A stretch of DNA of 64,000 bases from a virus. Under the pieces are notes generated by a model that had not been told where the DNA came from, made no database searches, and worked only from the letters and a program-made list of their open reading frames with translations. The stretch's first letter is position 1. Each line of letters begins with the position of its first letter. Of the stretch, positions 1 to 64,000 are shown in pieces. The DNA is taken from positions 33,695 through 97,694 of IMG/VR virus record IMGVR_UViG_3300013014_000024; one strand, written 5' to 3'. The translations under genes were made by a program, and so were the position numbers.

Positions 1-1
1 T

Positions 2-730
2 AAGGTTGTAACAACTTCAACAAGTGATTTCTACCCATTAAGAGTGGAAAGTATGATACAATTAAAAGACTTTTTGTCTTTAATGGGTGAAGAAAGACCT
101 GTAATGTGTATTGGGATAGAAAATGTTTATAGTAAGGAGATTAATGAAAACATAAAAGAAATACTAACTGAGGATGTTTATGATAATATAACTAATAAAA
201 TAGTTCATGATATTATCTATCTCGTAAAATACCAAAGAAGTGGAGATTTTGAATTACCTTCGGATATAAGTGGGGGCGAATTTTATAAATTTGATAACTT
301 ACTAAATAATTTTAATATTGAATTATTTTTAAGAGAATCAGATAAAGTGGATACTTTTGATGCTGATGCGGACTATTATAGAGATGATGATGTAATACAG
401 ATAATGATAGTTACCAATCCCAATTCAAAAAATACAATACTACAAGACCTTGTTTATGAATTAAATGAATTGGTTAGACATGAACTTGAACATGTTAAAC
501 AACATGAATCAGGATATGAATTCCCTAAAAGTCCTAAATCTTCTCATAAATATTATGGTCAATCTCACGAATTGGAGGCACTTAGAGCCGGATTCAGAAA
601 GAGGGCAAAAAAAGAAAGAAAAGATTTGGAATTTGTTGTTAGAGACTGGTTTAAAAAAAACCAACACAAGTACACTATGAAACCAAAACAAACTGAAAAT
701 ATAATTAATAAAATATTGGGGAAAAACTAA
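2..730 (+). CDS. Putative zinc-metallopeptidase-like protein, possibly 5'-truncated
   Basis: The frame is open from base 2, so the gene may begin left of the window. Internal starts are GTG at 44 and ATG at 53. The protein carries RHELEHVKQHESG, an HExxH-like zinc motif, followed about 20 residues later by SHELEALRAGFRKRA, which could supply a third ligand. The C-terminal third is basic. HExxH suggests a metallopeptidase fold, but no family is recognised and the substrate is unknown. The next gene starts 2 nt after its stop, so the two are probably co-transcribed. Confidence 0.75.
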   Translation, partial: KVVTTSTSDFYPLRVESMIQLKDFLSLMGEERPVMCIGIENVYSKEINENIKEILTEDVYDNITNKIVHDIIYLVKYQRSGDFELPSDISGGEFYKFDNLLNNFNIELFLRESDKVDTFDADADYYRDDDVIQIMIVTNPNSKNTILQDLVYELNELVRHELEHVKQHESGYEFPKSPKSSHKYYGQSHELEALRAGFRKRAKKERKDLEFVVRDWFKKNQHKYTMKPKQTENIINKILGKN

Positions 731-732
731 AA

Positions 733-1473
733 ATGGAAGGTATATTTAATGGAGTTTCAAAGTATTTGAAAAGAAAAAAATGGATTTATGGTGGAACTCA
801 ATATGTGTTCAGAACCGTAGAACCAAGAGATTCATATATTAAATGTGAAATAGATTGTGTTTTACCTAAAGAAGGTCAATCATACACTGTATTAAAATTT
901 AGATATGATTTAGATACTATTATGGAAGACGTTCATGATATGTTCGGTGAAAAAATTGCTTATCAATCTGATTTTTTTGTTGATGGTAAAAAACCCGAAG
1001 ATGTTTATTTAAGTGAGGAAACAAAAAATAAAATAAGAACTGAACTTAAATCTTTGACTGGATTCAAAAGACAAATGTCTGGTAACAGTCCCATCAATAT
1101 TAAATTTTCTTGTGATACAAACGTATTTCCGGCTTTCAATAAAAAAACATATATGGAATCTGATAATATCAGCCTTCCTTTCTTTGTTGACATTTCCAAT
1201 TTAATTTATGATGATAGACATGTTACCTTGAAAGACTCTTTTACTTCCGAGGGTAAATCATGGATTGAATCTTTTATGTGGGACAATGATTTTGCCACAG
1301 ATGTTGCTGACATATTTTATACTGCATGCGAACCAGATTTTAAATTCTATGACACTGAATTATTCATAAATGCTTCAGGATACGTTAGAAAAATTGATGG
1401 AGTTGTTGCAGGTGATAAGTGGAGTAATTGGTGGGATGAGTCCAGAGTGCCTACTTTTTTTGAAGATATCTAA
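733..1473 (+). CDS. Hypothetical protein, 246 aa
   Basis: Not recognised. It starts 2 nt after the metallopeptidase-like gene and has no promoter-like heptamer of its own, so it is read as the second gene of that operon. It is rich in aromatic and acidic residues (for example DKWSNWWDESRVPTFFEDI at the C terminus), with no signal peptide or membrane segment. It converges on the minus-strand membrane-protein gene 4 nt downstream. Confidence 0.8.
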   Translation: MEGIFNGVSKYLKRKKWIYGGTQYVFRTVEPRDSYIKCEIDCVLPKEGQSYTVLKFRYDLDTIMEDVHDMFGEKIAYQSDFFVDGKKPEDVYLSEETKNKIRTELKSLTGFKRQMSGNSPINIKFSCDTNVFPAFNKKTYMESDNISLPFFVDISNLIYDDRHVTLKDSFTSEGKSWIESFMWDNDFATDVADIFYTACEPDFKFYDTELFINASGYVRKIDGVVAGDKWSNWWDESRVPTFFEDI

Positions 1474-1476
1474 ATT

Positions 1477-2097
1477 TTACGATACTCTTTTGAGTATTTT
1501 GTTAATAACTTCAATCAAAATCTGTCCCGAAACTATAACAACACCAGAAGCTAATAATCTTTCAACTATCATTTCTGATGCTCCCAAAAAATTTTGTGTA
1601 CCGTGTGCTACGTTGATTAAATCTGTAACTAAAGGAAGTAAAAATGCGTATGAAATAATTTCTTGTACAGAACCTAATGTTAATGAAAGACCTTCTAAAA
1701 AAGAAACAAAAGAATTTTTTAATTTATCTGACTTTTCTAACACGGATTTAAAATAATCAGATAATCCTTCTTCTTTTATTTTGTTAATTATATTTGACAC
1801 ATTTCTTTTGTTATTGTAAAATGTAATTGATGCAATACCTGTTAAAATTAGAGCGATTTGGTCATCATTTAATTCAAATGAACCTTCTTTTAAATACCTG
1901 TCCAATGGAAGCAAAAATCCACCTATTGCAGTTCCCATAGTTAGTAAAAATCTTACATTAAGTCCATATTTTTTCTTAGAGATTGAAGCAATTTTATAAG
2001 TAAACGAATACATTTCTTTCATGTAGTTAGTTAACTTTGAATCTTTCTCTTCTTTAATGATAATTCTTAATTGTTCTTCAGTTATTAAATAATTCAT
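1477..2097 (-). CDS. Membrane-associated protein with N-terminal virion tag-like motif
   Basis: Start chosen at ATG 2097; a longer TTG start at 2103 would overlap the TATTTAT element (2103-2109, minus strand), which lies 5 nt upstream of the ATG. The N terminus MNYLITEEQLRIIIKEE matches the short amphipathic motif found on several other proteins here. There are hydrophobic stretches near residues 48-60, 80-90 and 145-165. Function is unknown. A role inside the virion or in injection is inferred from the tag and the late-type promoter only. Confidence 0.8.
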   Translation of the reverse strand: MNYLITEEQLRIIIKEEKDSKLTNYMKEMYSFTYKIASISKKKYGLNVRFLLTMGTAIGGFLLPLDRYLKEGSFELNDDQIALILTGIASITFYNNKRNVSNIINKIKEEGLSDYFKSVLEKSDKLKNSFVSFLEGLSLTLGSVQEIISYAFLLPLVTDLINVAHGTQNFLGASEMIVERLLASGVVIVSGQILIEVINKILKRVS

Positions 2098-2132
2098 ACA
2101 CAATAAATACTTAATAATATATATTTATTATC

Positions 2133-2735
2133 ATGATAAATCCAGAATTAAAAGAAGGTGACAGAATAGTCTGTTATTTAATGGAAGGTGAAATATCAGT
2201 TCCTCCAGGAACTAAAGGAACTGTAACGAAAATACAAAGGGACCCATATGATGAAAACGATAAGCTTATTAGCGTAAAGTGGGATAATGGGAGTACAATG
2301 TCATTAATATCCTCAGTAGACAAATGGAAACTAGTAAAACAAAAAATCCAAGAACAACCTAACAGAGAAGATGACCCTCACACTCACTTTATGGCTACAA
2401 ATAGAGAGTTAAGAAGGTCAATGGACTTACCTTATTTTCTTGAATATTTCAAATTATTACAAAAAAGTGGTATTACCAATATGTTTGGTTCGTCCCCTTT
2501 TGTTTATATGGATTCTGAACATTTGGATAGGTATTATGGTGAAAAAAGAGGAGATAATGAAGATTTTCAAAATCTCCTTGAGATTCAGGATGAGGCTAGA
2601 AGTAAATTTTTGAGCGGATTGGTTAAATTTGCTGAGTTAAAAAATATTGAGTTATCCGATGATTCAAAAATCAATTCATTGGCGAGAAAATTGGGTATTA
2701 GTTTGCTTCAATACTATATGACATTTTACCATTAA
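2133..2735 (+). CDS. DUF4314-like protein with N-terminal SH3/KOW-like domain
   Basis: Residues 1-65 read as the small beta-barrel called DUF4314: GDRIVCYLMEG, then PPGTKGTVTKI, then VKWDNGSTMSLI and VDKWK. The remaining 130 residues are not recognised. The promoter heptamer TATTTAT (2122-2128) is 4 nt before the ATG and is arranged back to back with the one for the minus-strand neighbour, giving a divergent pair. DUF4314 proteins occur in phages and mobile elements; the function is unknown. Confidence 0.8.
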   Translation: MINPELKEGDRIVCYLMEGEISVPPGTKGTVTKIQRDPYDENDKLISVKWDNGSTMSLISSVDKWKLVKQKIQEQPNREDDPHTHFMATNRELRRSMDLPYFLEYFKLLQKSGITNMFGSSPFVYMDSEHLDRYYGEKRGDNEDFQNLLEIQDEARSKFLSGLVKFAELKNIELSDDSKINSLARKLGISLLQYYMTFYH

Positions 2736-2989
2736 AGTTGTTCTACATCCAAATCCTTATCTTCCCACTCATAAATACTATTCTGTGTTTCTAAAATATT
2801 GAATTGTACGTATTCTTCCATTTCTTCCATCAAAGATATTAATTTTTTTCTTTTATCATGAAACTCTTCATCTTTGATTTCTTCAAAATGACTATAGTGT
2901 TTGAAGCAATATTCAATACCTTCATTTTCCATTCTATATCTAACGGCTTTCCAATTATCTAATTGTTCTTCTAATTGTTCTATTTTCAT
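2732..2989 (-). CDS. Small acidic coiled-coil protein
   Basis: 85 residues, highly charged, with heptad-like Leu/Ile spacing at both ends (MKIEQLEEQLDNW and KKLISLMEEMEEYV). Not recognised. It lies 5 nt downstream of thyA on the same strand, so it is probably translated from the same message. Its stop overlaps the stop of the plus-strand DUF4314-like gene by 4 nt. Confidence 0.7.
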   Translation of the reverse strand: MKIEQLEEQLDNWKAVRYRMENEGIEYCFKHYSHFEEIKDEEFHDKRKKLISLMEEMEEYVQFNILETQNSIYEWEDKDLDVEQL

Positions 2990-2994
2990 AATTT

Positions 2995-4125
2995 TTAATT
3001 TGATAAAGGTGCTTTAATACTTGGATGTGATTCGTAACCTATCAATTCAAAACAATCCGGTCTATAACTCATTATTTTTTCATTGAATTTTTTTTCACCC
3101 AAGTGTTCCTTAACTGATTCGTGCATGTACCAATTTCTTTCAGTAATTTTTACTTTAGGTAATTCGTATGGGGTCCTAAGAATTTGTTCTTTTGCTTGTT
3201 CGATATGATTCGAATATAAATGAACATCTCCTAAGTTACCAATCAATTCATCGGGAACCATGTTTACTTCTTTAGCAATAATCTCTAGTAGTAAACCGTA
3301 GGATGCTATGTTAAATGGTAAACCTAAAAATGTATCTACTGAGCGTTGATTCCACATTAATGAGATTGCTCGTTTAGGAATAGTGTTATCCATATCAACT
3401 GTCTCCTTTATCATATTCCATCCTATGCCGCCTCTATTTTCATAGTCGTACCCTGCAAGAATGATTCTTTCTTTCTCACTCAACTCTCTTGTATAAACTT
3501 GAAATCCATAATGACAAGGCGGTAATACCATTTGGTCTAACTCACCTACATTCCAAGCACTAACCATTAATCTTCTACTATCAGGATTTGTTTTGAGTTC
3601 GTTGATTAGGTTTGCGATTTGGTCTACCTTTCCATTTACGTAAGCAATTTGTTCTCCATTTGTAAACTTATCTGTGAACTTCCAACTTCTCCATTGCTTA
3701 CCATAAATTGGACCTAATTCACCCCACTTCTTAGCAAACTTATCATCGGTTTTAATTTTATTTATGAATTCTTCTTTAGTCATTTTCCTTACTTCAATAT
3801 CACTACCTTCATATTTAAATGTTTTTTCTACATTGGGGTAAGCATTGCAATAATTCTTATAAGCATCACCATCCCAAATATGACAACCATTATCAACAAG
3901 GAATTTGATATTAGTATCTCCTCTCAAGAACCATAACAATTCAGTCACCATAGTTTTCCAAGCCATCTTCTTTGTGGTTAGTAATGGAAAACCTTCACTC
4001 ATTTTATGACGGATTTGTCTTCCGAATACTGATATAGTACCAGTTCCTGTCCTATCTGTTTTTTCAACACCCCAATGAAGAATGTCTTCAAGTAATGCTT
4101 GATATCTTGCGTCTAAATTATTCAT
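2995..4125 (-). CDS. thyA: Thymidylate synthase (ThyA type)
   Basis: Converts dUMP to dTMP using methylene-tetrahydrofolate, supplying dTTP for phage DNA synthesis. Family signatures are clear: DRTGTGTISVFG near residue 24, LLWFLRGDTNIKFL, the active-site loop VLPPCHYGFQ with nucleophile Cys204, and GLPFNIASYGLL near 268. At 376 residues it is about 110 longer than bacterial ThyA. The extra length sits in two insertions, around 108-130 and 214-250. It is followed by a small gene and preceded by a glycosyltransferase on the same strand. Confidence 0.97.
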   Translation of the reverse strand: MNNLDARYQALLEDILHWGVEKTDRTGTGTISVFGRQIRHKMSEGFPLLTTKKMAWKTMVTELLWFLRGDTNIKFLVDNGCHIWDGDAYKNYCNAYPNVEKTFKYEGSDIEVRKMTKEEFINKIKTDDKFAKKWGELGPIYGKQWRSWKFTDKFTNGEQIAYVNGKVDQIANLINELKTNPDSRRLMVSAWNVGELDQMVLPPCHYGFQVYTRELSEKERIILAGYDYENRGGIGWNMIKETVDMDNTIPKRAISLMWNQRSVDTFLGLPFNIASYGLLLEIIAKEVNMVPDELIGNLGDVHLYSNHIEQAKEQILRTPYELPKVKITERNWYMHESVKEHLGEKKFNEKIMSYRPDCFELIGYESHPSIKAPLSN

Positions 4126-4131
4126 AACTTC

Positions 4132-4902
4132 TTATTGTTTTTTTTTAAAAAAACTTTTTAATAAAGATAATTCTTTTTTTCCATCTGACAAACCAAAATA
4201 GTTAGTTTTTCTACCATTCCAATTTTTACCCATTTCATTAATTGTAGAATTTTCTGAATCTAAATGAACGCCAATTATTTCGGGTATCAACCCTCTATCT
4301 TTTCTTGCCCATTTTTTGGCGAAAAGAACATCGGTTCTATCCGCAGCTCCGTGAAATTCGGGGTATAAGTATATTCCCGAAGCTTTAGGATTCCACATTT
4401 GAAAAAACCCAATTGGTTCATACCCTTCAGACATATATTCTCCAATCCTAACACCTATTGGAAATGCGGTAGGATGAATATAAACCCAACCCGTATGAGT
4501 TTGTCTTGGACAAGAAATGAACTTAATCCATTCTTCAAAATTTGGACACATCATACGGTCTATTCCGTATATATTTTTTGGCTCCAAAGATATTCTTTCT
4601 AAGATTCCTCTGGTTAATGGAGGTAAGTACATATCAGCATCCAAATGAATTACCCAATCTTTTCTTGATAATTTATTTAGTCCGGCATTAATACCTTTAG
4701 CCTTATTAAATGAGTCACCATTTTTAGTGAATTCATCGGTTACCAAACATTCAACATTGTAATACTCACATAAATTTTTAGTTTTTTCGTCTTCAGGTGA
4801 AGTAACAACAATTAAATGATTAAATAATGGCTTGTTAAATGGTAATGTGTGTGATAAAAAATCACTGTAATTTACACACACTATAATTCCTTCTAAATAC
4901 AT
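4132..4902 (-). CDS. Family 2-like glycosyltransferase (GT-A fold)
   Basis: A nucleotide-sugar-dependent glycosyltransferase is indicated by the Rossmann-like start (IIVCVNYSDFLSHTLPF), FNKAKGINAGL near residue 65 and the metal-binding HLDADMYLPP with DxD at 88-90. The second half contains aromatic-rich GWVYIHPTAFPIG. The acceptor cannot be told: phage DNA, virion protein or host surface are all possible. A TATTTAT element (4924-4930, minus strand) lies 21 nt upstream of the ATG. The gene ends 6 nt before thyA. Confidence 0.85.
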   Translation of the reverse strand: MYLEGIIVCVNYSDFLSHTLPFNKPLFNHLIVVTSPEDEKTKNLCEYYNVECLVTDEFTKNGDSFNKAKGINAGLNKLSRKDWVIHLDADMYLPPLTRGILERISLEPKNIYGIDRMMCPNFEEWIKFISCPRQTHTGWVYIHPTAFPIGVRIGEYMSEGYEPIGFFQMWNPKASGIYLYPEFHGAADRTDVLFAKKWARKDRGLIPEIIGVHLDSENSTINEMGKNWNGRKTNYFGLSDGKKELSLLKSFFKKKQ

Positions 4903-4963
4903 AAAATATTGGTTTAATTAATCATAAATAGGGTAGGAATTTAACTCAAATATTAATTTATTA

Positions 4964-5227
4964 TCAATAAATCCCCGCCCTTTTTTCCCAATCTTCCATG
5001 AATAGAGTTAATGCTTTATTTGGTCTACAAGTGTGAGCGTGCTCATGTAGTAATGATTGAAATGTTTCTTTCAGTTGAGTAAACTCTCCATCGGAACTTT
5101 TTTTCCCAATATTGTAGGATTCTTCAAGTGCAACTAAAATTGAGCCTTCATCCAAGAAAGAATTATGGGTCTGATGTTTTTTTAATAATTTTTTAAAATC
5201 TGGTTTCATTCTGTTTCTTTTTGCCAA
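4964..5227 (-). CDS. Hypothetical small basic protein
   Basis: 87 residues, basic at the N terminus (MAKRNRMKPDFKKLLKKH), with LLHEHAHTCRP in the middle, where His and Cys could bind metal. Not recognised. Its first 22 nt overlap the end of the RNA ligase gene in another frame, which implies coupled translation with the ligase. Confidence 0.7.
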   Translation of the reverse strand: MAKRNRMKPDFKKLLKKHQTHNSFLDEGSILVALEESYNIGKKSSDGEFTQLKETFQSLLHEHAHTCRPNKALTLFMEDWEKRAGIY

Positions 5228-6330
5228 AACGGTTTAGAGTATTTAGGTTTTATTAACTTAAAAATTAATTCATTTACTTTATCTCTCTTACCATCCCACA
5301 TTGCAAACATAATTGCATGTAGGTTAGGGTCAACAACTTTTTTAAGATGTTCCGCAAATTCTTTTTTAGAAGGCTCAGGGTCAACGTCACTATACTTACC
5401 ATATCTAAAATAATCGTGGGCTTTCCCACAATATTCAGAGACACTAAAATGACCATATTTCAAAGCACTTACCTGTTCTTTAACCCATTTATCAAATTCA
5501 TCAGGAACTTTTTCTACCAATTCCATAACGTCTTTACCATCCTTCAAATATTCCCAAATATCATAGGTAGAAAATCCAGTTAATATTCTATGTAATCTAA
5601 CATATTCTTCTCCCTTGATTTTCATTCTAACACCATTTTCAAATTTGATAACAAATCCTTCCGCGTTTTGCAAAATTTTGGACTTTAATTCGGAATAATC
5701 CCGAACTCCATCATATTTTTTAACAACTTTGAATCCCAAGTTATTATATAGGTTTCTGAATCTTATTCCTTCAAGATGAATATTATCATCGTGTATTCTT
5801 AATTCATAACCATCTTTATTATCCACAACAGCAAGAAGTATCAAATCTTCAAAATCATATTCGCAAACTATTCTATTTTCAGGATAGATTATTTCAAATA
5901 GATAGGTAAATCCTTTGATTAATTTTTCATATCTATATTTTTTAAGTATTTCCATACCTCTGATTGCTTGTTTAGAAGTGAAAGAACCCTTGGTTGCCAA
6001 TATCCATTCGTTATTGTAATTAAACAATATACCCAAAGACCCATCCATCTTTTCAAATACTTCAAAAGGTTCATTTGGTATTTTGGACTCAACCCATTTA
6101 TTACCAACCAACTCCTCATAGTTAAAGAACTTATCAAAAGCCTTTGCCACAACGTTTCCCTCATTATCTAAAACGAGTCCACGAGTTTTCAAAGTTATAT
6201 CATCCCACTTTCCTTCGTATTGAGTTTTACGAGAGTAGTTGTAGATTGATATAGGTAAAGATGGGTGGTCATTTCTTTCCACCCATCCATCTTTGACATA
6301 TTGGTTCAATATTTCTAAATCAAATTTCAT
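5206..6330 (-). CDS. rnlA: RNA ligase, T4 Rnl1 type
   Basis: Joins RNA ends using ATP. T4 Rnl1 repairs tRNA cut by host anticodon nucleases. Nucleotidyltransferase motif I is FEKMDGSLG with adenylation Lys94. The upstream segment LKTRGLVLDNEGNVVAKAFDKFFNY and the later motifs TYLFEIIYPENRIV and AEGFVIKFENGVRMKIK follow the Rnl1 pattern. Length (374) equals that of T4 Rnl1. A P-loop kinase gene three genes upstream could supply end-healing, but it carries a stop codon. The tRNA array in this phage gives the ligase obvious clients. Confidence 0.93.
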   Translation of the reverse strand: MKFDLEILNQYVKDGWVERNDHPSLPISIYNYSRKTQYEGKWDDITLKTRGLVLDNEGNVVAKAFDKFFNYEELVGNKWVESKIPNEPFEVFEKMDGSLGILFNYNNEWILATKGSFTSKQAIRGMEILKKYRYEKLIKGFTYLFEIIYPENRIVCEYDFEDLILLAVVDNKDGYELRIHDDNIHLEGIRFRNLYNNLGFKVVKKYDGVRDYSELKSKILQNAEGFVIKFENGVRMKIKGEEYVRLHRILTGFSTYDIWEYLKDGKDVMELVEKVPDEFDKWVKEQVSALKYGHFSVSEYCGKAHDYFRYGKYSDVDPEPSKKEFAEHLKKVVDPNLHAIMFAMWDGKRDKVNELIFKLIKPKYSKPFWQKETE

Positions 6331-6536
6331 TATCTTTTTATCTCCATATTGGTGTTAGAAATTGGCAACCTAAATACAGGAAAATTCTTGTCTTCAAATT
6401 CATCTTTTTGCATTACCTCATAAAACCCTTCTTCTCGCACTTTAACGGTAGGAACGTCATTGTAATTCTTTATCAATCCGTCTTCAAAGGTAATCTCTAC
6501 GGTCTTTGTCGTTGTGTTAAATACTAATTTTTGCAT
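6330..6536 (-). CDS. Small hypothetical protein, beta-rich
   Basis: 68 residues. The start, MQKLVFNTTTKTVEITFEDGLIKNYNDVP, resembles the first strands of KTSC-type domains, but the conserved end of that domain is absent. Its stop overlaps the ATG of the RNA ligase by 1 nt, so translational coupling is likely. Confidence 0.7.
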   Translation of the reverse strand: MQKLVFNTTTKTVEITFEDGLIKNYNDVPTVKVREEGFYEVMQKDEFEDKNFPVFRLPISNTNMEIKR

Positions 6537-6547
6537 ATGTGTTTGTT

Positions 6548-6778
6548 TTAAATTTCTTCATATCTTATTGTTGCATCACCGGCAACGTGGTCAAAACTAA
6601 CCCATCGCGTAAATCCTTCATGTTTGGGTAATAAATGATGTTCTCTGTGTCCGCAAGAAACACATTCTCTAACAGGAACCCTTACACAATCTCTCCCTAA
6701 AGGATGATTTGTAACTTTATGTTTTTCTCTTTTATATTTCCAAAAATGTAATCCAAAAAAACAAAAAAATCTCTTCAT
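6548..6778 (-). CDS. Small Cys/His-rich protein
   Basis: 76 residues with one CxxC pair (ECVSCGHREHH) and neighbouring histidines. This could form a single zinc site with the N-terminal cysteine or with His residues. The opening CFFGLHFWKY is typical of short zinc-ribbon-like phage proteins. No function can be assigned. It sits between the kinase remnant and the ligase operon, all on the minus strand. Confidence 0.65.
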   Translation of the reverse strand: MKRFFCFFGLHFWKYKREKHKVTNHPLGRDCVRVPVRECVSCGHREHHLLPKHEGFTRWVSFDHVAGDATIRYEEI

Positions 6779-6780
6779 TG

Positions 6781-7227
6781 TTAAAGTTTAATTTCAAAAC
6801 GATTTTTCATTATTTCCAATTTGTCTTCAGGAACCCCATGAACATTCTTACCACCGTGACGATTTTCAACAATCAAAGATACAACTTTATAGTTATACTT
6901 TTCAGCCAATTTATAATAATCTTCCATTTCCCATTCTTGGGTAAAGGTATTTGAAACCGCAATTTCAGGGTAATACTGTTCATTGAGTTGGTGGTCTCCC
7001 ATCATAGTCTCAACTTTATTCTTACACCAAGCATGAGCATCTTTAATCTTTGAGGGGTCAAAATTATAATTCCCTTCTTTATCATAAAAATATTGGTCTG
7101 CCTCCACAACAGCATACTCGTTCCAAATGTGTATTGCAAAAGATGTTTTACCTGACCCTAGTTACGGAACCCCTCTAATCAGGAATAAAATTCCTGTAGA
7201 GGGGTTCTTAATTTTTTCATTATTCAT
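6781..7227 (-). pseudogene. P-loop kinase-like gene with an in-frame stop inside Walker A
   Basis: Read from ATG 7227, the frame gives 21 residues ending FLIRGVP, then TAA (7162-7164) and a Leu codon, then GSGKTSFAIHIWNEY in the same frame to 6781. Removing the six bases TAACTA would restore a perfect GVPGSGKTS Walker A of an AAA_33/polynucleotide-kinase type enzyme of about 147 residues. The open part 6781-7107 (from Met 7107) lacks the P-loop and is probably inactive. The sequence coding the first residues forms a near-perfect inverted repeat (7167-7207). A homing endonuclease gene begins 70 nt away on the other strand. Confidence 0.75.
7167..7207. repeat. Long inverted repeat (hairpin) overlapping the kinase 5' end
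   Basis: GAACCCCTCTA (7167-7177) is matched perfectly by TAGAGGGGTTC (7197-7207). Inside it, CAGGAAT and ATTCCTG pair around AAA, with one 2-nt bulge. On the plus strand it is followed by a T-rich run, so it could also act as a terminator facing right. It is also coding sequence for the broken kinase on the minus strand. Confidence 0.8.
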
Positions 7228-7296
7228 AATATTTATTGTTAGAGGTTTTCCTGACTATGAATACAAAAATAGTAATTAATTTATTAAAATCAAAAT

Positions 7297-8187
7297 ATGT
7301 TTTATAGAAATTGTCCTTCTTGTAATAATGTTATAGAATATAAATCAAAATATACTCACGAAAAAGGTTTAAAATCAAACACTGAATGTAAAAAATGTTA
7401 CCTTAAAAAAATAATTACACCAGAAAGAAGAAAAAAGATGTCTGAAAATATGAAAGGGGATAAAAATCCAATGTTTGGTAAAACTGGTGAAAAAAATCCT
7501 TTTTTTGGTAAAAATCATACCGAAGAAACTAAGAAAAAAATGAATAGTAATAAGGATTATTCGGTATACAAAACCGATGAATTCAGAAATAAAATGTCAA
7601 AAACAACCAAAGGAAATAAAAATCCTATGTACGGAAAAAACTTCTATCAAGTATGGGTTGAAAACTTTGGAGAAACAATTGCGAACGAAAAATTAGCTCA
7701 ATTCAAACTAAAGGTATCAACTAATTCTTCAGGAAATAGAAATCCTATGTATGGAAAAATAACTCCACAAGGTTCTGGAAATGGATGGAGTGGATGGTAT
7801 AATGGATGGTTTTTTAGAAGTATTAAAGAATTAACTTATATGATAAAAATCATAGAGAGATTTAACTTATCCTGGAAAACCGCCGAAAGTTCGGAGTATT
7901 CAATTAACTATATGTTTAACAATAGTTCAAGAACTTACCATCCTGACTTTGTCATTAACAATAAATATTTGGTTGAAATTAAACCCAAAAGACTATGGAA
8001 TAGTCTTTTGGTTAATCAAAAAACAATCGCGGCAAAATTGTTTTGTGAAAAAAATGGGTTGATATACAAACTTGTAGATATTACTTCAATAGATGAAAAA
8101 TTGATAATTGAATTATATAATTCAAAAAAAATAAAATTTACAGAACGATATGAAAAAAAATTTCGTGAACGTTTTTTAACAAAATAA
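7297..8187 (+). CDS. Homing endonuclease: NUMOD3 repeats plus PD-(D/E)xK nuclease
   Basis: 296 residues. The N terminus has CPSC and CKKC pairs (zinc finger). Then come several NUMOD3 DNA-contact repeats (GDKNPMFGK, GEKNPFFGK, GNKNPMYGK, GNRNPMYGK). The C-terminal nuclease shows YHPDFVINNKYLVEIKPKR, the PD...ExK active site. Similar C-terminal domains occur in the genes at 17528 and 22980. It is a plus-strand gene in a minus-strand block, next to a broken kinase gene, which fits a recent mobile insertion. Confidence 0.85.
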   Translation: MFYRNCPSCNNVIEYKSKYTHEKGLKSNTECKKCYLKKIITPERRKKMSENMKGDKNPMFGKTGEKNPFFGKNHTEETKKKMNSNKDYSVYKTDEFRNKMSKTTKGNKNPMYGKNFYQVWVENFGETIANEKLAQFKLKVSTNSSGNRNPMYGKITPQGSGNGWSGWYNGWFFRSIKELTYMIKIIERFNLSWKTAESSEYSINYMFNNSSRTYHPDFVINNKYLVEIKPKRLWNSLLVNQKTIAAKLFCEKNGLIYKLVDITSIDEKLIIELYNSKKIKFTERYEKKFRERFLTK

Positions 8188-8195
8188 TATTCCGC

Positions 8196-8441
8196 TCATT
8201 TGTAATAATTTTTTATTTTTCTAAAATTAATCTCAACTAACTTTCCGTCGGGTCTTATTGACCCATAGTGCAAACTACTATCTTCTTCAACCCTAACTAC
8301 AACATCGTAGGTTAGGACTTGATTAAATCCATTTTTGTTAGACTCGATTGTATCTATAACAACATATTCATTTTTTTCTAAAACTGCCTCAGAGCAACTT
8401 GTAAAAAAGATAAGACCTAAAATACATAAAAATTTATTCAT
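8196..8441 (-). CDS. Small lipoprotein
   Basis: 81 residues. MNKFLCILGLIFFTSCSEA is a lipoprotein signal peptide with the cleavage site before Cys16, so the mature 66-residue protein should be anchored in a host membrane. The mature part is not recognised. Phage lipoproteins often act in superinfection exclusion or lysis; neither is shown here. Confidence 0.75.
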   Translation of the reverse strand: MNKFLCILGLIFFTSCSEAVLEKNEYVVIDTIESNKNGFNQVLTYDVVVRVEEDSSLHYGSIRPDGKLVEINFRKIKNYYK

Positions 8442-8452
8442 AATTACTTTTT

Positions 8453-8641
8453 TTAATATCCTTTTTGAATAGTTAATCCGTATGTAAAGTTAAGAAAAGA
8501 AATTTGAATTACAAAAGCCGGAGAGGTAACTCCTGTCTCAAGAAAATAATCTTTAAAATACAACATTGAAACACAGGGTATTATCCAATACATTCCTTTA
8601 ATTTTTCTAATTCTATTACTTGCTATAAACCATTTTTTCAT
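8453..8641 (-). CDS. Small membrane protein
   Basis: Start taken as ATG 8641 (MKKWFIASNR); a longer version from 8647 adds two residues. It is about 62 residues with two hydrophobic stretches (GMYWIIPCVSMLYF and SPAFVIQISFLNFTYGL). Its start overlaps the stop of the upstream gene by 1 nt. Function is unknown. Confidence 0.6.
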   Translation of the reverse strand: MKKWFIASNRIRKIKGMYWIIPCVSMLYFKDYFLETGVTSPAFVIQISFLNFTYGLTIQKGY

Positions 8642-8832
8642 CACCAAGTTTCTATTTCTGTTAAATCTAATTTTTTATTCGGAACCAAACTACATTCTAC
8701 TGTAACCACATCACCGATACCTGTTGGTCTAAAACAATACGTGTAAGAACCATATTCACCATAAATGGTTTTAATGGCTTCATTCCATTCTTTCAATTTA
8801 GACATTTGAGTTTCAGATAATTCAAATTTCAT
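8641..8832 (-). CDS. Conserved small phage protein of unknown function
   Basis: 63 residues: MKFELSETQMSKLKEWNEAI, then IYGEYGSYTYCFRPTGIGDVV and a beta-rich end. The pattern ELSExQxxKLKEW...YGxYGxxTYxFxPTGIG recurs in phages and some bacteria from memory, but no role is known. It sits in a run of small minus-strand genes with 1-nt to 20-nt gaps. Confidence 0.7.
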   Translation of the reverse strand: MKFELSETQMSKLKEWNEAIKTIYGEYGSYTYCFRPTGIGDVVTVECSLVPNKKLDLTEIETW

Positions 8833-8850
8833 CTTAATGTTTTTTTATGT

Positions 8851-9045
8851 TTATAACTCAATATAATATTCAATATCAGATATTATTGTTTTATCTATTG
8901 GATATATTGCAACTTCTCTAAAATTAAGACTTTCTTTTTGATAAATCAAAAAATGGTAACATCCATTACTAATTTTAAATTCTTCCGCAATAACTTCTTT
9001 AATTGGCCATTGAGACCCCATTACTTCAATATGGTATTTATTCAT
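8851..9045 (-). CDS. Small hypothetical protein
   Basis: 64 residues, mixed alpha/beta character, without recognised motifs. It overlaps the end of the upstream gene by 4 nt (ATGA-type coupling), which supports it being translated. Confidence 0.65.
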   Translation of the reverse strand: MNKYHIEVMGSQWPIKEVIAEEFKISNGCYHFLIYQKESLNFREVAIYPIDKTIISDIEYYIEL

Positions 9046-9413
9046 AATTTTTGTTTTACTATTTCAATCAACTTTTTTAAGCAAGCAAGTTCTGCTTGTT
9101 CGTAGGTTTCATACTCATCAATACTAAAATTTTCAACTGATGAATATACAATGGCAACATATTTTTTATTATGTTGAATTGTTGAATCAAACTTATACTT
9201 CTCTCTAAACCATCTAAATGCTTGTTGGTATAGTGGTGCTTTTGTATTTTTTGCGGGTATAATTGAATTTCCAACCCATTTCCATCCATTTTCAGACGTT
9301 GAAGGGAAAGTTATGGTTAAATTATTATCTTCATAATACCCAAAGCATGGTTCATCAAACCCTAAACCTTTAAGAGATAATGATTGTTCGTATGGGACAA
9401 ATTCTTTATCCAT
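9042..9413 (-). CDS. Hypothetical protein, 123 aa
   Basis: Not recognised. It contains LTITFPSTSENGWKWVG, followed by AFRWFREKYKFDSTIQ. The C terminus is helical and Glu-rich (YETYEQAELACLKKLIEIV), a pattern seen in small proteins described as accessory in phage genomes. It lies 5 nt after the phosphoesterase gene on the same strand. Confidence 0.7.
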   Translation of the reverse strand: MDKEFVPYEQSLSLKGLGFDEPCFGYYEDNNLTITFPSTSENGWKWVGNSIIPAKNTKAPLYQQAFRWFREKYKFDSTIQHNKKYVAIVYSSVENFSIDEYETYEQAELACLKKLIEIVKQKL

Positions 9414-9418
9414 TTTTA

Positions 9419-10087
9419 TTATTTTGAGTTTAACAATCTTTCAACATGGTGGTCTTCTGGCATTTCAGACAATTTTTCTCTATGTCTCAACAAAGGAACA
9501 ACTTCTCTATACACATTATAAGGTCTGAACTCAGGATGACCATCCATACCCACGTCCATTCTTTGTCCCCTACCAAACCTCATATGAGTTGGCAAATGGC
9601 AGTGTCCGTGTAAGTGCATTACACCCTTATTAAGACCATCCCAAGAACTTATGGGATAATGCATCAAACGGAACTTAAATTGTCCCATTTCAAGTGTATT
9701 GTAGTGTGAAACGGATTTAAACAAACCCTGGCTACCTTGCCTATTGTTTTCTATGTGGTGGTCGTGGTTCCCCAATACCAAATGTATGTTCTTACATACC
9801 AATCTATCCCAAAATTCACGTATTTGCTCAAATCCACCGAAAGACCAGTCACCAAGATGTATCAATATATCATCTTGTTCAACAACTTCATTTATGTTAT
9901 TGACTATGGCGGCATTCATTTTTTCTACAGTAGCAAAATCACGAGTTTGAGATATGGGAACTTGTCCGTCTTGAGTTCTCCAAGCGGTTGTACCACGACA
10001 TATGTTATTATGGGAAAAGTGAGTATCGGAGGTTATCCATACATTAACTTCTGGTACATTTTTTGTATCTACAGGTATCTTTATCAT
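9419..10087 (-). CDS. Calcineurin-like metallophosphoesterase
   Basis: All metal-binding motifs are present: DTH at 21-23, GDWSFGG at 79-85, GNHDHH at 106-111 and HGHCHLP near 155. Enzymes of this fold cleave phosphodiesters or phosphomonoesters with two metal ions. The family is common in phages, and the substrate cannot be read from sequence. A host-type -7 element TATCTTTG (10092-10099, minus strand) ends 4 nt before the ATG, which implies an early, nearly leaderless message. Confidence 0.9.
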   Translation of the reverse strand: MIKIPVDTKNVPEVNVWITSDTHFSHNNICRGTTAWRTQDGQVPISQTRDFATVEKMNAAIVNNINEVVEQDDILIHLGDWSFGGFEQIREFWDRLVCKNIHLVLGNHDHHIENNRQGSQGLFKSVSHYNTLEMGQFKFRLMHYPISSWDGLNKGVMHLHGHCHLPTHMRFGRGQRMDVGMDGHPEFRPYNVYREVVPLLRHREKLSEMPEDHHVERLLNSK

Positions 10088-10104
10088 GACACAAAGATAA
10101 AAAA

Positions 10105-10362
10105 TTATTTCATTGTAACCAAAAAAACTGCATTCTGTTCTCCGGCATGAAGACCTAAAATATTGTAGTCATAATATTCTTCTGCCTCTTGCTCGGTCAT
10201 TAAATCTCTTTCTTGTAAAATTTGTAAAATCTTGGATTTACAATATAATATTCTTGGAGAATTACCAAACTCCTCTACTATACCGACAATTGCGTCTTCT
10301 AATCCGTCTAACATTATTGCACCTTCGCAATAAGATTCTATATCGTAGTTATTGATTATCAT
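10105..10362 (-). CDS. Conserved small phage protein of unknown function
   Basis: 85 residues with GLEDAIVGIVEEFGNSPRIL, then KILQILQERDLMTEQEAEEYYDYNILGLHAGEQ. This combination is familiar from many tailed phages, but no function is known. The ATG follows a long hairpin and T-run on the same strand (10374-10442), which may attenuate its transcription. Confidence 0.8.
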   Translation of the reverse strand: MIINNYDIESYCEGAIMLDGLEDAIVGIVEEFGNSPRILYCKSKILQILQERDLMTEQEAEEYYDYNILGLHAGEQNAVFLVTMK

Positions 10363-10373
10363 AATAAAAAAAA

Positions 10374-10443
10374 AACAAGTGAATTCAAAAATAAGATAAG
10401 TAAATTACCAAGATACTACCAAGAAATTTGAATTTCACTTGTT
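10374..10443 (-). promoter_or_regulatory. Terminator-like long hairpin directly upstream of a start codon
   Basis: ACAAGTGAATTCAAA is matched by TTTGAATTTCACTTGT 38 nt further on (one bulge). Read on the minus strand, the stem is followed at once by a run of ten T and then ATTATG, the start of the gene ending at 10105. This looks like an intrinsic terminator placed as an attenuator, or the 3' end of a short ncRNA of about 70 nt. Confidence 0.6.
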
Positions 10444-10500
10444 ATACACAATATTAGTTATTTTATTCCATTACGTCAATATTTATTAAAAACATTTAAT

Positions 10501-11631
10501 ATGAAACAATGGTCAATAGGATTAATGTCTAACGATGAAAAAAGAAACATCTTAGACCAACATAAAACTCTATACGATGGTTACAGAACCATGCAACCTC
10601 AAGTGTCAAATACACAACCACTTTATACTCAAGATTTTGCTAACGATAAAGTTGGTGTAACCGTAACTAATAAAGGCGATGTTAAGAGATACACGAATAT
10701 GGGTATTAACGAACAAGTTAAAAAAGAATCAATGTGTTCTGAGTGCGGAGGAATGGTATATGAAGGTGAATGTATGGAATGTGGTTATGGGGGTAGAGGA
10801 ATGGGAGAAGAAATGGGAGAGGAGACACAACAAGTTAAAAACTTAAAAAAAGTTTATGATATAGACAAAAATAATAAGTTTGATTACGTTGAAGGTGAAA
10901 TTGATGAGCTTAGCTCAAGTGAGCTTAAAAGAGGTAAAAAATATAAATATAAACACCCTGAATTTGACGATGATTTAGAATATGAAGATGAGTTTGAAGA
11001 TAAACATGGAGGTGATACCATGTATAAATTCAAATCAAAAGATAATACAACACACATGATGCCAAATAAATCTATTGAATACTTTATGGGTGATTTGGAC
11101 GAAGATGATGCTTTTGATGCAGACGCTTTACAAAATTTGACAGGTCAGGAAGCTCCACATATGTCAGATGATATGGCTCCTGATGGAATGGATGATGACA
11201 GCGATAACGATAGAAAAATGATGGCGGATGGAGAAATGGAAGAAACATATCAAGGAAATCCTTACGATAATAGAGAAAGAGCATATACTTTCACATCCAA
11301 AGGACCAAAAGATAGTGGAGATACATATTCAATCAAAGCCGATGATATGGACTTGGATGATTCTGAAATTGAAAGACCATTTAATTTTTCATCAAATGGA
11401 GCGGTAAGAGAATTTGACCAAATGGAATCTGCCTTTGATGATGAGGATGATGATTTGGCAATTTTAGATTATAATCAAGATGAAGAAGATGATTATGATG
11501 ATAATGATTCTTGGGAAGAAATTACTTCTGACAAAGATTCATTAGACATTGATGACGATATCAGAGAAAGTGTAAATAAACAAAAAGGTCTGATTTTAGA
11601 GATGATGAATAGAATGAAAGGAAGAAATTAA
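10501..11631 (+). CDS. Acidic protein with zinc ribbon, probable virion or head-assembly protein
   Basis: 376 residues, strongly acidic in the second half (runs of D and E). N-terminal LMSNDEKRNILDQHKTLYDGY is followed near residue 78 by a zinc ribbon (CSECGGMVYEGECMECGY). The C terminus RESVNKQKGLILEMMNRMKGR is amphipathic. TATTTAT (10480-10486) is 14 nt before the ATG. The composition resembles the scaffold-like genes in the head cluster, so a structural role is inferred. Confidence 0.8.
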   Translation: MKQWSIGLMSNDEKRNILDQHKTLYDGYRTMQPQVSNTQPLYTQDFANDKVGVTVTNKGDVKRYTNMGINEQVKKESMCSECGGMVYEGECMECGYGGRGMGEEMGEETQQVKNLKKVYDIDKNNKFDYVEGEIDELSSSELKRGKKYKYKHPEFDDDLEYEDEFEDKHGGDTMYKFKSKDNTTHMMPNKSIEYFMGDLDEDDAFDADALQNLTGQEAPHMSDDMAPDGMDDDSDNDRKMMADGEMEETYQGNPYDNRERAYTFTSKGPKDSGDTYSIKADDMDLDDSEIERPFNFSSNGAVREFDQMESAFDDEDDDLAILDYNQDEEDDYDDNDSWEEITSDKDSLDIDDDIRESVNKQKGLILEMMNRMKGRN

Positions 11632-11635
11632 AAAT

Positions 11636-11664
11636 AAATCCCCTATAAATTAGGGGATTTTTTT
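11636..11664 (+). terminator. Rho-independent terminator
   Basis: AAATCCCC and GGGGATTT pair around a 9-nt loop and are followed by TTTT. It lies directly after the acidic zinc-ribbon gene. Confidence 0.85.
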
Positions 11665-11715
11665 GTTATATATGGATTTTCATCTTTTTTAAGATATTTC
11701 TTAATAAAAAAGTTT

Positions 11716-12009
11716 ATGGAAATCAAAGAAGTAGTTAATTATTTTCTTAATTCTGACAAGAATATTTTAGAGGTTACTTTCAGAACAATAGAAGATGATG
11801 AAGAAAATGTTAGAATAGATAATATTGATTATAACCTTGTTGAAGAATATGGATATGAATTAGAATCATTCTCTTTATTTGATGAAGACGAAGATAGTGA
11901 AGAATATAATGAAGATATTGTAGAACTAGATGAAGATGATTTAATTTCATTTTTAAATGAATACTATGAAGTTAATCCAAAGGCAATACCAAAATCCGAA
12001 CCTTATTAA
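11716..12009 (+). CDS. Small, very acidic hypothetical protein
   Basis: 97 residues, about one third Asp/Glu (LFDEDEDSEEYNEDIVELDEDD is the extreme section, shown here across its acidic core). No recognised domain. Acidic phage proteins often mimic DNA or act in scaffolding; nothing distinguishes these here. A variant heptamer (GATATTTCT) lies about 17 nt upstream. Confidence 0.7.
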   Translation: MEIKEVVNYFLNSDKNILEVTFRTIEDDEENVRIDNIDYNLVEEYGYELESFSLFDEDEDSEEYNEDIVELDEDDLISFLNEYYEVNPKAIPKSEPY

Positions 12010-12029
12010 CATATGAAGTATTTATTATC

Positions 12030-12272
12030 ATGGAACTAAATGTAGACACGTTAATTTTAATATACGAGAAATATACCTCTTCTAAAAAAGTAGAAGTAGA
12101 TGAGCAAGACGCCGCCGCAGCAGGTGCAAGTACAGGTGGAGCATCAGCAAGTAGTGTACCTAAATGGGCTGATTTATACTCAATAAAAAGAGGTAAAGGT
12201 AATATGCTTGGTAAAGCTGGTGAAAAATGGAGTACTGGACTAAATAGAGGACTTGCCAATCAGATTTGGTAA
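12030..12272 (+). CDS. Small protein with Ala/Gly/Ser linker
   Basis: 80 residues: a helical start (MELNVDTLILIYEKYTSSKK), a low-complexity DAAAAGASTGGASAS section, then VPKWADLYSIKRGKGNMLGK and a basic end. Not recognised, although the second half looks well conserved in character. TATTTAT (12019-12025) is 4 nt before the ATG, so it is probably a late gene. Confidence 0.75.
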   Translation: MELNVDTLILIYEKYTSSKKVEVDEQDAAAAGASTGGASASSVPKWADLYSIKRGKGNMLGKAGEKWSTGLNRGLANQIW

Positions 12273-12456
12273 TCAACTTAAGTTCGTAATCCAAATTGTT
12301 ATTTATTAAGTTTGTTCTTGATAAAACTCTACAAACAATTTCATCTTCTTCATCGGTTGGGATTTGAGAATTAAAAACTTTGAGTAGTGCTCGGGAAAAA
12401 ACTTTACCATCTTTCAAAGATTGTACTTTTATTGTACCTGTTGTCATTTTTTTCAT
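12160..12456 (-). CDS. Hypothetical protein, C-terminal part uncertain
   Basis: The first 60 residues (MKKMTTGTIKVQSLKDGKVF onward to LKLITKSDW) fill the gap between two plus-strand genes and look like real beta-rich protein. The last 35 are antisense to the gene at 12030 and have a composition (QYSIFHQLYQAYYLYLF) that looks accidental. A start-proximal CATCTTTA lies 4 nt before the ATG, an imperfect match to the -7 element. The gene may have lost its natural stop. Confidence 0.45.
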   Translation of the reverse strand: MKKMTTGTIKVQSLKDGKVFSRALLKVFNSQIPTDEEDEIVCRVLSRTNLINNNLDYELKLITKSDWQVLYLVQYSIFHQLYQAYYLYLFLLSINQPI

Positions 12457-12504
12457 GATGTAAAGATGATGTTTAATTTTGAAAAAAACAAATATTTATA
12501 AAAA

Positions 12505-13362
12505 ATGAACAAAAATTATCTATTATATAAAGAAACGGAAAGAATAAAAGTTTTAATGTCCGAACAAATATTTTTGGGTGGTCCTACAATTGGGTTTTCA
12601 CCTAAAAATGCCGTAAAAACTATTGACTGGATGAAAACTTGGAACAAGCATGATTGGTTGTCATTTATTGAAGTTACAAGTGGTATATTAGGGATGGTAC
12701 CTACTCCCGCAACTCCAATTTTAATGTTTATATCCACAGCTGCGGCGGTATCAAATGCAACAGGATATTGGAAAGAGGGTCATCATTTTGAGGCTGGTTT
12801 AATATTATCATTTAGTCTTTTAAGTACGGGAGTACTAATTAATCTTTTGAAGAATTCTGAAATTTTTATGAAATTGGGAGCAAAGGGTAGTACGGAGTTA
12901 ATTGAGAATGTGGCATCTGGAACCGCATCAAGGGCCGAACAAGAAATGGCTAAGAAATTGGTTAAAGAAATTACTCCAGTTGCGGATAAATTAGCAAAGG
13001 AAACTTCGAAAGAAATTGTTAAAAGATTTATTGCTGAATTACCTAAAAAAAGTTTGATAGAACTTATAAAAATTTTAAGAGGTATATCTAAATTAGGTAT
13101 CTACGGAATAAAAGAGGGTGTTGTGATTGCCGGAACTTTCATAACTTATGATAAAATGTATAGGGCTCTTAATTATAAAAACGAAAAAAATTTATCTGAA
13201 AGAGATAAAAACCAATTGGTCAATTTGTATCAGTTGATTTTTAATAATCAAGATGAAATACAACAATCTATGTTAAGGGAAGTAAAAAAAGCACAACCAA
13301 AACTTTTTGAAAATCCTGATACCATCATACATAATGACACAACATTTAAAATCACATTTTAA
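12505..13362 (+). CDS. Virion-tagged hydrophobic protein
   Basis: The N terminus MNKNYLLYKETERIKVLMSE fits the shared tag (amphipathic helix ending in LxxE/MSE). Several hydrophobic, Gly/Ala-rich segments follow (around 57-85, 93-112 and 190-215) that could cross a membrane. It is the first of three consecutive genes of similar style. TATTTAT (12493-12499) is 5 nt before the ATG. An ejected inner-virion or pore-forming role is an inference. Confidence 0.8.
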   Translation: MNKNYLLYKETERIKVLMSEQIFLGGPTIGFSPKNAVKTIDWMKTWNKHDWLSFIEVTSGILGMVPTPATPILMFISTAAAVSNATGYWKEGHHFEAGLILSFSLLSTGVLINLLKNSEIFMKLGAKGSTELIENVASGTASRAEQEMAKKLVKEITPVADKLAKETSKEIVKRFIAELPKKSLIELIKILRGISKLGIYGIKEGVVIAGTFITYDKMYRALNYKNEKNLSERDKNQLVNLYQLIFNNQDEIQQSMLREVKKAQPKLFENPDTIIHNDTTFKITF

Positions 13363-13371
13363 AAAAAAAAT

Positions 13372-14724
13372 ATGGAAAAAAAACTGATTACAGAAGTAGA
13401 AAAAATTAAAAAAATGATGGGATTATTATTAGAAAATACAGGATTTTTTAATGGGATTACTGATGATATGGTGAAAGATATAATGTCAATATCTAAAGTA
13501 AGAGGTTTTAAATCTTGGTTTAAACAAAAGGATGTAAACCTTATGAAGGACCTTGAAAAACTTGAAGGAATTACAAGTGGTAAAATAAAATTAGATACAC
13601 CGGCAGATGTGGCCGCAAAGGACGGAATTATTAAAAGATTAATTCAAAATGAAGCTATCGCGGATTATTTGATACCAGAATTGTTAACCAAACATTTACC
13701 GACATTTAATAATATGAATTTAATCAAAGATGCAATCAAAAAAAACATTAAAAGTGGTGTAAAACCAAATGTCATTCTTAACGGAATACCAAACATAGTT
13801 CGAGTAAGATTTCCGCAAACCGATGATATAGTTAAAAAATATATCGTAAATGACCTGAAAAATTATACGGTATATATTACTGATTATATACCTGGTTCTG
13901 AATTTTTAAGTTCAAAATGGGGAAAACTTAAACAAGGTTGGTCAATTGGTAAAGACGCTAAATCAGGTGGATTAGCGGGAACAAAAAGTTTAATTGTGAG
14001 GGTACCACCAATCAACTTTATAACAAAAGCAAGTGATAAATATTTCAAAACTTCTTTTAGAAAAAAATTGAACGAAGAAGAAGTAGAAATAGTTCGTAGA
14101 TTTTTTTTGACTGGAGTTGCAGATTACCCATTATTAAGGAGGGTTTTTAAATCTTACGGTTTTGTTGGTGCAACAGGAAACTTAGCCAGACAACTTGTAA
14201 AAAAAATAGCTTATTTAACACTTGTTAAATCGGCTTTAAATTTTTTGTACCAATCATTAGTTGATAATAAAGATAATCTTTCGGAATATGATGAAGAGAA
14301 TATGCACTGGTTTTTTGTAGTTTGTTATAGATTAGTTCATTCTATTGAATTTCCATCTTTAGGATGGGTAAGTCCGGCGGGTTGGCTTGCAGGTCTTTTA
14401 GGTTTTACACTTAAACCCGCTGTTTATGGTAAGGGTAGAGATGCGATGTTGAAAGAATTTGAAAACTATTTGAAAGGAGGAAATGAAAAAAATTATCCTA
14501 AACTTTGGCATGGATATAAACTCAGTGATATTTATCAAGCAATTATGAATAGTATAAATTCGGAAATAGAAAAAATAGATGTAGAAATAAAACAACTTGA
14601 ATCTGGTAAAAATATAGAACCACAAACTTTATCAAGACACGGAGTTAGGATAAATAATAATTCAAAACAAAAGACTAATGATGACGATGCAATAAATAAT
14701 ACTCCAGGTTGGAAGAAAAAATAA
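13372..14724 (+). CDS. Virion-tagged protein, 450 aa
   Basis: Begins MEKKLITEVEKIKKMMGLLL, another copy of the tag, and follows the previous gene by 9 nt. The middle contains hydrophobic WVSPAGWLAGLLGFTL. The C terminus is low-complexity (NNSKQKTNDDDAINN). No enzyme motif is seen. It is probably co-transcribed with its neighbours and packaged with them, but this is inferred from the tag and position only. Confidence 0.8.
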   Translation: MEKKLITEVEKIKKMMGLLLENTGFFNGITDDMVKDIMSISKVRGFKSWFKQKDVNLMKDLEKLEGITSGKIKLDTPADVAAKDGIIKRLIQNEAIADYLIPELLTKHLPTFNNMNLIKDAIKKNIKSGVKPNVILNGIPNIVRVRFPQTDDIVKKYIVNDLKNYTVYITDYIPGSEFLSSKWGKLKQGWSIGKDAKSGGLAGTKSLIVRVPPINFITKASDKYFKTSFRKKLNEEEVEIVRRFFLTGVADYPLLRRVFKSYGFVGATGNLARQLVKKIAYLTLVKSALNFLYQSLVDNKDNLSEYDEENMHWFFVVCYRLVHSIEFPSLGWVSPAGWLAGLLGFTLKPAVYGKGRDAMLKEFENYLKGGNEKNYPKLWHGYKLSDIYQAIMNSINSEIEKIDVEIKQLESGKNIEPQTLSRHGVRINNNSKQKTNDDDAINNTPGWKKK

Positions 14725-14731
14725 AATTAAA

Positions 14732-15943
14732 ATGAATAAATTTCAAGTTGGTAAATTATGGTATTCAATAGTTGCAAAGTTCCCAAACTTCATGACTCTA
14801 TCACAATTTGAAGATGGTATGAGTACAAAGGAAGGTAGAAAACAATTTTATGATAACCAAAAAGAAAGATTAAAAAAAAGAGGAATAGATTTAGGAAATG
14901 ATTACACTGCTTATGAAAAAAAATATGGAGGAGGTTCTCCAACACCTACACCATCTCCAACACCAGTAGCCAAAACAGTATGGTCTTGTATTGAAAAGTC
15001 AGAAGAAAAACATGGAGTTAAAGATGAATATAAAACAAAACCTGTTAACAATACACAAAAAAAAATGACCCAACCAAGTGGAAATATATTTTACTATAAT
15101 ATTGATTATACGTTTAAAATTGTGTTTAATGACGACAAAAAGAGTGAATTAGATGGTACATGGAAATGTGATGGAAATTCGGATTTTACAATACTAATGG
15201 ACACTGGGGAAACATTTACAAGTACAACAGGAAAATGGACAATACCTGAACAAAATAAAACATCATTTTTTGGAAAAAAACTAATTGAAGAAAACATTAA
15301 AAATAAAAATTTTTCATTTAAATCTTTAATTAAGAAACATATTGTTGAAACAAAAGAAAAAAAAGATTCCTCAATTATTGAAAATAACTTAATTAATTCA
15401 AGATTAAAATTTGTTTTAGGTAATGATGATTTTAACAAATTATCAGGACATAAAAAGGTTAAAGTTAGTTTTGAACTATTTGAAGAAATTTCAACTTTAT
15501 CAAATCAAGGATTCATTAATGAAGAAAATTTATTGAGTACATTTAAAGGTCTTTTTGGTAATGATGTACATTCTTTACCTGAAACTTTTTATAAACCTTG
15601 GATAGATACAGTTTTGAAAACTTTGAATATGAGTGATTCATATTTAAAAAAATATTTAATTTCACAATTAACAAAAAATCCATCCGAAGTTTGGAATTCT
15701 TTTGAAGATTGTGAAAAAATGACCAATATGGTTGCAAAGGCTCTATCAGAAACATTAATTTTCCACTTAAAAATGGATAAAGATTTTAGTAGTCTTTCAG
15801 AAATTAGAAATTCTTTGGAAGAAACTATGAGAGAAGAAGTATTTATTAATAAAATAGAAGACAAAATAAGTGATATGATTTGTTCCTCATTTGAGAAATA
15901 TTCATCAAAAGCTTCTAATGTTTTGGATAAGTTAAAACAATGA
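14732..15943 (+). CDS. Hypothetical structural-type protein with Pro/Thr linker
   Basis: 403 residues. The N-terminal 70 residues (YSIVAKFPNFMTLSQFEDGM onward) end in a PTPTPSPTP hinge. Then comes a beta-rich domain with WSCIEK and WKCDGNSDFTI, whose two cysteines could pair. A long helical C-terminal half contains KSLIKKHIVETKEKKD, similar to the tag motif but internal. It is the third gene of the operon starting at 12505 and ends at a terminator. Confidence 0.75.
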   Translation: MNKFQVGKLWYSIVAKFPNFMTLSQFEDGMSTKEGRKQFYDNQKERLKKRGIDLGNDYTAYEKKYGGGSPTPTPSPTPVAKTVWSCIEKSEEKHGVKDEYKTKPVNNTQKKMTQPSGNIFYYNIDYTFKIVFNDDKKSELDGTWKCDGNSDFTILMDTGETFTSTTGKWTIPEQNKTSFFGKKLIEENIKNKNFSFKSLIKKHIVETKEKKDSSIIENNLINSRLKFVLGNDDFNKLSGHKKVKVSFELFEEISTLSNQGFINEENLLSTFKGLFGNDVHSLPETFYKPWIDTVLKTLNMSDSYLKKYLISQLTKNPSEVWNSFEDCEKMTNMVAKALSETLIFHLKMDKDFSSLSEIRNSLEETMREEVFINKIEDKISDMICSSFEKYSSKASNVLDKLKQ

Positions 15944-16010
15944 TAAATCTCAGAGCTAATCGCTCTTTGACTATAAATTAGAAAACAAAAAGGGGGTGTT
16001 CTAAATTCTA

Positions 16011-16039
16011 AAAAGAAGGGTTATTTACCCTTCTTTTTT
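16011..16039. terminator. Bidirectional terminator between convergent genes
   Basis: AAGAAGGG and CCCTTCTT pair around TTATTTA, with A and T runs on the two sides. It overlaps the last codons of clpP on the minus strand and ends the plus-strand operon. Confidence 0.8.
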
Positions 16040-16701
16040 GTTTTAACAATCTCGTCAATAATTCCGTATTGAAGAGCTTCTTCAGCATCCAACCACAAAT
16101 CTCTTTGAGCATCATTCATAACTTGTTCTGTGGTTTTACCACAAAATTCACCCAAAAGGTCAAACAAAATCTTGTTTACTTTTTCCCACTCAATCATATT
16201 GATACGAGCGTCTTGAATGTTACCTCCAGTACCACCAGAACTTTGGTGTAACATCGTTTTAGAATATTTTAGAGAACTACGTTTTCCTTTGGTTCCCGCT
16301 CCGAGGAGAACCGAACCCATAGAAGCCGCCATACCCGTATTTACCGTTTTAATATCACAAGCGATATATTGCATTACATCTACCATAGACAATCCTGATT
16401 TAACACTACCACCAGGAGAGTCAATATGCATTGTGATATCTGTTTTGTCTGAAGAATCCAAGAACATTAACTGAGCCTGAACAACAGTTGACATCCTGTC
16501 ATCAACTTCACCCGCAACCCACAGCAAACGGTCTCTCATGAGACGTGAGAATATATCCATCTGAGTTACTCTCATTTCTCTTTCTTCCAAAATGTATGGA
16601 GTCATTGAGTTTTTAATGTGAGCTCCAACATAATGAAGGTCAAGTGAGTTTTTCCCAAGATGTTTTGTGTAATAACTTTGAAATTCATTTCCCAAATTCA
16701 T
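16021..16701 (-). CDS. clpP: ATP-dependent Clp protease proteolytic subunit
   Basis: Serine peptidase that forms a barrel and degrades proteins fed by a Clp ATPase. The catalytic triad is visible: Ser127 in GMAASMGSVLL, His152 in TMLHQSSGG, Asp201 in QRDLWLDAEEAL. HIDSPGGSV is the family signature. Length (226) is normal for ClpP, with about 25 extra residues at the N terminus. A host-type TACCTTTG (16716-16723, minus strand) lies 14 nt upstream. A ClpC-like ATPase is encoded at 36720-38732. Confidence 0.95.
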   Translation of the reverse strand: MNLGNEFQSYYTKHLGKNSLDLHYVGAHIKNSMTPYILEEREMRVTQMDIFSRLMRDRLLWVAGEVDDRMSTVVQAQLMFLDSSDKTDITMHIDSPGGSVKSGLSMVDVMQYIACDIKTVNTGMAASMGSVLLGAGTKGKRSSLKYSKTMLHQSSGGTGGNIQDARINMIEWEKVNKILFDLLGEFCGKTTEQVMNDAQRDLWLDAEEALQYGIIDEIVKTKKKGK

Positions 16702-16733
16702 AATTTATATTTTATCAAAGGTATAAAAAATAA

Positions 16734-17222
16734 TTAATTAAAAAAACTCTTTTGGAGGTCATCCCAAACATTTTGTAAAACATAATTATCGTTCATAATA
16801 GTAGGAACAAATGGTATGTGGTTCATTTTCATTTTGGCTTCTTCAGGAGTTCTATTTGCCTTTTTCAGATTACAACTGAAACAAGATGTTACCAGATTTT
16901 CCCAAGTATTTGCACCTCCTCTTGATTTAGGTATTACATGGTCAAGTGTTAATGATTTTTTTGACCCACAATAAACACATTCGTATCCATCTCTTTTATA
17001 AATCCTTGTTCTGTTTGCTCTATACGCTCTTTTATGAAACTTAATATATGTCAATAATCTTATAACTATTGGTCTCACATATTTCTTAACCCCACTAATC
17101 ATATCTTTCATGTCCGATTTAATAATTTCGGCTTTACCTTTATAAACAAGGTTAAATCCCCTCTGTATTGTTGTTACATTGATTGGGCTATAGTCAAAAT
17201 TTAATACAAGTACTTGTTCCAT
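16734..17222 (-). CDS. HNH endonuclease
   Basis: 162 residues. The HNH core is CVYCGSKKSLTLDHVIPKSR with GGANTWENLVTSCFSCNLKK: two CxxC zinc pairs, the catalytic His in LDHV and the Asn in WENL. The N-terminal 70 residues (VLNFDYSPINVTTIQRGFNL) are typical of a widespread bacterial and phage HNH group, not of intron-borne homing enzymes. It may process phage DNA or attack competitors. It lies 32 nt upstream of clpP on the same strand. Confidence 0.88.
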   Translation of the reverse strand: MEQVLVLNFDYSPINVTTIQRGFNLVYKGKAEIIKSDMKDMISGVKKYVRPIVIRLLTYIKFHKRAYRANRTRIYKRDGYECVYCGSKKSLTLDHVIPKSRGGANTWENLVTSCFSCNLKKANRTPEEAKMKMNHIPFVPTIMNDNYVLQNVWDDLQKSFFN

Positions 17223-17251
17223 TTTGATAAAAATAAAGTTTATTTTTGAAT

Positions 17252-17280
17252 AAAAAAAGGGTCAGATAATTCCGACCCAA
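17252..17280 (-). terminator. Rho-independent terminator, minus strand
   Basis: GGGTC and GACCC pair around a 10-nt loop. On the minus strand the stem is followed by seven T. It ends the 30-codon gene 17298-17390. Confidence 0.75.
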
Positions 17281-17297
17281 TTTTTAATATATCACTT

Positions 17298-17390
17298 TTA
17301 ACAATAGTTTATGGTTCGGGACTTTCCACGTCTCGTATTAACCAAGTTCTCATACGTAATCATCATATCCAAAAGACTACATTTTATCAT
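17298..17390 (-). CDS. Short gene, 30 aa, with its own promoter and terminator
   Basis: ATG at 17390 is preceded at exactly 4 nt by TATTTAT (17395-17401, minus strand), the pattern of other phage genes. It encodes MIKCSLLDMMITYENLVNTR followed by ten more basic and polar residues ending INYC, stops at 17298 and is followed 18 nt later by a terminator. The full unit of promoter, frame and terminator is why it is called. Function is unknown; being basic, it could bind nucleic acid. Confidence 0.55.
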   Translation of the reverse strand: MIKCSLLDMMITYENLVNTRRGKSRTINYC

Positions 17391-17435
17391 AACAATAAAT
17401 ATCCAAAATATTTTTGGAAAATCAAAATAGTTTAT

Positions 17436-17443
17436 TACATTTG
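17436..17443 (+). promoter_or_regulatory. Host-type -7 promoter element for the split tRNA
   Basis: TACATTTG fits the Bacteroidota consensus TAnnTTTG and lies 10 nt before the first tRNA base at 17454. Confidence 0.6.
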
Positions 17444-17453
17444 TAATCAATTA

Positions 17454-18237
17454 GGACTTGTAGCTCAGACGGTTAGAGCAGGAAACTCAATAAAACTATA
17501 TAATAATATATTTATAAATAAAAATATATGGAATGTAAATATTGTGAAAAATCTTGCAAAAATCGTAATAGTTTGATAAACCACGAGAGGTTATGTAATT
17601 TTAATACTAACAGACAAATTATGGTAAGTAATTTAATAAATTACAATATTAAACGAAAGGAGTTAAAACTAAAAGGTACTAATCAATATATTAAATCCGA
17701 AAAATTAGGCTTACCAAAACCAATAGTTTCAGAAGAAACAAAGAAAAAAATATCTCAGAAAAAAAAAGGTATCAAATATTCTGAAGAACAAAAAATTAGA
17801 TGGTCAGAAATAATGAAGTTGGCGGTTCAGAAATATCCGGAAAGTTATACTAAAAATAATGTAGTTGGGAGAGTTAAGAATATTGATTATAAAGGTATTA
17901 AATTAAAAGGTAGTTGGGAAGTTTTGGTTGCAAAATGGTTAGATAATAATCATATTGTTTGGGAACACGAAACAAAGTGTTTTGATTACGTTTGGAATGG
18001 AAATAGGAAATATTATCCTGATTTTTATCTACCTGATTTTAACATTTATATAGAAGTAAAAGGATATGAAACAGAAAGAGATTTGGAAAAATGGAAAAAT
18101 ATTCCTAATTTAGTTGTGTTCAAGTTAAATGAAATAAATCAAATAAAAAATAATCCTTTAGGACTCTTATCGGCTCTCGCTCATAACGAGTAGAAACCGT
18201 AATTGGTTACATACAGGTTCAAGTCCTGTAGAGTCCA
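17454..18237 (+). tRNA. tRNA gene split by a homing endonuclease gene
   Basis: The 5' part (17454-17489) has acceptor strand GGACTTG, TA, and a perfect D-arm (GCTC...GAGC), then GGAAACTCA, which reads as an anticodon stem and the start of a CAT-type loop. The 3' part ends with a perfect T-arm (ACAGG TTCAAGT CCTGT, 18213-18229), acceptor AGAGTCC and A73 at 18237. Between them lies the endonuclease ORF. A second acceptor strand GGACTCT at 18161-18167 pairs perfectly with the 3' end, and a CTCATAA loop on a CTCG/CGAG stem lies at 18176-18190. Met(CAT) is the likeliest identity. How, or whether, the RNA is made whole is unclear. Confidence 0.55.
17528..18193 (+). CDS. Homing endonuclease embedded in a tRNA gene (PD-(D/E)xK)
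   Basis: 221 residues. N-terminal C2H2-like finger (CKYCEKSCKNRNSLINHERLC) and a NUMOD3-like stretch (SEETKKKISQKKKG). The C-terminal nuclease has GSWEVLVAKWLDNNHIVWEH and YYPDFYLPDFNIYIEVKGY, with PD and ExK. TATTTAT (17509-17515) is 12 nt before the ATG. The stop lies inside the 3' tRNA half. No group I core motifs were found around it, so this is not an ordinary intron-borne gene. Confidence 0.85.
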   Translation: MECKYCEKSCKNRNSLINHERLCNFNTNRQIMVSNLINYNIKRKELKLKGTNQYIKSEKLGLPKPIVSEETKKKISQKKKGIKYSEEQKIRWSEIMKLAVQKYPESYTKNNVVGRVKNIDYKGIKLKGSWEVLVAKWLDNNHIVWEHETKCFDYVWNGNRKYYPDFYLPDFNIYIEVKGYETERDLEKWKNIPNLVVFKLNEINQIKNNPLGLLSALAHNE

Positions 18238-18253
18238 CTAAATTTTTTTAAAA

Positions 18254-18628
18254 ATGTCATACAATCATTATCAAAACGAGTTGAATAAAATAGACCGTTC
18301 GGTTTCAAGAATGTTTTTAGTACTAACAATTACCGTGTCATCTTTGGTTATAATGTCGTCAGGATATTATTTATTAAATTTTAATTCAAAAAAAGAAATG
18401 AGTGGTATAAATACGGTTACAAACAAAGTGGACACCGTATTAGTAAATCAATCTTCAATTGGAAGTAATTTAGAGTTAATTAATCAAAAACTAGATGAGA
18501 GTCTCCTTAATAATGAAATGGTTATGGATTCTATTGTTACAATTAAAAATGGTATTAGTAGGATTAATTATTCTGTAGGTAAAGTGAGCAAAAATATAGA
18601 CACGATTGTTCTTTACATAAAAAAATAA
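18254..18628 (+). CDS. Membrane-anchored coiled-coil protein
   Basis: 124 residues: a short cytoplasmic start, one transmembrane helix (MFLVLTITVSSLVIMSSGYYLL, residues 20-41) and a long hydrophilic helix with repeated Val/Ile/Leu spacing. Spanin-like and holin-accessory proteins have this plan, but so do many small membrane proteins. It starts 16 nt after the tRNA 3' end. Confidence 0.7.
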   Translation: MSYNHYQNELNKIDRSVSRMFLVLTITVSSLVIMSSGYYLLNFNSKKEMSGINTVTNKVDTVLVNQSSIGSNLELINQKLDESLLNNEMVMDSIVTIKNGISRINYSVGKVSKNIDTIVLYIKK

Positions 18629-18656
18629 TTAATTTTAAATTAATCGTTTAGTTTCA

Positions 18657-18694
18657 AGGGGTTTATTATTATTTATATAATAAACCCCTTTTTT
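18657..18694 (+). terminator. Rho-independent terminator
   Basis: AGGGGTTTATTA pairs with TAATAAACCCCT, followed by T6. It lies between the coiled-coil membrane protein and the glycosyltransferase. Its loop contains TATTTAT, so it may also hold the promoter of the next gene. Confidence 0.8.
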
Positions 18695-18699
18695 ATTAC

Positions 18700-19755
18700 A
18701 TGAAAAAAAACAAAATACTCTTCATTTTAAAAAGAAGAGAGGATTATAATCCTGATAAACATTCCCATGTCGGTTTAAGTACTGGCTTATATAATTCTGC
18801 ATCTTTCATGAATAATATGTTAGTTGATGCAGGATTTGAATCAAATTTAGTTGTTGTTACTGATAACAATGATATTGACAGAGAAGTAACAAAGTATAAA
18901 CCAACACATGTAATTATTGAGGCTCTGTGGGTTGTTCCAACAAAGTTTAATGTTTTAACTGAATTACACCCAAATGTTAAATGGGTGATTCGTTTACATA
19001 GTGAAATGCCATTCTTGGCAAATGAAGGAATGGCGATTGATTGGATTGGAGACTATGTTAATTTTGAAAACCTTATTATTGGTGTTAATGCCCCAAGAGC
19101 ATTAGACGAAGTTAAATATTTTATCAAATCATCAACAGGTTGGAGTGATTCCCAAGTAGATGAAAAAATAATATACCTTCCTAATTATTATCCTGAAGCG
19201 GTTATTCGTAAAAAATATGAATTAGATAGTGAATATGTTAACATTTCTTGTTTTGGGGCAATCAGACCTTTAAAAAATCACATAATTCAAGCAATAGCCG
19301 CAATAAAATTTGCAGAAAAAATTGGTAAAAAATTAAGGTTTCACATCAATGGAGGCAGAATTGAAATGAAAGGAGAACCTGTCATGAACAATTTGAAAGC
19401 CTTATTTTTGCATGTTTCAGATAGAGGACATCAACTTGTTAAACATGAATGGACACCAAGAGAAGAGTTTTTAAAGATTTGTGCTCAAATAGACATAGGT
19501 ATGCAAGTTTCATTCTCTGAGACTTTCAATATTGTCGGAGCCGATTTAATAAGTCAAGGAGTTCCTTTGGTTGGTTCCGTAGAAATACCTTGGATAGAAC
19601 AAAAATTTGCAGCACCTGCAACAGAAACTGAAATTATTTATGAAAAATTGTTACTAACAAATAGGAAATCTAAAAAAAATGTTGAGTCCAATCAATATTT
19701 ATTAAATAGATATACAAATAAATCCAAAAAAATATGGCTGAAGTATTTTAGCTGA
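18700..19755 (+). CDS. Glycosyltransferase, GT-B type
   Basis: 351 residues. The C-terminal half reads as a GT4-like nucleotide-sugar domain: CFGAIRPLKNHIIQAIAAI, then HINGGRIE, and SFSETFNIVGADLISQGVPL, with the Glu of SFSETF in the donor-site position. The N-terminal half holds ILFILKRRE and KWVIRLHSEMPF. The acceptor is unknown; glucosylated DNA or virion glycans are possible. The next small gene starts 5 nt later. Confidence 0.85.
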   Translation: MKKNKILFILKRREDYNPDKHSHVGLSTGLYNSASFMNNMLVDAGFESNLVVVTDNNDIDREVTKYKPTHVIIEALWVVPTKFNVLTELHPNVKWVIRLHSEMPFLANEGMAIDWIGDYVNFENLIIGVNAPRALDEVKYFIKSSTGWSDSQVDEKIIYLPNYYPEAVIRKKYELDSEYVNISCFGAIRPLKNHIIQAIAAIKFAEKIGKKLRFHINGGRIEMKGEPVMNNLKALFLHVSDRGHQLVKHEWTPREEFLKICAQIDIGMQVSFSETFNIVGADLISQGVPLVGSVEIPWIEQKFAAPATETEIIYEKLLLTNRKSKKNVESNQYLLNRYTNKSKKIWLKYFS

Positions 19756-19760
19756 AAATT

Positions 19761-19979
19761 ATGAAAAACGAAAAATCATTTAAAGTTAAGTTTGTTGAAT
19801 GGAAGAGAGGGATTTTTTCCATTGCAGAAAAAATGTTTAGTTGTGAGGAAGATGCTGTAAAAGAGTCAGAAAAGTATAATGGTCAAGTTAAAATATATAA
19901 CTCAAAAGGTCATTTAATTAAAAACAAACCTGAAAAACAGAAAGAGGATAAAAAACACAATGAAGATTCTTATTGTTGA
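19761..19979 (+). CDS. Small hypothetical protein
   Basis: 72 residues. The first 50 (VKFVEWKRGIFSIAEKMFSC, then EEDAVKESEKYNGQVKIYNS) look like a compact alpha/beta domain of the type that follows many phage genes. The C terminus is charged. It is 5 nt downstream of the glycosyltransferase and probably shares its message. Confidence 0.65.
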   Translation: MKNEKSFKVKFVEWKRGIFSIAEKMFSCEEDAVKESEKYNGQVKIYNSKGHLIKNKPEKQKEDKKHNEDSYC

Positions 19980-19999
19980 TTTTTTTCAAATAATTTATT

Positions 20000-20007
20000 T
20001 ATATTTG
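20000..20007 (+). promoter_or_regulatory. Host-type -7 element
   Basis: TATATTTG matches TAnnTTTG. It lies 54 nt before the ATG at 20062, long enough for a leader. It probably drives the DUF6915-like gene. Confidence 0.55.
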
Positions 20008-20061
20008 TAACGTAGTTTTTAATAGAATCACACTATAACGTTGACATTTACAAATAAAATT

Positions 20062-20415
20062 ATGGCACATCCAAACATTCATGCAAAATCATCTGTTAAA
20101 AAATTTGGTGGAAAACCTGAAGATTATATCCATTTACATGAGTGGTTAGACGAAACAAAGGCTTGGTTTGGTGATTCACTTCATAGAATGTTTAGACATC
20201 ATAGTGAAGGCATTTTTGAAATGGAAAAAAGGTTTGGGACTGAGTTTAAAAACTCTGATGGAAAGACCGTATACACTAGATATGTAGGAGAACAACATGT
20301 AAAAGAAGATTGTTACAATTACATTCCTTCCGCAAAAGAATGGGTAGAGAATATTACAAAAAATCAGAGACCCCAATGGATGATGAGGACTGTTAAACTT
20401 GAATTTGAAGATTAA
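20062..20415 (+). CDS. DUF6915-like protein
   Basis: Start taken as ATG 20062 (MAHPNIHAKSSVKKFGGKPE); the upstream TTG at 20041 adds seven unlikely residues. Motifs IHLHEWLDETKAWFGDSLHR, MFRHHSEGIF and RYVGEQHVKEDCYNYIPSAK match, from memory, the DUF6915 family seen in phages and bacteria. The many conserved His, Asp and Glu residues suggest metal binding. Function is unknown. Confidence 0.82.
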   Translation: MAHPNIHAKSSVKKFGGKPEDYIHLHEWLDETKAWFGDSLHRMFRHHSEGIFEMEKRFGTEFKNSDGKTVYTRYVGEQHVKEDCYNYIPSAKEWVENITKNQRPQWMMRTVKLEFED

Positions 20416-20432
20416 ATACTATATTTATTACT

Positions 20433-21149
20433 ATGGAAAAAAATTTTATGTCAGAAGAAGATAAAGTGGTGCTTCGCAAGGTTGCAAAATACATTAAATC
20501 AAACAATATTAATTCTGGAATTATTGAAATAGTAAATGACTTTTATCATGACCCTCAAAGAGCTCTTAATAATGTGGGAAATTTTAGTAATCATTGGGGT
20601 GTTGAAGTACCTAACTTTTTTAAACATTATTTGGGTGAAATAATTGAAAGGGTACTGTCAAAAGTTGATTATTTGGATGAGGATGATGTTAATTATGACA
20701 ACATAGAAATTGAAATAATTGCAGATAGTTCTATGTTAGAGGTTACTCGTCATTGGGGTTATGAACAACCTGGGGATAGCCGTGGTTTAACTTGGGGTGA
20801 TGATACTGAAGATACTGAATTAGTTAAAAGACTTATGGATGAAATAAGAGAATCTGGTGCAAGACCTGATAGTAATGGTATATTACAATTAGACTATAGT
20901 GGTGGTGGTGATAGTGGTTATATTGAATCGTCGTTTGTTGATGGTGGAAGAGTTCCTGCAAATATTGAAGATTGGTGTTATGAGGTGCTAGAAAACAATT
21001 ACGGAGGTTGGGAAATTAATGAGGGGTCTCAAGGTTACTTTGTTTTTGATACACGAAAAAATACAATTGAGTTAGAGCTTACTTACAATGAATTGACTGA
21101 AGAAACCGAAAACATTTTATCAGTTTATTTTGGAAAACCAAAAGAATAA
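20433..21149 (+). CDS. DUF6878-like protein
   Basis: 238 residues. The second half contains LDYSGGGDSGYIESSFVDGG, then WCYEVLENNYGGWEINEGSQ and GYFVFDTRKNTIEL, which matches from memory the family called DUF6878. TATTTAT (20422-20428) is 4 nt before the ATG. No catalytic role is known. The gene ends 23 nt before the first tRNA of the array. Confidence 0.8.
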   Translation: MEKNFMSEEDKVVLRKVAKYIKSNNINSGIIEIVNDFYHDPQRALNNVGNFSNHWGVEVPNFFKHYLGEIIERVLSKVDYLDEDDVNYDNIEIEIIADSSMLEVTRHWGYEQPGDSRGLTWGDDTEDTELVKRLMDEIRESGARPDSNGILQLDYSGGGDSGYIESSFVDGGRVPANIEDWCYEVLENNYGGWEINEGSQGYFVFDTRKNTIELELTYNELTEETENILSVYFGKPKE

Positions 21150-21152
21150 TAT

Positions 21153-21160
21153 TACATTTG
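21153..21160 (+). promoter_or_regulatory. Host-type -7 element of the tRNA array
   Basis: TACATTTG, 12 nt before tRNA-Leu. Confidence 0.6.
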
Positions 21161-21172
21161 TATTGTATAGAT

Positions 21173-21258
21173 ACCAGGGTGTCGTAAAGGTAGCCGAGGA
21201 GGACTTAAAATCCTTTGGACAGAAAAAGTCCGTGCGGGTTCGAATCCCGCTCCTGGTA
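21173..21258 (+). tRNA. tRNA-Leu (TAA)
   Basis: Acceptor ACCAGGG pairs with TCCTGGT (one G-T). The anticodon loop CTTAAAA gives TAA. A long variable arm (GGAC/GTCC) and a T-arm GCGGG TTCGAAT CCCGC are present. A73. An ordinary class II tRNA of 86 nt. Confidence 0.92.
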
Positions 21259-21297
21259 CACTTGACTTTTTATATTTTTTAGACTATTTATTATAAC

Positions 21298-21393
21298 ATG
21301 AACAACAGAGTGAAACATATTGTCATTAATAAACAACAATTTGGTTGTTGGTTTCGCAATATGCTCAAACGTAGTTCATCATTAGTTAGTTAA
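21298..21393 (+). CDS. Short gene, 31 aa, inside the tRNA array
   Basis: ATG 21298 has TATTTAT (21285-21291) 6 nt upstream, and a terminator follows the stop by 22 nt. The product is basic (starts MNNRVKHIVINKQQFGCWF, ends in a Ser-rich tail). It is called because promoter, frame and terminator coincide. Function is unknown. Confidence 0.5.
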   Translation: MNNRVKHIVINKQQFGCWFRNMLKRSSSLVS

Positions 21394-21415
21394 GTTCCTG
21401 AAGACTTATATACAT

Positions 21416-21454
21416 AACCCCGGACTACAGAAATGAGTTCGGGGTTTTTTTTTT
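21416..21454 (+). terminator. Rho-independent terminator
   Basis: AACCCCGGAC pairs with GTTCGGGGTT, followed by T10. A strong terminator between the 31-codon gene and tRNA-Ile. Confidence 0.85.
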
Positions 21455-21475
21455 GGTTCTTTGAAATATTGGTTG

Positions 21476-21483
21476 TAAATTTG
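21476..21483 (+). promoter_or_regulatory. Host-type -7 element before tRNA-Ile
   Basis: TAAATTTG, 9 nt before the first base of tRNA-Ile, restarts transcription after the terminator. Confidence 0.55.
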
Positions 21484-21492
21484 TAAAACAAT

Positions 21493-21564
21493 TGTCTCGT
21501 AGCTCAGTGGTAGAGTTCTATTCTGATACGATAGATGTCGTCGGTTCGATTCCGACCGAGACAA
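21493..21564 (+). tRNA. tRNA-Ile (GAT)
   Basis: Acceptor TGTCTCG/CGAGACA is perfect. Anticodon stem CTATT/GATAG with loop CTGATAC gives GAT. T-arm GTCGG TTCGATT CCGAC. 72 nt. Confidence 0.92.
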
Positions 21565-21569
21565 CATTT

Positions 21570-21642
21570 GGTAATCAAGCTAACTTAGTAGAAGCGCTAG
21601 ACTGAAAATCTAGAAGAGTTGGAGCGTAACCAACGATTACCA
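21570..21642 (+). tRNA. tRNA-Phe (GAA) with an unusual T-loop
   Basis: Acceptor GGTAATC/GATTACC is perfect, and CTAGA/TCTAG closes the loop CTGAAAA (GAA). The T-stem GTTGG/CCAAC is intact, but its loop reads AGCGTAA and not TTCRANY, so the usual T54-A58 contact is missing. It begins 5 nt after tRNA-Ile. Confidence 0.8.
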
Positions 21643-21692
21643 CAAAGGTCCGTTCCTTTTTAAAAACCGTTGGTTGTAACATAAGAACAGGA

Positions 21693-21794
21693 TGTTAGGT
21701 AGTGGATATGTAAGCGGGCTCAAGCTCGGTAAGTCAAAAAGGTTATGATTCTCTTTACGAGACCACGTTGTCGGTTCGAGTCCGACCTTAACAA
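21693..21794 (+). tRNA. Irregular tRNA-like gene, 102 nt
   Basis: Both ends are tRNA: acceptor TGTTAGG/CTTAACA (one G-T) and T-arm GTCGG TTCGAGT CCGAC, with A73. The middle is about 25 nt too long and no standard D-arm or 7-nt anticodon loop could be drawn. GTGG at 21702 can pair with CCAC near 21765. It may be a tRNA with an insertion or a decayed copy. Confidence 0.5.
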
Positions 21795-21807
21795 CAAAAA
21801 ATAAAAT

Positions 21808-21993
21808 ATGAAAGTAGAAATAAAATTTGATAGTACGGATATATGTCCGTATCTTTACGAAGGTTCAGTACTACAACATGTGAGAGAGACAAAGAAAAAT
21901 TATATCGGAATTTTTTCATCATTTGCAGGGTCTTATGAAGTAAAGGTTCCAAAAAAACGAGCTAAAATATTAAAAGATGAAAGCAATACTTGA
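21808..21993 (+). CDS. Small hypothetical protein in the tRNA array
   Basis: 61 residues, beta-rich start (MKVEIKFDSTDICPYLYEGS) and basic end (KVPKKRAKILKD). It starts 13 nt after the irregular tRNA and overlaps the next gene by 17 nt. Not recognised. Confidence 0.6.
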   Translation: MKVEIKFDSTDICPYLYEGSVLQHVRETKKNYIGIFSSFAGSYEVKVPKKRAKILKDESNT

Positions 21994-22210
21994 ATTTAAC
22001 TTACCTGATGACCAACAAGATTTTGAAATGGCTAGTAATGCTATGAAATTTTGGTCTGTATTGTATGAGTTGGACCAAGACCTCAGGTCTAAAACCAAAT
22101 ATGCCCCTGATAGCTTGCCACAAGACAAATATGATGCATATGAGGAAGTTAGGGAAATGTTGCATGAGCTGATGAGAAATGAAAACATCAGTTTGGATAT
22201 GGTGAGATAA
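21977..22210 (+). CDS. Conserved small phage protein
   Basis: 77 residues, MKAILEFNLPDDQQDFEMAS followed by KFWSVLYELDQDLRSKTKY and a helical end. This arrangement is familiar from many tailed phages without a known function. It overlaps the end of the previous gene, which suggests coupling. Confidence 0.8.
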   Translation: MKAILEFNLPDDQQDFEMASNAMKFWSVLYELDQDLRSKTKYAPDSLPQDKYDAYEEVREMLHELMRNENISLDMVR

Positions 22211-22223
22211 AAAAATAGATATT

Positions 22224-22439
22224 ATGGAGAGAACATTTAATAGTGATGATTTATCTTGGATTGCACTAAGCTTATTAGAATATAGTCGTTCAATGGAGTA
22301 TGAAGGTGATTTCAGTGATTGTGGTAATGAAATTGGGAATATGGTTGGACTTAGATATAAAAATATGACTGAGGGTGAGATTGAAGATTTCATTACGGGA
22401 ATAAGACATGGGATTTCATTAACAAATGGAACTCATTAA
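22224..22439 (+). CDS. Small hypothetical protein
   Basis: 71 acidic residues, no recognised motif. It lies 13 nt after the previous gene and ends 6 nt before tRNA-Cys, so the protein genes 21808-22439 and the tRNAs are probably on one transcript. Confidence 0.6.
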   Translation: MERTFNSDDLSWIALSLLEYSRSMEYEGDFSDCGNEIGNMVGLRYKNMTEGEIEDFITGIRHGISLTNGTH

Positions 22440-22445
22440 AATAAT

Positions 22446-22516
22446 GGTCGGGTGGCCGAGTGGTTAGGCTGAAGTCTGCAAAACTTCCTACCCCAGTTCA
22501 AATCTGGGTCCGACCT
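22446..22516 (+). tRNA. tRNA-Cys (GCA)
   Basis: Acceptor GGTCGGG/TCCGACC, anticodon arm GAAGT CTGCAAA ACTTC (GCA), T-arm CCCAG TTCAAAT CTGGG. Discriminator T73 is the Cys identity base. 71 nt. Confidence 0.92.
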
Positions 22517-22523
22517 CAAAAAT

Positions 22524-22609
22524 ACGTGTGTGGCCGAGAGGTTTAGGCAACAGTCTCCAAAACTGTACGGACGAAAGTCCTAACGTGGGTTCGAATCCTA
22601 CCATACGTG
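22524..22609 (+). tRNA. Class II tRNA with anticodon CCA
   Basis: Acceptor ACGTGTG/CATACGT, anticodon arm ACAGT CTCCAAA ACTGT giving CCA (Trp codon), T-arm GTGGG TTCGAAT CCTAC and G73. The variable region is long and forms an arm (GGAC GAAA GTCC), as in Ser, Leu or Tyr tRNAs, whereas bacterial tRNA-Trp has a short one. The gene looks intact; the amino acid it carries is uncertain. Confidence 0.8.
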
Positions 22610-22809
22610 CAAAAGGTTGATTGGGGAATGGGATATCGCAACCTGATGATGGAGGTTGGAGATTCTCGGAGTTGAAATCATCAAGTAATGCCAATCGTAA
22701 AAGGAGTTGTCCACTCGACCATCTTCTCCTTTCCTAACTTTTGGAAGTATTGTTTATTTTGAGTTATCCGCGGTTTGAGTATAGATACTCAACAATTAGT
22801 TCTTTGAAT
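22610..22809 (+). other. Array spacer with a tRNA-sized structured element
   Basis: No protein gene. GATTGG near 22619 and CCAATC near 22693 could close a 76-nt element that includes GATGAT...ATCATC pairing, but no tRNA arms could be drawn inside. The rest of the spacer (22700-22809) holds the short inverted repeat GAGTAT/ATACTC and nothing else recognisable. Confidence 0.35.
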
Positions 22810-22894
22810 TGCTTCGTTGCCGTAGTGGCCGAACGGTCCAGACTGTTAATCTGGTGTGTAAAAACCATCGTAGGTTCGAATCCTACCGAAGCAG
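22810..22894 (+). tRNA. tRNA-Asn (GTT) with long variable region
   Basis: Acceptor TGCTTCG/CGAAGCA is perfect, anticodon arm CCAGA CTGTTAA TCTGG (GTT), T-arm GTAGG TTCGAAT CCTAC, G73. The variable region is 15 nt, like class II tRNAs. The D-arm and anticodon stem resemble bacterial tRNA-Tyr (GTA), so this may be a Tyr-type body with an Asn anticodon. Confidence 0.82.
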
Positions 22895-22979
22895 CTTTAA
22901 ATACGGAGATAAAAAAATAAAACTATACAAAGTATAGTTTTAGGGTTCAACTTACATATTTATATGTAAAGACTTAGTT

Positions 22980-23609
22980 ATGAAACATTGTGTAAAATGT
23001 AATAGAGAATTTGAACCAAAAAAGGGCCTCATAAATTATTGTAGTTTAGAGTGTAGAAACAGTAGAAGTTGGACAGAAAATGACAAAATTAAAAAATCTA
23101 TTTCAGCAAAAAATTCAGATAAAGTAAAAATTGCAAATAAAAAAATAGGTTTATTAAATCATGAAAAGGCCACAATAAAAACTATGTGTCTACATTGTCA
23201 AGAACTAATAGTTCACACTAGATGGAAATCAAGAAAATATCACAAAGAATGCTGGTTGAAGTCATCTGGGGGATATAGGGAAAATTCAACTGTAAAACAC
23301 AAATGTTTTTATAAAGGGGTTTGTATGGATTCTGGCTCTGAAAAAGAATTTGCCATAAAATGTGATGAACATAATATTGCTTGGGAAAAAAACAATATAA
23401 TATACTTTGAATACATAGGGGTTGATGGTAAAAAACATAAATATTATCCTGATTTTTATATAAAAAAAAGTAATAAATGGGTTGAAATAAAAGGAAAATT
23501 ATATGGTGAAAAAGATGTAAATTTGGAAAAAAAATTATTGTCAGTAGATAACATTATTTTGATATATTCTAAAGAAATTAAAAAATTTGATTTTGGTCTA
23601 TTGGTGTAA
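22980..23609 (+). CDS. Homing endonuclease in the tRNA array (PD-(D/E)xK)
   Basis: 209 residues. The N-terminal zinc finger (CVKCNREF, then YCSLECRNS) and a second CxxC (MCLHCQE) are followed by a nuclease domain, GSEKEFAIKCDEHNIAWEKN and YYPDFYIKKSNKWVEIKGK, with PD and ExK. It is a paralogue in style of the ORF at 17528. The last 15 nt, including the stop codon, lie inside tRNA-Asp, so translation and tRNA processing compete. A short hairpin (AAACTATAC/GTATAGTTT) lies before it. Confidence 0.85.
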   Translation: MKHCVKCNREFEPKKGLINYCSLECRNSRSWTENDKIKKSISAKNSDKVKIANKKIGLLNHEKATIKTMCLHCQELIVHTRWKSRKYHKECWLKSSGGYRENSTVKHKCFYKGVCMDSGSEKEFAIKCDEHNIAWEKNNIIYFEYIGVDGKKHKYYPDFYIKKSNKWVEIKGKLYGEKDVNLEKKLLSVDNIILIYSKEIKKFDFGLLV

Positions 23610-23667
23610 GGGCTAACATGTCGCACTGTCGATGCGAAGACTCTCGGTTCGAATCCGTGATAGACCG
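23595..23667 (+). tRNA. tRNA-Asp (GTC)
   Basis: Acceptor GGTCTAT/ATAGACC is perfect, anticodon arm TCGCA CTGTCGA TGCGA (GTC), T-loop TTCGAAT, G73. It overlaps the 3' end of the endonuclease gene by 15 nt. Confidence 0.92.
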
Positions 23668-23947
23668 CAGTGAGTAAGAGATACTCAGAGTCTTTAATCC
23701 AAGACTTAAACAATGGGTAGATGTTTGGTAGTATCAGTCGTAAATGACTACTCATGGGAATAACGTTGATAAACCTATCCTCGCCCAGTAAAGGTTGACA
23801 GGTTTTTATGTGGTAAGACACTAATGAAAAAGACCTAATTCATGAGGTAACTATATGGGTTATCAAACAGATATAGGGGATATGGTTCTCGAACAGTCAG
23901 AGAAACCCGTTAAAATCTACTCATCATCAATCTCATGATGGGGACAT
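23668..23947 (+). other. Structured spacer between tRNA-Asp and tRNA-Gly
   Basis: 280 nt without a convincing gene. Several short perfect hairpins follow one another (GAGT/ACTC, AGTCTT/AAGACT, AGTC/GACT), and base composition is closer to tRNA than to the AT-rich coding DNA. It may contain decayed tRNAs or an unknown RNA. Confidence 0.4.
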
Positions 23948-24020
23948 GCGGAAGTAGCTCATTCGGTAGAGCACAACCTTGCCAAGGTTGGGGTGGCCAG
24001 TTCGAGCCTGGTCTTCCGCT
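23948..24020 (+). tRNA. tRNA-Gly (GCC)
   Basis: Acceptor GCGGAAG/CTTCCGC, D-arm GCTC/GAGC, anticodon arm CAACC TTGCCAA GGTTG, T-arm GCCAG TTCGAGC CTGGT, T73. Canonical in every arm. Confidence 0.95.
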
Positions 24021-24070
24021 CAAGGGGTGGTGGGAACCCATGAATATGTGATGAATATATACCCACAAAT

Positions 24071-24144
24071 GCGGATTTCGCCTAGTTGGTATGGCATCAC
24101 ACTTCCAATGTGAAATAGGGTCGGTTCGAGCCCGATAATCCGCT
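24071..24144 (+). tRNA. tRNA-Gly (TCC)
   Basis: Acceptor GCGGATT/AATCCGC, D-arm GCC/GGC, anticodon stem CACA/TGTG with loop CTTCCAA giving TCC, T-loop TTCGAGC and T73. Confidence 0.9.
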
Positions 24145-24200
24145 CAAGTGGGCCTTTGTGGACGGCCGAAAGGAAAATAGGTTTTTTTCATCCACTATAT

Positions 24201-24325
24201 GGTCAGGTGGCGGAATTGGTATACGATGAAAAACTGCAATGAGGTAGGTCGAACCTCACATTAAACAAAAAAGGCATCAACGCAGGAGTGCGGAAGCGTT
24301 GCAGGTTCGAATCCTGTCCTGACTA
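24201..24325 (+). tRNA. Leu-type tRNA gene with an insertion, 125 nt
   Basis: Ends are those of a class II tRNA: acceptor GGTCAGG/CCTGACT, TGGCGGAATTGG D-arm as in tRNA-Leu, variable arm AACGC/GCGTT, T-arm GCAGG TTCGAAT CCTGT and A73. Where a 7-nt anticodon loop should be, a GATG/CATC stem encloses about 46 nt, including a hairpin (GAGGT/ACCTC). An intron-like insertion in the anticodon loop is the simplest reading. The anticodon cannot be assigned. Confidence 0.55.
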
Positions 24326-24450
24326 CAGACTCTCGTCTATTGCTGTGAATAGAACTGACGAGAACCATTGAGGGACACAGACCTTATGAATGGTGGTTTA
24401 GGGCGAAGATAGCACCCCTATCACGAAGAGTACCTAAGCTCTTTAAACAT
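24326..24450 (+). other. Array spacer, 125 nt
   Basis: No gene seen. It contains CTCGTC and GACGAG as a long-range pair around an 18-nt loop at its start, and otherwise nothing recognisable. Confidence 0.3.
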
Positions 24451-24609
24451 AGTCAGGTGGCGGAATGTTATTAACCCGTTCTAGACGTAAAAATAATGTG
24501 GTTAAAATCCACTACGGGGTCAATGTAACTTGGTAGACGCTCGCTAGAAGGTGCGGTTAGTCAACGATAAGGTAAAGCTAACATACAGGTTCAAATCCTG
24601 TCCTGACTA
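24451..24609 (+). tRNA. Leu-type tRNA gene with an insertion, 159 nt
   Basis: Acceptor AGTCAGG/CCTGACT is perfect, the D-arm starts GGCGGAAT, and the T-arm is ACAGG TTCAAAT CCTGT with A73. Within the D-loop, about 60 nt are inserted that fold on themselves: GTTA...TAAC, ACCCGT...ACGGGGT and inner GTGG/CCAC. After the insertion the tRNA resumes with TTGGTAGACGC. A variable arm GTTAG/CTAAC is present. The anticodon is unclear (TAG occurs near 24543). Confidence 0.5.
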
Positions 24610-24862
24610 CACGTTCCGTCTAATCAACGGATAGTTCAATCCTGAACGATGAGAAATGGTGTGATAACCATATGGGTCAGTTCACCCTGAGTGGGGCGGT
24701 AAAGGGTACGGTTGACTGCCGTTAGATTGTATCTACAAAAGTCTATTCCTAACCTGTATGATAGAGAGTTGGTTGTATTAACACACCTTCATCAAAAATG
24801 CTAAACTCTTTCTTAGGGACAGCCATAATACCTGTAAGTTGGATAAATTAGGGTGTTAGTTT
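24610..24862 (+). other. Array spacer, about 250 nt
   Basis: No protein gene and no foldable tRNA found. Composition is GC-richer than coding DNA here, and short pairs such as CCGTCTAATCAACGG (CCGT/ACGG) occur. It may hold decayed tRNA or an unknown RNA. Confidence 0.3.
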
Positions 24863-24935
24863 GGTCTTATAGTATAATGGATTAATACACTTCGATACGG
24901 ACGAAGAAATTTGGGTTCAAATCCTAATAGGACCT
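24863..24935 (+). tRNA. tRNA-Arg (ACG)
   Basis: Acceptor GGTCTTA/TAGGACC, D-arm GTAT/ATAC, anticodon arm CTTCG ATACGGA CGAAG (ACG), T-arm TTGGG TTCAAAT CCTAA. 73 nt. Confidence 0.9.
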
Positions 24936-24940
24936 CATAT

Positions 24941-25017
24941 GGTGGATATAGCTTAATTGGTAGAGCACTAGCTTGTGGCGCTAGTTGTTGCGGGTTCGAG
25001 TCCCGCTATTCACACCA
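24941..25017 (+). tRNA. tRNA-His (GTG) with encoded CCA
   Basis: Acceptor GTGGATA/TATTCAC with an extra 5' G (G-1), the His identity element. Anticodon arm CTAGC TTGTGGC GCTAG, T-arm GCGGG TTCGAGT CCCGC, then ACCA. It is the only tRNA in the array with a genomic CCA. Confidence 0.92.
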
Positions 25018-25044
25018 TTTTTGATTTGCCGCATATTTATCAAT

Positions 25045-25494
25045 ATGGAAAAATTAACATTAACTAAAGAACAATTATTTAAGGCAATGTACTTAAATGA
25101 GGAGGAAAATAAAATTGAAATTAAAAGTAATTCGGGTTTCAAAAATATGGTCTCAGTTTTATTGCATTCACAAACTCAAGTACACATATTTCATTTACAA
25201 ACTAAATCATTTTCTGAACATAAAGCATTACAAAAATATTATGAAGAAATTGATGGTTTAGTTGATGGAATTATTGAAAGTTACCAAGGTAAATACGAAA
25301 TTATTAAAAATTATGATTCTGTGAAAACTGAGGATTATAAAAGTCTTGACCAAGTAATTAACTATTTCAAATCATTAGATACTATGATTGAAAAGGTTAG
25401 AAAAAATGTTAAAGAGTCATTTATTCAAAATCAAATTGATACTGTTCAAGAATTAATATACTCCACATTGTACAAATTAAGATTTTTAAAATAA
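25045..25494 (+). CDS. Ferritin-like (DUF5856-type) virion-tagged protein
   Basis: Start at ATG 25045, with TATTTAT (25034-25040) 4 nt upstream; the longer frame from 24985 would run through tRNA-His. MEKLTLTKEQLFKAMYLNE is the shared tag. The rest is a helical bundle with HSQTQVHIFHLQTKSFSEHK, then YYEEIDGLVDGIIESYQGKY, which from memory matches DUF5856, a Dps/ferritin-like phage family. It could be a structural or DNA/iron-binding virion protein. Confidence 0.85.
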   Translation: MEKLTLTKEQLFKAMYLNEEENKIEIKSNSGFKNMVSVLLHSQTQVHIFHLQTKSFSEHKALQKYYEEIDGLVDGIIESYQGKYEIIKNYDSVKTEDYKSLDQVINYFKSLDTMIEKVRKNVKESFIQNQIDTVQELIYSTLYKLRFLK

Positions 25495-25548
25495 TATTTG
25501 ACTAAATGGGATTTTCTCAGTATATTTACTTTATATAAAAACATAATT

Positions 25549-25710
25549 ATGAAAAAATTAGTCGCTTTCCTTGCAATTGTATCATTGGTATCATGTGGTG
25601 GAGATAGTTCCACAAATTCAAATGTAGACTCAACTGTAGTTGTAGATACTGTAATTGTTGATTCAACAGTGGTAGATTCAGTATCTGTTGATACTGTAGT
25701 TACTCAGTAA
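25549..25710 (+). CDS. Small lipoprotein with Val/Asp/Thr repeat
   Basis: Start at ATG 25549 (MKKLVAFLAIVSLVSCGGD); the frame from 25498 adds an unlikely extension. A lipoprotein signal peptide with Cys16 is followed by only 37 residues of DSTVVVDTVIVD-type repeats. It could be a surface-exposed exclusion factor, which is speculative. A terminator follows. Confidence 0.75.
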   Translation: MKKLVAFLAIVSLVSCGGDSSTNSNVDSTVVVDTVIVDSTVVDSVSVDTVVTQ

Positions 25711-25736
25711 TTTTTAATTACTAAAAAGAAATTTAA

Positions 25737-25762
25737 AACCCATCCTAAGATGGGTTTTTTTA
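25737..25762. terminator. Terminator between convergent genes
   Basis: AAACCCATC pairs with GATGGGTTT around CTAA, followed by T7 on the plus strand. It serves the lipoprotein and perhaps the peptidase gene on the other strand. Confidence 0.8.
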
Positions 25763-27001
25763 TTTTAATAGTTTTCTAATTTTGTTGATATCTTTTTGTA
25801 TTTTATATTCTTCTTTAAAATTGGCTGGATAATATACGGCATTAGGATTTATTTCACGAGATGGAAAATATACAGCATTAGCATCCGGTATTTTACTTGG
25901 ATAATACACTTTATTAGGGTCAATAATGGTTTTTCTTTTATAAGAACCTTTTTTACCGTCTCTTGAATATTTTTTATTATCACCCGAATATTCTTTTTCT
26001 CTATAATAATCAATTCTACTTCTTTCTTTTGATGAATTATACAAAGTAACAGTTACATCATCATCACCAATTTCACCAATCATTTCGCCTTTAAAAACAT
26101 CACCACTATCTTTTGTATTTTTTAATCCACAATATTCTAAATAAAAATTTTTACCATCAATTTCGTGTGTAATATTTATTTTGTTTTTACAACCATAAGA
26201 AAATCCTTGTTTTGTTATTACCCCATCTACGGGTGATTTAATTTTAGAATTCTTATCTTTTGGTATTACAAGGACATAACCATTACTTGAAACTCCATTT
26301 CCAAAACCACCATAAATTTTTTCTTCAAATATTATGTCATAACTTTCCGTTTTTACTGAACTTTGGTAATAAGTTTGGTTAGGGTCAATTAATTTTGGTT
26401 GATAATATGTTTGGTTAGGGTTAATTACTTTTGGTGTAAACGATGTAGTATCCGATGTTGTATTATTTGTGGATGTGGTACCCGTAGATGTACTATCTGT
26501 TGTATTTGAAACGTGTAGATGATTGTAATGGTTTCCATCTACATTTGTTTGCCATATAACGGCTTTATCGTTTCCCCTCTCAGAGTTCAGAGAATATCTC
26601 ATAGAGACTAAGATATCTTTTAATTTATTACCTAAATCTCTAAATTGAGCGTTTCCATTTGATGGACTAGTTGCATCTCCAGAATCTTGGTTATTTATTT
26701 TTCCAATATCAACAGCGGTTTTTTGTCCATGTCGGCTTTCAGCTCCTGATGTTGTTCTAGTGTTGTGACCTGTTGATGCGGTTGTTATTGTAACAGTTAC
26801 ACCAGCTTTAGCTGCGGCAGTTTGTAAATCATCTAAAAGTGCCTTATTAACCGAATCTGAAGCCGCTTTAGTGTCGTAAAATACATTTTTATATCTAACA
26901 GTATTTAATGTGATTGGTTTAATCTCATTTAAAGTAATTATTTTTTTATTTTCTAAAATTGAATTATATATTGAAAGTATATTATTTATTTCATTTATCA
27001 T
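25760..27001 (-). CDS. M15-type peptidase with degenerate M23-like domain
   Basis: Start at ATG 27001, with TATTTAT (27006-27012, minus strand) 4 nt upstream. Residues about 40-165 form an M15-like D-Ala-D-Ala peptidase: SRHGQKTAVDIG gives His and Asp ligands, NHYNHLHVS the HxH. A Ser/Thr-rich linker and repeats of the form PNxxYYxP precede an M23-like fold (IKSPVDGVITKQG, then NITHE), whose usual HxH is LEY, so it is probably inactive. The same repeats recur near the C terminus. It may be a lysin or virion-associated cell-wall enzyme. Confidence 0.82.
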   Translation of the reverse strand: MINEINNILSIYNSILENKKIITLNEIKPITLNTVRYKNVFYDTKAASDSVNKALLDDLQTAAAKAGVTVTITTASTGHNTRTTSGAESRHGQKTAVDIGKINNQDSGDATSPSNGNAQFRDLGNKLKDILVSMRYSLNSERGNDKAVIWQTNVDGNHYNHLHVSNTTDSTSTGTTSTNNTTSDTTSFTPKVINPNQTYYQPKLIDPNQTYYQSSVKTESYDIIFEEKIYGGFGNGVSSNGYVLVIPKDKNSKIKSPVDGVITKQGFSYGCKNKINITHEIDGKNFYLEYCGLKNTKDSGDVFKGEMIGEIGDDDVTVTLYNSSKERSRIDYYREKEYSGDNKKYSRDGKKGSYKRKTIIDPNKVYYPSKIPDANAVYFPSREINPNAVYYPANFKEEYKIQKDINKIRKLLK

Positions 27002-27029
27002 GAATATAAATATGTTATAAATAAAAAAA

Positions 27030-27107
27030 GTGGTCAGGGACAAGTGGGAACAACCCTTGGAGTCGACTTCCTTTCACTGCTGCAGGCAGTTACACTTGTA
27101 TGACCAC
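27030..27107 (-). ncRNA. Structured RNA candidate, 78 nt
   Basis: GTGGTCA/TGACCAC closes the element, and a second perfect stem ACAAGTG/CACTTGT lies just inside. A third hairpin (ACTGC/GCAGT) is in the middle. On the minus strand T7 follows. It looks tRNA-sized but has no T-loop or anticodon arm. It lies downstream of tRNA-Thr and a 31-codon gene on the same strand and may be the terminator of that unit. Confidence 0.5.
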
Positions 27108-27113
27108 TACACG

Positions 27114-27209
27114 TTAAAAATAGATAATGTCTCCTAATTCCCAATCTTCTTGGGAATCTTCTTGTGGTTCCGGGTCAAGTTCTACCTTGGTTTGCAAAAT
27201 CACTAACAT
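27114..27209 (-). CDS. Short acidic gene, 31 aa
   Basis: From ATG 27209 the product begins MLVILQTKVELDPEPQED and ends DWELGDIIYF. It lies between tRNA-Thr (22 nt upstream) and the structured element downstream on the same strand. Protein-like sequence and placement are the only support. Confidence 0.45.
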   Translation of the reverse strand: MLVILQTKVELDPEPQEDSQEDWELGDIIYF

Positions 27210-27230
27210 ACTATACTAACGGATTTTATG

Positions 27231-27302
27231 AGCCCCCGCCCGGAATCGAACCGAGTTATCATGATTACAAGTCATGCGCATCGCCTGCAATGCTTAAAGG
27301 GC
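27231..27302 (-). tRNA. tRNA-Thr (TGT)
   Basis: D-arm GCAT/ATGC, anticodon arm CATGA CTTGTAA TCATG (TGT), T-arm CTCGG TTCGATT CCGGG. The acceptor GCCCTTT/CGGGGGC has two G-T pairs and one mismatch. Confidence 0.88.
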
Positions 27303-27311
27303 TTGTTTTTA

Positions 27312-27509
27312 TTAAGTATCTTGAAAATTTAATTTGTTCATCTCCTCGATACTTTTAAGACCATTTTTCCACTCTCTCCATATTTCAAAATCCTGAAGGT
27401 CTTGTAAGGTTTTTTCGTGTACCAAGACAAAACCTTCAGGTGCCACTCCTACAAATCTACGAACATTTCCCTCTTCTTCCAAAATTTTTTCAATATTTAT
27501 TTTACTCAT
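27312..27509 (-). CDS. Small hypothetical protein
   Basis: 65 residues with helical ends and FVGVAPEGFVLVHEKTLQDL in the middle. Not recognised. It overlaps the HAD phosphatase stop by 8 nt and precedes tRNA-Thr. Confidence 0.65.
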   Translation of the reverse strand: MSKINIEKILEEEGNVRRFVGVAPEGFVLVHEKTLQDLQDFEIWREWKNGLKSIEEMNKLNFQDT

Positions 27510-28101
27510 CTTTTTTATTTAAATATTTTAGAATAGATTCTTTAATTCCTGTTTGTTTAATCCCCTCATTATCTTTTTCGGTCAATACAAAGTTATCTAA
27601 TCCCCACTCATGTTCGAACTCCATAGAGTAATATAAACCCGTTTTACCCATGTTTAAATCATCTACAGCCACCCAATTTGTTATCTCAGGATGGTCAACT
27701 AAATATTGTTTAATTTCAATAGACCTAGATTGTTCTAAATCCCATTGTCTTTCCCAAGGAAACACATTATTGTCATACCACTTACATTCATACGATTTAA
27801 GAGTAAACGAAATAGGTTTTTTTATAATTCCTTGTGATTCATAGTATTCACCCATTTCTTCAAGATTACAATGAAGTTTCCAATCAGAACTAACAACAAT
27901 CTCAGCTCCAGTTTCTTCTAAAATCTCATTTAAAACTTTTACCGCTTTTTTGTTAAAGTTATCAAACCTATATTCAAGTGGAATTTCTCCATTAGACATA
28001 GACAATTTTCTACCGCCCCATTTTTTTTGTTTTTTATAACGACCACCCCATTCTGTTGATAAACAGATTACTCCGTCATGGTCTAAAAATAGAATTTTCA
28101 T
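27502..28101 (-). CDS. HAD-like phosphatase
   Basis: 199 residues with motif I FLDHDGVI (Asp7 and Asp9), motif II VVSSDWK near 73 and AVDDLNMG near 150. This resembles, from memory, the HAD domain of RNA-repair (Swiss Army knife) proteins, and RNA repair would fit with the RNA ligase and tRNA genes here. Host-type TACTTTTG (28106-28113, minus strand) is 4 nt before the ATG. Confidence 0.85.
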   Translation of the reverse strand: MKILFLDHDGVICLSTEWGGRYKKQKKWGGRKLSMSNGEIPLEYRFDNFNKKAVKVLNEILEETGAEIVVSSDWKLHCNLEEMGEYYESQGIIKKPISFTLKSYECKWYDNNVFPWERQWDLEQSRSIEIKQYLVDHPEITNWVAVDDLNMGKTGLYYSMEFEHEWGLDNFVLTEKDNEGIKQTGIKESILKYLNKKDE

Positions 28102-28176
28102 AACACAAAAGTAGATATTTATTATTAAAACACCAAAAGTCTTAGGACATAAATTTTAAACCCACACAGATGGAAG

Positions 28177-28401
28177 ATGGAGAAAAACAAGTTTACGTGG
28201 CAGAGAACGTTTCAAGACAACCTGTCACAAATATTTCTAATGTTAGCACTATTTTTCAACCCATTCGGGTTCGATGCCGTTCAATATTCTATAATATCAT
28301 GGACAGGAAGTTTATGGAAAGCCAACTTCGTTTTGTATTGTATTGCGGGATTCTTTTTTGGTCTTTATTTCTACTTTCGCAAGTTATCTAACAAACCTTA
28401 A
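28177..28401 (+). CDS. Small membrane protein, two TM helices
   Basis: 74 residues with hydrophobic segments around 18-35 (IFLMLALFFNPFGF) and 48-66 (FVLYCIAGFFFGLYFYF). Another frame over the same DNA is also open but has a less protein-like product. Its last 4 nt overlap the convergent gene. Confidence 0.65.
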   Translation: MEKNKFTWQRTFQDNLSQIFLMLALFFNPFGFDAVQYSIISWTGSLWKANFVLYCIAGFFFGLYFYFRKLSNKP

Positions 28402-29867
28402 AGTGCTTTAAGTTCACCGTTTTTATATGCTTCAAAATTAGGTCCTTTCATTAAAAAAAATTGGTTTCCTATTTTTCTATATTTCAAAATGCCAGCATTT
28501 TTTGCTGATGCAAAAAAGGATGAAAAATGACCTCTCCATTTTGAGGATTGATGCCAATTATTCATACCTTGTTGGGAGTACCAAACTGAACCATTCTCTG
28601 AAACCTTTCCTTCAAGTTTACCAATCTCAACAAGAAAATCTAACTTTGTTCCAATTTTTCCTTCATCTAACCAATCAACTAACTTTTTAATCAAACCTTT
28701 ATTTTTTTCAAAAGTATATCCGTAATGGAGTCTATCAGGTGTCCATACGGGTGTCTTATGAATATGTTGTAAAAGAATTGAATTATTTTCTAAGATTCGT
28801 CTAACAGAATTTAAGATGTAAGTTGCTATTGTAGAACTAATATTAGTTGTGTGATGTACAATAACATTAAAACTACCCCCAAAACCATCAAAACCTAAAT
28901 CAACTTTAAATTCTGAACCAACGTCACCAAAGTTATAATTAATCTCTAAACCGTATGACGAATCTCTTTTTCTTAAATTAGCACTAATAATAATTAAATA
29001 TTCATCCAACAAACCTTGTTGTTTTTCTTTTCTTTCATATATCTTCAAACCAGAATGAACTATGAAGGTGTTTTCATAATGGTCCATAAGTTCAAATCCG
29101 TTTATTGTTGTCGTTATTATAACATCAGAAATTATAATACTTTCAGTAAAAACATCGTTTGTTGTAAGTGATTGTTTTATTTTATCGACTGTTTCATCTG
29201 GATGAGCATCATCGTGATATTCTTTAATGGTTTTCCACATTTCAGAATATGCATTTTTAAAAAATACTTTTTCTCTACTACTTAAAGTGCTATCGGCAGC
29301 ATCGTAGAATGTTTCCTCACCTTGATTACTAATGTGAATTGCAATTTTATATAGATTTTCATCCATATCTTTTTTTGAAATTACATAGTAAAGACCTTGA
29401 TTACCTGAAGTATACCTGTTAAAGTAATCATCGTTATTTTTATTTGTTGTACACCATCTTGTTTTTGAACCGTATTTACAAGATGCCGCAAAGTTTTGAG
29501 GTTCAACAACAACAAATTTATCATCTTCGTATATTTTTTTTGATTTTGGTTTCTCTTTGTTTCTAGTGTATTCACTAATTCTTGAAATCAAATCAAAAAA
29601 TCCTGTATAATCATTTATGTCTTTTTTTTCTAAATTGTTTTGTACTTTATCAAACTTTTGTAATGCCTCAATTACCTCTTCAAGTTCTCTAAATGAATAA
29701 TTAGAATTTAAATTTTTTAAAATAAAATCGGCGTATTTGTAGTTAGTTTGCTTAATGAATTGGTCCGCAAAAACGTTACTAAGACCCTCATCTGAGAATT
29801 TTGATTCGTATTTTTTCATGAGGTCTTCTTTTCTTCCCTCCCTTAATAAAATGGTCATGAATTTCAT
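28398..29867 (-). CDS. Phage protein with YGxxTxWCT motif, 489 aa
   Basis: TATTTAT (29873-29879, minus strand) is 5 nt before the ATG. Near residue 125 is SCKYGSKTRWCTTNKNNDDY, then GLYYVISKK, a module seen in many phage proteins of unknown role; a diverged relative lies at 34414. The C-terminal part has WYSQQGMNNWHQSSKWRGHF. No enzyme signature is evident. The N terminus MTILLREGRKEDLMKKYESK is amphipathic and may also act as a tag. Confidence 0.8.
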   Translation of the reverse strand: MKFMTILLREGRKEDLMKKYESKFSDEGLSNVFADQFIKQTNYKYADFILKNLNSNYSFRELEEVIEALQKFDKVQNNLEKKDINDYTGFFDLISRISEYTRNKEKPKSKKIYEDDKFVVVEPQNFAASCKYGSKTRWCTTNKNNDDYFNRYTSGNQGLYYVISKKDMDENLYKIAIHISNQGEETFYDAADSTLSSREKVFFKNAYSEMWKTIKEYHDDAHPDETVDKIKQSLTTNDVFTESIIISDVIITTTINGFELMDHYENTFIVHSGLKIYERKEKQQGLLDEYLIIISANLRKRDSSYGLEINYNFGDVGSEFKVDLGFDGFGGSFNVIVHHTTNISSTIATYILNSVRRILENNSILLQHIHKTPVWTPDRLHYGYTFEKNKGLIKKLVDWLDEGKIGTKLDFLVEIGKLEGKVSENGSVWYSQQGMNNWHQSSKWRGHFSSFFASAKNAGILKYRKIGNQFFLMKGPNFEAYKNGELKAL

Positions 29868-29883
29868 ATGATATAAATATGCG

Positions 29884-29907
29884 AAAAGGGAGATTACTCT
29901 CCCTTTT
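29884..29907. terminator. Short bidirectional terminator
   Basis: AAAAGGGAGA pairs with TCTCCCTTTT around TTAC. It lies between tRNA-Arg and the gene at 28398. Confidence 0.65.
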
Positions 29908-29910
29908 ATG

Positions 29911-29982
29911 TGGTCTCGTCAAGAATCGAACTTGAATCTGGAGATTAGAAGTCACCCGTTCTATCCGTTGAACTACGAGACC
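29911..29982 (-). tRNA. tRNA-Arg (TCT)
   Basis: Acceptor GGTCTCG/CGAGACC, D-arm GTTC/GAAC, loop CTTCTAA (TCT), T-arm TCAAG TTCGATT CTTGA, A73. It is outside the main array and begins 1 nt after the stop of the upstream membrane-protein gene. Confidence 0.92.
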
Positions 29983-29983
29983 A

Positions 29984-30331
29984 TTATTTCCAAAATAATT
30001 GTATCAACAATATACAAAAACTTAAAGATAAACAAATAATTGTTTTAATAGTAAAACTTTCTTTAAATAAAATAACGGACATAAATGTAAACACAACCAT
30101 ACCAATTGAAAATCCTAACAACCTTCCTGGCCATATCTGACCACCAAACCCATCCGCAATAAAACTAACTGATTTAATATATAACCAACTTGTAAAAATA
30201 CTACTAAAAAGTATTACCCATAAATATTTTTCATACCAATTATACTTTATTGCAACCTGTAATTGTATAAAGGAACCTATTTGTCCTAATAAGGCAAAAA
30301 ATATTCCAATCAGTATTTTATTTATATCCAT
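29984..30331 (-). CDS. Four-helix membrane protein, SMR-like
   Basis: Start at ATG 30331 (MDINKILIGIFFALLGQIGS), 6 nt after host-type TATATTTG (30338-30345, minus strand). About 115 residues with four hydrophobic segments, the size and plan of small multidrug resistance (EmrE-like) transporters. The membrane-embedded Glu of that family is not at its usual place near residue 14, so transport is uncertain. Confidence 0.75.
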   Translation of the reverse strand: MDINKILIGIFFALLGQIGSFIQLQVAIKYNWYEKYLWVILFSSIFTSWLYIKSVSFIADGFGGQIWPGRLLGFSIGMVVFTFMSVILFKESFTIKTIICLSLSFCILLIQLFWK

Positions 30332-30363
30332 TTGTAACAAATATAGTAAAAATTTGTAACAAA

Positions 30364-30388
30364 AAAACCCCACCGAAGTGAGGGTTTT
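30364..30388 (-). terminator. Rho-independent terminator
   Basis: AAACCC and GGGTTT pair with CGAA in the loop. T7 follows on the minus strand. It ends the tagged gene 30406-30726. Confidence 0.8.
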
Positions 30389-30405
30389 AAATTATATGAT
30401 TTTTA

Positions 30406-30726
30406 TTATTTTTTGTTCTTTATAATTAATTCACCTAAAACTTCTAATCTCCCCACTTCAGTTTGAAACTCTTTTTGTGTCATATCAAGTGAGATAGAAT
30501 TTAATGTTTTTTTAAACTCTTCAATAGATTTATTTTCATCAAATTTACCCTCACCAGCTTTTTTATAATATGGTAATTTCACAACAAAGTGTTGATATGT
30601 TAGTATTGAAGGTCCACCTTTCTCTTTTGCGGTATTAGCAATTTTTTCAGCACCAGAAAATCTTTTCTTCGCAAATTCTTCTAAATTTAATTTTTTTAGT
30701 TGTGATTCGGTTATAATTATTTTCAT
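30406..30726 (-). CDS. Virion-tagged small protein
   Basis: 106 residues beginning MKIIITESQLKKLNLEE, the clearest copy of the shared tag. The body is basic then acidic (GPSILTYQHFVVKLPYYKK). TATTTAT (30732-30738, minus strand) is 5 nt before the ATG and a terminator follows, so it is a single-gene late unit. An internal virion protein is the working idea. Confidence 0.78.
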   Translation of the reverse strand: MKIIITESQLKKLNLEEFAKKRFSGAEKIANTAKEKGGPSILTYQHFVVKLPYYKKAGEGKFDENKSIEEFKKTLNSISLDMTQKEFQTEVGRLEVLGELIIKNKK

Positions 30727-30769
30727 ATATTATAAATATATTGAAATTATAAATGTAAATTACACAACA

Positions 30770-30813
30770 ATAAAAGAGATATGGATATGATTAATGACCA
30801 AATAATATCTCTT
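30770..30813 (-). terminator. Hairpin terminator after the phosphoesterase gene
   Basis: AAAGAGATAT pairs perfectly with ATATCTCTTT across a loop of about 20 nt and is followed by a T-rich stretch on the minus strand. Confidence 0.6.
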
Positions 30814-30819
30814 TCAAAA

Positions 30820-31617
30820 TTAATCTTCTTTCCTGTGTTCCAATTCAGTAGTAATTCTATTAGTTTCATATTTTTTTAATTCTATTTGTCCATTATTATC
30901 AACAACAAGTGCGGTCATATTCTCAACCCAATCACCTGAATTTAAGTATCTTTTATTGTTAATCATTCTATCTGCAGGTTGATGAATATGTCCACAAATA
31001 ACACCTTCACATCCAGCTTTCTCGGCCATATTGATGGCAGTAGTTTCAAAGTCGTTAATATATAAAGTTGCGGTTTTTACTCCCTCTTTAATTTTTTGTG
31101 AAATTGATTGATAAGATAAACCCCTCCACGCCCTGTATTTGTTATACACTCTATTTAACCAAAGAGCCATATCGTATCCTATTGAACCTATTCTTGATAA
31201 CCACTTATATTTTGTTATAAAAACATCAATAACATCTCCATGAAAAACATAAAAATTTCTACTGATAAAAACATCTCTGGTTTTCCATTCTTGGGTTTTC
31301 AGAATAAAGTTTTCTTTAAATTGTATATTTCCAAATGAGGTATCAATAAATTCAGATAAAAATTCATCATGATTTCCTCTAATCCAAATAACATTTGTGT
31401 CATTTGACATTGTTAAAATTTTAGAAATTACTTTGGTGTGTTTTTTCTTCCACTTGCTACCCCTATTTAATGCCCAAGCATCAACTATATCACCATTCAA
31501 TACTAAAGTATCGCACGGATGTTGTTCTAAAAACTCTAAAAACTCATTACATTTACTATCCTTAGTTCCTAAATGTAAATCAGAAACAATAACATATTGA
31601 TATTTTTTCATTTCCAA
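30820..31617 (-). CDS. LpxH-like metallophosphoesterase
   Basis: 265 residues with VSDLHLG (Asp13, His15), LNGDIVDAW (Asp43), IRGNHDEF (81-86), YVFHGDVID and CGHIHQPAD. The HGDVxD and GHIHxP spacing resembles UDP-2,3-diacylglucosamine pyrophosphatases of lipid A synthesis. It overlaps the glycosyltransferase upstream by 10 nt; an alternative start at 31611 would reduce this. The pair suggests remodelling of the host envelope. Confidence 0.88.
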   Translation of the reverse strand: MEMKKYQYVIVSDLHLGTKDSKCNEFLEFLEQHPCDTLVLNGDIVDAWALNRGSKWKKKHTKVISKILTMSNDTNVIWIRGNHDEFLSEFIDTSFGNIQFKENFILKTQEWKTRDVFISRNFYVFHGDVIDVFITKYKWLSRIGSIGYDMALWLNRVYNKYRAWRGLSYQSISQKIKEGVKTATLYINDFETTAINMAEKAGCEGVICGHIHQPADRMINNKRYLNSGDWVENMTALVVDNNGQIELKKYETNRITTELEHRKED

Positions 31618-32309
31618 TAATTGTGGTCTTTTTCAAAGAAGGCAGGATTATTTTTATTTAACATAGAAAGAAACATCATTTTAATCATATATAAAAGACC
31701 TTTTTTCTTTAATCTTCTATCTGTTGTATAAACTTTATGATTAGAAATGAAAATTTTATCAGGATGTATTTTACTACTTAAATCATAGTCCTCGGCAAAT
31801 AGAACTTTAGAATTGAATCCACCAAGCTCAAAAAACTTGTTTCTATTAAACAACATAAATCCACCTAAAACAAATGGAAAATGATTCATAGTCCAATCTC
31901 TAAAAAACTCAAATATTGGATATACGTATGAATATTTTCCTCTACATCTAAATTTAGCAGTTACTAACTCTAAATCACCACCCTCAATTATTTTTAAAAT
32001 ATTATGTGTTGTATTGGTATCTGTTAAAAATATATCAGCATCTAAAAATAAGATATATTTTGTTTCTGATAAAATTGCTCCGTTATTCCTTGCAATAGAC
32101 GGAACACCTCCTTGAGTAAATTCTATATTAATATTTTCGTATTTTTTTGATAGAACTACTTCTTTTGTGTTATCGGTAGAGTTATCACAGATAATAACTC
32201 TTGTATTTGAGATATGTTTTTGTTTGTTAAGTAAATCCAAAGTAGTACTTATGACTTCAGATTCATTTTTACAAGGTATTACAATAGTTAATAACTCATT
32301 GATTTTCAT
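31608..32309 (-). CDS. Family 2 glycosyltransferase
   Basis: 233 residues: TIVIPCKNESEVI at the N terminus, CDNSTDNT near 41, ARNNGAIL near 73, the metal site LFLDADIF (DxD at 90-92) and FAEDYDLSSKI near 177. This is a complete GT2 core. TATTTAT (32314-32320, minus strand) is 4 nt before the ATG. With the LpxH-like gene it may alter host LPS, or decorate the virion. Confidence 0.9.
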   Translation of the reverse strand: MKINELLTIVIPCKNESEVISTTLDLLNKQKHISNTRVIICDNSTDNTKEVVLSKKYENINIEFTQGGVPSIARNNGAILSETKYILFLDADIFLTDTNTTHNILKIIEGGDLELVTAKFRCRGKYSYVYPIFEFFRDWTMNHFPFVLGGFMLFNRNKFFELGGFNSKVLFAEDYDLSSKIHPDKIFISNHKVYTTDRRLKKKGLLYMIKMMFLSMLNKNNPAFFEKDHNYWK

Positions 32310-32359
32310 TCTGATAAATATGGAATGAAACCGACTTTCGTTTTAATAAATTATTAAAT

Positions 32360-32842
32360 TTATGGTGTTACAAAACTATTATTTAGCGACCCATCATTTC
32401 TATCTGACGGAGGAGGATATAATAAAGTTTTATTACTTTTAATAATTTTTAACACCATATTTTTATAACCCTTAGTTGTTGAATAGTATTTGTCTAAATA
32501 GTTCAAATATGATGCCCTTGTAAATTTATGAGTTGAAAACAACATTTTTTGGAACAAATAATAATCTTCAATACTTTCCCTCCAAGAGTTGTAAATTGCG
32601 TATCCATGAAAAGAACCAACAGAAGTTGTTGTTCTTTTCATAGGATTTCGCATACCAAAAATATTGTTATTTTTTTGGGTTAACCTACTGGTAAATCCAC
32701 CCGACTCAAGAACCGCTTGAGCAAATACAATATCAGGAAATTCAAGACCCTGCTCAAGTATTTCATTATATACTCCTAAATGCGTTGCACTGTCTTTTAC
32801 CGGTGTAATCACCGACAAAAGAAAAATCAATATTAACTTCAT
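32360..32842 (-). CDS. Glucosaminidase-type peptidoglycan hydrolase (GH73-like)
   Basis: Start at ATG 32842 (MKLILIFLLSVITPVKDSA, a signal peptide); four upstream codons overlap tRNA-Glu. The catalytic region reads FAQAVLESGGFTSRLTQKNN followed by NIFGMRNP and YAIYNSWRESIEDYYLF, matching GH73 N-acetylglucosaminidases (Glu of LESGG as the acid). A secreted endolysin is likely. The start codon is 2 nt from the 3' end of tRNA-Glu, so tRNA processing would leave a leaderless message. Confidence 0.88.
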   Translation of the reverse strand: MKLILIFLLSVITPVKDSATHLGVYNEILEQGLEFPDIVFAQAVLESGGFTSRLTQKNNNIFGMRNPMKRTTTSVGSFHGYAIYNSWRESIEDYYLFQKMLFSTHKFTRASYLNYLDKYYSTTKGYKNMVLKIIKSNKTLLYPPPSDRNDGSLNNSFVTP

Positions 32843-32843
32843 G

Positions 32844-32915
32844 TAGCCTTGCACGGAGTCGAACCGAAATCTCTACCGTGAAAGGGTAGCGTCCTAACCA
32901 TTAGACGACGAGGCC
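32844..32915 (-). tRNA. tRNA-Glu (TTC)
   Basis: D-arm GTCT/GGAC, anticodon arm CTACC CTTTCAC GGTAG (TTC), T-loop TTCGACT, A73. The acceptor GGCCTCG/CAAGGCT has one mismatch and the T-stem another. It lies between the ncRNA candidate and the lysin gene on the same strand. Confidence 0.88.
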
Positions 32916-32920
32916 AAAAT

Positions 32921-33110
32921 AAAAAAAACAGACTTTTCGTACCCGTTTGTACATCATAACCAATTTTACTCGGCGGTCATATTTTCGTAAATGGGTTAAT
33001 TACTCCCGGTACTTATAATGACTCTACCCTCACCGCTTTAATATCGCGAATCAAGACGGCCTATTTGGGATTCATATACCGTGGGGTTCCACCACCGTCG
33101 TTGTCTGTTT
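32921..33110 (-). ncRNA. ncRNA candidate of about 190 nt with promoter and terminator
   Basis: Host-type TATCTTTG (33117-33124, minus strand) sits 7 nt before the inferred start, AAACAGAC. The end is GTCTGTTTTTTTT, so 5' ACAGAC pairs with 3' GTCTGT and is followed by T8. Further pairing is likely inside (for example GACGGTGG with CCGCCGAG and CCCAC with GTGGG), and there is no protein frame. Size and closed-stem plan recall 6S RNA, but identity is not established. Confidence 0.65.
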
Positions 33111-33189
33111 AGAATACAAAGATAATAAATATTTTTAAAAAAACTAACCACCTCCATATTTTTTTTATCATCTCCATATATTTATAAAT

Positions 33190-33738
33190 ATGAACAAAAG
33201 GAAAATAAAACATAAAATGGGTAAATGTACCTGTAAAAATTGTGGTATTGAGTTTGAAAAACCATTGACGGAAATTAGAAGAAATGAAAAATTAAATAGA
33301 CCTAATTTTTGTAGTAGAACTTGTGTCGGAAAAAATAATGCTAAAAATTTTGGTGACAGAAAAAATAATTATGACATTTCACAACATTCAAGTAACCGCT
33401 TAGACGGATATACTAAGTTTAGATACCATTATAGAAATATGAAAAAAAGGTATCATGATATTGACGTAACTATTGATGATTTAAATGAACAATGGAAAAA
33501 ACAAGATGGTATTTGTGAATTTAGTGGAGTTAAATTAAATTTATCATCTTACACTAAAATAAATAAAAATCCAATATATACGGCATCTTTAGATAGAATT
33601 GATAATTCTAAAGGATATATTAAAGGAAATATTAGGTGGGTGTCAAGAGCAATGAATTGGATGAAAAATACTATGTCGGATGAAATGGTTGAGGAACTAC
33701 TCCAAATTATTGTTGAATATAAAAAAACCCCCAATTAA
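33190..33738 (+). CDS. HNH homing endonuclease
   Basis: 182 residues. N-terminal zinc finger (CTCKNCGIEFEKP and FCSRTCVG), then an HNH-like nuclease of the intron-borne type: FSGVKLNLSS, TASLDRIDNSKGYIKGNIRW and VSRAMNWMKNTMSDEM. TATTTAT (33179-33185) is 4 nt before the ATG. It sits beside the intron-bearing tmRNA gene on the opposite strand, so it may be the enzyme that spread that intron or a neighbour that protects it. Confidence 0.87.
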   Translation: MNKRKIKHKMGKCTCKNCGIEFEKPLTEIRRNEKLNRPNFCSRTCVGKNNAKNFGDRKNNYDISQHSSNRLDGYTKFRYHYRNMKKRYHDIDVTIDDLNEQWKKQDGICEFSGVKLNLSSYTKINKNPIYTASLDRIDNSKGYIKGNIRWVSRAMNWMKNTMSDEMVEELLQIIVEYKKTPN

Positions 33739-33748
33739 GGGGGTTTTA
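33722..33748. terminator. Bidirectional terminator between HNH gene and tmRNA
   Basis: AACCCCC and GGGGGTT pair around AATTAA, with A7 and T4 flanks. On the minus strand T7 follows, so it ends the tmRNA transcript as well as the HNH message. Confidence 0.85.
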
Positions 33749-33754
33749 GTTAAG

Positions 33755-34341
33755 TGGAGGTGGCGGGAATCGACATTTTTGGACTATCTCATCATCTTTT
33801 TTAGATGTCGGACGCTCTTGATGGTTTTACGATAGAAGCGTCTATCACCCATTAGTCTCTGCACCTTCTTCTTCCTACGAAGCTTGGCTCAGGATTGTTC
33901 CGTAATTGGAGTTTTCCCTGAATTCATCCGATTTTTCAATCAGTATTCCTACTGAAAGGGGCTCGATTTAACCCGCGTCTTTCCTGTTCAGCAATAAGTC
34001 ACTACAAGTTTAGTTCAACATTTGTTCTAAATGTTCCGAAATATTAGATTTGATGTAAGTGAGAAACAAATCTACAAATAACTTGGTCTCAGAATTATTT
34101 AAGGGAGCTCTGACCTGTGACCCCCATAACGGACTCCTGTTCCTGAGTATATGTCCTAACCGACTCGTAGTTGTTCTCTACAATTATGCAGCAACAACAA
34201 CAGCTTCTCTGGTCAAACCAAGAGCAGCCATTTTAGCAAAAGTTTTGCCTGTTATCTTTACCACCAATGATTAAAGTCGTATGTGACATCCGACTACTTG
34301 CGACTTATCCCTGATACCTGAAATCAATACCTGTCACCCCC
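33755..34341 (-). ncRNA. ssrA: tmRNA interrupted by a group I intron
   Basis: tmRNA frees stalled ribosomes and tags the unfinished protein for Clp proteases. The 5' acceptor GGGGGTG (34341-34335) pairs with CACCTCC (33762-33756), followed by A73. The T-stem is GCGGG/CCCGC with spliced loop TTCGATT. The tag frame follows GATAACA and runs from Gly (34247-34249) for 21 codons, starting GKTFAK and ending EAVVVAA, then TAA at 34184-34186. Pseudoknot-like repeats follow. Promoter TACCTTTG lies at 34361-34368. The T-loop is split by the intron at 33774-33970. SmpB is not in the window. Confidence 0.93.
33774..33970 (-). other. Group I intron (197 nt) in the tmRNA T-loop
   Basis: All four core elements are readable in order on the minus strand: P (AATTCAGGGAAAACT), Q (AATCCTGAGCCAAG), R (GTGCAGAGACTA) and S (GATGAGATAGTCC). 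The 5' exon ends GCGGGT, with its U pairing as U-G with the guide GAGCCC at the intron start. The intron ends in G before exon TCGATTCCCGC. It has no ORF. The core resembles tRNA-Leu introns of cyanobacteria and plastids. Confidence 0.93.
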
Positions 34342-34360
34342 ATATTTTCAAAGAACATTA

Positions 34361-34368
34361 CAAAGGTA
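34361..34368 (-). promoter_or_regulatory. Host-type -7 element of the tmRNA gene
   Basis: TACCTTTG on the minus strand, 19 nt before the first base of mature tmRNA, so a short 5' leader would need trimming by RNase P. Confidence 0.6.
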
Positions 34369-34413
34369 AGAATAGATAAATACATAAACAAATTTAAAAG
34401 TATTTATTTCATT

Positions 34414-35778
34414 ATGGATGAGGAACAAATTCAAGACCCTAAAGACCAAGTTGAAAAACTTTTTGAAGACGATAATGTTTTAATTGTTAGTCCTTTAACA
34501 ATTGAGGCTAATAGTTATTATGGAAAAAATACCCCATGGCATTATGATGGTTATCAGGGTACTAAAGATTTTGAAAGAAAATTAGCGTCTGGTGGTAAAA
34601 TATATTATATAATTAATAAAAAAACTAATGAAAAAGATAGTTTTTATAGAACCAAAGATGGTGATACAGGACTTTCAAAAAATGATATTGATAACTTATT
34701 CAAATTAGCCCCTACCGCAAGAAAAGTTTTAAATGATATCACAGGTAGCGATGTTTTCAAAAAACTTAGACAATATGCAAAAGGAAATATAGACGTAACT
34801 ACATTAGTAAATTCTGATGATTTAATTTATGACGTAATACAAAATAGAAAAAGTCCCGGTGATTCAAAAATAGTATTAAGTTTTGAAGAAGATGAGGACT
34901 TATATAAAATATTGGATTTTAATGATGATGATATTTGGTTCCTTAATATCATAGAGTCAAGAGATTATGAATTCACAGATTCAGATAGAATGTGGGAGGA
35001 TAACAAAGAAGGATATGGAATTTTTCGTTGGTTTAACGATTCAAATACAAATAAGTTAAGAGAAATCTCACAAATTGTTATGCCCGATAGGGAATTTGAT
35101 ACAAATTCCGAAAGTTTTATGGGTGAACTTTATAAAAAATTAGATGAACCTTTTGATAGTCAACTTGATAGGATGAATTGGGCATATATTGATGAATTTA
35201 ACGAAAAATCATCTGAACATGCCAGAACTGAAATTACTCATGAGATTGAAACGTACTTAAAAAGTAAAGAATTCACTCTGGTTAGAAAATACGATAGGTT
35301 ATCAATTGCTATTTCAGATTTAATTTATTTGTATTCAATAACAGGAAATAGGTATGCCGATTTAAAAACTTTATTAGAAATTGTTTTAAAACCTGGTAGA
35401 GGAGAAAATATTGGAGGATGGGGTGAAAATTATTATGAATACGAAGGTAAGGTAGATACAGATATGCTCAATAATGAATTTGAAACTCAATTAGATAAAA
35501 TATTTGATACTCTATCTGAAGACGAGAATTTGCAAGGATATTTTAAATTATACGAAGAAATTACATCAAAATATAAACTAAATACTTGGTATTCAACTCC
35601 TAAAGATGATAATATTATTTTTAGAATAAAAAAAATTAACCAAGATACATTATCGATAGTAGTTGATTTAAATCTAAAAGATAAGTCAGTTTGGGGTAAA
35701 ACCCATTCTTTTTCTGAAGAAAACTTTAATAAATTTTTATATCAACCAGAATTATTTAGTATTTTTCATGAGGATTAG
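34414..35778 (+). CDS. Hypothetical protein, diverged relative of the YGxxTxW family
   Basis: 454 residues, acidic. Near residue 35 is YYGKNTPWHYDGYQGTKDFE, then GGKIYYIINKK, parallel to SCKYGSKTRWCT...GLYYVISKK in the gene at 28398, but with His-Tyr in place of Cys-Thr. The rest has no recognised domain. TATTTAT (34401-34407) is 6 nt before the ATG, so it is probably late. Confidence 0.8.
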   Translation: MDEEQIQDPKDQVEKLFEDDNVLIVSPLTIEANSYYGKNTPWHYDGYQGTKDFERKLASGGKIYYIINKKTNEKDSFYRTKDGDTGLSKNDIDNLFKLAPTARKVLNDITGSDVFKKLRQYAKGNIDVTTLVNSDDLIYDVIQNRKSPGDSKIVLSFEEDEDLYKILDFNDDDIWFLNIIESRDYEFTDSDRMWEDNKEGYGIFRWFNDSNTNKLREISQIVMPDREFDTNSESFMGELYKKLDEPFDSQLDRMNWAYIDEFNEKSSEHARTEITHEIETYLKSKEFTLVRKYDRLSIAISDLIYLYSITGNRYADLKTLLEIVLKPGRGENIGGWGENYYEYEGKVDTDMLNNEFETQLDKIFDTLSEDENLQGYFKLYEEITSKYKLNTWYSTPKDDNIIFRIKKINQDTLSIVVDLNLKDKSVWGKTHSFSEENFNKFLYQPELFSIFHED

Positions 35779-35790
35779 AAAATTTTTTCC

Positions 35791-35798
35791 TATATTTG
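35791..35798 (+). promoter_or_regulatory. Host-type -7 element of the peptidase gene
   Basis: TATATTTG, 16 nt before the ATG at 35815. Confidence 0.55.
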
Positions 35799-35814
35799 TG
35801 GAAATTATTTTATA

Positions 35815-36654
35815 ATGTCAGACTTAAATTTTCTAAAACAGGTTCTAAGCGTACCCACCGTAACTTACAACGAAGGATTAATGGTGGACTTCATCACAAC
35901 TTTTTTGGAAAAAAATAACATTGAGTATTTTGTGGATACGAATAACAATGTTTATGCCACAAAACATGATGGAAGTGATTTACCTCAGGATTTTTATTAC
36001 CCATGTGTTATTTCACACACCGACACGGTTCATGCCATTGATTCAATTAATGTTATTGAAGGTAAATTACCTAATGCTCAGGGTGATGTAAAAGACGCTC
36101 TACTCGCAATTAATAACGAAGGCAAACCAACAGGTATCGGTGGTGATGATAAATGTGGTGTTTTCGCATGTCTTACTCTACTAAAAGAACTCCCATTTTT
36201 AAAGGCCGCTTTTTTCGTATCTGAAGAAACTGGTTGCCACGGTTCAAAAGATGCGGATGATGAGTTTTTCTCAAATGTCGGATACGGAATCCAATTTGAT
36301 GCACCTGAGAATTGGATGATTACTGAAAAATGTTTTGGTTCCAAACTTTTTGATAGAGAAAGTGAGTTTTTCACCAAAATAGATAAGGTTCTTACTGAGA
36401 ATATGGTGGTTAAAGATATGGACTATATGACCCACCCTTACACAGATGTTTGGGCTCTTCGTAATCTATATAATTTTGCTTGTATTAATTTCTCAATTGG
36501 TTATTACAACTATCATACCCGTAATGAATATGTAATTCCTGAAGATGTATATAATGGAATTAAAATGGGTCGTGAAATGATTGAGAGTTTGGGATATACC
36601 TTACACTATAAGGAGAAACAAAAAGCTCAAATGAGATATGGTTTATGGGATTAA
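35815..36654 (+). CDS. M20-family zinc aminopeptidase (PepT/carboxypeptidase-like)
   Basis: 279 residues. The two-metal site is visible: SHTDTVH (His68, Asp70), GIGGDDKCG (bridging Asp111), SEETGCHGS (catalytic Glu137 and ligand Glu138), FDAPEN (Asp162) and a late HTRNEYV histidine. The lid domain of full M20 enzymes is short. Such enzymes cleave small peptides, so it could finish peptides released by the Clp protease. Host-type promoter upstream. Confidence 0.9.
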   Translation: MSDLNFLKQVLSVPTVTYNEGLMVDFITTFLEKNNIEYFVDTNNNVYATKHDGSDLPQDFYYPCVISHTDTVHAIDSINVIEGKLPNAQGDVKDALLAINNEGKPTGIGGDDKCGVFACLTLLKELPFLKAAFFVSEETGCHGSKDADDEFFSNVGYGIQFDAPENWMITEKCFGSKLFDRESEFFTKIDKVLTENMVVKDMDYMTHPYTDVWALRNLYNFACINFSIGYYNYHTRNEYVIPEDVYNGIKMGREMIESLGYTLHYKEKQKAQMRYGLWD

Positions 36655-36660
36655 AAAAAA

Positions 36661-36682
36661 GGGAGTTTTTCTCCCTTTTTTT
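36661..36682 (+). terminator. Rho-independent terminator of the peptidase gene
   Basis: GGGAG and CTCCC pair around TTTTT and are followed by T7. Confidence 0.85.
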
Positions 36683-36690
36683 ATGCCCCA

Positions 36691-36714
36691 AAAAAAGGGG
36701 GTCAATTGACCCCC
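36691..36714 (-). terminator. Terminator of the Clp ATPase gene
   Basis: GGGGGTCAATTGACCCCC is a perfect palindrome. On the minus strand it is followed by T6. Confidence 0.8.
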
Positions 36715-36719
36715 ATGTT

Positions 36720-38732
36720 TTATCTACCCTTCTTCACTATTTTAACTTCCTCATTGTCAACAAGTATGTTGTAGGTTTTACCTTCAATCATTCTACCTGT
36801 AAGAACCTCCTCCGACAAGAAGTCCTCAACTTTGTCTTGGATTGCTCTTTTCATCGGTCTTGCTCCGTAGGTTGCATCATATCCAATCTTGGAGATATAA
36901 TCAACAAGAGTCTCTTCATAAGTGATTTTGTATTTCATCTCAACTAAACGAGCCATTAACCTATCAAGTTCAAGTCTTGTGATTTTCTTGATGTCTTCTT
37001 CAGACAAAGTGTTAAACATTATTGTATCATCAATCCTGTTCAAGAATTCAGGTGCAAAGAAGTTTTTCATCTCCTTCATTAACATTTGTTTTTTGGCTTC
37101 CTCATTTGAGTATGAATTTGAACCAAATCCAATACCGACTCCGAACTCTTGGAATTTCTTAACTCCGAGATTTGATGTAAGGATGATTAAGGTGTTTTTG
37201 AAGTTAATCTTTCTACCTAAACTATCGGTAACAAATCCATCATCCATGATTTGAAGGAGAATTGAGAAGATATCTTTGTGTGCTTTCTCAACCTCATCAA
37301 AAAGAATTACAGAGTAAGGTTTGTTTTTAACCTTTTCGGTAAGTTGACCACCTTCATCATATCCGACATAACCTGGAGGAGCTCCAACCAATTTTGAAAT
37401 GGTATGTTTTTCTTGGTATTCACACATATCTACACGAATAAGTGATTCTTCACTTCCAAACATTTCTTTTGCCAAAGTTTTAGCCAAGTGAGTTTTACCA
37501 ACACCCGTTGAACCCAAGAAAATAAATGAACCGATTGGACGATTTGGGTCTTTGATACCAAGTCTGTTTCTCTTGATAGATTTAACAATTTTAATAACCG
37601 CCTCATCTTGACCGATAATCCTACCAATCATTTGTTTATCAAGATTTATCAAAGATTTTGTATCATCAACACTCATTTTATTTACCGGTATTTTGGTCAT
37701 GTTAGATACAACATCATAAACATCTGTAAGGTTTATGACTTGTTTGTCTTTTTGCATTTGGTCTTCAAACTTCTTCTTTTCTGATTCAAGTTTGGTAACC
37801 AATTTCTTTTCCTTATCCCTAAGTTCAGCGGCTTGTTCGTAATTCTGTTTCTTTACGACTTCCATTTTCATCAGCCTCAATTCAGAAGCTTTCTTTTTTA
37901 GGTCTTCAATGGCCTCAGGAACTTTGAGTTCGGTTTGCATACGAGCCCCAACTTCATCCATAATATCAAGCGCTTTATCAGGAAACTCCCTATCGGTAAT
38001 GTATCTATCAGCAAGTTTTACACAGGCTTCAATGACTTCATTACTATAAGTTACCTTATGGAAGGCCTCATATTTATCCCTAACATTATTCAAGATTTCA
38101 ATTGTTTCTGCAATAGTTGATGGCTCAACCGTAACTTTTTGGAATCTACGTTCAAGGGCTCCGTCTTTTTCAAAAGATTTACGATACTCATCCAAAGTAG
38201 TTGCTCCGATACATTGGAGTTCTCCACGAGCCAAGGCTGGTTTAAAAATGTTTGAGCCGTCCATAGAACCTGCGGCATTACCGGAACCAACAAGGGTATG
38301 GATTTCATCAATGAATATGATGATACTTGGATTTGCAGCCAACTCTTCCATAATAACCTTCATTCTTTCTTCAAATTGACCACGATATTTTGTACCGGCA
38401 ACAACTGAAGTCAAATCAAGTGCAACAATTCGTTTATCAACCAAATTACGAGGACAATCACCATTAAAAATTTTCATGGCCAAACCTTCAACAATTGCGG
38501 TCTTACCACAACCAGGTTCTCCGATAATAATAGGGTTATTTTTCTTCCTACGAGATAGGATTTGGGCAATACGAATAATCTCTCGTTCTCTACCTACCAC
38601 AGGGTCAAGTTTACCCATTTCGGCAAGCTTAATTAGGTCTCTACTAAAGTTATCCAATACAGGGGTTGGACTATCGTTCTGTTTCTGTTTCTTACTTGTT
38701 TTCATATCATCGTCATCCATTAGTTCGTTCAT
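36720..38732 (-). CDS. clpC: ClpC/ClpA-like AAA+ unfoldase
   Basis: 670 residues with two AAA+ domains. D1 has Walker A GEPGCGKT (71-78) and Walker [13 protein letters not shown] short UVR-like helix pair ([17 protein letters not shown]) follows, as in ClpC. D2 has [12 protein letters not shown] and [20 protein letters not shown] corresponds to the IGF/IGL loop that docks onto ClpP. The N-terminal repeat domain of ClpC is missing, so substrate choice or adaptor use may differ. It is divergent from the Hsp20 gene across a double operator. Confidence 0.94.
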
Positions 38733-38949
38733 ATTTTATGATTTTTTTGGTTTATTGATTTCAGACACAAATATCCATCAATTTTTGGACACTAACAAAC
38801 AAATTGTCAAATTTGCAGGAAAAAATATTTTTATATGACTATATGTCAGTATGTATATATTTTATATGACAATATGTCGTAATAAATTTAATGGCATTTT
38901 GTTTGACTTATTTACGTAAAATAAATAAATTAAAAAAAAAAAAACTATT
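38733..38949. promoter_or_regulatory. Divergent promoter region of clpC and hsp20 with two dyad operators
   Basis: Two near-identical dyads, TGACTATATGTCA (38836-38848) and TGACAATATGTCG (38867-38879), have centres 31 nt apart, about three helix turns. On the clpC side, GATATTTG at about 38770-38777 is a one-mismatch -7 element. The layout suggests one dimeric regulator controlling both chaperone genes. Confidence 0.65.
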
Positions 38950-39366
38950 ATGAATTATTATGAAGATTTAGACAGAATGTTTGAACAATTATTTAATCCA
39001 AACGGTACTACTAGCAGTACGTATAAAACATACAGAATTGTTCCTACAAGTAAAAATGAAAAAATTGAAGACTACGAGATTAATACTGTGAAAGATGGTG
39101 CATATCTTCACTTTGAGGTTCCCGGATTTAACAAGACTAATTTAGATGTTCTAATTGAAGGTTCTGAACTTGTAATTGAGGGTATCAGAAAGTATAAAAT
39201 GAATGGTGAAGAAAAAGAAAAAAAGATTAATCGTAGAATTGAACTTAATAATCTTTATGAATCTTCAACATTGGAGGCAACAGTAGAAGACGGAATTCTT
39301 ACCGTGTATATCCCAAGTTTCAAAAAAGAAGCCCAAAAAAAGAAAAATAGGATTAACCTTATGTAA
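38950..39366 (+). CDS. Small heat shock protein (Hsp20/alpha-crystallin)
   Basis: 138 residues. The alpha-crystallin domain runs from about 38 to 130, with LHFEVPGFNKTNLDVLIEGS, then LVIEGIRK, RRIELNNLYE and the closing ATVEDGILTVYIPS. A short N-terminal arm (MNYYEDLDRMFEQLFNP) and basic tail are normal for the family. It holds unfolded proteins until an unfoldase acts, which fits its divergent partner clpC. Confidence 0.93.
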   Translation: MNYYEDLDRMFEQLFNPNGTTSSTYKTYRIVPTSKNEKIEDYEINTVKDGAYLHFEVPGFNKTNLDVLIEGSELVIEGIRKYKMNGEEKEKKINRRIELNNLYESSTLEATVEDGILTVYIPSFKKEAQKKKNRINLM

Positions 39367-39370
39367 AACA

Positions 39371-39396
39371 AAACCCTCCGTAATGGAGGGTTTTTT
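39371..39396. terminator. Terminator between hsp20 and the kinase-like gene
   Basis: AAACCCTCC pairs with GGAGGGTTT around GTAAT, with T7 on the plus strand. Confidence 0.85.
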
Positions 39397-39947
39397 TATA
39401 AATCTAAACATTTAATTTTTCCATCTGACCCGTAACCAAAGTTATATTTGTGAGCATCAACAATTGTGTCTTTTCCTTTAACTTTTAGTATCGCCCTTTC
39501 ACAATTTTTAATCACAGTTAAAAACTCTATGAAAAAATTATAAACTTCTTTATCATGTTTGGCCAATTTTTTACCTACTTCAACAAATACGGACGAGTTT
39601 GAACCATTATTCATATATAAATCAACAAAACTTTCGCCCGTATCAACATCAAGTACCCCAACATCTTCCATTGCCAATTCTAAATCATCCCAATCATTCT
39701 CAAATTTCTTGGTATCCAATTTTTCTAACTCAACATAATATATGTCCTCATCCTGCATTTTACCTGCCCTAAAAACTTTTGGAAAAATTTCAGGATTAGA
39801 TTTGAACACTTCAAACCATTCATCCACAGTATCTTTGTGACCTACTTTAAAAATAACATTTGGATTACTTTTTGACGCATAAATGGTATGTTCAATACCA
39901 CTACCGAACATTTCTTTTTCTTTAGTACCTAATTCTTGTATTTGCAT
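39396..39947 (-). CDS. Protein-kinase-like fold, divergent
   Basis: 183 residues. The order GSGIEHTIYAS (glycine-rich loop), VIFKVGHK (strand with Lys), YYVELEKLD (hinge) and DAHKYNFGYGSDGKIKCLDL (catalytic-loop-like DxHxxNFG and a final Asp) follows small kinase-like phage proteins. The usual HRD is not present, so activity is uncertain. Confidence 0.7.
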   Translation of the reverse strand: MQIQELGTKEKEMFGSGIEHTIYASKSNPNVIFKVGHKDTVDEWFEVFKSNPEIFPKVFRAGKMQDEDIYYVELEKLDTKKFENDWDDLELAMEDVGVLDVDTGESFVDLYMNNGSNSSVFVEVGKKLAKHDKEVYNFFIEFLTVIKNCERAILKVKGKDTIVDAHKYNFGYGSDGKIKCLDL

Positions 39948-39957
39948 ATTTATAATT

Positions 39958-40290
39958 ATGAAGATGTGGCAAAAATATATTGAAAAAACCGACGCAATTA
40001 AACCTATTCTTGAAGTATATCTTAAATTAAGGAGATGGTTTCAATTAAATGAATGGACTCAGTCAGATTTGGAAAACCCACCGTATTATGGTACCGAAAT
40101 GATGGAATTAAGAGGTGATTTTCGCTATAATATGGTAAAAATTTTTCAAAATATTAGTGATTTAGGTCTCGATATTACCCAACAAGAATTTAATAATTAC
40201 TTACGCCCATTTCTTACTAAAATTGATGAATTAACACCTTTAAAAAATGGCAATAACAAGAGAAGAAATAAGAGGGACGAAGATAATTAA
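39958..40290 (+). CDS. Hypothetical protein, 110 aa
   Basis: Start at ATG 39958, with TATTTAT (39947-39953) 4 nt upstream; the longer frame from 39883 is antisense to the neighbour. Helical, with aromatic LRRWFQLNEWTQSDLENPPY and a basic tail that overlaps the KTSC gene by 44 nt. Not recognised. Confidence 0.72.
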   Translation: MKMWQKYIEKTDAIKPILEVYLKLRRWFQLNEWTQSDLENPPYYGTEMMELRGDFRYNMVKIFQNISDLGLDITQQEFNNYLRPFLTKIDELTPLKNGNNKRRNKRDEDN

Positions 40291-40489
40291 CGAAATTAAA
40301 TCTTCAAACATTAAGAAGACAGAATACGACACCGAGACAAAAAAATTGGTTATAGAATTTAATAACAATTTAAAGTACGAATACGATGAGGTTCCCCACC
40401 AAATCTATACTAAATTCAGAAAATCAGAATCTCAGGGTAAATTTTTCACAACAGAAATTTCAAAAAATTTCAAATATAAAAAACTCTGA
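40247..40489 (+). CDS. KTSC-domain protein
   Basis: 80 residues. IKSSNIKKTEYDTETKKLVI, then LKYEYDEVPHQIYTKFRKSE and SQGKFFTTEIS match the small KTSC domain (conserved SSN...YD, F-x-x-G/L-x-Y, VP, SxGxFF). Its function is unknown in general; it is often seen next to phage or tRNA-synthetase genes. Confidence 0.85.
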   Translation: MAITREEIRGTKIINEIKSSNIKKTEYDTETKKLVIEFNNNLKYEYDEVPHQIYTKFRKSESQGKFFTTEISKNFKYKKL

Positions 40490-40510
40490 TTTTTTGGGTA
40501 TTTATATGTC

Positions 40511-42109
40511 ATGGGAGAATTTACTAAAATACTAAAAAGCTTTTCGTTACAAGATACTCTAAATCCTAAGATTTGGGATAATCCCGATGATGTAGAAACT
40601 TCAAAAATGAAGTCCAAGGTGAAAAGTGCCTTGATGAAAATTGCCGAAAAATTTATTGATTATTTGGGTGAAGATATTTTTGTTGATGATATTATTTTAA
40701 CGGGGTCTTTATCCAACTATAATTGGTCTGAATATTCTGATTTTGATTTACACATTATAATTGATTTTAAACAATTCGGTAAAAAGGATAAAGTTCATAA
40801 AGAACTATTTGATGCAAGAAAATTCATATTTAATGAATCTCATGACATCAAAATTTATGGATATGATGTTGAGTTATATGCTCAAGATTCAGAAGAAGAA
40901 CACACAAGTTCTGGAGTATATTCAATAATTAATGATGAGTGGTTGCATAAACCAAAAAAAGAATCTCCCGATATTGATAAAAAAATCCTTGTTCAAAAAA
41001 TAGATTGTTGGATTGAAAAAATAGAAAAAACTATTTCAAATTCTAAAGATAGAGATGGTAAGAAACTAGAAACTTTAAAGTCTAAACTTAAAGAATATAG
41101 AAAGTCTGGATTGGATAAAGAAGGTGAATTATCTTATGAAAATTTGGTCTTTAAATTTTTAAGAAGGTCAGGACATATTGAAAAACTATTTGACGCTTTA
41201 AATAAAAATATAGATAAAGAATTATCTGTTGAGAGAAATATACAAGAACAAATCATTTCAACCAAAGACGACATTTTAAAAATATTTAATGATTCAGAAT
41301 ATCTGAAAGACCTTAAAGATTTTGCCGATGATAGATTAAAATACGAATACACCCCAGGTCAAAAAATACCTTATTCTGAAATTGTTAGACTAATACAAAA
41401 AGGATTAGAGTTTCTTAAATTTAAATTACCTAAATGGGGGGTTGATGGTAAATTTGGACCTGAAACAAAAAAATCTGTTGAAAATTTTCAAAAAGCAAAT
41501 AATTTATCAGTAACAGGTGTTGTTAATACTGATTTTGTTAAAACATTAATTTCTTTACTAGTGATTAATCGTTTTAAAGATTCAGACATTAGTACCAAAA
41601 TAGAGCAATACGGTACAGTTGGTGATTTTACCTATTTGGACTTAACAACTGAACAAGGGTATAGCTCGTATAGAGATATTTGTCAGTCTTTTATTGATTC
41701 AAGAAATAGTAGTGCAGGTGTGACAGGAGATATGATGGCAAGATGTGCTAAACTACATCTATCAAAAGGATATGTTCCACCTGAATTGGCTTTAGCTCAA
41801 TTATCATTAGAGGGAGGTTTATCAACTGACCCAAATGTAAGACCAAGAAAAACTAAAAATCCTTTTAATGTTGGTAATGTTGATACCGGGTCAAATAGTT
41901 ATCAAACATCGGTTAGAGATGGTGTTTGTTTATACTACGATTTAATAACCAGAAAATATTTGACAAATAAAAAACCTGAGGATTTGTTAAATAATTTTGT
42001 AAATAGTTCAGGACATAGATATGCGTCAGGTGAAAACTATGAATCAAAATTAAAACAATTGGTTAGAGGAATATCAAAATTTACTGAACCAGTTCTATCT
42101 AAATATTAA
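40511..42109 (+). CDS. Fusion: nucleotidyltransferase, peptidoglycan-binding and lysozyme-like domains
   Basis: 532 residues. Residues 40-130 form a MNT-type nucleotidyltransferase with LTGSLSNYNWSEYSDFDLHI (GS and DxD at 77-79). A helical linker follows. At about 295-350 is a peptidoglycan-binding domain (WGVDGKFGPETKKSVENFQK). The C-terminal 140 residues look like a glucosaminidase/lysozyme (PPELALAQLSLEGGLSTDPN, then KNPFNVGNVD). TATTTAT (40499-40505) is 5 nt before the ATG. Probably a virion-borne cell-wall enzyme; the purpose of the nucleotidyltransferase is unknown. Confidence 0.85.
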   Translation: MGEFTKILKSFSLQDTLNPKIWDNPDDVETSKMKSKVKSALMKIAEKFIDYLGEDIFVDDIILTGSLSNYNWSEYSDFDLHIIIDFKQFGKKDKVHKELFDARKFIFNESHDIKIYGYDVELYAQDSEEEHTSSGVYSIINDEWLHKPKKESPDIDKKILVQKIDCWIEKIEKTISNSKDRDGKKLETLKSKLKEYRKSGLDKEGELSYENLVFKFLRRSGHIEKLFDALNKNIDKELSVERNIQEQIISTKDDILKIFNDSEYLKDLKDFADDRLKYEYTPGQKIPYSEIVRLIQKGLEFLKFKLPKWGVDGKFGPETKKSVENFQKANNLSVTGVVNTDFVKTLISLLVINRFKDSDISTKIEQYGTVGDFTYLDLTTEQGYSSYRDICQSFIDSRNSSAGVTGDMMARCAKLHLSKGYVPPELALAQLSLEGGLSTDPNVRPRKTKNPFNVGNVDTGSNSYQTSVRDGVCLYYDLITRKYLTNKKPEDLLNNFVNSSGHRYASGENYESKLKQLVRGISKFTEPVLSKY

Positions 42110-42170
42110 ACAGACTCAAGATAAACTTAAATTATTCTCTTTAATCATATATTTATAAAGAAAAAATAAA

Positions 42171-43091
42171 ATGGCTTTAGTCACATATCTCGTCGCCCCT
42201 TGTGCTGGAGGGTCAGCATTGAATATAGAATTCAGTTCTACTACTCTTCCAGTAGTCGGTGGTAATTATTATCTTAATTTCACAGGAGCAACCGCTAAAG
42301 GTTGTTATGAAATTGTGGACACAGCAGAACCTTCAACAGGAGTTGACGAAGTTTCGGGTCCTTTAGGTACGAATTATGGAGATTGTCAAACTTGTTTGGC
42401 CGCAAACCCAACTCCGACACCAACACCAACTCCTACAATTACTCCTACAATTACTCCTACAACAACGAGAACTCCAACTCCAACGCCAACTGTAACTACA
42501 ACTAGTACACCAACTATAACACCAACAAGAACATTAACTCCCACACCAAGTATTACACCAAGTATTACACCAAGTATTACACCAAGTATTACACCAACAA
42601 GAACAGTAACACCTACAGTTACAGCAACTAATACCCCAACACCAAGTATAACACCAAGTATAACACCAACAAGAACAGTAACTCCTACACCAAGTATTAC
42701 ACCAAGTATTACACCAACAAGAACAGTAACACCTACAGTTACACCAACAACAACAGTAACACCTACAGTTACACCAACAACAACAGTAACACCTACAGTT
42801 ACATCAACTAACACCCCAACACCAACAAAGACCTCAACTCCAACACCAACAAAGACCGCAACTCCAACACCAACACCAACGATAACACCAAGTCAAACTA
42901 GTATAGGTACAACCTACGTTAACGTACAATATGAATATACAAATCAGATGGAAGGTAGCTATAGTGGTGGTACATGGGATGCAACTTTGGGAAATGTTCC
43001 ACATCCTCAGGCTTACGTTGAGGGAACTAGAGGTTGGGTAATTGACTTAAGTGCCGTGAAATTGGGTGGATTTAATGGATTAAATAACTAA
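42171..43091 (+). CDS. Thr/Pro-repeat protein, probable fibre or surface protein
   Basis: 306 residues. An N-terminal 80-residue domain with paired cysteines (GCYEIV and CQTCLA) precedes about 155 residues of TPT, TPSI and TRTVTP repeats, then a short beta-rich C-terminal domain ending GGFNGLNN. Such Thr/Pro stalks are rigid, often glycosylated and prone to length change. TATTTAT (42151-42157 region) lies about 14 nt upstream. Confidence 0.85.
42405..42895 (+). repeat. Coding tandem repeats in the Thr/Pro stalk
   Basis: Units such as ACACCAAGTATT and ACAGTAACACCTACAGTT recur in blocks, nearly identical at DNA level, so repeat number can change by slippage or recombination. Confidence 0.85.
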
Positions 43092-43113
43092 AAATAAAAA
43101 AAATTATAATAAT

Positions 43114-44337
43114 ATGGCAGACTTAAAACCAATAGGAAGCGAAAAATTAACAGGTCAAGATAAAATTAAAAGAATAATGGAGATTGCCAGATATAATGAA
43201 GTTGTCCCTGTTAATCTTAATGAACATAGTACAACCGAATTTTCAATTGGATTTTCTGATGGAAATGAATATCAAATTGTAAAAGAAAAATCAGGATATA
43301 TCATAAAAAAAACCATTTCAGAATCTAAAACAGATTATATTGAGCCTATGAAGAATAGAAAGTATTATTCTTCATATTCTCAGGCGTTAAAAAGATTAAA
43401 TTTAATGTCAAAAGAAATTAATCGTTTAACAGAAACCGAAGAAGGTACTAGCCTATTTGGAGAACAAAAGAAATTTGTTTTAAAAAGACCAACTCCGGCT
43501 GAGCCTGAAATGGACGATGTTCCTGCACCGCCAGCAGCACCTCCGGCAGTTCCTTCACCCGAATTACCACCTTCACCTGAATCTGGAGTACCTTCAGAAG
43601 AAATGCCTTCAGATAATGAAATGGTAGGAATGGATGATGAAATGCCTTTAGATGATGAAATGCCTTCAGATGATGAAATGGGTGGAATGAATAATGGAAT
43701 GACATCAGATGAAGTTACTTTTAAAATGATTCAAAAGTTAACAGGAAAGTTAACTCAAAAAATAAGAGAATATGAAGGTGACAAGGGTCTAACATCTGAA
43801 AACATAAAATATGTAATAAACATGGTATTGTCTTCAGTTGATTTGGCTAATTTGTCTGAAGAAGATAAAGAAGATATTCTTTCTAAATTTGAATCAGATG
43901 AGGACATGGATATGGGTGATGACGATATGGATATGAGTGATGAAGATATTACGGGGGATTCTGAAGTTGAAGATGTTCAAGCTGATATGGATGTTCCTGT
44001 TGAATCTGAAATGGAAGAAGATTATGGCCACGGAGCAATTTTAGACCACATTTTTGGTGAATCTAAAATTGATAAAGTACTTTCAAAGTATTTTGAAATT
44101 AGTGAGTCAGAAAAAAGAATTTCAAATCAAAAAAAAGTTGCCAAAAAATCTAATATAAAAAATAAAATGGATTCTGTTAAAAAAATGAGTGAGACTATAG
44201 AACAAGAATTGTCTTCTCAAAAATTTTTAGAAGAAAATTCAAATTTTAATTTTTTAGGAAAAACAAACAAGAAAAACTTAGTTTTTGAAGGTAAAACAGG
44301 TCAATTTAAAATAACACCTGAGGGATTTGTAATATGA
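43114..44337 (+). CDS. Structural-type protein with acidic repeats
   Basis: 407 residues. KLTGQDKIKRIMEIARYNEV near the start resembles the shared tag. A Pro-rich stretch is followed by EMPSDDEM repeats and acidic DDDMDMSDED. The C-terminal basic helix (KVAKKSNIKNKMDSVKKMSE) and FKITPEGFVI end the protein. Its place at the head of the structural cluster and its composition suggest a head or neck assembly role. The next gene overlaps by 4 nt. Confidence 0.8.
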   Translation: MADLKPIGSEKLTGQDKIKRIMEIARYNEVVPVNLNEHSTTEFSIGFSDGNEYQIVKEKSGYIIKKTISESKTDYIEPMKNRKYYSSYSQALKRLNLMSKEINRLTETEEGTSLFGEQKKFVLKRPTPAEPEMDDVPAPPAAPPAVPSPELPPSPESGVPSEEMPSDNEMVGMDDEMPLDDEMPSDDEMGGMNNGMTSDEVTFKMIQKLTGKLTQKIREYEGDKGLTSENIKYVINMVLSSVDLANLSEEDKEDILSKFESDEDMDMGDDDMDMSDEDITGDSEVEDVQADMDVPVESEMEEDYGHGAILDHIFGESKIDKVLSKYFEISESEKRISNQKKVAKKSNIKNKMDSVKKMSETIEQELSSQKFLEENSNFNFLGKTNKKNLVFEGKTGQFKITPEGFVI

Positions 44338-44723
44338 GTTATTTGATATATATAAATGGGTTAGGACCAAATTATAAAGGCGATAATATGTATGAATTCA
44401 TATTCTCAGATTCTTTAGAAGTTTGGGGCGAATTATGGGAAAGTAAACCATGTAATTCGTATCCAAATCCTCCTGAATTAAAATATATTAAAAAAGTTGG
44501 AATTTTGAAAAACACAGATATAAAATTAGAGTTAATTCAAAATTCAGATTTTTTTTCTATGATGGACGCAATGGATGATATAATTGCATTAGCATGGGAA
44601 ACAGATGAATCAAATAATTCAAAAAGAATTGTTTTTAAATTTGGAGAAGAAGAAAAAACAATAAAAGATAAATTATACGAGAAAGATTTAATTCTTGAAT
44701 TTGAAAAAAAAAATGATATATGA
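44334..44723 (+). CDS. Hypothetical protein in the structural operon
   Basis: 129 residues, alpha/beta, with YIKKVGILKNTDIKLELIQN and MMDAMDDIIALAWE. It overlaps both neighbours by 4 nt (ATGA), a clear sign of coupled translation. Not recognised. Confidence 0.8.
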   Translation: MSYLIYINGLGPNYKGDNMYEFIFSDSLEVWGELWESKPCNSYPNPPELKYIKKVGILKNTDIKLELIQNSDFFSMMDAMDDIIALAWETDESNNSKRIVFKFGEEEKTIKDKLYEKDLILEFEKKNDI

Positions 44724-45556
44724 AAATTAACAAAAAATCTCTAGAACTAATTGAAATGGGTTTATCATCTAAAACCGTTTTAAAATTAACAGAATCACAG
44801 ATTAGTACATTACATAATAGAATGGTAGTGGAAGCAATGACACAAAGTACCACAACCTCTTATAACGTACCAACAGATGATGTTAAAAAAGGAGTTAAGT
44901 TACCTCCAGCCCCTAAAGGGATGAATATACAACAAACATCTACAGGAATTAAAGCAACTCCTACTGAAGAAGTTAAAGAAAATGATGACAATAAAAACAA
45001 TCCATATGCAATTTGTCGCAAACAATTAGGTCCAAGAAAAAACGCAAAATTTGAAAGTTGTGTTAAACAAGTTAAAAAATCTTTGAAAGAAGGTAAAAAT
45101 CCAATATCTTTGTTTTTAGAAAACAAAATTATGCAAATAGTTGAATCTCATTTACCTCCAAGAATTACTAAACAAGATTTAGTTCAATATTTGTCAGAAC
45201 AAAATCCCGCAACAGCACCTGTTAAAGAACCTAAAACAAAACCAGGAACCAAACAACCACCATCACCGGTAAAAACTCCTTTACGTCCTGGAAAAAATCC
45301 AAATCCGGGAGTTAAAGAAGCTCCTAAAGCAAATAAAAAAAATAAAGAAGTTTCCGAAAATTCTCCTACTACAGCCCCTGCTGGTCCAAAAACAAAACCA
45401 GGAACTAAGCAACCACCATCACCGGTAAAAACTCCTTTACGCCCTGGAAAAAATCCAAATCCCGGAGTTAAAGAAGCCCCTAAGGCTAAGAATATTAACC
45501 CTGAAGAAGCTAAGGAAAAAATAATTGACACAATAATGAAAATGTTAAAAAAATGA
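44720..45556 (+). CDS. Tagged protein with duplicated Lys/Pro-rich segment
   Basis: 278 residues. VLKLTESQISTLHNRMVVE near residue 20 matches the shared tag. ICRKQLGPRKNAKFESCVKQ is a small Cys motif near 95. Two nearly identical segments of about 38 residues follow (each with KPGTKQPPSPVKTPLRPGKN), separated by a short spacer. The basic, Pro-rich repeats could bind DNA. It overlaps the next gene by 4 nt. Confidence 0.8.
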   Translation: MKINKKSLELIEMGLSSKTVLKLTESQISTLHNRMVVEAMTQSTTTSYNVPTDDVKKGVKLPPAPKGMNIQQTSTGIKATPTEEVKENDDNKNNPYAICRKQLGPRKNAKFESCVKQVKKSLKEGKNPISLFLENKIMQIVESHLPPRITKQDLVQYLSEQNPATAPVKEPKTKPGTKQPPSPVKTPLRPGKNPNPGVKEAPKANKKNKEVSENSPTTAPAGPKTKPGTKQPPSPVKTPLRPGKNPNPGVKEAPKAKNINPEEAKEKIIDTIMKMLKK

Positions 45557-46884
45557 GAAAAATAAAAGAACAAATAGATTACGGTGGTAGACGTGAAAGA
45601 ATGGACCCTAACCTTGAAAGAAAATTAATGTCTGGTCAAGACATATATTCTTCTAATCCGGCAATGAGAAAAGGTTCGGAAGATGTGCAGAGATTAGTTT
45701 CTAAAAGATTTGGTGACGTTGTTGACGCTTTGAAACAAGTTACAGGTATTAATGACTTGTCTCCAGCTAACGTTAAACAAATGTTAATGGGTGAAATGAT
45801 GAATGCCACTTACGATGTAATGAGACGTGAGAGCAGACACAAAGAAGAATTAAAAGAACTTGCCAAAAGAATATGTTTTGATGAAACAGAATTTGACGAA
45901 TCTTGGGTTAATTTAGAAATGTTTTTAAATGAAACACCGATTGATACTTCTAATTTTAGGTATCAACCTGAAGAAGACGAAGATGAAGAAGATGAGGAAG
46001 AAAAACAAAAATTAGAAATTCCATCATTTGATATTGAAGATTTAACTCCTCAGGAACAATTTGAGTTAGAAAAACATAAGAGAAATATTATTAACGCACT
46101 TGTTCAGGGAGCCGCTAAAAAAGGCCACTATGTTTTCAAAAAACCTGAAGTAAAAGGAGAGTTAGATTCTATTGACCCCCAACTATACCCTCTTTATAAT
46201 AAGATAATGTCAATCAATGATTTTTTCTATTTCACAATGGAACAAATGATTGAAATGATGAGTCAAACAGGACAAGGTGTTGCCGGTAAAGTTGAATTAG
46301 ATGGTGGAGACGATGAAGGCGAAGATGAGGGTGGAGATGAGGGTGGAGAAGATAGTGCCGATACTACAATTAAAGCTTATGGTATGATTTTTCCAATACT
46401 TTGCCATGAGATAATAAAAGGTATTAAATCGGTGAATGCAAGACATGGATATCCTAAAGACACAGAAATGGCTAGAAAAGTGTTAGGTCAAACTGATTTA
46501 TTATCAAACGAACCAATGCAATTGATAGTTGGCCCTGGAGTACAAGAAAAGCTCAGAATGGCAATGCCTGACGCAATATTTGACCCATCAAACAAAGGTT
46601 TGATAAATTGGTTTGAAATAGAGCTTTTCAAAATAGAAGCGAAAGAACTTTTAGGAATTATTGCAGATGTGATTGATACCAGACCAGAAAAAAATAAAAT
46701 AGCCACTGCTAGATTTGAAGAAATCATGAAAGAAGCTCAAACACTCAAAAGAGAGTATGAAGAATACAAAAAACAACAAGGTAATACCAATAAAAAACAA
46801 GGTAATACTAGTGATGACTCTGATGATTTGAATGATGATGACTTGGACGATTTCCTATCTAGTATGGGTATCTCAAGAGAATAA
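45553..46884 (+). CDS. Structural-type protein upstream of the terminase
   Basis: 443 residues, with a basic N terminus (GGRRERMDPNLERKLMSGQD), acidic insertions (EDEDEEDEEE and EGEDEGGDEGGED) and helical domains between. LYPLYNKIMSINDFFYFTME is its most ordered-looking part. Position just before terL suggests a head-completion or small-terminase-like function, but no similarity is recognised. Confidence 0.8.
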   Translation: MRKIKEQIDYGGRRERMDPNLERKLMSGQDIYSSNPAMRKGSEDVQRLVSKRFGDVVDALKQVTGINDLSPANVKQMLMGEMMNATYDVMRRESRHKEELKELAKRICFDETEFDESWVNLEMFLNETPIDTSNFRYQPEEDEDEEDEEEKQKLEIPSFDIEDLTPQEQFELEKHKRNIINALVQGAAKKGHYVFKKPEVKGELDSIDPQLYPLYNKIMSINDFFYFTMEQMIEMMSQTGQGVAGKVELDGGDDEGEDEGGDEGGEDSADTTIKAYGMIFPILCHEIIKGIKSVNARHGYPKDTEMARKVLGQTDLLSNEPMQLIVGPGVQEKLRMAMPDAIFDPSNKGLINWFEIELFKIEAKELLGIIADVIDTRPEKNKIATARFEEIMKEAQTLKREYEEYKKQQGNTNKKQGNTSDDSDDLNDDDLDDFLSSMGISRE

Positions 46885-46889
46885 TTATT

Positions 46890-48647
46890 TTGACAAAAGA
46901 ACAATTAATAATAGAAGTTACGAAGTGCATGAGAAATACTCCATATGCACTTCGTACTTATTTACAGACATACGATAATACGGTATCAAAATACGTACCA
47001 TTGGACTTATTTCCAGACCAAGTTAGTCTTATTGAAGACTATGAAAAGTTCAATGAAAATATTGCATTAAAATATAGACAAGCCGGGGTATCCACAGTAA
47101 CCGCGGCATGGGCATCAAAAAAATTAGTTTTTGCAAAAAAACAAAAACCTGAAAAAATTCTAATTATTGCCAACAAATTAGATACCTCTGTTGAGATGGC
47201 AAATAAGATTAGGTCTTTTACTGAACAATGGCCTACTTGGGTAGGTGTAGGATTTTCACAAGAAAAAAACGCACAAAGACATTTTAAGTTAACTAATGAT
47301 TGTGAAGTTAAAGCGGTTGCAACATCAAAAGATGCCTTGAGGGGATATACTCCCACCATTCTTATTTTTGATGAGGCGGCGTTCATTGATGCGGACGGAG
47401 ATTTCTGGTCTGCGTGTATGGCATCACTTTCAACAGGGGGTAAAGTTATTGTGGTATCTACACCTAACGGATATGACCCAATTTATTATGAAATTTATGA
47501 CCAAGCATTAAGAAACATGAATGATTTTAAAATATCTGAAATGTTTTGGTATCGTGACCCAAGATATACAAGAGATTTGTATATGGTTAAAACAAATGAT
47601 TTGGTTCATTTCTTACTTAATAGAGAAGAATATTCTACTGATGTGGTAATTAATTTACCTGTAGATAATCCATACGAAAGGGACCATTCTATCGTTACAG
47701 AATACATTAAACAAGGATATAAACCTTGTTCTGCGTGGTTTGAAGGGATGGTTAAAAAACTCAAATACGATAGGAGAAAAGTGGCTCAGGAGTTGGAGTG
47801 TAATTTCTTAGGTTCAGGTGATAATGTATTTGAATCTGAAATACTACAAAGTATTGCTCAAAATACTTTACAAGAACCTGGTGCAAAACTTATGGGTAAT
47901 GCGTTATGGATATGGAAAGAACCTATAGTTGGACATAAATACGTTATGGGTGTGGATGTGTCAAGAGGTGATTCTGAAGATTTTTCTTGTATTGAGATAA
48001 TAGACTTTGATGAGAATGAACAAGTTCTTGAATACGTCGCCAAAGTCCCTCCTGACGTTGTTGCCGAAATTGCATATAAGTGGGGTACAATGTATGATGC
48101 GTTTTGTGTTGTTGATTTAACAGGAGGAATGGGAGTTGCAACTGCAAGAAAATTACAAGAACTTAACTATAAGGGATTATACATTGATAATACTACTGAT
48201 ACTTCAAATAAATGGAAATGGGACCCAAAGATAAATGAGAAAATACCAGGAATTAATTTTAATAGTAAACGTGTTCAAATTATTGCATCTTTTGAAGAGT
48301 CGGTAAGACATGGATTTAAGGTTAGGTCTCATAGATTATATAACGAAATGAATACTTTTGTTTATATTAACGGAAGACCAGACCATCAAAAAGGACACCA
48401 TGATGATTGTATTATGGGATTATCAATGGCAACCTATGTGGCCGAAAAATCATTCCAACAATTAACTAAAAATTTGAATCACACAAAGGCTATGATAGAT
48501 TCATGGTCTGTTTCTGTAAATGAAAATAAAAATTCTTCGCAGTTTTTTAATCCAATGATATCACAAACAGACTCAAAAAGACAATATTTTCCTAATCAAG
48601 GACCTAGTAGAAGTGATTATGAAAAATATAGATGGTTGTTCTTTTAA
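46890..48647 (+). CDS. terL: Terminase large subunit (T4 gp17-like)
   Basis: 585 residues; packages DNA using ATP and cuts concatemers. The ATPase part has KYRQAGVSTVTAAW (Walker A variant near 63) and ILIFDEAAFID (Walker B and catalytic Glu near 152), then VVSTPNGYDPIYY (coupling motif). The nuclease has VMGVDVSRGDSEDFSCIEI (first Asp), FCVVDLTGGMG and HHDDCIMGLSM. The start is TTG at 46890, 5 nt after the previous stop; no closer ATG keeps the N terminus. Confidence 0.96.
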   Translation: MTKEQLIIEVTKCMRNTPYALRTYLQTYDNTVSKYVPLDLFPDQVSLIEDYEKFNENIALKYRQAGVSTVTAAWASKKLVFAKKQKPEKILIIANKLDTSVEMANKIRSFTEQWPTWVGVGFSQEKNAQRHFKLTNDCEVKAVATSKDALRGYTPTILIFDEAAFIDADGDFWSACMASLSTGGKVIVVSTPNGYDPIYYEIYDQALRNMNDFKISEMFWYRDPRYTRDLYMVKTNDLVHFLLNREEYSTDVVINLPVDNPYERDHSIVTEYIKQGYKPCSAWFEGMVKKLKYDRRKVAQELECNFLGSGDNVFESEILQSIAQNTLQEPGAKLMGNALWIWKEPIVGHKYVMGVDVSRGDSEDFSCIEIIDFDENEQVLEYVAKVPPDVVAEIAYKWGTMYDAFCVVDLTGGMGVATARKLQELNYKGLYIDNTTDTSNKWKWDPKINEKIPGINFNSKRVQIIASFEESVRHGFKVRSHRLYNEMNTFVYINGRPDHQKGHHDDCIMGLSMATYVAEKSFQQLTKNLNHTKAMIDSWSVSVNENKNSSQFFNPMISQTDSKRQYFPNQGPSRSDYEKYRWLFF

Positions 48648-48690
48648 TGATAACTATTTATATTATCAAACATAAATCTAAATTTATATC

Positions 48691-50529
48691 ATGGCAGAAA
48701 ATAATTTAACGGTTTGGCAAAGGTTAGGAAAAGCATTCGGACCTAATTCATTATTGGGTCAAGACTACCCTACATTCAAATTTGACAAAAAAGAACTTTT
48801 AAGAACTCAAGATAAATCAGAATACGAAAGAGAAAAGTTACAAGCACAACAAAGTTATTACCTTGCAAATCAATGGGCAAAGGTTGAAAATAATTTATAT
48901 TCACAAGCGATTTATTATGAACCAACAAGACTTTCGGCAACTTATGATTACGAAAGTATGGAGTATACTCCTGAGATTGCTGCAGCACTAGACATTTATT
49001 CGGAAGAATCTACAACAGTAAATGAAGACGGATATATGTTACAAATATATTCAGAGTCAAAAAGAATTAAGTCAGTTTTAGCTGACTTGTTTAATAACAC
49101 TTTGGATATAAACACAAATTTATCAATGTGGACAAGGAATGTTTGCAAATTTGGAGATAATTTTATTTATCTAAAATTAGACCCTGAAAAGGGTATTGTG
49201 GGTTGTCAACAATTACCAAACATTGAAATAGAGAGACATGAGATTGGAACTACTGATACTCAAACAGTGGACTTAGGAAAGAAAGAGGCCAAAAAAGGGT
49301 TAACATTCCAATGGAAACAAAAAAATATGACTTTCCAAACTTGGGAAGTTGCTCACTTTAGATTATTAGGGGATGATAGAAAACTTCCTTACGGAACTTC
49401 AATGCTTGATAAGGCTAGAAGAATTTGGAAACAATTATTACTTTCTGAAGACGCAATGATGATTTATAGAACATCAAGAGCACCCGAAAGAAGAGTTTTC
49501 AAAGTATTTGTTGGAAACATGAATGATGAGGATGTTGAAGCATATGTAAACCGTGTTGCCGATAAATTTAAAAGACAGCAGGTTGTGGACCAAAAAACAG
49601 GTAATGTTGATTTAAGATTTAATCAGATGGCGGTTGACCAAGATTACTTTATTCCTGTTAGAGACCCAGCAACACCATCACCAATTGAAACATTGCCAGG
49701 TGCTCAAAATTTATCAGAAATTGCCGATATTGAATATATTCAGAAAAAATTATTAACCGCTCTTCGCGTACCTAAAGCATTTTTGGGGTTTGAAGAAGTT
49801 GTTGGAGATGGAAAAAACCTGTCTTTACAGGATATTCGTTTTGCGCGAACAATTAATAGAATACAAAAATGTATGCTGGCCGAATTAAATAAAATTGCCA
49901 TTGTACATTTATTTTTATTGGGGTTTGAAGACGAAATTTCAAATTTTACATTAGGTCTTTCAAATCCATCAACACAGTCGGATTTGTTAAAAATTGATGT
50001 TTGGAAAGAAAAAGTACTATTATATAAAGATTTGGTTGCAGACCCAGGAAATGGTATTTCGGCAACCTCATCAACGTGGGCTAAAAAACATATATTTAAT
50101 TTCTCAGATGATGAAATCAGAACTGATTTGTTACAACAAAGATTTGAAAGGGCTCTTGGTGAAGAATTAAAACAAACACCGACAGTGATTACAAAAACAG
50201 GTATATTTGACAATATTGATAAATTATATGGTGGTATGAGTGGTGCAACAGGAGGAGCTTCAGCACCATCTACAAGTGAACCAGATATGGGTGGTGGATT
50301 TGGTGGAGGTTCACCTGAGCCATCTTTAGGACCTGAAACAGGAGGAGCACCTCCACCTGGTCCTGAAGAAACCACAACATCGGAAGTAACACCTGAGTCT
50401 CAAAGTGACAGACTTAATTTATTGGTGGAAAATAATTATTTGGTGGGTTCTAGATTTATTAATTTAGAACAAGGTCAAGATTCTTTGGGAGAAATTGAAA
50501 AAGAATTGGATAAGTTATTAAACTCGTAA
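48691..50529 (+). CDS. Portal protein (T4 gp20-like)
   Basis: 612 residues; forms the dodecameric channel at the capsid vertex. SMEYTPEIAAALDIYSEEST, then FRLLGDDRKLPYGTSMLDKA and EDAMMIYRTSRAPERRVFKV are characteristic of T4-type portals, as is the later NLSEIADIEYIQKKLLTALR with VPKAFLGFE. The C-terminal 120 residues are Gly/Pro-rich and probably flexible. TATTTAT (48657-48663 region) lies well upstream. Confidence 0.95.
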   Translation: MAENNLTVWQRLGKAFGPNSLLGQDYPTFKFDKKELLRTQDKSEYEREKLQAQQSYYLANQWAKVENNLYSQAIYYEPTRLSATYDYESMEYTPEIAAALDIYSEESTTVNEDGYMLQIYSESKRIKSVLADLFNNTLDINTNLSMWTRNVCKFGDNFIYLKLDPEKGIVGCQQLPNIEIERHEIGTTDTQTVDLGKKEAKKGLTFQWKQKNMTFQTWEVAHFRLLGDDRKLPYGTSMLDKARRIWKQLLLSEDAMMIYRTSRAPERRVFKVFVGNMNDEDVEAYVNRVADKFKRQQVVDQKTGNVDLRFNQMAVDQDYFIPVRDPATPSPIETLPGAQNLSEIADIEYIQKKLLTALRVPKAFLGFEEVVGDGKNLSLQDIRFARTINRIQKCMLAELNKIAIVHLFLLGFEDEISNFTLGLSNPSTQSDLLKIDVWKEKVLLYKDLVADPGNGISATSSTWAKKHIFNFSDDEIRTDLLQQRFERALGEELKQTPTVITKTGIFDNIDKLYGGMSGATGGASAPSTSEPDMGGGFGGGSPEPSLGPETGGAPPPGPEETTTSEVTPESQSDRLNLLVENNYLVGSRFINLEQGQDSLGEIEKELDKLLNS

Positions 50530-50552
50530 TATTTATTTGAAAACAAACCCCC

Positions 50553-51259
50553 ATATGACGTTCGGTTTAATAAAATCCATAATTGAGAAAAATCTTTTAG
50601 AGACTTACAAAGATGAAAAATCTTTTAAGCGTGCAATAAATGAATTCAGGCATAATATTTTGAATAATAAAGATATATCTAAAATATATTCTTTATATGA
50701 TGATTTATCAAAATCACAAGGATTAAATCAAGAAGATGCAAAAGAATTTGTTTCTGAGGGGATTTATTTAATTCAAAAACTCTTACCAAAAATTAAATTA
50801 CCAAAAATAATTGGTGAATCAGAAGTTGAAAACAAATATAAACTTATTGATGAACTGGTTTATACAAATAATATAATTAATTTAACTGAAAGGGTTCAAA
50901 TTAGAAAACAACTTGTTAAGAATATACAAGAGTCTGTAAAACCAACTCTTGATAATATCAATATACCAATTAGTAGTATGGTAAAAATAGCCAATCAAAC
51001 TATTAATAGTTATCTTGAAACTTTGGATGAGGAGTCCAAAAAAGAATTTTTTGAAATTATCAAAGAAGATACTACCGAACTTGAAACTAAATTCAATTTA
51101 ATTAAAGAAGAGTCAATAAATAAATTGACAATTTTAATAGAATCTGAAAATGATTCTGATATTAAAGTTAAATTAAAAGACACAATTAATAAAATTCAAG
51201 AAGATAGTTTCAATCAAATTAATTTATTAAAACTTAGAAAATTAAATAAATCACTTTAA
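50553..51259 (+). CDS. Helical protein between portal and protease, possible head-core component
   Basis: Start taken as ATG 50553; the frame is also open from TTG 50537, directly after TATTTAT (50530-50536). About 235 residues, almost all helical, charged, with MTFGLIKSIIEKNLLETYKD at the N terminus, which is similar to the shared tag. In T4 this position holds head-core genes. A core or internal head role is inferred from position. Confidence 0.78.
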
Positions 51260-51441
51260 AAATCTTTTTTACTCTGAATGTAAATTGCTTTAAGTAATTT
51301 ACTTCTATTTTTAATTGATTTTTTTATATATTCTTTTTTACTATTCAGAATTTTTTGCTGTTTTGTTTTAATTACTTTAGACTTAAGAGTCTTTAGCGCT
51401 TTTTCAATAGAATCGTTATTTTTAAGTTCAATTATTAACAT
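51256..51441 (-). CDS. rpsU: Ribosomal protein bS21
   Basis: 61 residues. MLIIELKNNDSIEKALKTLK, then SKVIKTKQQKILNSKKEYIK and the end KLLKAIYIQSKKDF follow flavobacterial bS21 along its whole length (MLII, IxxALK, KTxxxxxLxxxxxYIK, KAxYIQ). bS21 sits near the 3' end of 16S rRNA on the 30S platform. In Bacteroidota it helps hide the anti-Shine-Dalgarno sequence. It is antisense within the head cluster, and its stop overlaps the neighbouring gene by 4 nt. Confidence 0.85.
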   Translation of the reverse strand: MLIIELKNNDSIEKALKTLKSKVIKTKQQKILNSKKEYIKKSIKNRSKLLKAIYIQSKKDF

Positions 51442-51493
51442 ATATTAAAAATATATTGATATTAGTTTTTTTTGACTACAAACATATTATATG

Positions 51494-51513
51494 TTATGTT
51501 TATCACAACATAA
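51494..51513. promoter_or_regulatory. Dyad between the divergent rpsU and 51536 genes
   Basis: TTATGTT and AACATAA form a perfect inverted repeat around TATCAC. It lies between divergent starts, so it is a candidate operator; it could also be an RNA hairpin. Confidence 0.45.
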
Positions 51514-51535
51514 ACAATTAATAATATGAAAATTA

Positions 51536-51964
51536 ATGAAAAAAGGAAAAAGTGTAAAAATGAATGTATCAAATACATTTAAATCAGTGTATGGTACGGT
51601 AGACTCCAAAAATCTCAAATCCTTATATATAAACATACAATCATGGGTATCCCCAAAATACGAGTTAGATAGTTGGAATAGGGTTGTTGGGAATCTAAGT
51701 AGGGAATTAAAACACACAATCTTTGATTCAATCAATACAAAAATTTTTACAAAAAATTCAATAGTAGATTTAGACTTACGAACAAGTGGAATTTCATCAG
51801 GAAAAAAATCTTTTTTTAATTTAGAAATAAACCTATATCTTGATAAAGAAATAGACTTTAAATCAAATGAAATTAAAGATTCAATAAAATCTATTGTAAA
51901 AAATATTCAAAGAAGTAATATAAACAATAATGATTATTTTGAGTTTTCTTTAACTAAAAAGTAA
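51536..51964 (+). CDS. Hypothetical protein in the head cluster
   Basis: 142 residues, with VSPKYELDSWNRVVGNLSRE and IFTKNSIVDLDLRTSGISSG. Mixed alpha/beta, basic overall. Position between portal and protease suggests an assembly role; nothing in the sequence names it. Starts at 51536 (ATG) and 51560 (ATG) are both possible. Confidence 0.75.
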   Translation: MKKGKSVKMNVSNTFKSVYGTVDSKNLKSLYINIQSWVSPKYELDSWNRVVGNLSRELKHTIFDSINTKIFTKNSIVDLDLRTSGISSGKKSFFNLEINLYLDKEIDFKSNEIKDSIKSIVKNIQRSNINNNDYFEFSLTKK

Positions 51965-52009
51965 AATTGATGAACTATTACTTACATCAAATATTTATTT
52001 AAAAACTAT

Positions 52010-52729
52010 TTGATGAAAAAATTAAGAATACTTGAAGCTCATGAACTTGGTCATGGTATATTAGTGGAAATGGATGCCGGATTGATTGACCCAAGAAACC
52101 ATTCTAACTTACCAATATTAGAACAAAAACAATTTGATTATCGTAATCCATTTGAATTTTATGCCGTCTTACAGAAATATGATACTCCAAATAGAAATGG
52201 TAGATTTTATCCTGAAAGACTTTTAAAAAGAGAAGCGGAAAAATATAAAACCGTAATTAAAAAAGGATTATCAACATCAGAACTTAATCACCCTGAATCA
52301 TCATTGATTGACCTTGATAGGGTTTCTCATATCATAAACGATATTTGGTGGGACAAAAATATTTTAATGGGTAAATTAAAATTATTAACATCACCAGGAT
52401 TTCATGAGAGAGGTGTTGTAACTACTAAAGGAGACATTGCGGCCAACCTATTAAGACAAGGAGTTAGTTTAGGAATTTCCTCAAGGGGTGTTGGTTCTTT
52501 AAAGAAGGTAGGTGAAAGAAATGAAGTACAAGACGATTTTGAATTAATTTGTTTTGATTTGGTTTCTTCTCCATCCACACCAGGAGCTTACTTGTTTGAC
52601 AATGTTGACGACAGACAAAAATATGAAGAAAATTTAGAAGAAGAAAAAAAAATTCAGATGTCATCATCACCTAAAATTAACCAGTCTATTGATTTAATGA
52701 AAAAATTATCCGATTATTTAGGTAAATAA
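52010..52729 (+). CDS. Prohead maturation protease (T4 gp21-like)
   Basis: 239 residues. Cleaves scaffold and capsid proteins during head maturation. YAVLQKYDTPNRNGRFYPER at the start of the domain, LSTSELNHPESSLIDLDRVS with the His of ELNHPE, and LGISSRGVGSLKKV with the likely nucleophile Ser are the hallmarks. CFDLVSSPSTPGAY follows. Order portal-protease-core-capsid matches T4. TATTTAT lies 14 nt upstream of the ATG. Confidence 0.92.
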   Translation: MMKKLRILEAHELGHGILVEMDAGLIDPRNHSNLPILEQKQFDYRNPFEFYAVLQKYDTPNRNGRFYPERLLKREAEKYKTVIKKGLSTSELNHPESSLIDLDRVSHIINDIWWDKNILMGKLKLLTSPGFHERGVVTTKGDIAANLLRQGVSLGISSRGVGSLKKVGERNEVQDDFELICFDLVSSPSTPGAYLFDNVDDRQKYEENLEEEKKIQMSSSPKINQSIDLMKKLSDYLGK

Positions 52730-52734
52730 TAAAC

Positions 52735-52947
52735 ATGAACGAAAAATATTTTGTAGCAAAAATTACCTACGATTTACCTGACGATAATTCAGGGAAAATT
52801 AAAAAAATTAGAGAAGAAAAACTTGTAAGGGGATTTAGTGTAACTGATGTAGAAGCTAAAATAACAAAAGTTTACGAATCTTTTTCTTATGATTGGAGAA
52901 TAACTTCGGTTTCGGAAAGTAAAATAGATGAGGTTATTGAAAAATAA
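52735..52947 (+). CDS. Small protein between protease and scaffold
   Basis: 70 residues, KNEKYF-type opening then KITYDLPDDNSGKIKKIREE and YDWRITSVSESKIDEVIEK. This kind of small alpha/beta protein (strand, helix with VTDVEAKI, strand) is common in Bacteroidota phages; function is unknown. A terminator follows. Confidence 0.75.
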   Translation: MNEKYFVAKITYDLPDDNSGKIKKIREEKLVRGFSVTDVEAKITKVYESFSYDWRITSVSESKIDEVIEK

Positions 52948-52952
52948 TTTTT

Positions 52953-52980
52953 AAAGTGGTCAAATTTGACCACTTTTTTT
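52953..52980 (+). terminator. Rho-independent terminator
   Basis: AAAGTGGTCAAATTTGACCA is the perfect palindromic stem start, closed by CTTT and followed by further T. It lies before the scaffold gene. Confidence 0.85.
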
Positions 52981-53057
52981 ATGCTTATTATTTAAAATAA
53001 ATGTAAGAAGTAATCTTTTTTCAATAAAGACACTATTTATTGTTTAAAGAAAATAAT

Positions 53058-54572
53058 ATGCAAGAAAATAAGAATCTTGTTGAAGAGGCTCTAATTCAAA
53101 TGAAAAATGTTGAAGAAGCTATAGCCGAAAATGCAAAAGGAATACTTGCTTCTACAATGAAGGAAGAAATCAGCCAATTAGTAAAAGAATCTCTATCTGA
53201 ACAAGAAGAGTTGGACGTAGATTCTGAGGTAGATGATATCTCAGATGATAATCTTAGCATGGATTCTGATATGGAAGATGATTCTGATATGGAAGATGAT
53301 TCTGATATGGAAGATGATTCTGATATGGAAGATGATTCTGATATGGAAGATGATTTTGACATGGAAGATGATTCTGATATGGAAGATGATTTTGACATGG
53401 AAGATGATTCTGATATGGAAGAACCAATTGATTTAACTGATGCTTCTGATGAAGAAATTCTTAAAGTATTCAAAGCGATGGGTGAAGAAGATGGAATTAT
53501 TGTTAAAAAAGACGGTAATGACATACACTTATCAGATAATGATTCTGATGTAGAATATCTTGTTAAATTAGGTGAATCCGAAGAAGAAAATTATGAAAGT
53601 ATGGAATACAACGAAGAAATAGAAGAGAATAACACTCAAGATGTTATTGATGCAATTTTTGGCGATTCAAGTAATAACATGAAAACTACTGATGAAGACG
53701 TTGTTTATGAAATTGAATTCACTGAAGAAGATGACATGGATGAAATGTATGAATACATGGATAAAATGGACGGCCATGACATGGATGAAATGTATGAATA
53801 TGATGACATGGATGAAATGGAAGGTCACGACATGTATGAATCTTATGGTCATAAGAAGTCAAAAAAAGTAGAAACAAAAGAAAGTAAAATGTCTGTTAAA
53901 CCTAAAGGTGTTGGAATTGGTAGCGGACCTAAGTTTAACTATAAAAAAGGACCTTCTAAAGGATTTAAAGAAGACAGAAAAGAAGGACCTAAAACTATGG
54001 GAACTGGTAAAGCTAAATTTGAATACAAAGAGGGTGAAAACATGGAAGGTAAAATGAAACCTTTAAAAAAGAAAGTTGAGACTAAAGAGGCGGCACGTAC
54101 TTATGGTTTCGGTTCTAAAGACAAATCAAGAGGTCTTAGAAAAGGAATTACGCCTAATAGAAACTTAACTTTTGAATCATTAGAAACAGAAGTTAGTTCT
54201 TTGAGAGATAAGAATGAAGAGTATAGAAAGGCATTGAATGTTTTTAGAGAAAAATTGAACGAAGTTGCAATTTTCAATTCTAATCTTGCATATGCCACGA
54301 GACTTTTCACCGAACACTCAACAACTAAAAAAGAAAAAATAAACATTCTTAGAAGATTTGACAATGTTGAAACTTTAAAAGAGTCCAAAGGACTTTATAG
54401 AGTAGTAAAAGACGAATTGTCTAAGACAGAAACAAAATCGTTGAATGAAACTGTAGGTAACAAATTAAATAAAAGTGTTCAAACAGGTTCTTCATCAACT
54501 CTAATTGAAAGTAAAACATATGAAAACCCTCAATTTTTGAGGATTAAAGATTTGATTACAAAGATTAGATAA
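53058..54572 (+). CDS. Prohead core/scaffold-like acidic protein
   Basis: Start at ATG 53058 (MQENKNLVEEALIQMKNVEE); TTG at 53040 is part of the promoter TATTTAT (53034-53040). About 505 residues: a helical start, then about nine SDMEDD repeats, further Met/Asp/Glu/Tyr-rich stretches, a basic Gly/Lys section (GIGSGPKFNYKKGPSKGFKE) and a helical end (KLNEVAIFNSNLAYATRLFT). NLAYATRLFTEHSTTKKEKI is typical of scaffold-like proteins next to capsid genes. It should be degraded by the protease during maturation. Confidence 0.85.
   Translation: MQENKNLVEEALIQMKNVEEAIAENAKGILASTMKEEISQLVKESLSEQEELDVDSEVDDISDDNLSMDSDMEDDSDMEDDSDMEDDSDMEDDSDMEDDFDMEDDSDMEDDFDMEDDSDMEEPIDLTDASDEEILKVFKAMGEEDGIIVKKDGNDIHLSDNDSDVEYLVKLGESEEENYESMEYNEEIEENNTQDVIDAIFGDSSNNMKTTDEDVVYEIEFTEEDDMDEMYEYMDKMDGHDMDEMYEYDDMDEMEGHDMYESYGHKKSKKVETKESKMSVKPKGVGIGSGPKFNYKKGPSKGFKEDRKEGPKTMGTGKAKFEYKEGENMEGKMKPLKKKVETKEAARTYGFGSKDKSRGLRKGITPNRNLTFESLETEVSSLRDKNEEYRKALNVFREKLNEVAIFNSNLAYATRLFTEHSTTKKEKINILRRFDNVETLKESKGLYRVVKDELSKTETKSLNETVGNKLNKSVQTGSSSTLIESKTYENPQFLRIKDLITKIR
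53262..53420 (+). repeat. 18-bp coding repeats in the scaffold gene
   Basis: GATTCTGATATGGAAGAT recurs head to tail about nine times, with TTTGAC variants, encoding SDMEDD and FDMEDD. Confidence 0.9.
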
Positions 54573-54606
54573 TAAAATAAATAAACAATTAAATAAAACA
54601 AACAAC

Positions 54607-56400
54607 ATGGGAGCTTTATTAGAATCAGGTCTTGTTGGTAATATTGGTCTTAAGCACCTTAAAGTTATCAAAGAAGACACAATCAACAAATGGGACAGCT
54701 TAGGTTTCTTAGAAAGCCTTAAGGGTCACATGAAAGAAAATGTAGCACAGCTATATGAAAACCAAGCATCATATCTTATTAACGAAGCATCATCAACAGG
54801 TGATGTAGGTGCTTTTGAAACTGTAGTTTTTCCAATTATCAGAAGAGTTTTCTCTAAGTTATTGGCTAACGACATCGTATCAGTACAAGCAATGAATTTA
54901 CCTATCGGTAAATTGTTCTACTTTGTACCAAACGTTCAAAGTTATGCAGACGCAGCAAACCAGCACTACGCACCTTACGGTTCTCCAAATATGGTTGATG
55001 GTCAGACACCTAATAGTGGATATAACTATAATAGTGGAAGAACCCTTTATGACAGATTTTATGAAGGTAATGAACCGGCTTTAGACCCACCAGGTCTTTT
55101 TGATTATTCTAAAGGTCAGTTCTCAGCAATTACTGCAACTGTATATACTGCGGCTTGGAATAGTACAACACTTAATCTTGAGCAATCGGCTTACGCTCTT
55201 GATTCTTATAGAAAAGTTTTGATTATTATGTCAGGATTTGCTACAGCTGGAGCGGGTAAGTTAATTGGACCAGATGGTAATCCGATAGATAACGAATCTT
55301 TCCTTTCTGATTTGACTATATATGGTGCATCTGGTAACGTATACACTTCTGCAAACACGACAAATCCTTATCTATTTAGAGTTGTAACTCAAAGATATGG
55401 TAAAGGTATTGTACAATACGGTAACAACAACACTACATTAACATTCCCTGATTCAAAAACAGGTGGTGGACAGTATGACAATATTTGTGATGTTAATGGA
55501 AATATCTATCTTGAAGTTGACCTTCAAGTACCTTGTACTGTAGGACAAAATTCTCTTGATGGTTATTCAGGTTCATCTTTCTCATCTTCTACAGTTGCAA
55601 ATAGTGCATTTGGCGCAACTTATAGAATCTATAAGAATCTTGAATTTGAAGATAAAATTGGTGAGGTTTCTTTTGACCTTCAATCAGTAACAGTTTCTGT
55701 AACTGAAAGAAAATTAAGAGCACAATGGTCACCAGAAATGGCACAAGACGTTGCTGCATTCCACAACATTGACGCTGAAGCTGAATTGACAGCTTTATTA
55801 TCTGAACAAGTTGCTGCTGAAATTGATAGAGAAATCTTGAGAGACCTTAGAAAAGGTGCAGCTTGGAACTTGAGATGGGATTACAACGGTTGGAAGAGAC
55901 TAGGTACTAACGCAGTTCCTTACACTCAGAAAGACTGGAACCAAACTCTTATCACTGCAATCAATCAAATTTCAGCTCAAATCCATAAGTCTACTCTTAG
56001 AGGTGGTGCTAACTGGATTGTTGTATCTTCTGAAATCAGTGCAATTTTTGATGACTTGGAGTATTTCCACGTTTCAAACGCAGCTCCTGAGCAAGACCAG
56101 TACAACATGGGTATTGAAAGAGTTGGTACACTTGCTGGTAGATATCAAGTTTACAGAGACCCTTACTTCCCAGCAAACCAAGTTTTGATGGGTCACAAAG
56201 GAACTTCTTTGTTAGACACTGGATACATCTACGCACCGTATGTACCACTACAATTAACTCCAACAATGTACAATCCGTTTAACTTTACACCAATCAAGGG
56301 TATTATGACGAGATACGCAAAAAAGATGGTGAACAATCGCTTTTATGGCAGAATTACAGTTGATGGTGTTAGAACATTTGATTTAAAAGAATTGAGATAA
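54607..56400 (+). CDS. Major capsid protein (T4 gp23-like)
   Basis: 597 residues. The N-terminal 65 (to YENQASYLINEASSTGDVG) are the expected cleaved pro-piece, with possible (L/I)xE sites such as VIKE. FETVVFPIIRRVFSKLLAND, VSVQAMNLPIGKLFYFVPNV, VTERKLRAQWSPEMAQDVAA and the end VVSSEISAIFDDLEYFH and TRYAKKMVNNRFYG are the family's conserved blocks. It is the most G/C-rich, best-codon gene of the cluster. A terminator follows. Confidence 0.95.
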   Translation: MGALLESGLVGNIGLKHLKVIKEDTINKWDSLGFLESLKGHMKENVAQLYENQASYLINEASSTGDVGAFETVVFPIIRRVFSKLLANDIVSVQAMNLPIGKLFYFVPNVQSYADAANQHYAPYGSPNMVDGQTPNSGYNYNSGRTLYDRFYEGNEPALDPPGLFDYSKGQFSAITATVYTAAWNSTTLNLEQSAYALDSYRKVLIIMSGFATAGAGKLIGPDGNPIDNESFLSDLTIYGASGNVYTSANTTNPYLFRVVTQRYGKGIVQYGNNNTTLTFPDSKTGGGQYDNICDVNGNIYLEVDLQVPCTVGQNSLDGYSGSSFSSSTVANSAFGATYRIYKNLEFEDKIGEVSFDLQSVTVSVTERKLRAQWSPEMAQDVAAFHNIDAEAELTALLSEQVAAEIDREILRDLRKGAAWNLRWDYNGWKRLGTNAVPYTQKDWNQTLITAINQISAQIHKSTLRGGANWIVVSSEISAIFDDLEYFHVSNAAPEQDQYNMGIERVGTLAGRYQVYRDPYFPANQVLMGHKGTSLLDTGYIYAPYVPLQLTPTMYNPFNFTPIKGIMTRYAKKMVNNRFYGRITVDGVRTFDLKELR

Positions 56401-56418
56401 TCAATCTTTTACAAATAC

Positions 56419-56455
56419 ACTAAAAGGGACAAGAAATTGTCCTTTTTTTTTATAA
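56419..56455 (+). terminator. Terminator after the capsid gene
   Basis: AAGGGACAA pairs with TTGTCCTTT around GAAA, then T-rich sequence. Confidence 0.85.
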
Positions 56456-56505
56456 TTTTTTGTAATAAAAGATTTTTTGGTATAATTGTTATATATTTAT
56501 ATTAT

Positions 56506-57189
56506 ATGAGGAAATTTATACCAACAGAAGAAGAATTAAAAAATATACTTAAAATGTATAATGAGGAACTATTAGGGTCTCAAACTATTTCTGAAAAAAC
56601 AGGAATTAGTAAACCAACAGTTCTAAGAATATTAAAAGAGAATGGTGTTGAAATGGGACCATCCGGTAGACGATTTATTGGTGGTAAAAAAATTGCAGAT
56701 AAAAAATGGAGAGATGGTAATAAAGAATATATATCACAAAAACATAAAAAATGGTCTGAAGGTAAACAAGAACAACTAAAAGAATATCATCAAAAATGGA
56801 GAGATAAAAATATTGATAGACATAGAGAATATAAACGTAACTACGAAAAGACCCGTAAACACAATGACCCAATCTATAAACTCATAGCCAATTTCAGGAC
56901 TGCGATTTATACTGTATTAAAGGAAAATAATATGGATAAGTATGGTCATTACTTTGATATTTTGAAATATTCCCCTGACGAGTTAGTAGTTCATTTAGAG
57001 AATCAATTCACAGAGGATATGACGTGGGATAATTACGGGGAATGGCATGTTGACCACAGATTACCCATTACATCATTTAAGTTCCAAGAAGTGGGTGATA
57101 ATGAGTTTATGAGATGTTGGGAATTAAATAATCTTCAACCTATGTGGGGTGATGAAAATATTATTAAAGGAGATAAGATTATTTACTAA
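56506..57189 (+). CDS. HNH homing endonuclease with helix-turn-helix
   Basis: Start at ATG 56506, 5 nt after TATTTAT (56494-56500); the frame from 56437 is read through the terminator and is not used. An N-terminal HTH (LLGSQTISEKTGISKPTVLR, ILKENGVEMGPSG) precedes repeats of KKWSEGKQEQLKEYHQKWRD and an HNH end, WHVDHRLPITSF and WELNNLQPMWGDENIIKGDK. It is inserted between the capsid gene and tail genes, a common homing position. Confidence 0.88.
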   Translation: MRKFIPTEEELKNILKMYNEELLGSQTISEKTGISKPTVLRILKENGVEMGPSGRRFIGGKKIADKKWRDGNKEYISQKHKKWSEGKQEQLKEYHQKWRDKNIDRHREYKRNYEKTRKHNDPIYKLIANFRTAIYTVLKENNMDKYGHYFDILKYSPDELVVHLENQFTEDMTWDNYGEWHVDHRLPITSFKFQEVGDNEFMRCWELNNLQPMWGDENIIKGDKIIY

Positions 57190-57398
57190 AAAAGGGTCCC
57201 GTGAGACCCTTTTTTTATTGAACAATACTTAGTACTGTATCCAAAATACAAACAACGTAATAATGTTAATTCTTGTCTTTTAGGTTCAAAAAAATCATCG
57301 TGGATGGGTTTATGACCATCAAATATTAATTTTGTATTTTCAAGTTCCAATTCAATTATCCTTGACATTATTTGATTCCTGTCCTGTTGTGTCATCAT
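57186..57398 (-). CDS. Small hypothetical protein
   Basis: 70 residues, helical start (MMTQQDRNQIMSRIIELELE) and HDDFFEPKRQELTLLRCLYF. It overlaps the upstream gene by 47 nt and shares its terminator with the HNH gene on the other strand. Not recognised. Confidence 0.6.
   Translation of the reverse strand: MMTQQDRNQIMSRIIELELENTKLIFDGHKPIHDDFFEPKRQELTLLRCLYFGYSTKYCSIKKGSHGTLF
57189..57216. terminator. Terminator after the HNH gene
   Basis: AAAGGGTC pairs with GACCCTTT around CCGTGA, with T7 on the plus strand. Confidence 0.85.
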
Positions 57399-57615
57399 AT
57401 GAATAAGTTTCTTTATTAATTATCCTTAAGCATTTAGAAAGTAATTCAGATTCCGTCAAATTAAAAACATTTTTTGAATGTGCGTATTCCAAAGCTTGTG
57501 TTAATAAGTAGGGTACGTTTTTTTTATCTAAATTATCAATCATATTTTCAATAGATTCATCTGAAAAATATGCTATTGTTTCAAATAAAAAACCTTTAGG
57601 TTGTTTCTCTTGCAT
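57352..57615 (-). CDS. Small hypothetical protein
   Basis: 87 residues, helical, acidic at the C terminus, with ENMIDNLDKKNVPYLLTQAL. Divergent from the gene at 57643. Not recognised. Confidence 0.65.
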   Translation of the reverse strand: MQEKQPKGFLFETIAYFSDESIENMIDNLDKKNVPYLLTQALEYAHSKNVFNLTESELLSKCLRIINKETYSYDDTTGQESNNVKDN

Positions 57616-57642
57616 AATATTATTTTTGGATATTTATAATAT

Positions 57643-58338
57643 ATGAAAAAAATAAGTATTAGTGAAGCGACTACTTCAGGTTCTTCGGGTAAATTTAAGG
57701 TACCAATAGTACTTGCACCCCAACTATGGAAAGACGACCAAGTAGGTCCGTTTACAGAACCTGTTTATCATTATAAGAATGCAGAATTGGCATATGAAGA
57801 AGCTGATGGTGATTATAAAGAAAGTCCTGCCGAAAGAGCAAAAATAGAAAGAAAAACTAATAAAGTTTCTCAGGTTGATATGTATTTAAAAAAATTTTAT
57901 ACAGGTCAGAATGATGAGGATGGAAGCAATATTGCCGACATTGAAGCTCCAAAAGAAGTTATTAATAAAATTACTAATATGAAAGAAAGTTTTCTTAAAG
58001 AAGATTTAGGTGTTTGGTTTGGTACCAAGAAAAAACCTAAAGGCAGTAAACAACCTGCAGGTCCGTGGGTTAATATATGTAGAAAAAAAGAAGGTGGAGG
58101 TCATCCTCCGTGTGGTAGACCTGAAGCTGAAAGTAAAGGATATCCTAAATGTAGGGCAAGAAGTGTTGCATCAAATATGACTGATTCACAAAAGAAATCG
58201 GCGTGTTCTCAAAAAAGAAAAGCGGAAAAATCACACTCAAAATTAGGTACAGGAAACAAACCTAAAATGGTTTCATATAAACCAAAGAACGAAGGATTAA
58301 GAGATTTGATTTTAAAGGTTTTGAAAGAGAGTTTTTAA
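57643..58338 (+). CDS. DUF5872-like protein with terminal tag-like helix
   Basis: 231 residues. TATTTAT (57631-57637) is 5 nt before the ATG. The C-terminal half, DLGVWFGTKKKPKGSKQPAG, then PWVNICRKKEGGGHPPCGRP and YPKCRARSVASNMTDSQKKS, matches from memory the Cys-rich DUF5872 of phages. It ends GLRDLILKVLKESF, an amphipathic helix like the N-terminal tags but at the other end. Probably packaged or structural. Confidence 0.82.
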   Translation: MKKISISEATTSGSSGKFKVPIVLAPQLWKDDQVGPFTEPVYHYKNAELAYEEADGDYKESPAERAKIERKTNKVSQVDMYLKKFYTGQNDEDGSNIADIEAPKEVINKITNMKESFLKEDLGVWFGTKKKPKGSKQPAGPWVNICRKKEGGGHPPCGRPEAESKGYPKCRARSVASNMTDSQKKSACSQKRKAEKSHSKLGTGNKPKMVSYKPKNEGLRDLILKVLKESF

Positions 58339-58742
58339 TTTGGTTTCATATTATCCAAAATATTTTTTAAAGAATGCTGTATGTTTTTCTTTATTTCTTT
58401 CTCAAAATTGTCTCTTTTTTTCTCTAATGTTTGATTAAAAAAATCAATTAAAGTGTTATATAGTTCATCACTTTCAATATAAACACTATAACTATATATG
58501 TGATTTATTATTAAAATATTACGAACATCAATAACAACGTATATATTTTTATTGTCGTGTCTTATAAATCTTTTATTAGAAATAGGTGCTATATATAATA
58601 TAGAATCTTCTAATTTTATTAGATTTTTCGCAATTTCAACTGCATATTTTTCTTCGTCAGATACTATAGGTTTAGGGTTAAATTTATCTCTTAAGTAAAG
58701 ATAAATTTTAAATATGGGTTTAAACGGTTTGTTTACTTTCAT
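58335..58742 (-). CDS. Hypothetical protein, 135 aa
   Basis: Basic start (MKVNKPFKPIFKIYLYLRDK), beta-rich middle (ILYIAPISNKRFIRHDNKNI) and a helical end. Not recognised. Host-type TATATTTG (58747-58754, minus strand) is 4 nt before the ATG, so it is probably early although it lies among late genes. It overlaps the neighbour's stop by 4 nt. Confidence 0.75.
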   Translation of the reverse strand: MKVNKPFKPIFKIYLYLRDKFNPKPIVSDEEKYAVEIAKNLIKLEDSILYIAPISNKRFIRHDNKNIYVVIDVRNILIINHIYSYSVYIESDELYNTLIDFFNQTLEKKRDNFEKEIKKNIQHSLKNILDNMKPN

Positions 58743-58769
58743 GATGCAAATATAGATATAATCTATAAA

Positions 58770-59234
58770 TTAACAATATGCCCCTGAACAATGTTTTTTA
58801 CCATCTAATCCTTTTATTTTTCCTTGACACACTTGTACGGCGAACCCATTTCCATAAGCTGAGGGCCAAACTTTATATTTCGCCTTTGCCGCCGCCTTTC
58901 CTCTTTCGCATAGTTTAGTTCCAGCTTTTTTTCTACCCTCATTAATATCCTCATAATCCAAATAATCAGATTCTTTTGACATTTCATTCTTAAAAAAATC
59001 AAACACTTGGTCAATATTTGTTTTAGCTTCTGATATATGGTCATCAGCCCAATCATGCCCGTGTTGAATTATTTCATCAATTTTATTAGGGTCCATTTCT
59101 AACATCATTTCACATTGTCTTTTTATTTGTTCTAAATTACTGAAGAACATATAATTACTCTGTTCTTGTTCATTTAAAACTTTCTTAACTAATCTTGTAA
59201 TGTCCGATTCTTTTAATTTTATTATTTTTCTCAT
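58770..59234 (-). CDS. Virion-tagged Cys-containing protein
   Basis: 154 residues. IIKLKESDITRLVKKVLNE at the N terminus is the shared tag in its longest form. The C-terminal 60 (GTKLCERGKAAAKAKYKVWP, then SAYGNGFAVQVCQGKIKGLD) is a module widespread in phages, related in style to DUF5872. It follows the gene at 59236 by 1 nt, so both are probably packaged. Confidence 0.82.
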   Translation of the reverse strand: MRKIIKLKESDITRLVKKVLNEQEQSNYMFFSNLEQIKRQCEMMLEMDPNKIDEIIQHGHDWADDHISEAKTNIDQVFDFFKNEMSKESDYLDYEDINEGRKKAGTKLCERGKAAAKAKYKVWPSAYGNGFAVQVCQGKIKGLDGKKHCSGAYC

Positions 59235-59235
59235 A

Positions 59236-59979
59236 TTATTTCCAACTATCTAAGTTTAGTGTTTTTATTTGGCTTAAAATTTGGTCGTTAATTGTTGAAT
59301 ATTTTTTAAAATGATAAAGTGAATTATCAATAAGAGACATCAAAGCGGTTTTTCTTTGCTGTGGTATGTTTAAGGACGTTACTTTTGTCTTTAACTGAGA
59401 TAACTCATTCATCACACTTTCGTTTGGAATATCCAATTTTTTTAGTTTTTTAATAAGGATTTCTAGTCTACTCATACTTTTAAAGTAATCCATACCATAT
59501 CCTCTTTTAACTCCCTTAATACCTCTATATAAATCTTTAGCATCATCAAAAATACCTTCTTCAACTTCTTGTTCAGATATTATTTTTTTTACTAACCTAT
59601 TTAAATCCGATTCTTTTAATTTAATATAATTTTCATTTATATTATGTTCAACTTTTACTGCTTTAACTGAAACACTTACAAAACCAATTTTTTCATCTGT
59701 TTTAAGTTCAAATTCTTTTTCAGATGGATTATTTGCAAAGTTTATCAATTGATTTAAACGGGATATATCCAAAACTTTACTTCTACCTGACCTTCCAGTT
59801 ATTTTTAAACCTTCTTTAGTTAATTCTAAATTTGATACATTAATTTCAAAATTTCCTGGTTTACCGGTTAGTTTTATATGTACCGGCACATTTTGTTTAT
59901 TAAAAATAATTAAATTTCCTGTTTTAAGGTCAAGTGAAATTTTTGTTTGACCGGGTCCTACAACTATTGATGACGCCAT
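59236..59979 (-). CDS. Tail-associated protein with internal tag
   Basis: 247 residues. The first 110 are beta-rich (SLDLKTGNLIIFNKQNVPVH). Then YIKLKESDLNRLVKKIISE appears internally at about 117-135, followed by a helical domain. An internal tag is odd if it is a cleavable leader, and may mark a fusion of two genes. It overlaps the next gene by 1 nt. Confidence 0.8.
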   Translation of the reverse strand: MASSIVVGPGQTKISLDLKTGNLIIFNKQNVPVHIKLTGKPGNFEINVSNLELTKEGLKITGRSGRSKVLDISRLNQLINFANNPSEKEFELKTDEKIGFVSVSVKAVKVEHNINENYIKLKESDLNRLVKKIISEQEVEEGIFDDAKDLYRGIKGVKRGYGMDYFKSMSRLEILIKKLKKLDIPNESVMNELSQLKTKVTSLNIPQQRKTALMSLIDNSLYHFKKYSTINDQILSQIKTLNLDSWK

Positions 59980-61484
59980 TATTTTTTATTTACGATTTGA
60001 AAAGTTAATTCTTTTTTATAAGTATCTTCTTCTCCACTAATATTCACTCTCATATCAACATAATATTGATTTGGAATTTTATCTCTTGTATCAAACATAA
60101 AGTAATACTCATTAGGTGTTCTATTAACTTTAGTCCAATCTTGGACTTGAACTTCGGTAGTACCTTCTTTAACGTATATTCTATAGTAGGCTTCAATATT
60201 TTGAAGTAATTGTTGGGTTGTGTACGCCTTTTTAATTGTAATACCAACTTTTCTAACGTCGGTATTTAATATTTTTTCGTCTTGTAATATTCCATAAAAA
60301 TTAAAACCAAATTGAGACGGTTCTTTTGTGTTTGAACCTATCTGTATTTTAGCTTGATAAGGTTTTAATGTAAATTGATTTTCAACATTAGGTATTGATT
60401 GTCCATTAATTGTTAAACCTGACCATATATCATAAAATTGACATGGTGCGGTATATCCTGTTAAACCATTTGGTATTACAACTTCATATACACCTTTAGT
60501 TTTTAAACATGTTTGTAAAGAACCCATGTTTGGTACTAAAGCACCAGACCTATCATTAATTCTCACAAATGGTTTTGAATCTAAATTAATAGGTACTCCA
60601 TTTTCATAAATGTATAAAAACAATTTATTCGTTTGATTTTTAACAAATGTATTTCTATCATCCTGAATCAAATCATCATAATCGGTTAATAGATAAGGTT
60701 GATAGTATGTTTGAGTATGTCTTGTGAAAAACCCTACAGAGTATGATTCGGTTAATCCTGTGAGGTTTTCAACATCAGGCACATACGCTATCCCCCATCC
60801 TGTAACACCTGTTAAAGTTCCTAATAGGATTGAATTAATTTCTTCGGTCATGTCCATATTAATATCTTCATTTCCAAATTCAAAATGTTGTCTATCAATA
60901 ATGGTTAAACCTGAATATTTAACTACGCCCTCATTTTTATTGTTATATATTCCTGGTTGAGACCAGTCGGTGATATTTGTTTTTTTATACCAATTTGAGG
61001 GTCTATCTGAATAACTTCTCGGGTCAACATAATTTATCGGGTATAAACTTCCAAACATACCATTTTGATTCATGTTGGTATCTGTAAAATCATATCCAAC
61101 TCCTTCATCCCAAGATTGAAAATTTCCTGTATTTCCAGATGTTTTTGGTATTCTAAAAAGAATTAAATCAAATGAAGAAGCCCTTCTTCTACCGTCTGAC
61201 ATTTCGGTATTTAATAATTCTTCATCAAATGCACATGTATTTGTCATCTGTAAAGTATGAGTCATGGCAGATGTACACCCTGTTGAGATTTCTCCTGTAT
61301 TAATTTTATCCTGTAGAAGTTCTAAATCTAAATTAAAGATAAATCTTGTGTATCCGTAATTTGGTATTAATAAATCGGACGAACCAAAATTTAATTGTAA
61401 CACCGGATTTCTCCCTGTATTAACATATGAATTAGAGATAATAGTGTTGTTTTTGTTAATATACGACCTAAGTAATGACATCAA
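59979..61484 (-). CDS. Tail or baseplate structural protein
   Basis: 501 residues, beta-rich with many Gly, Asn and Thr. VNTGRNPVLQLNFGSSDLLI at the N terminus and repeated Thr-Gly motifs are typical of phage baseplate-wedge or fibre-connector proteins. TATTTAT lies 13 nt upstream on the minus strand. Exact role unknown. It is followed by the tag-bearing genes. Confidence 0.82.
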   Translation of the reverse strand: MMSLLRSYINKNNTIISNSYVNTGRNPVLQLNFGSSDLLIPNYGYTRFIFNLDLELLQDKINTGEISTGCTSAMTHTLQMTNTCAFDEELLNTEMSDGRRRASSFDLILFRIPKTSGNTGNFQSWDEGVGYDFTDTNMNQNGMFGSLYPINYVDPRSYSDRPSNWYKKTNITDWSQPGIYNNKNEGVVKYSGLTIIDRQHFEFGNEDINMDMTEEINSILLGTLTGVTGWGIAYVPDVENLTGLTESYSVGFFTRHTQTYYQPYLLTDYDDLIQDDRNTFVKNQTNKLFLYIYENGVPINLDSKPFVRINDRSGALVPNMGSLQTCLKTKGVYEVVIPNGLTGYTAPCQFYDIWSGLTINGQSIPNVENQFTLKPYQAKIQIGSNTKEPSQFGFNFYGILQDEKILNTDVRKVGITIKKAYTTQQLLQNIEAYYRIYVKEGTTEVQVQDWTKVNRTPNEYYFMFDTRDKIPNQYYVDMRVNISGEEDTYKKELTFQIVNKK

Positions 61485-61501
61485 TCTTTTTTAGATAAAT
61501 A

Positions 61502-63010
61502 TCAATTTATTCGTATATTCTCATTTAATATTTTATTTGCCGCATTTTGAAGTTCTGTGAGCATTCCTGTTGTGCTAGAACCATCGTAAGCAATAGGTAC
61601 TGGTGGTAATCCAGGAAATGAGTGTGTGTGGGAGGTTAAGAATCTAACAATAATATTAATTAATTGCATTAGTTCTTCACCTCTAACCATGCTTGAAGTT
61701 TTTGGTATAATCTCTTGGACATATTGTTCATTTGTAATACCATATAAAGTGCCATCAAAATTAATTCCACCCTTTCCTGGTATTTCAGATTTTTGAGATA
61801 ATAAAAATATTTTATCTGCTCCAAAACTTCCCATAGTTACAGGAGTTTTATTAAATTTATAAACGTCCTGACTAGATTTTTTAATTTTAAATGGAATACC
61901 TAATTTATTTTCAGCATAAATTAATTCGTAGCCAAATTTTTTTGTACTACTATTTAATCTTATTTTATTAAAAACGTCATTAACTAACTTATAAGATATT
62001 TTGTCAGTAGATTGATTAACATTTGAACTAATCAAAGAATACATTGATGGAGTTGGTCTATAATATATTGGAAACTTAGAAATAGGATTGAAAATAACTC
62101 TACCATCAATTTTGTTTTTTGAATTAAACAAATAAATTGTTTGATTAATAAAATTAACTGTATCATCAAACCCAAGAGCTCTAAATTCTTGTACTAAAAC
62201 TAAAGATTTTAAATCTTCAATTTCAGAATCAACTTTAATATTTTGTGAGTTAACTCTTAAATCAGGTTTTAATTTATAAAGATAAACATATCCACTATAT
62301 TTGTTTTGAGTATTTTCAGGATTAATTATTTGATATTCAATAACGTAATTTGTCATTACAACGTCCTCATCTAATTCTGTAAAATTTTTTGTTGAATCGT
62401 AAGTTTTATTAATATCAAACTTGGTTAATTGTAAAAATCCTCCCCTGTCGTTACCAACAGGTAAAGTATTTTGTCTTAAGTTACCTTTTATTTTATTTGT
62501 TCTAATTAAAACACCATTTTCTTTAACAATAACATCAGCATTTCCTCTACCTAATAAAGCGTTATCTCCAGGTTCAGGAAATACTCCTTTAGATAAATTA
62601 TTTGCATACGTACCGTCTTGATTTTTTATTGGTAACGGATTCGTAAATTGAACCCCAACACCTGTAAATTTTTGAGCACCTACATAATATTCAAAAGGAG
62701 ATGTGGTTGGCGATGAAAACATTGCTTGCACATAGAATTGATTCCTATATTTGAAATCATTGTTATAATATAGAATATAGATTAATTCTTCTACTTTAGG
62801 TACTTGATATAAAAAATATGGTAATAATGGATTAAAAATGAAAGGGTCTCTTGTTGACCACGGGTCTTTTTTAGGGTTCCATGGTGGATTATCAAAAGAT
62901 TTTAACATATCACTATAGTTGTCCGTCAACAATCTAGCCCTAACCCTACCCAACATTAAAGGGTCTTCATTATCTAAAACAACACATTGATATAATAATT
63001 GTTTACTCAT
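61502..63010 (-). CDS. Baseplate hub protein with N-terminal OB fold (gp5/VgrG-like)
   Basis: 502 residues. CVVLDNEDPLMLGRVRARLL, then WSTRDPFIFNPLLPYFLYQV and PKVEELIYILYYNNDFKYRN are the OB-fold domain that starts gp5-like hub or spike proteins. GVFPEPGDNALLGRGNADVI with VKENGVLIRTNK follows the same families. No lysozyme domain is present, unlike T4 gp5. It overlaps the small gene upstream by 4 nt. Confidence 0.88.
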   Translation of the reverse strand: MSKQLLYQCVVLDNEDPLMLGRVRARLLTDNYSDMLKSFDNPPWNPKKDPWSTRDPFIFNPLLPYFLYQVPKVEELIYILYYNNDFKYRNQFYVQAMFSSPTTSPFEYYVGAQKFTGVGVQFTNPLPIKNQDGTYANNLSKGVFPEPGDNALLGRGNADVIVKENGVLIRTNKIKGNLRQNTLPVGNDRGGFLQLTKFDINKTYDSTKNFTELDEDVVMTNYVIEYQIINPENTQNKYSGYVYLYKLKPDLRVNSQNIKVDSEIEDLKSLVLVQEFRALGFDDTVNFINQTIYLFNSKNKIDGRVIFNPISKFPIYYRPTPSMYSLISSNVNQSTDKISYKLVNDVFNKIRLNSSTKKFGYELIYAENKLGIPFKIKKSSQDVYKFNKTPVTMGSFGADKIFLLSQKSEIPGKGGINFDGTLYGITNEQYVQEIIPKTSSMVRGEELMQLINIIVRFLTSHTHSFPGLPPVPIAYDGSSTTGMLTELQNAANKILNENIRIN

Positions 63011-63213
63011 TTACCTCTTGATTGATATTCTTTTAATATTAAATTATACAATTCCTCTATATTATCTAAATAATAAGTTAGATTAATTATATTTTGTTTT
63101 GTGGATTCAAAATCAGTAGTTAGTAAATCCATAGATTTAATTAACTCTGAATTTGGTAGATTTTTTAAATCTGATTGTTGAGCTATAATATTTTCTAATT
63201 CTTCCTTTAACAT
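63007..63213 (-). CDS. Small coiled-coil protein in the tail operon
   Basis: 68 residues, helical (MLKEELENIIAQQSDLKNLP, then YYLDNIEELYNLILKEYQSR). It overlaps the hub gene by 4 nt and follows the next upstream gene by 3 nt, so it is coupled to both. A chaperone or connector is possible. Confidence 0.72.
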   Translation of the reverse strand: MLKEELENIIAQQSDLKNLPNSELIKSMDLLTTDFESTKQNIINLTYYLDNIEELYNLILKEYQSRGK

Positions 63214-63216
63214 ATT

Positions 63217-64000
63217 TTAATATTTTTTTCCGGCTGTAGATAGTAATCCATATGGAGGGGGCAATGTTATTGACGTTAATACTTTTCCATTTTGAGTTTC
63301 TTCTTCGTCCATTCCACTGATTATTGACTTTGAAAAGAGATTCATCAGGTTAGGAGAACCGTCAGGCATTGCTCCTGTTGGTAGTCCTAATTTTTCAAGG
63401 TTTTCTATTAAATTTAAAACCGCTCTTTCTGCAGAAAACCCTGGCAATAATGATGCAAATTGATTTAAAAACGCAGGTACTTTAAATATTTTTTTTCCAC
63501 TATAATCGTTAATTAAACTTAACAACATTGCTATTTCATCAAGCAAAGATTTACATTTTCTATAATCAATAAAAATTTTGATAAAAACGTATGAAAGTTG
63601 TAGTAATCTTATTACAATAGCGTATTCCTTACTTAATTTTGATTTTTCAATATCTTTTACAATTGCACTCACTAAATTAAAAAGGTCTTTTTTTAATGTA
63701 TTAAACAATGTTTGAATAAAAATTGTTGAAATTCTTGAAACTAAATTAATAACAAATGACCTATTTTTTTTCACAAAATCAACACTATCGTTAACTGTAC
63801 CTGAAATATTTTGACCAAAAGTTGTTCCTGATTGTAAAACTGAATTAGCTGATTGTATTATTTCATTTTGTGATGAAATTGTTTTGTTTATTTCTTTTTT
63901 TGCCATTTTTTCTAACTCATATATCACAGTATAGAAAGGTAAAAGTACTTTTGGGTTTAATATTGAGGATGCTAAAGCAATTGGTAAATTTTTAATAAAA
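63217..64000 (-). CDS. Structural protein, partial (continues beyond the right edge)
   Basis: The frame is open to the last base of the window; upstream of GTG 63927 it reads FIKNLPIALASSILNPKVLL, so the listed starts at 63927 or 63906 are internal. At least 261 residues, helical, with hydrophobic stretches (FVINLVSRISTIFIQTLF and AIVIRLLQLSYVFIKIFI) and a C-terminal LTSITLPPPYGLLST. Probably a large tail or baseplate protein. Confidence 0.8.
   Translation of the reverse strand, partial: FIKNLPIALASSILNPKVLLPFYTVIYELEKMAKKEINKTISSQNEIIQSANSVLQSGTTFGQNISGTVNDSVDFVKKNRSFVINLVSRISTIFIQTLFNTLKKDLFNLVSAIVKDIEKSKLSKEYAIVIRLLQLSYVFIKIFIDYRKCKSLLDEIAMLLSLINDYSGKKIFKVPAFLNQFASLLPGFSAERAVLNLIENLEKLGLPTGAMPDGSPNLMNLFSKSIISGMDEEETQNGKVLTSITLPPPYGLLSTAGKKY

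What the first reader, a model, noticed from the sequence alone, without database searches (positions are those of the whole stretch)
33755..34341. Phage tmRNA gene split in its T-loop by a 197-nt group I intron
Both tmRNA halves and all four group I core elements (P, Q, R, S) are readable, and exon boundaries restore the T-loop TTCGATT exactly. tmRNA genes with T-loop group I introns are known from a few bacteria and phages. Here the intron core resembles tRNA-Leu introns of cyanobacteria, in a Bacteroidota phage. A functional tmRNA would depend on self-splicing.
Basis: partly seen in the sequence, partly recalled or inferred. Interest (0 to 1): 0.85.

Follow-up and report, generated by a model that had tools for sequence, protein, structure and literature searches.

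The report
Phage tmRNA gene with self-splicing intron
A virus of Bacteroidota bacteria carries its own ribosome-rescue RNA gene, cut in two by a very compact self-splicing intron that comes and goes between close relatives and usually travels next to a DNA-cutting enzyme gene that probably spreads it.

Summary
A 390-nt tmRNA (minus strand, 34341-33971 joined to 33773-33755) is interrupted after T-loop base U54 by a 197-nt group I intron (33970-33774). Of 904 possible 197-nt deletions, only this one (with a 1-nt T ambiguity) yields a tmRNA for ARAGORN. The internal guide is complementary to the spliced T-loop; 54 intron pairs are 99.4% kept in nine relatives, 12 with compensatory change. A near-isogenic phage pair (L159/L248) shows the exact empty site. 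T-loop introns in tmRNA are a known kind (883 published), but this one differs. It sits at subsite 2, published only for Anaerolineae and one Myxococcota, and belongs to a monophyletic phage clade close to phage subsite-3 introns. It carries a P7.1/P7.2-like domain and lacks P9. A convergent HNH endonuclease gene lies 17 bp past the tmRNA end. HNH homologues in this position flank 10 of 18 intron-bearing and 0 of 46 intronless relatives (p=3e-7); one further locus has a LAGLIDADG gene there. This matches 'collaborative homing' as known for F-CphI/psbA. Splicing and homing are predicted, not shown. The suggested kinship with cyanobacterial tRNA-Leu introns is not supported beyond the shared core.

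The parts
33971..34341 (-). tmRNA 5' exon (371 nt): acceptor-stem 5' strand GGGGGUG through U54 of the T-loop
   Evidence: ARAGORN on the spliced sequence; exon aligned with 25 phage tmRNAs
33755..33773 (-). tmRNA 3' exon (19 nt): UCGAUU, T-stem, acceptor 3' strand, discriminator A; CCA not fully encoded
   Evidence: sequence
34184..34249 (-). tag reading frame GKTFAKMAALGLTREAVVVAA plus stop (resume codon GGC)
   Evidence: ARAGORN; related 20-22 aa tags in relatives
33774..33970 (-). group I intron, 197 nt, between U54 and U55 (T-loop subsite 2)
   Evidence: RF00028 72.5 bits; empty site in a close pair; covariation
33959..33974 (-). P1: 5' exon GGGU (33974-33971) with intron GCCC (33962-33959), conserved U.G at the splice site
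   Evidence: sequence; 9 of 9 relatives keep it
33963..33968 (-). internal guide half that pairs with 3' exon UCGAUU (33773-33768) as P10
   Evidence: 6 of 6 pairs in this sequence; 94.4% of cells paired in 9 sequences, U59-A to C59-G compensatory change in two
33940..33955 (-). P2 hairpin with GNRA loop (GGAA)
   Evidence: 5 of 6 pairs with changes on both sides; GNRA loop in all nine
33925..33931 (-). P3 5' strand (3' strand 33814-33808)
   Evidence: invariant
33888..33922 (-). P4 (33922-33917 with 33893-33888) enclosing P5
   Evidence: P4 invariant
33864..33887 (-). P6/P6a
   Evidence: P6a: 3 of 4 pairs with changes on both sides
33782..33857 (-). P7 (33857-33853 with 33786-33782), guanosine-binding helix
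   Evidence: invariant
33821..33852 (-). P7.1/P7.2-like hairpins inserted between P7 and P3
   Evidence: 2 pairs with changes on both sides in the inner hairpin; absent from the RF00028 consensus, aligned as an insert
33793..33807 (-). P8; only 8 nt separate P7 (33782) from the 3' splice site, so P9 is absent
   Evidence: sequence; P9 hairpin present in subsite-3 relatives L079, L095, L100
34346..34368 (-). promoter-like TACCTTTG (34368-34361) and conserved GTTCTTTGA motif just upstream of the tmRNA
   Evidence: family-wide conservation
33718..33747 (-). G+C-rich hairpin plus T-run (AAACCCCC..GGGGGTTTTTTT), terminator-like, overlapping the convergent HNH gene end
   Evidence: sequence
33190..33738 (+). 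convergent HNH endonuclease gene (182 aa), putative free-standing homing endonuclease
   Evidence: PHROG endonuclease E 4e-22; present next to the intron in 10 of 18 intron-bearing and 0 of 46 intronless relatives; Foldseek top hits are HNH nucleases, none below E 0.018

Best explanation
This is a phage-encoded tmRNA gene (a ribosome-rescue RNA with a 21-aa tag) whose T-loop is interrupted by a compact group I intron. In the transcript the intron's guide AAUCGAGCCC pairs with GGGU of the 5' exon (P1) and UCGAUU of the 3' exon (P10). A guanosine bound in P7 attacks after U54, then the freed U54 attacks after the terminal G, rejoining the T-loop GGGUUCGAUU and giving a 390-nt tmRNA that host CCA-adding enzyme, AlaRS and SmpB can use. 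The intron is an optional mobile element of phage tmRNA genes. In many relatives, this phage included, a free-standing HNH gene lies directly 3' of the tmRNA. Most likely it encodes an endonuclease that cuts intronless T-loops, is blocked by the intron, and so carries intron and enzyme gene together into intronless phages (collaborative homing). Shown here: gene structure, conserved ribozyme fold, exact presence/absence, HNH association. Inferred: splicing activity, tmRNA function, cleavage target and homing. The confidence given is for the intron-bearing tmRNA with splicing; for the homing step alone it is about 0.6.
For: Intron model hit. Unique deletion restores a tmRNA. 54 pairs, 99.4% kept, 12 pairs with compensatory changes, 0 of 500 shuffles reach this, and slid controls drop to 30-46%. 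P1 wobble invariant and P10 covaries with exon base 59. L159/L248: 98.3% identical over 4173 nt upstream, 3' flank identical over 210 nt, differing by exactly a 195-nt intron in the T-loop. L161/L215: 93% identical over 531 nt through the tmRNA, one with intron plus a LAGLIDADG gene directly 3', the other with neither. HNH next to the tmRNA in 10 of 18 intron-bearing versus 0 of 46 intronless nonredundant loci, Fisher p = 2.9e-7. Intact HNH ORFs at 52-72% identity in the convergent set with motif SLDRID..GYIKGN conserved. Precedent: F-CphI beside the intron-bearing psbA of cyanophage S-PM2, where the intron blocks self-cleavage (PMC6083498).
Against: No RNA data, so splicing is untested. Loss of P9 could weaken 3' splice-site choice. 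Several intron-bearing relatives (for example L005, L079, L103, L159) have no homologous HNH gene beside the tmRNA. Loci are related, so the Fisher value overstates independence, and the intron-bearing and intronless loci were found with different patterns. The HNH protein has no significant similarity to F-CphI over its length (19-residue match). No smpB was found in the 97.7-kb record, so function depends on the host's.
Confidence: 0.88

Rival explanations
1. The intron is real and splices, but the neighbouring HNH gene is an independent intronless-homing gene that merely shares the hot spot; the intron spreads by ordinary recombination or reverse splicing.
For: Intron occurs without an adjacent HNH gene in L005, L079, L103, L159; L159/L248 differ by the intron alone as far as the 210-nt flank shows.
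Against: HNH never found beside an intronless tmRNA (0 of 46) but in 10 of 18 with intron; two unrelated nuclease families (HNH, LAGLIDADG) occupy the same spot beside the intron.
Confidence: 0.3
2. The tmRNA is a decaying pseudogene trapped by a dead intron.
For: P9 is missing; RF00023 does not reach its cut-off on the interrupted gene.
Against: Compensatory changes keep the ribozyme and P10. The tag frame stays open and tag-like across divergent relatives. Promoter and leader motif are conserved. L005 keeps the same structure at 90% exon identity.
Confidence: 0.06
3. Splicing is regulatory: GTP level or host state decides when mature phage tmRNA appears.
For: tmRNA is needed for rescue mostly under stress; group I splicing needs a guanosine cofactor (general knowledge).
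Against: Many relatives with near-identical exons and surroundings do without the intron, so it is dispensable.
Confidence: 0.05
4. Assembly or chimera artefact.
For: Metagenomic virus record.
Against: Same tmRNA and intron in L006 from another IMG/VR record and a 90% identical locus in L005; about 18 nonredundant intron-bearing relatives.
Confidence: 0.01

Closest known systems
tmRNA_intron form of bacterial tmRNA genes (883 sequences, PMC11915505)
   Same: Group I intron in the T-loop, -1 U with U.G pair in P1, terminal G, T-loop restored; the paper mentions a P7.1 region as the usual site of homing endonuclease genes
   Different: Phage-encoded; subsite 2 outside the published Anaerolineae/Myxococcota range; 192-197 nt; no P9; endonuclease gene outside the intron
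Subsite-2 tmRNA introns of Anaerolineae
   Same: Same insertion point U54|U55
   Different: About 660 nt versus 197; no RF00028 match at cut-off in the six sampled loci; hosts are Chloroflexota
Phage tmRNA introns at subsite 3 (L079, L095, L100, L013, L102)
   Same: Same tmRNA family, closely related core
   Different: About 225 nt where measured, P9 present, guide UCGGACCC instead of UCGAGCCC, so the wobble G is moved by one base
F-CphI / psbA intron of cyanophage S-PM2 (collaborative homing)
   Same: ORF-less group I intron with a free-standing endonuclease gene directly 3' of the interrupted gene
   Different: Target is tmRNA, gene is convergent, HNH protein not detectably homologous along its length; cleavage not tested
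Cyanobacterial tRNA-Leu (IC3) introns
   Same: Short core motifs GAGCCAAG and GGUGCAGAGACU (comparison from memory)
   Different: This intron has P7.1/P7.2-like hairpins between P7 and P3 and no P9; different insertion context

Membership tests
group I intron | P3-P8 and P4-P6 core with P7 (R/S elements) | tested here: met
   RF00028 72.5 bits; all helices kept in nine relatives
group I intron | U.G pair at the 5' splice site and terminal G | tested here: met
   GGGU/GCCC and terminal G in all nine
group I intron | guanosine-dependent self-splicing | not testable with these tools
   needs RNA
group I intron subgroup IC3 (tRNA-Leu type) | short J7/3 without P7.1/P7.2, and P9 present | tested here: not met
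   32-nt double hairpin between P7 and P3, 8 nt after P7; the defining feature itself is from general knowledge
group I intron subgroup IA | P7.1/P7.2 between P7 and P3 | tested here: inconclusive
   Hairpins present and supported by compensatory changes, but no subgroup model was available and P9 is missing
tmRNA | tRNA-like acceptor and T-arm, G3.U70, tag frame with resume codon and stop | tested here: met
   ARAGORN on the spliced form; GGGGGUG/CACCUCC gives G3.U70 (sequence)
tmRNA | matches RF00023 at cut-off | tested here: inconclusive
   no match at cut-off on the unspliced gene; the spliced form could not be submitted to cmscan
tmRNA | aminoacylation and trans-translation with SmpB | not testable with these tools
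   needs RNA and protein; no smpB in the record
tmRNA T-loop intron form (PMC11915505) | intron at subsite 2, 3, 7 or 8 of the T-loop, restoring it | tested here: met
   subsite 2; numbering checked by finding Anaerolineae with the U54|U55 pattern
collaborative homing system | free-standing endonuclease gene adjacent to an ORF-less intron | tested here: met
   HNH gene 33190-33738, 17 bp past the tmRNA; family association
collaborative homing system | endonuclease cuts the intronless site and is blocked by the intron | not testable with these tools
   needs enzyme assay

The most novel reading that the evidence does not exclude
A lineage of compact, P9-less group I introns has specialised on phage tmRNA genes. 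It moved its splice site by one base (subsite 3 to 2, or the reverse) by exchanging the neighbouring A and G in its guide (UCGGACCC versus UCGAGCCC), and it spreads by collaborative homing with interchangeable free-standing HNH or LAGLIDADG endonucleases that cut the tmRNA T-loop.
Probability: 0.45. Interest if true: 0.68.

Novelty: new variant of a known kind. Interest (0 to 1): 0.52.

Why it matters
T-loop tmRNA introns are known almost only from cellular genomes, and how they moved was open. Here is a phage family with intron-bearing and intronless alleles, an exact empty site, two neighbouring insertion subsites in one intron lineage, and an endonuclease gene that goes with the intron. This makes intron homing into an RNA gene, and one-base shifts of a splice site, directly testable. 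It also shows that standard annotation (ARAGORN, and RF00023 on this gene) misses such tmRNAs, so phage tmRNA is under-counted.

Tried and rejected
Instead, one genome contigs pattern scan for subsite-2 ends found Anaerolineae and chance matches but no Bacteroidota. Two of four hits of the first viral pattern scan (L007, L008) were chance matches inside coding DNA. INPHARED blastn hits of the region (Klebsiella, Escherichia and Vibrio phages) cover only the intron core; no INPHARED record matches the tmRNA exons of a relative. A RimP-leader and a Phe-leader match are far below cut-off and were discarded. The 'peptidase' gene 35815-36654, at first taken for ClpP, is M20-like and weak. The HNH model is of low confidence (pLDDT 65) and gave only suggestive HNH matches. 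A first count that used ARAGORN alone missed L159 and L162; an exon profile (nhmmer) replaced it.

Full report
Observation. The window is bases 33695-97694 of a 97,694-base IMG/VR virus record. cmscan with all of Rfam places a group I intron at 33764-33980 on the minus strand with 72.5 bits, E 1.8e-16. The intact window yields 14 tRNAs but no tmRNA. Removing 33774-33970 gives an ARAGORN tmRNA of 390 nt with resume codon GGC and tag GKTFAKMAALGLTREAVVVAA. As a control, every possible 197-nt deletion in the region was tried: only two of 904, the two equivalent placements of a single T, give a tmRNA, and of 770 start/length combinations around the site again only those two do.

Boundaries and guide. 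The 5' exon ends GCGGGU, the intron begins UAAAUCGAGCCC and ends AAAAAUG, and the 3' exon begins UCGAUUCCCGC. The guide AAUCGAGCCC is the complement, with one U.G pair, of the spliced GGGU-UCGAUU. Four pairs are P1 and six are P10. The splice point therefore lies after U54, which is subsite 2 in the numbering of PMC11915505. That numbering was checked here: a pattern for U54|U55 run over 84,980 bacterial and archaeal species finds Anaerolineae tmRNA genes, the group that paper names for position 2.

Fold. Nine nonidentical introns at the same site were aligned. A named structure of 54 pairs (P1, P10, P2, P3, P4, P6, P6a, P7, two hairpins between P7 and P3, P8) is kept in 99.4% of cells. Twelve pairs have changes on both sides; none of 500 shuffles reaches the observed pairing, both-side changes or covariation score, and slid versions pair in 30-46%. 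In P10, exon base 59 changes from U to C with the guide base changing from A to G in two relatives; in three others (A59) that one pair is lost. L2 is always a GNRA tetraloop. Between P7 and the 3' splice site only 8 nt remain, so there is no P9. The P9 that the Rfam alignment draws is made of exon bases. Relatives at subsite 3 do have a P9 hairpin with a GAAA loop. The subgroup was not settled: the P7.1/P7.2-like hairpins point to IA rather than to the IC3 tRNA-Leu introns, and that reading rests on general knowledge.

Relatives. Pattern scans of IMG/VR, followed by an exon profile search of all fetched loci, give 86 places, 64 after removing near-duplicates: 18 with intron and 46 without. 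They share a tmRNA family with tags of about 20-22 aa of the type GNTFAKLQAVGLLRTEEVTVA. L159 and L248 are the decisive pair: 98.3% identical over 4173 nt upstream, 94.8% over the tmRNA, identical over the 210 nt held downstream, and differing by a 195-nt intron exactly in the T-loop. The insertion is thus a discrete, optional element with known ends.

Two subsites, one lineage. On a tree of intron cores the twelve subsite-2 phage introns form one clade (support 0.83), nested among phage subsite-3 introns. The two subsites differ in the guide as UCGAGCCC versus UCGGACCC, which moves the wobble G by one base. The Anaerolineae subsite-2 introns are about 660 nt and the six scanned have no RF00028 match at cut-off, so the phage group is probably a separate origin at this subsite. 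The only non-tmRNA introns inside the enclosing clade are L055 and L068. L055 gives a 76-nt tRNA-Lys when spliced in the anticodon loop, among several other, less regular candidate calls. One further phage locus, L082, has a different tmRNA with a 226-nt intron that also fits subsite 2 and has P9; it falls outside the clade.

Partner gene. Directly beyond the tmRNA, convergent and 17 bp away, lies a 182-aa ORF that matches phage endonuclease families (phrog_3322, E 4e-22; endonuclease VII and HNH families). Homologues (53-72% identical) stand at the same place and orientation in 10 of 18 intron-bearing nonredundant loci (this one included) and in none of 46 intronless ones (Fisher p = 2.9e-7). 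L078 has a 38% identical gene in the other orientation, and L161 has a LAGLIDADG gene there (Pfam PF14528, E 3.9e-7), while its intronless sister L215, 93% identical over 531 nt through the tmRNA, has neither. This is the arrangement called collaborative homing for F-CphI next to the psbA intron of cyanophage S-PM2, where the intron prevents self-cleavage (PMC6083498; neighbourhood checked; also reviewed in PMC3984707). The proteins themselves are not detectably homologous along their length. No nuclease gene was found beside the intron in L005, L079, L103 or L159, so the partnership is frequent, not obligatory. The counts treat related loci as independent and the two classes were collected with different patterns; the p-value is therefore indicative only.

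Host and setting. A Bacteroidota-type TAnnTTTG box is found upstream of 45 of 56 family members, against 4.9% of random windows, with a conserved GTTCTTTGA just before the tmRNA. The closest named portal proteins come from a Microcystis phage and from Flavobacterium phages. No INPHARED phage matches the tmRNA exons of a relative. No smpB was found in the record, so host SmpB would be used. Several kb upstream of the tmRNA, in intron-bearing and intronless relatives alike, lie an M20-like peptidase gene and a ClpA/ClpC-type unfoldase gene. A link between phage tag and phage unfoldase is attractive but untested.

Verdict. The gene structure is as good as sequence can make it. Self-splicing is very likely, and mobility with the HNH partner is likely but inferred. 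T-loop tmRNA introns and phage tmRNAs are both known (PMC11915505 lists 883 intron forms and 79 phage tmRNAs; the parts of its main text read here describe no phage intron form, and its supplements could not be opened). The new elements are the subsite-2 phage clade, the absence of P9, the exact empty-site pair and the endonuclease association.

Noticed in passing
window 36720-38732 (-), 35815-36654 (+), 34414-35778 (+): A ClpA/ClpC-type unfoldase without the N-domain but with an IGF-like loop, an M20-like peptidase and an unknown 454-aa ORF lie next to the tmRNA and stay beside it in many relatives with or without intron; possible phage tag-and-degrade cassette.
   Followed up: partly
window 34184-34249 (-): The tmRNA tag family of these phages is about 21 aa, twice the usual 10 aa, with a conserved pattern G-N-T-F-x-K-L-x-x-x-G-L and a VxVA or VVAA end.
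   Followed up: partly
L160:6519-6925, L162:627-1037, L043:1-240: GOLLD RNA (RF02032) lies a few kb from the intron-bearing tmRNA in three relatives; none found in this window at cut-off.
   Followed up: no
L127, L129, L132, L141, L157: Anaerolineae tmRNA genes with about 660-nt subsite-2 introns that RF00028 does not detect at its cut-off.
   Followed up: no
L055:3497-3756: A phage intron of about 259 nt whose removal gives a regular 76-nt tRNA-Lys (UUU) split in the anticodon loop; among the nearest non-tmRNA relatives of this intron.
   Followed up: partly
L234:1532-1586 and 2152-2206 (-): Two tmRNA 3' ends 620 bp apart on one phage contig, possibly a partial tandem duplication.
   Followed up: no
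window 38950-39366 (+): Hsp20-type small heat-shock protein gene (PF00011) near the Clp gene.
   Followed up: no
window 21173-25017 (+), 27230-32915 (-): Fourteen tRNA genes in two clusters.
   Followed up: no
L082:2507-3693: A different tmRNA (tag ends VENTTPLRMAA) with a 226-nt subsite-2-like intron that has P9, and a 39% identical HNH gene close by.
   Followed up: partly
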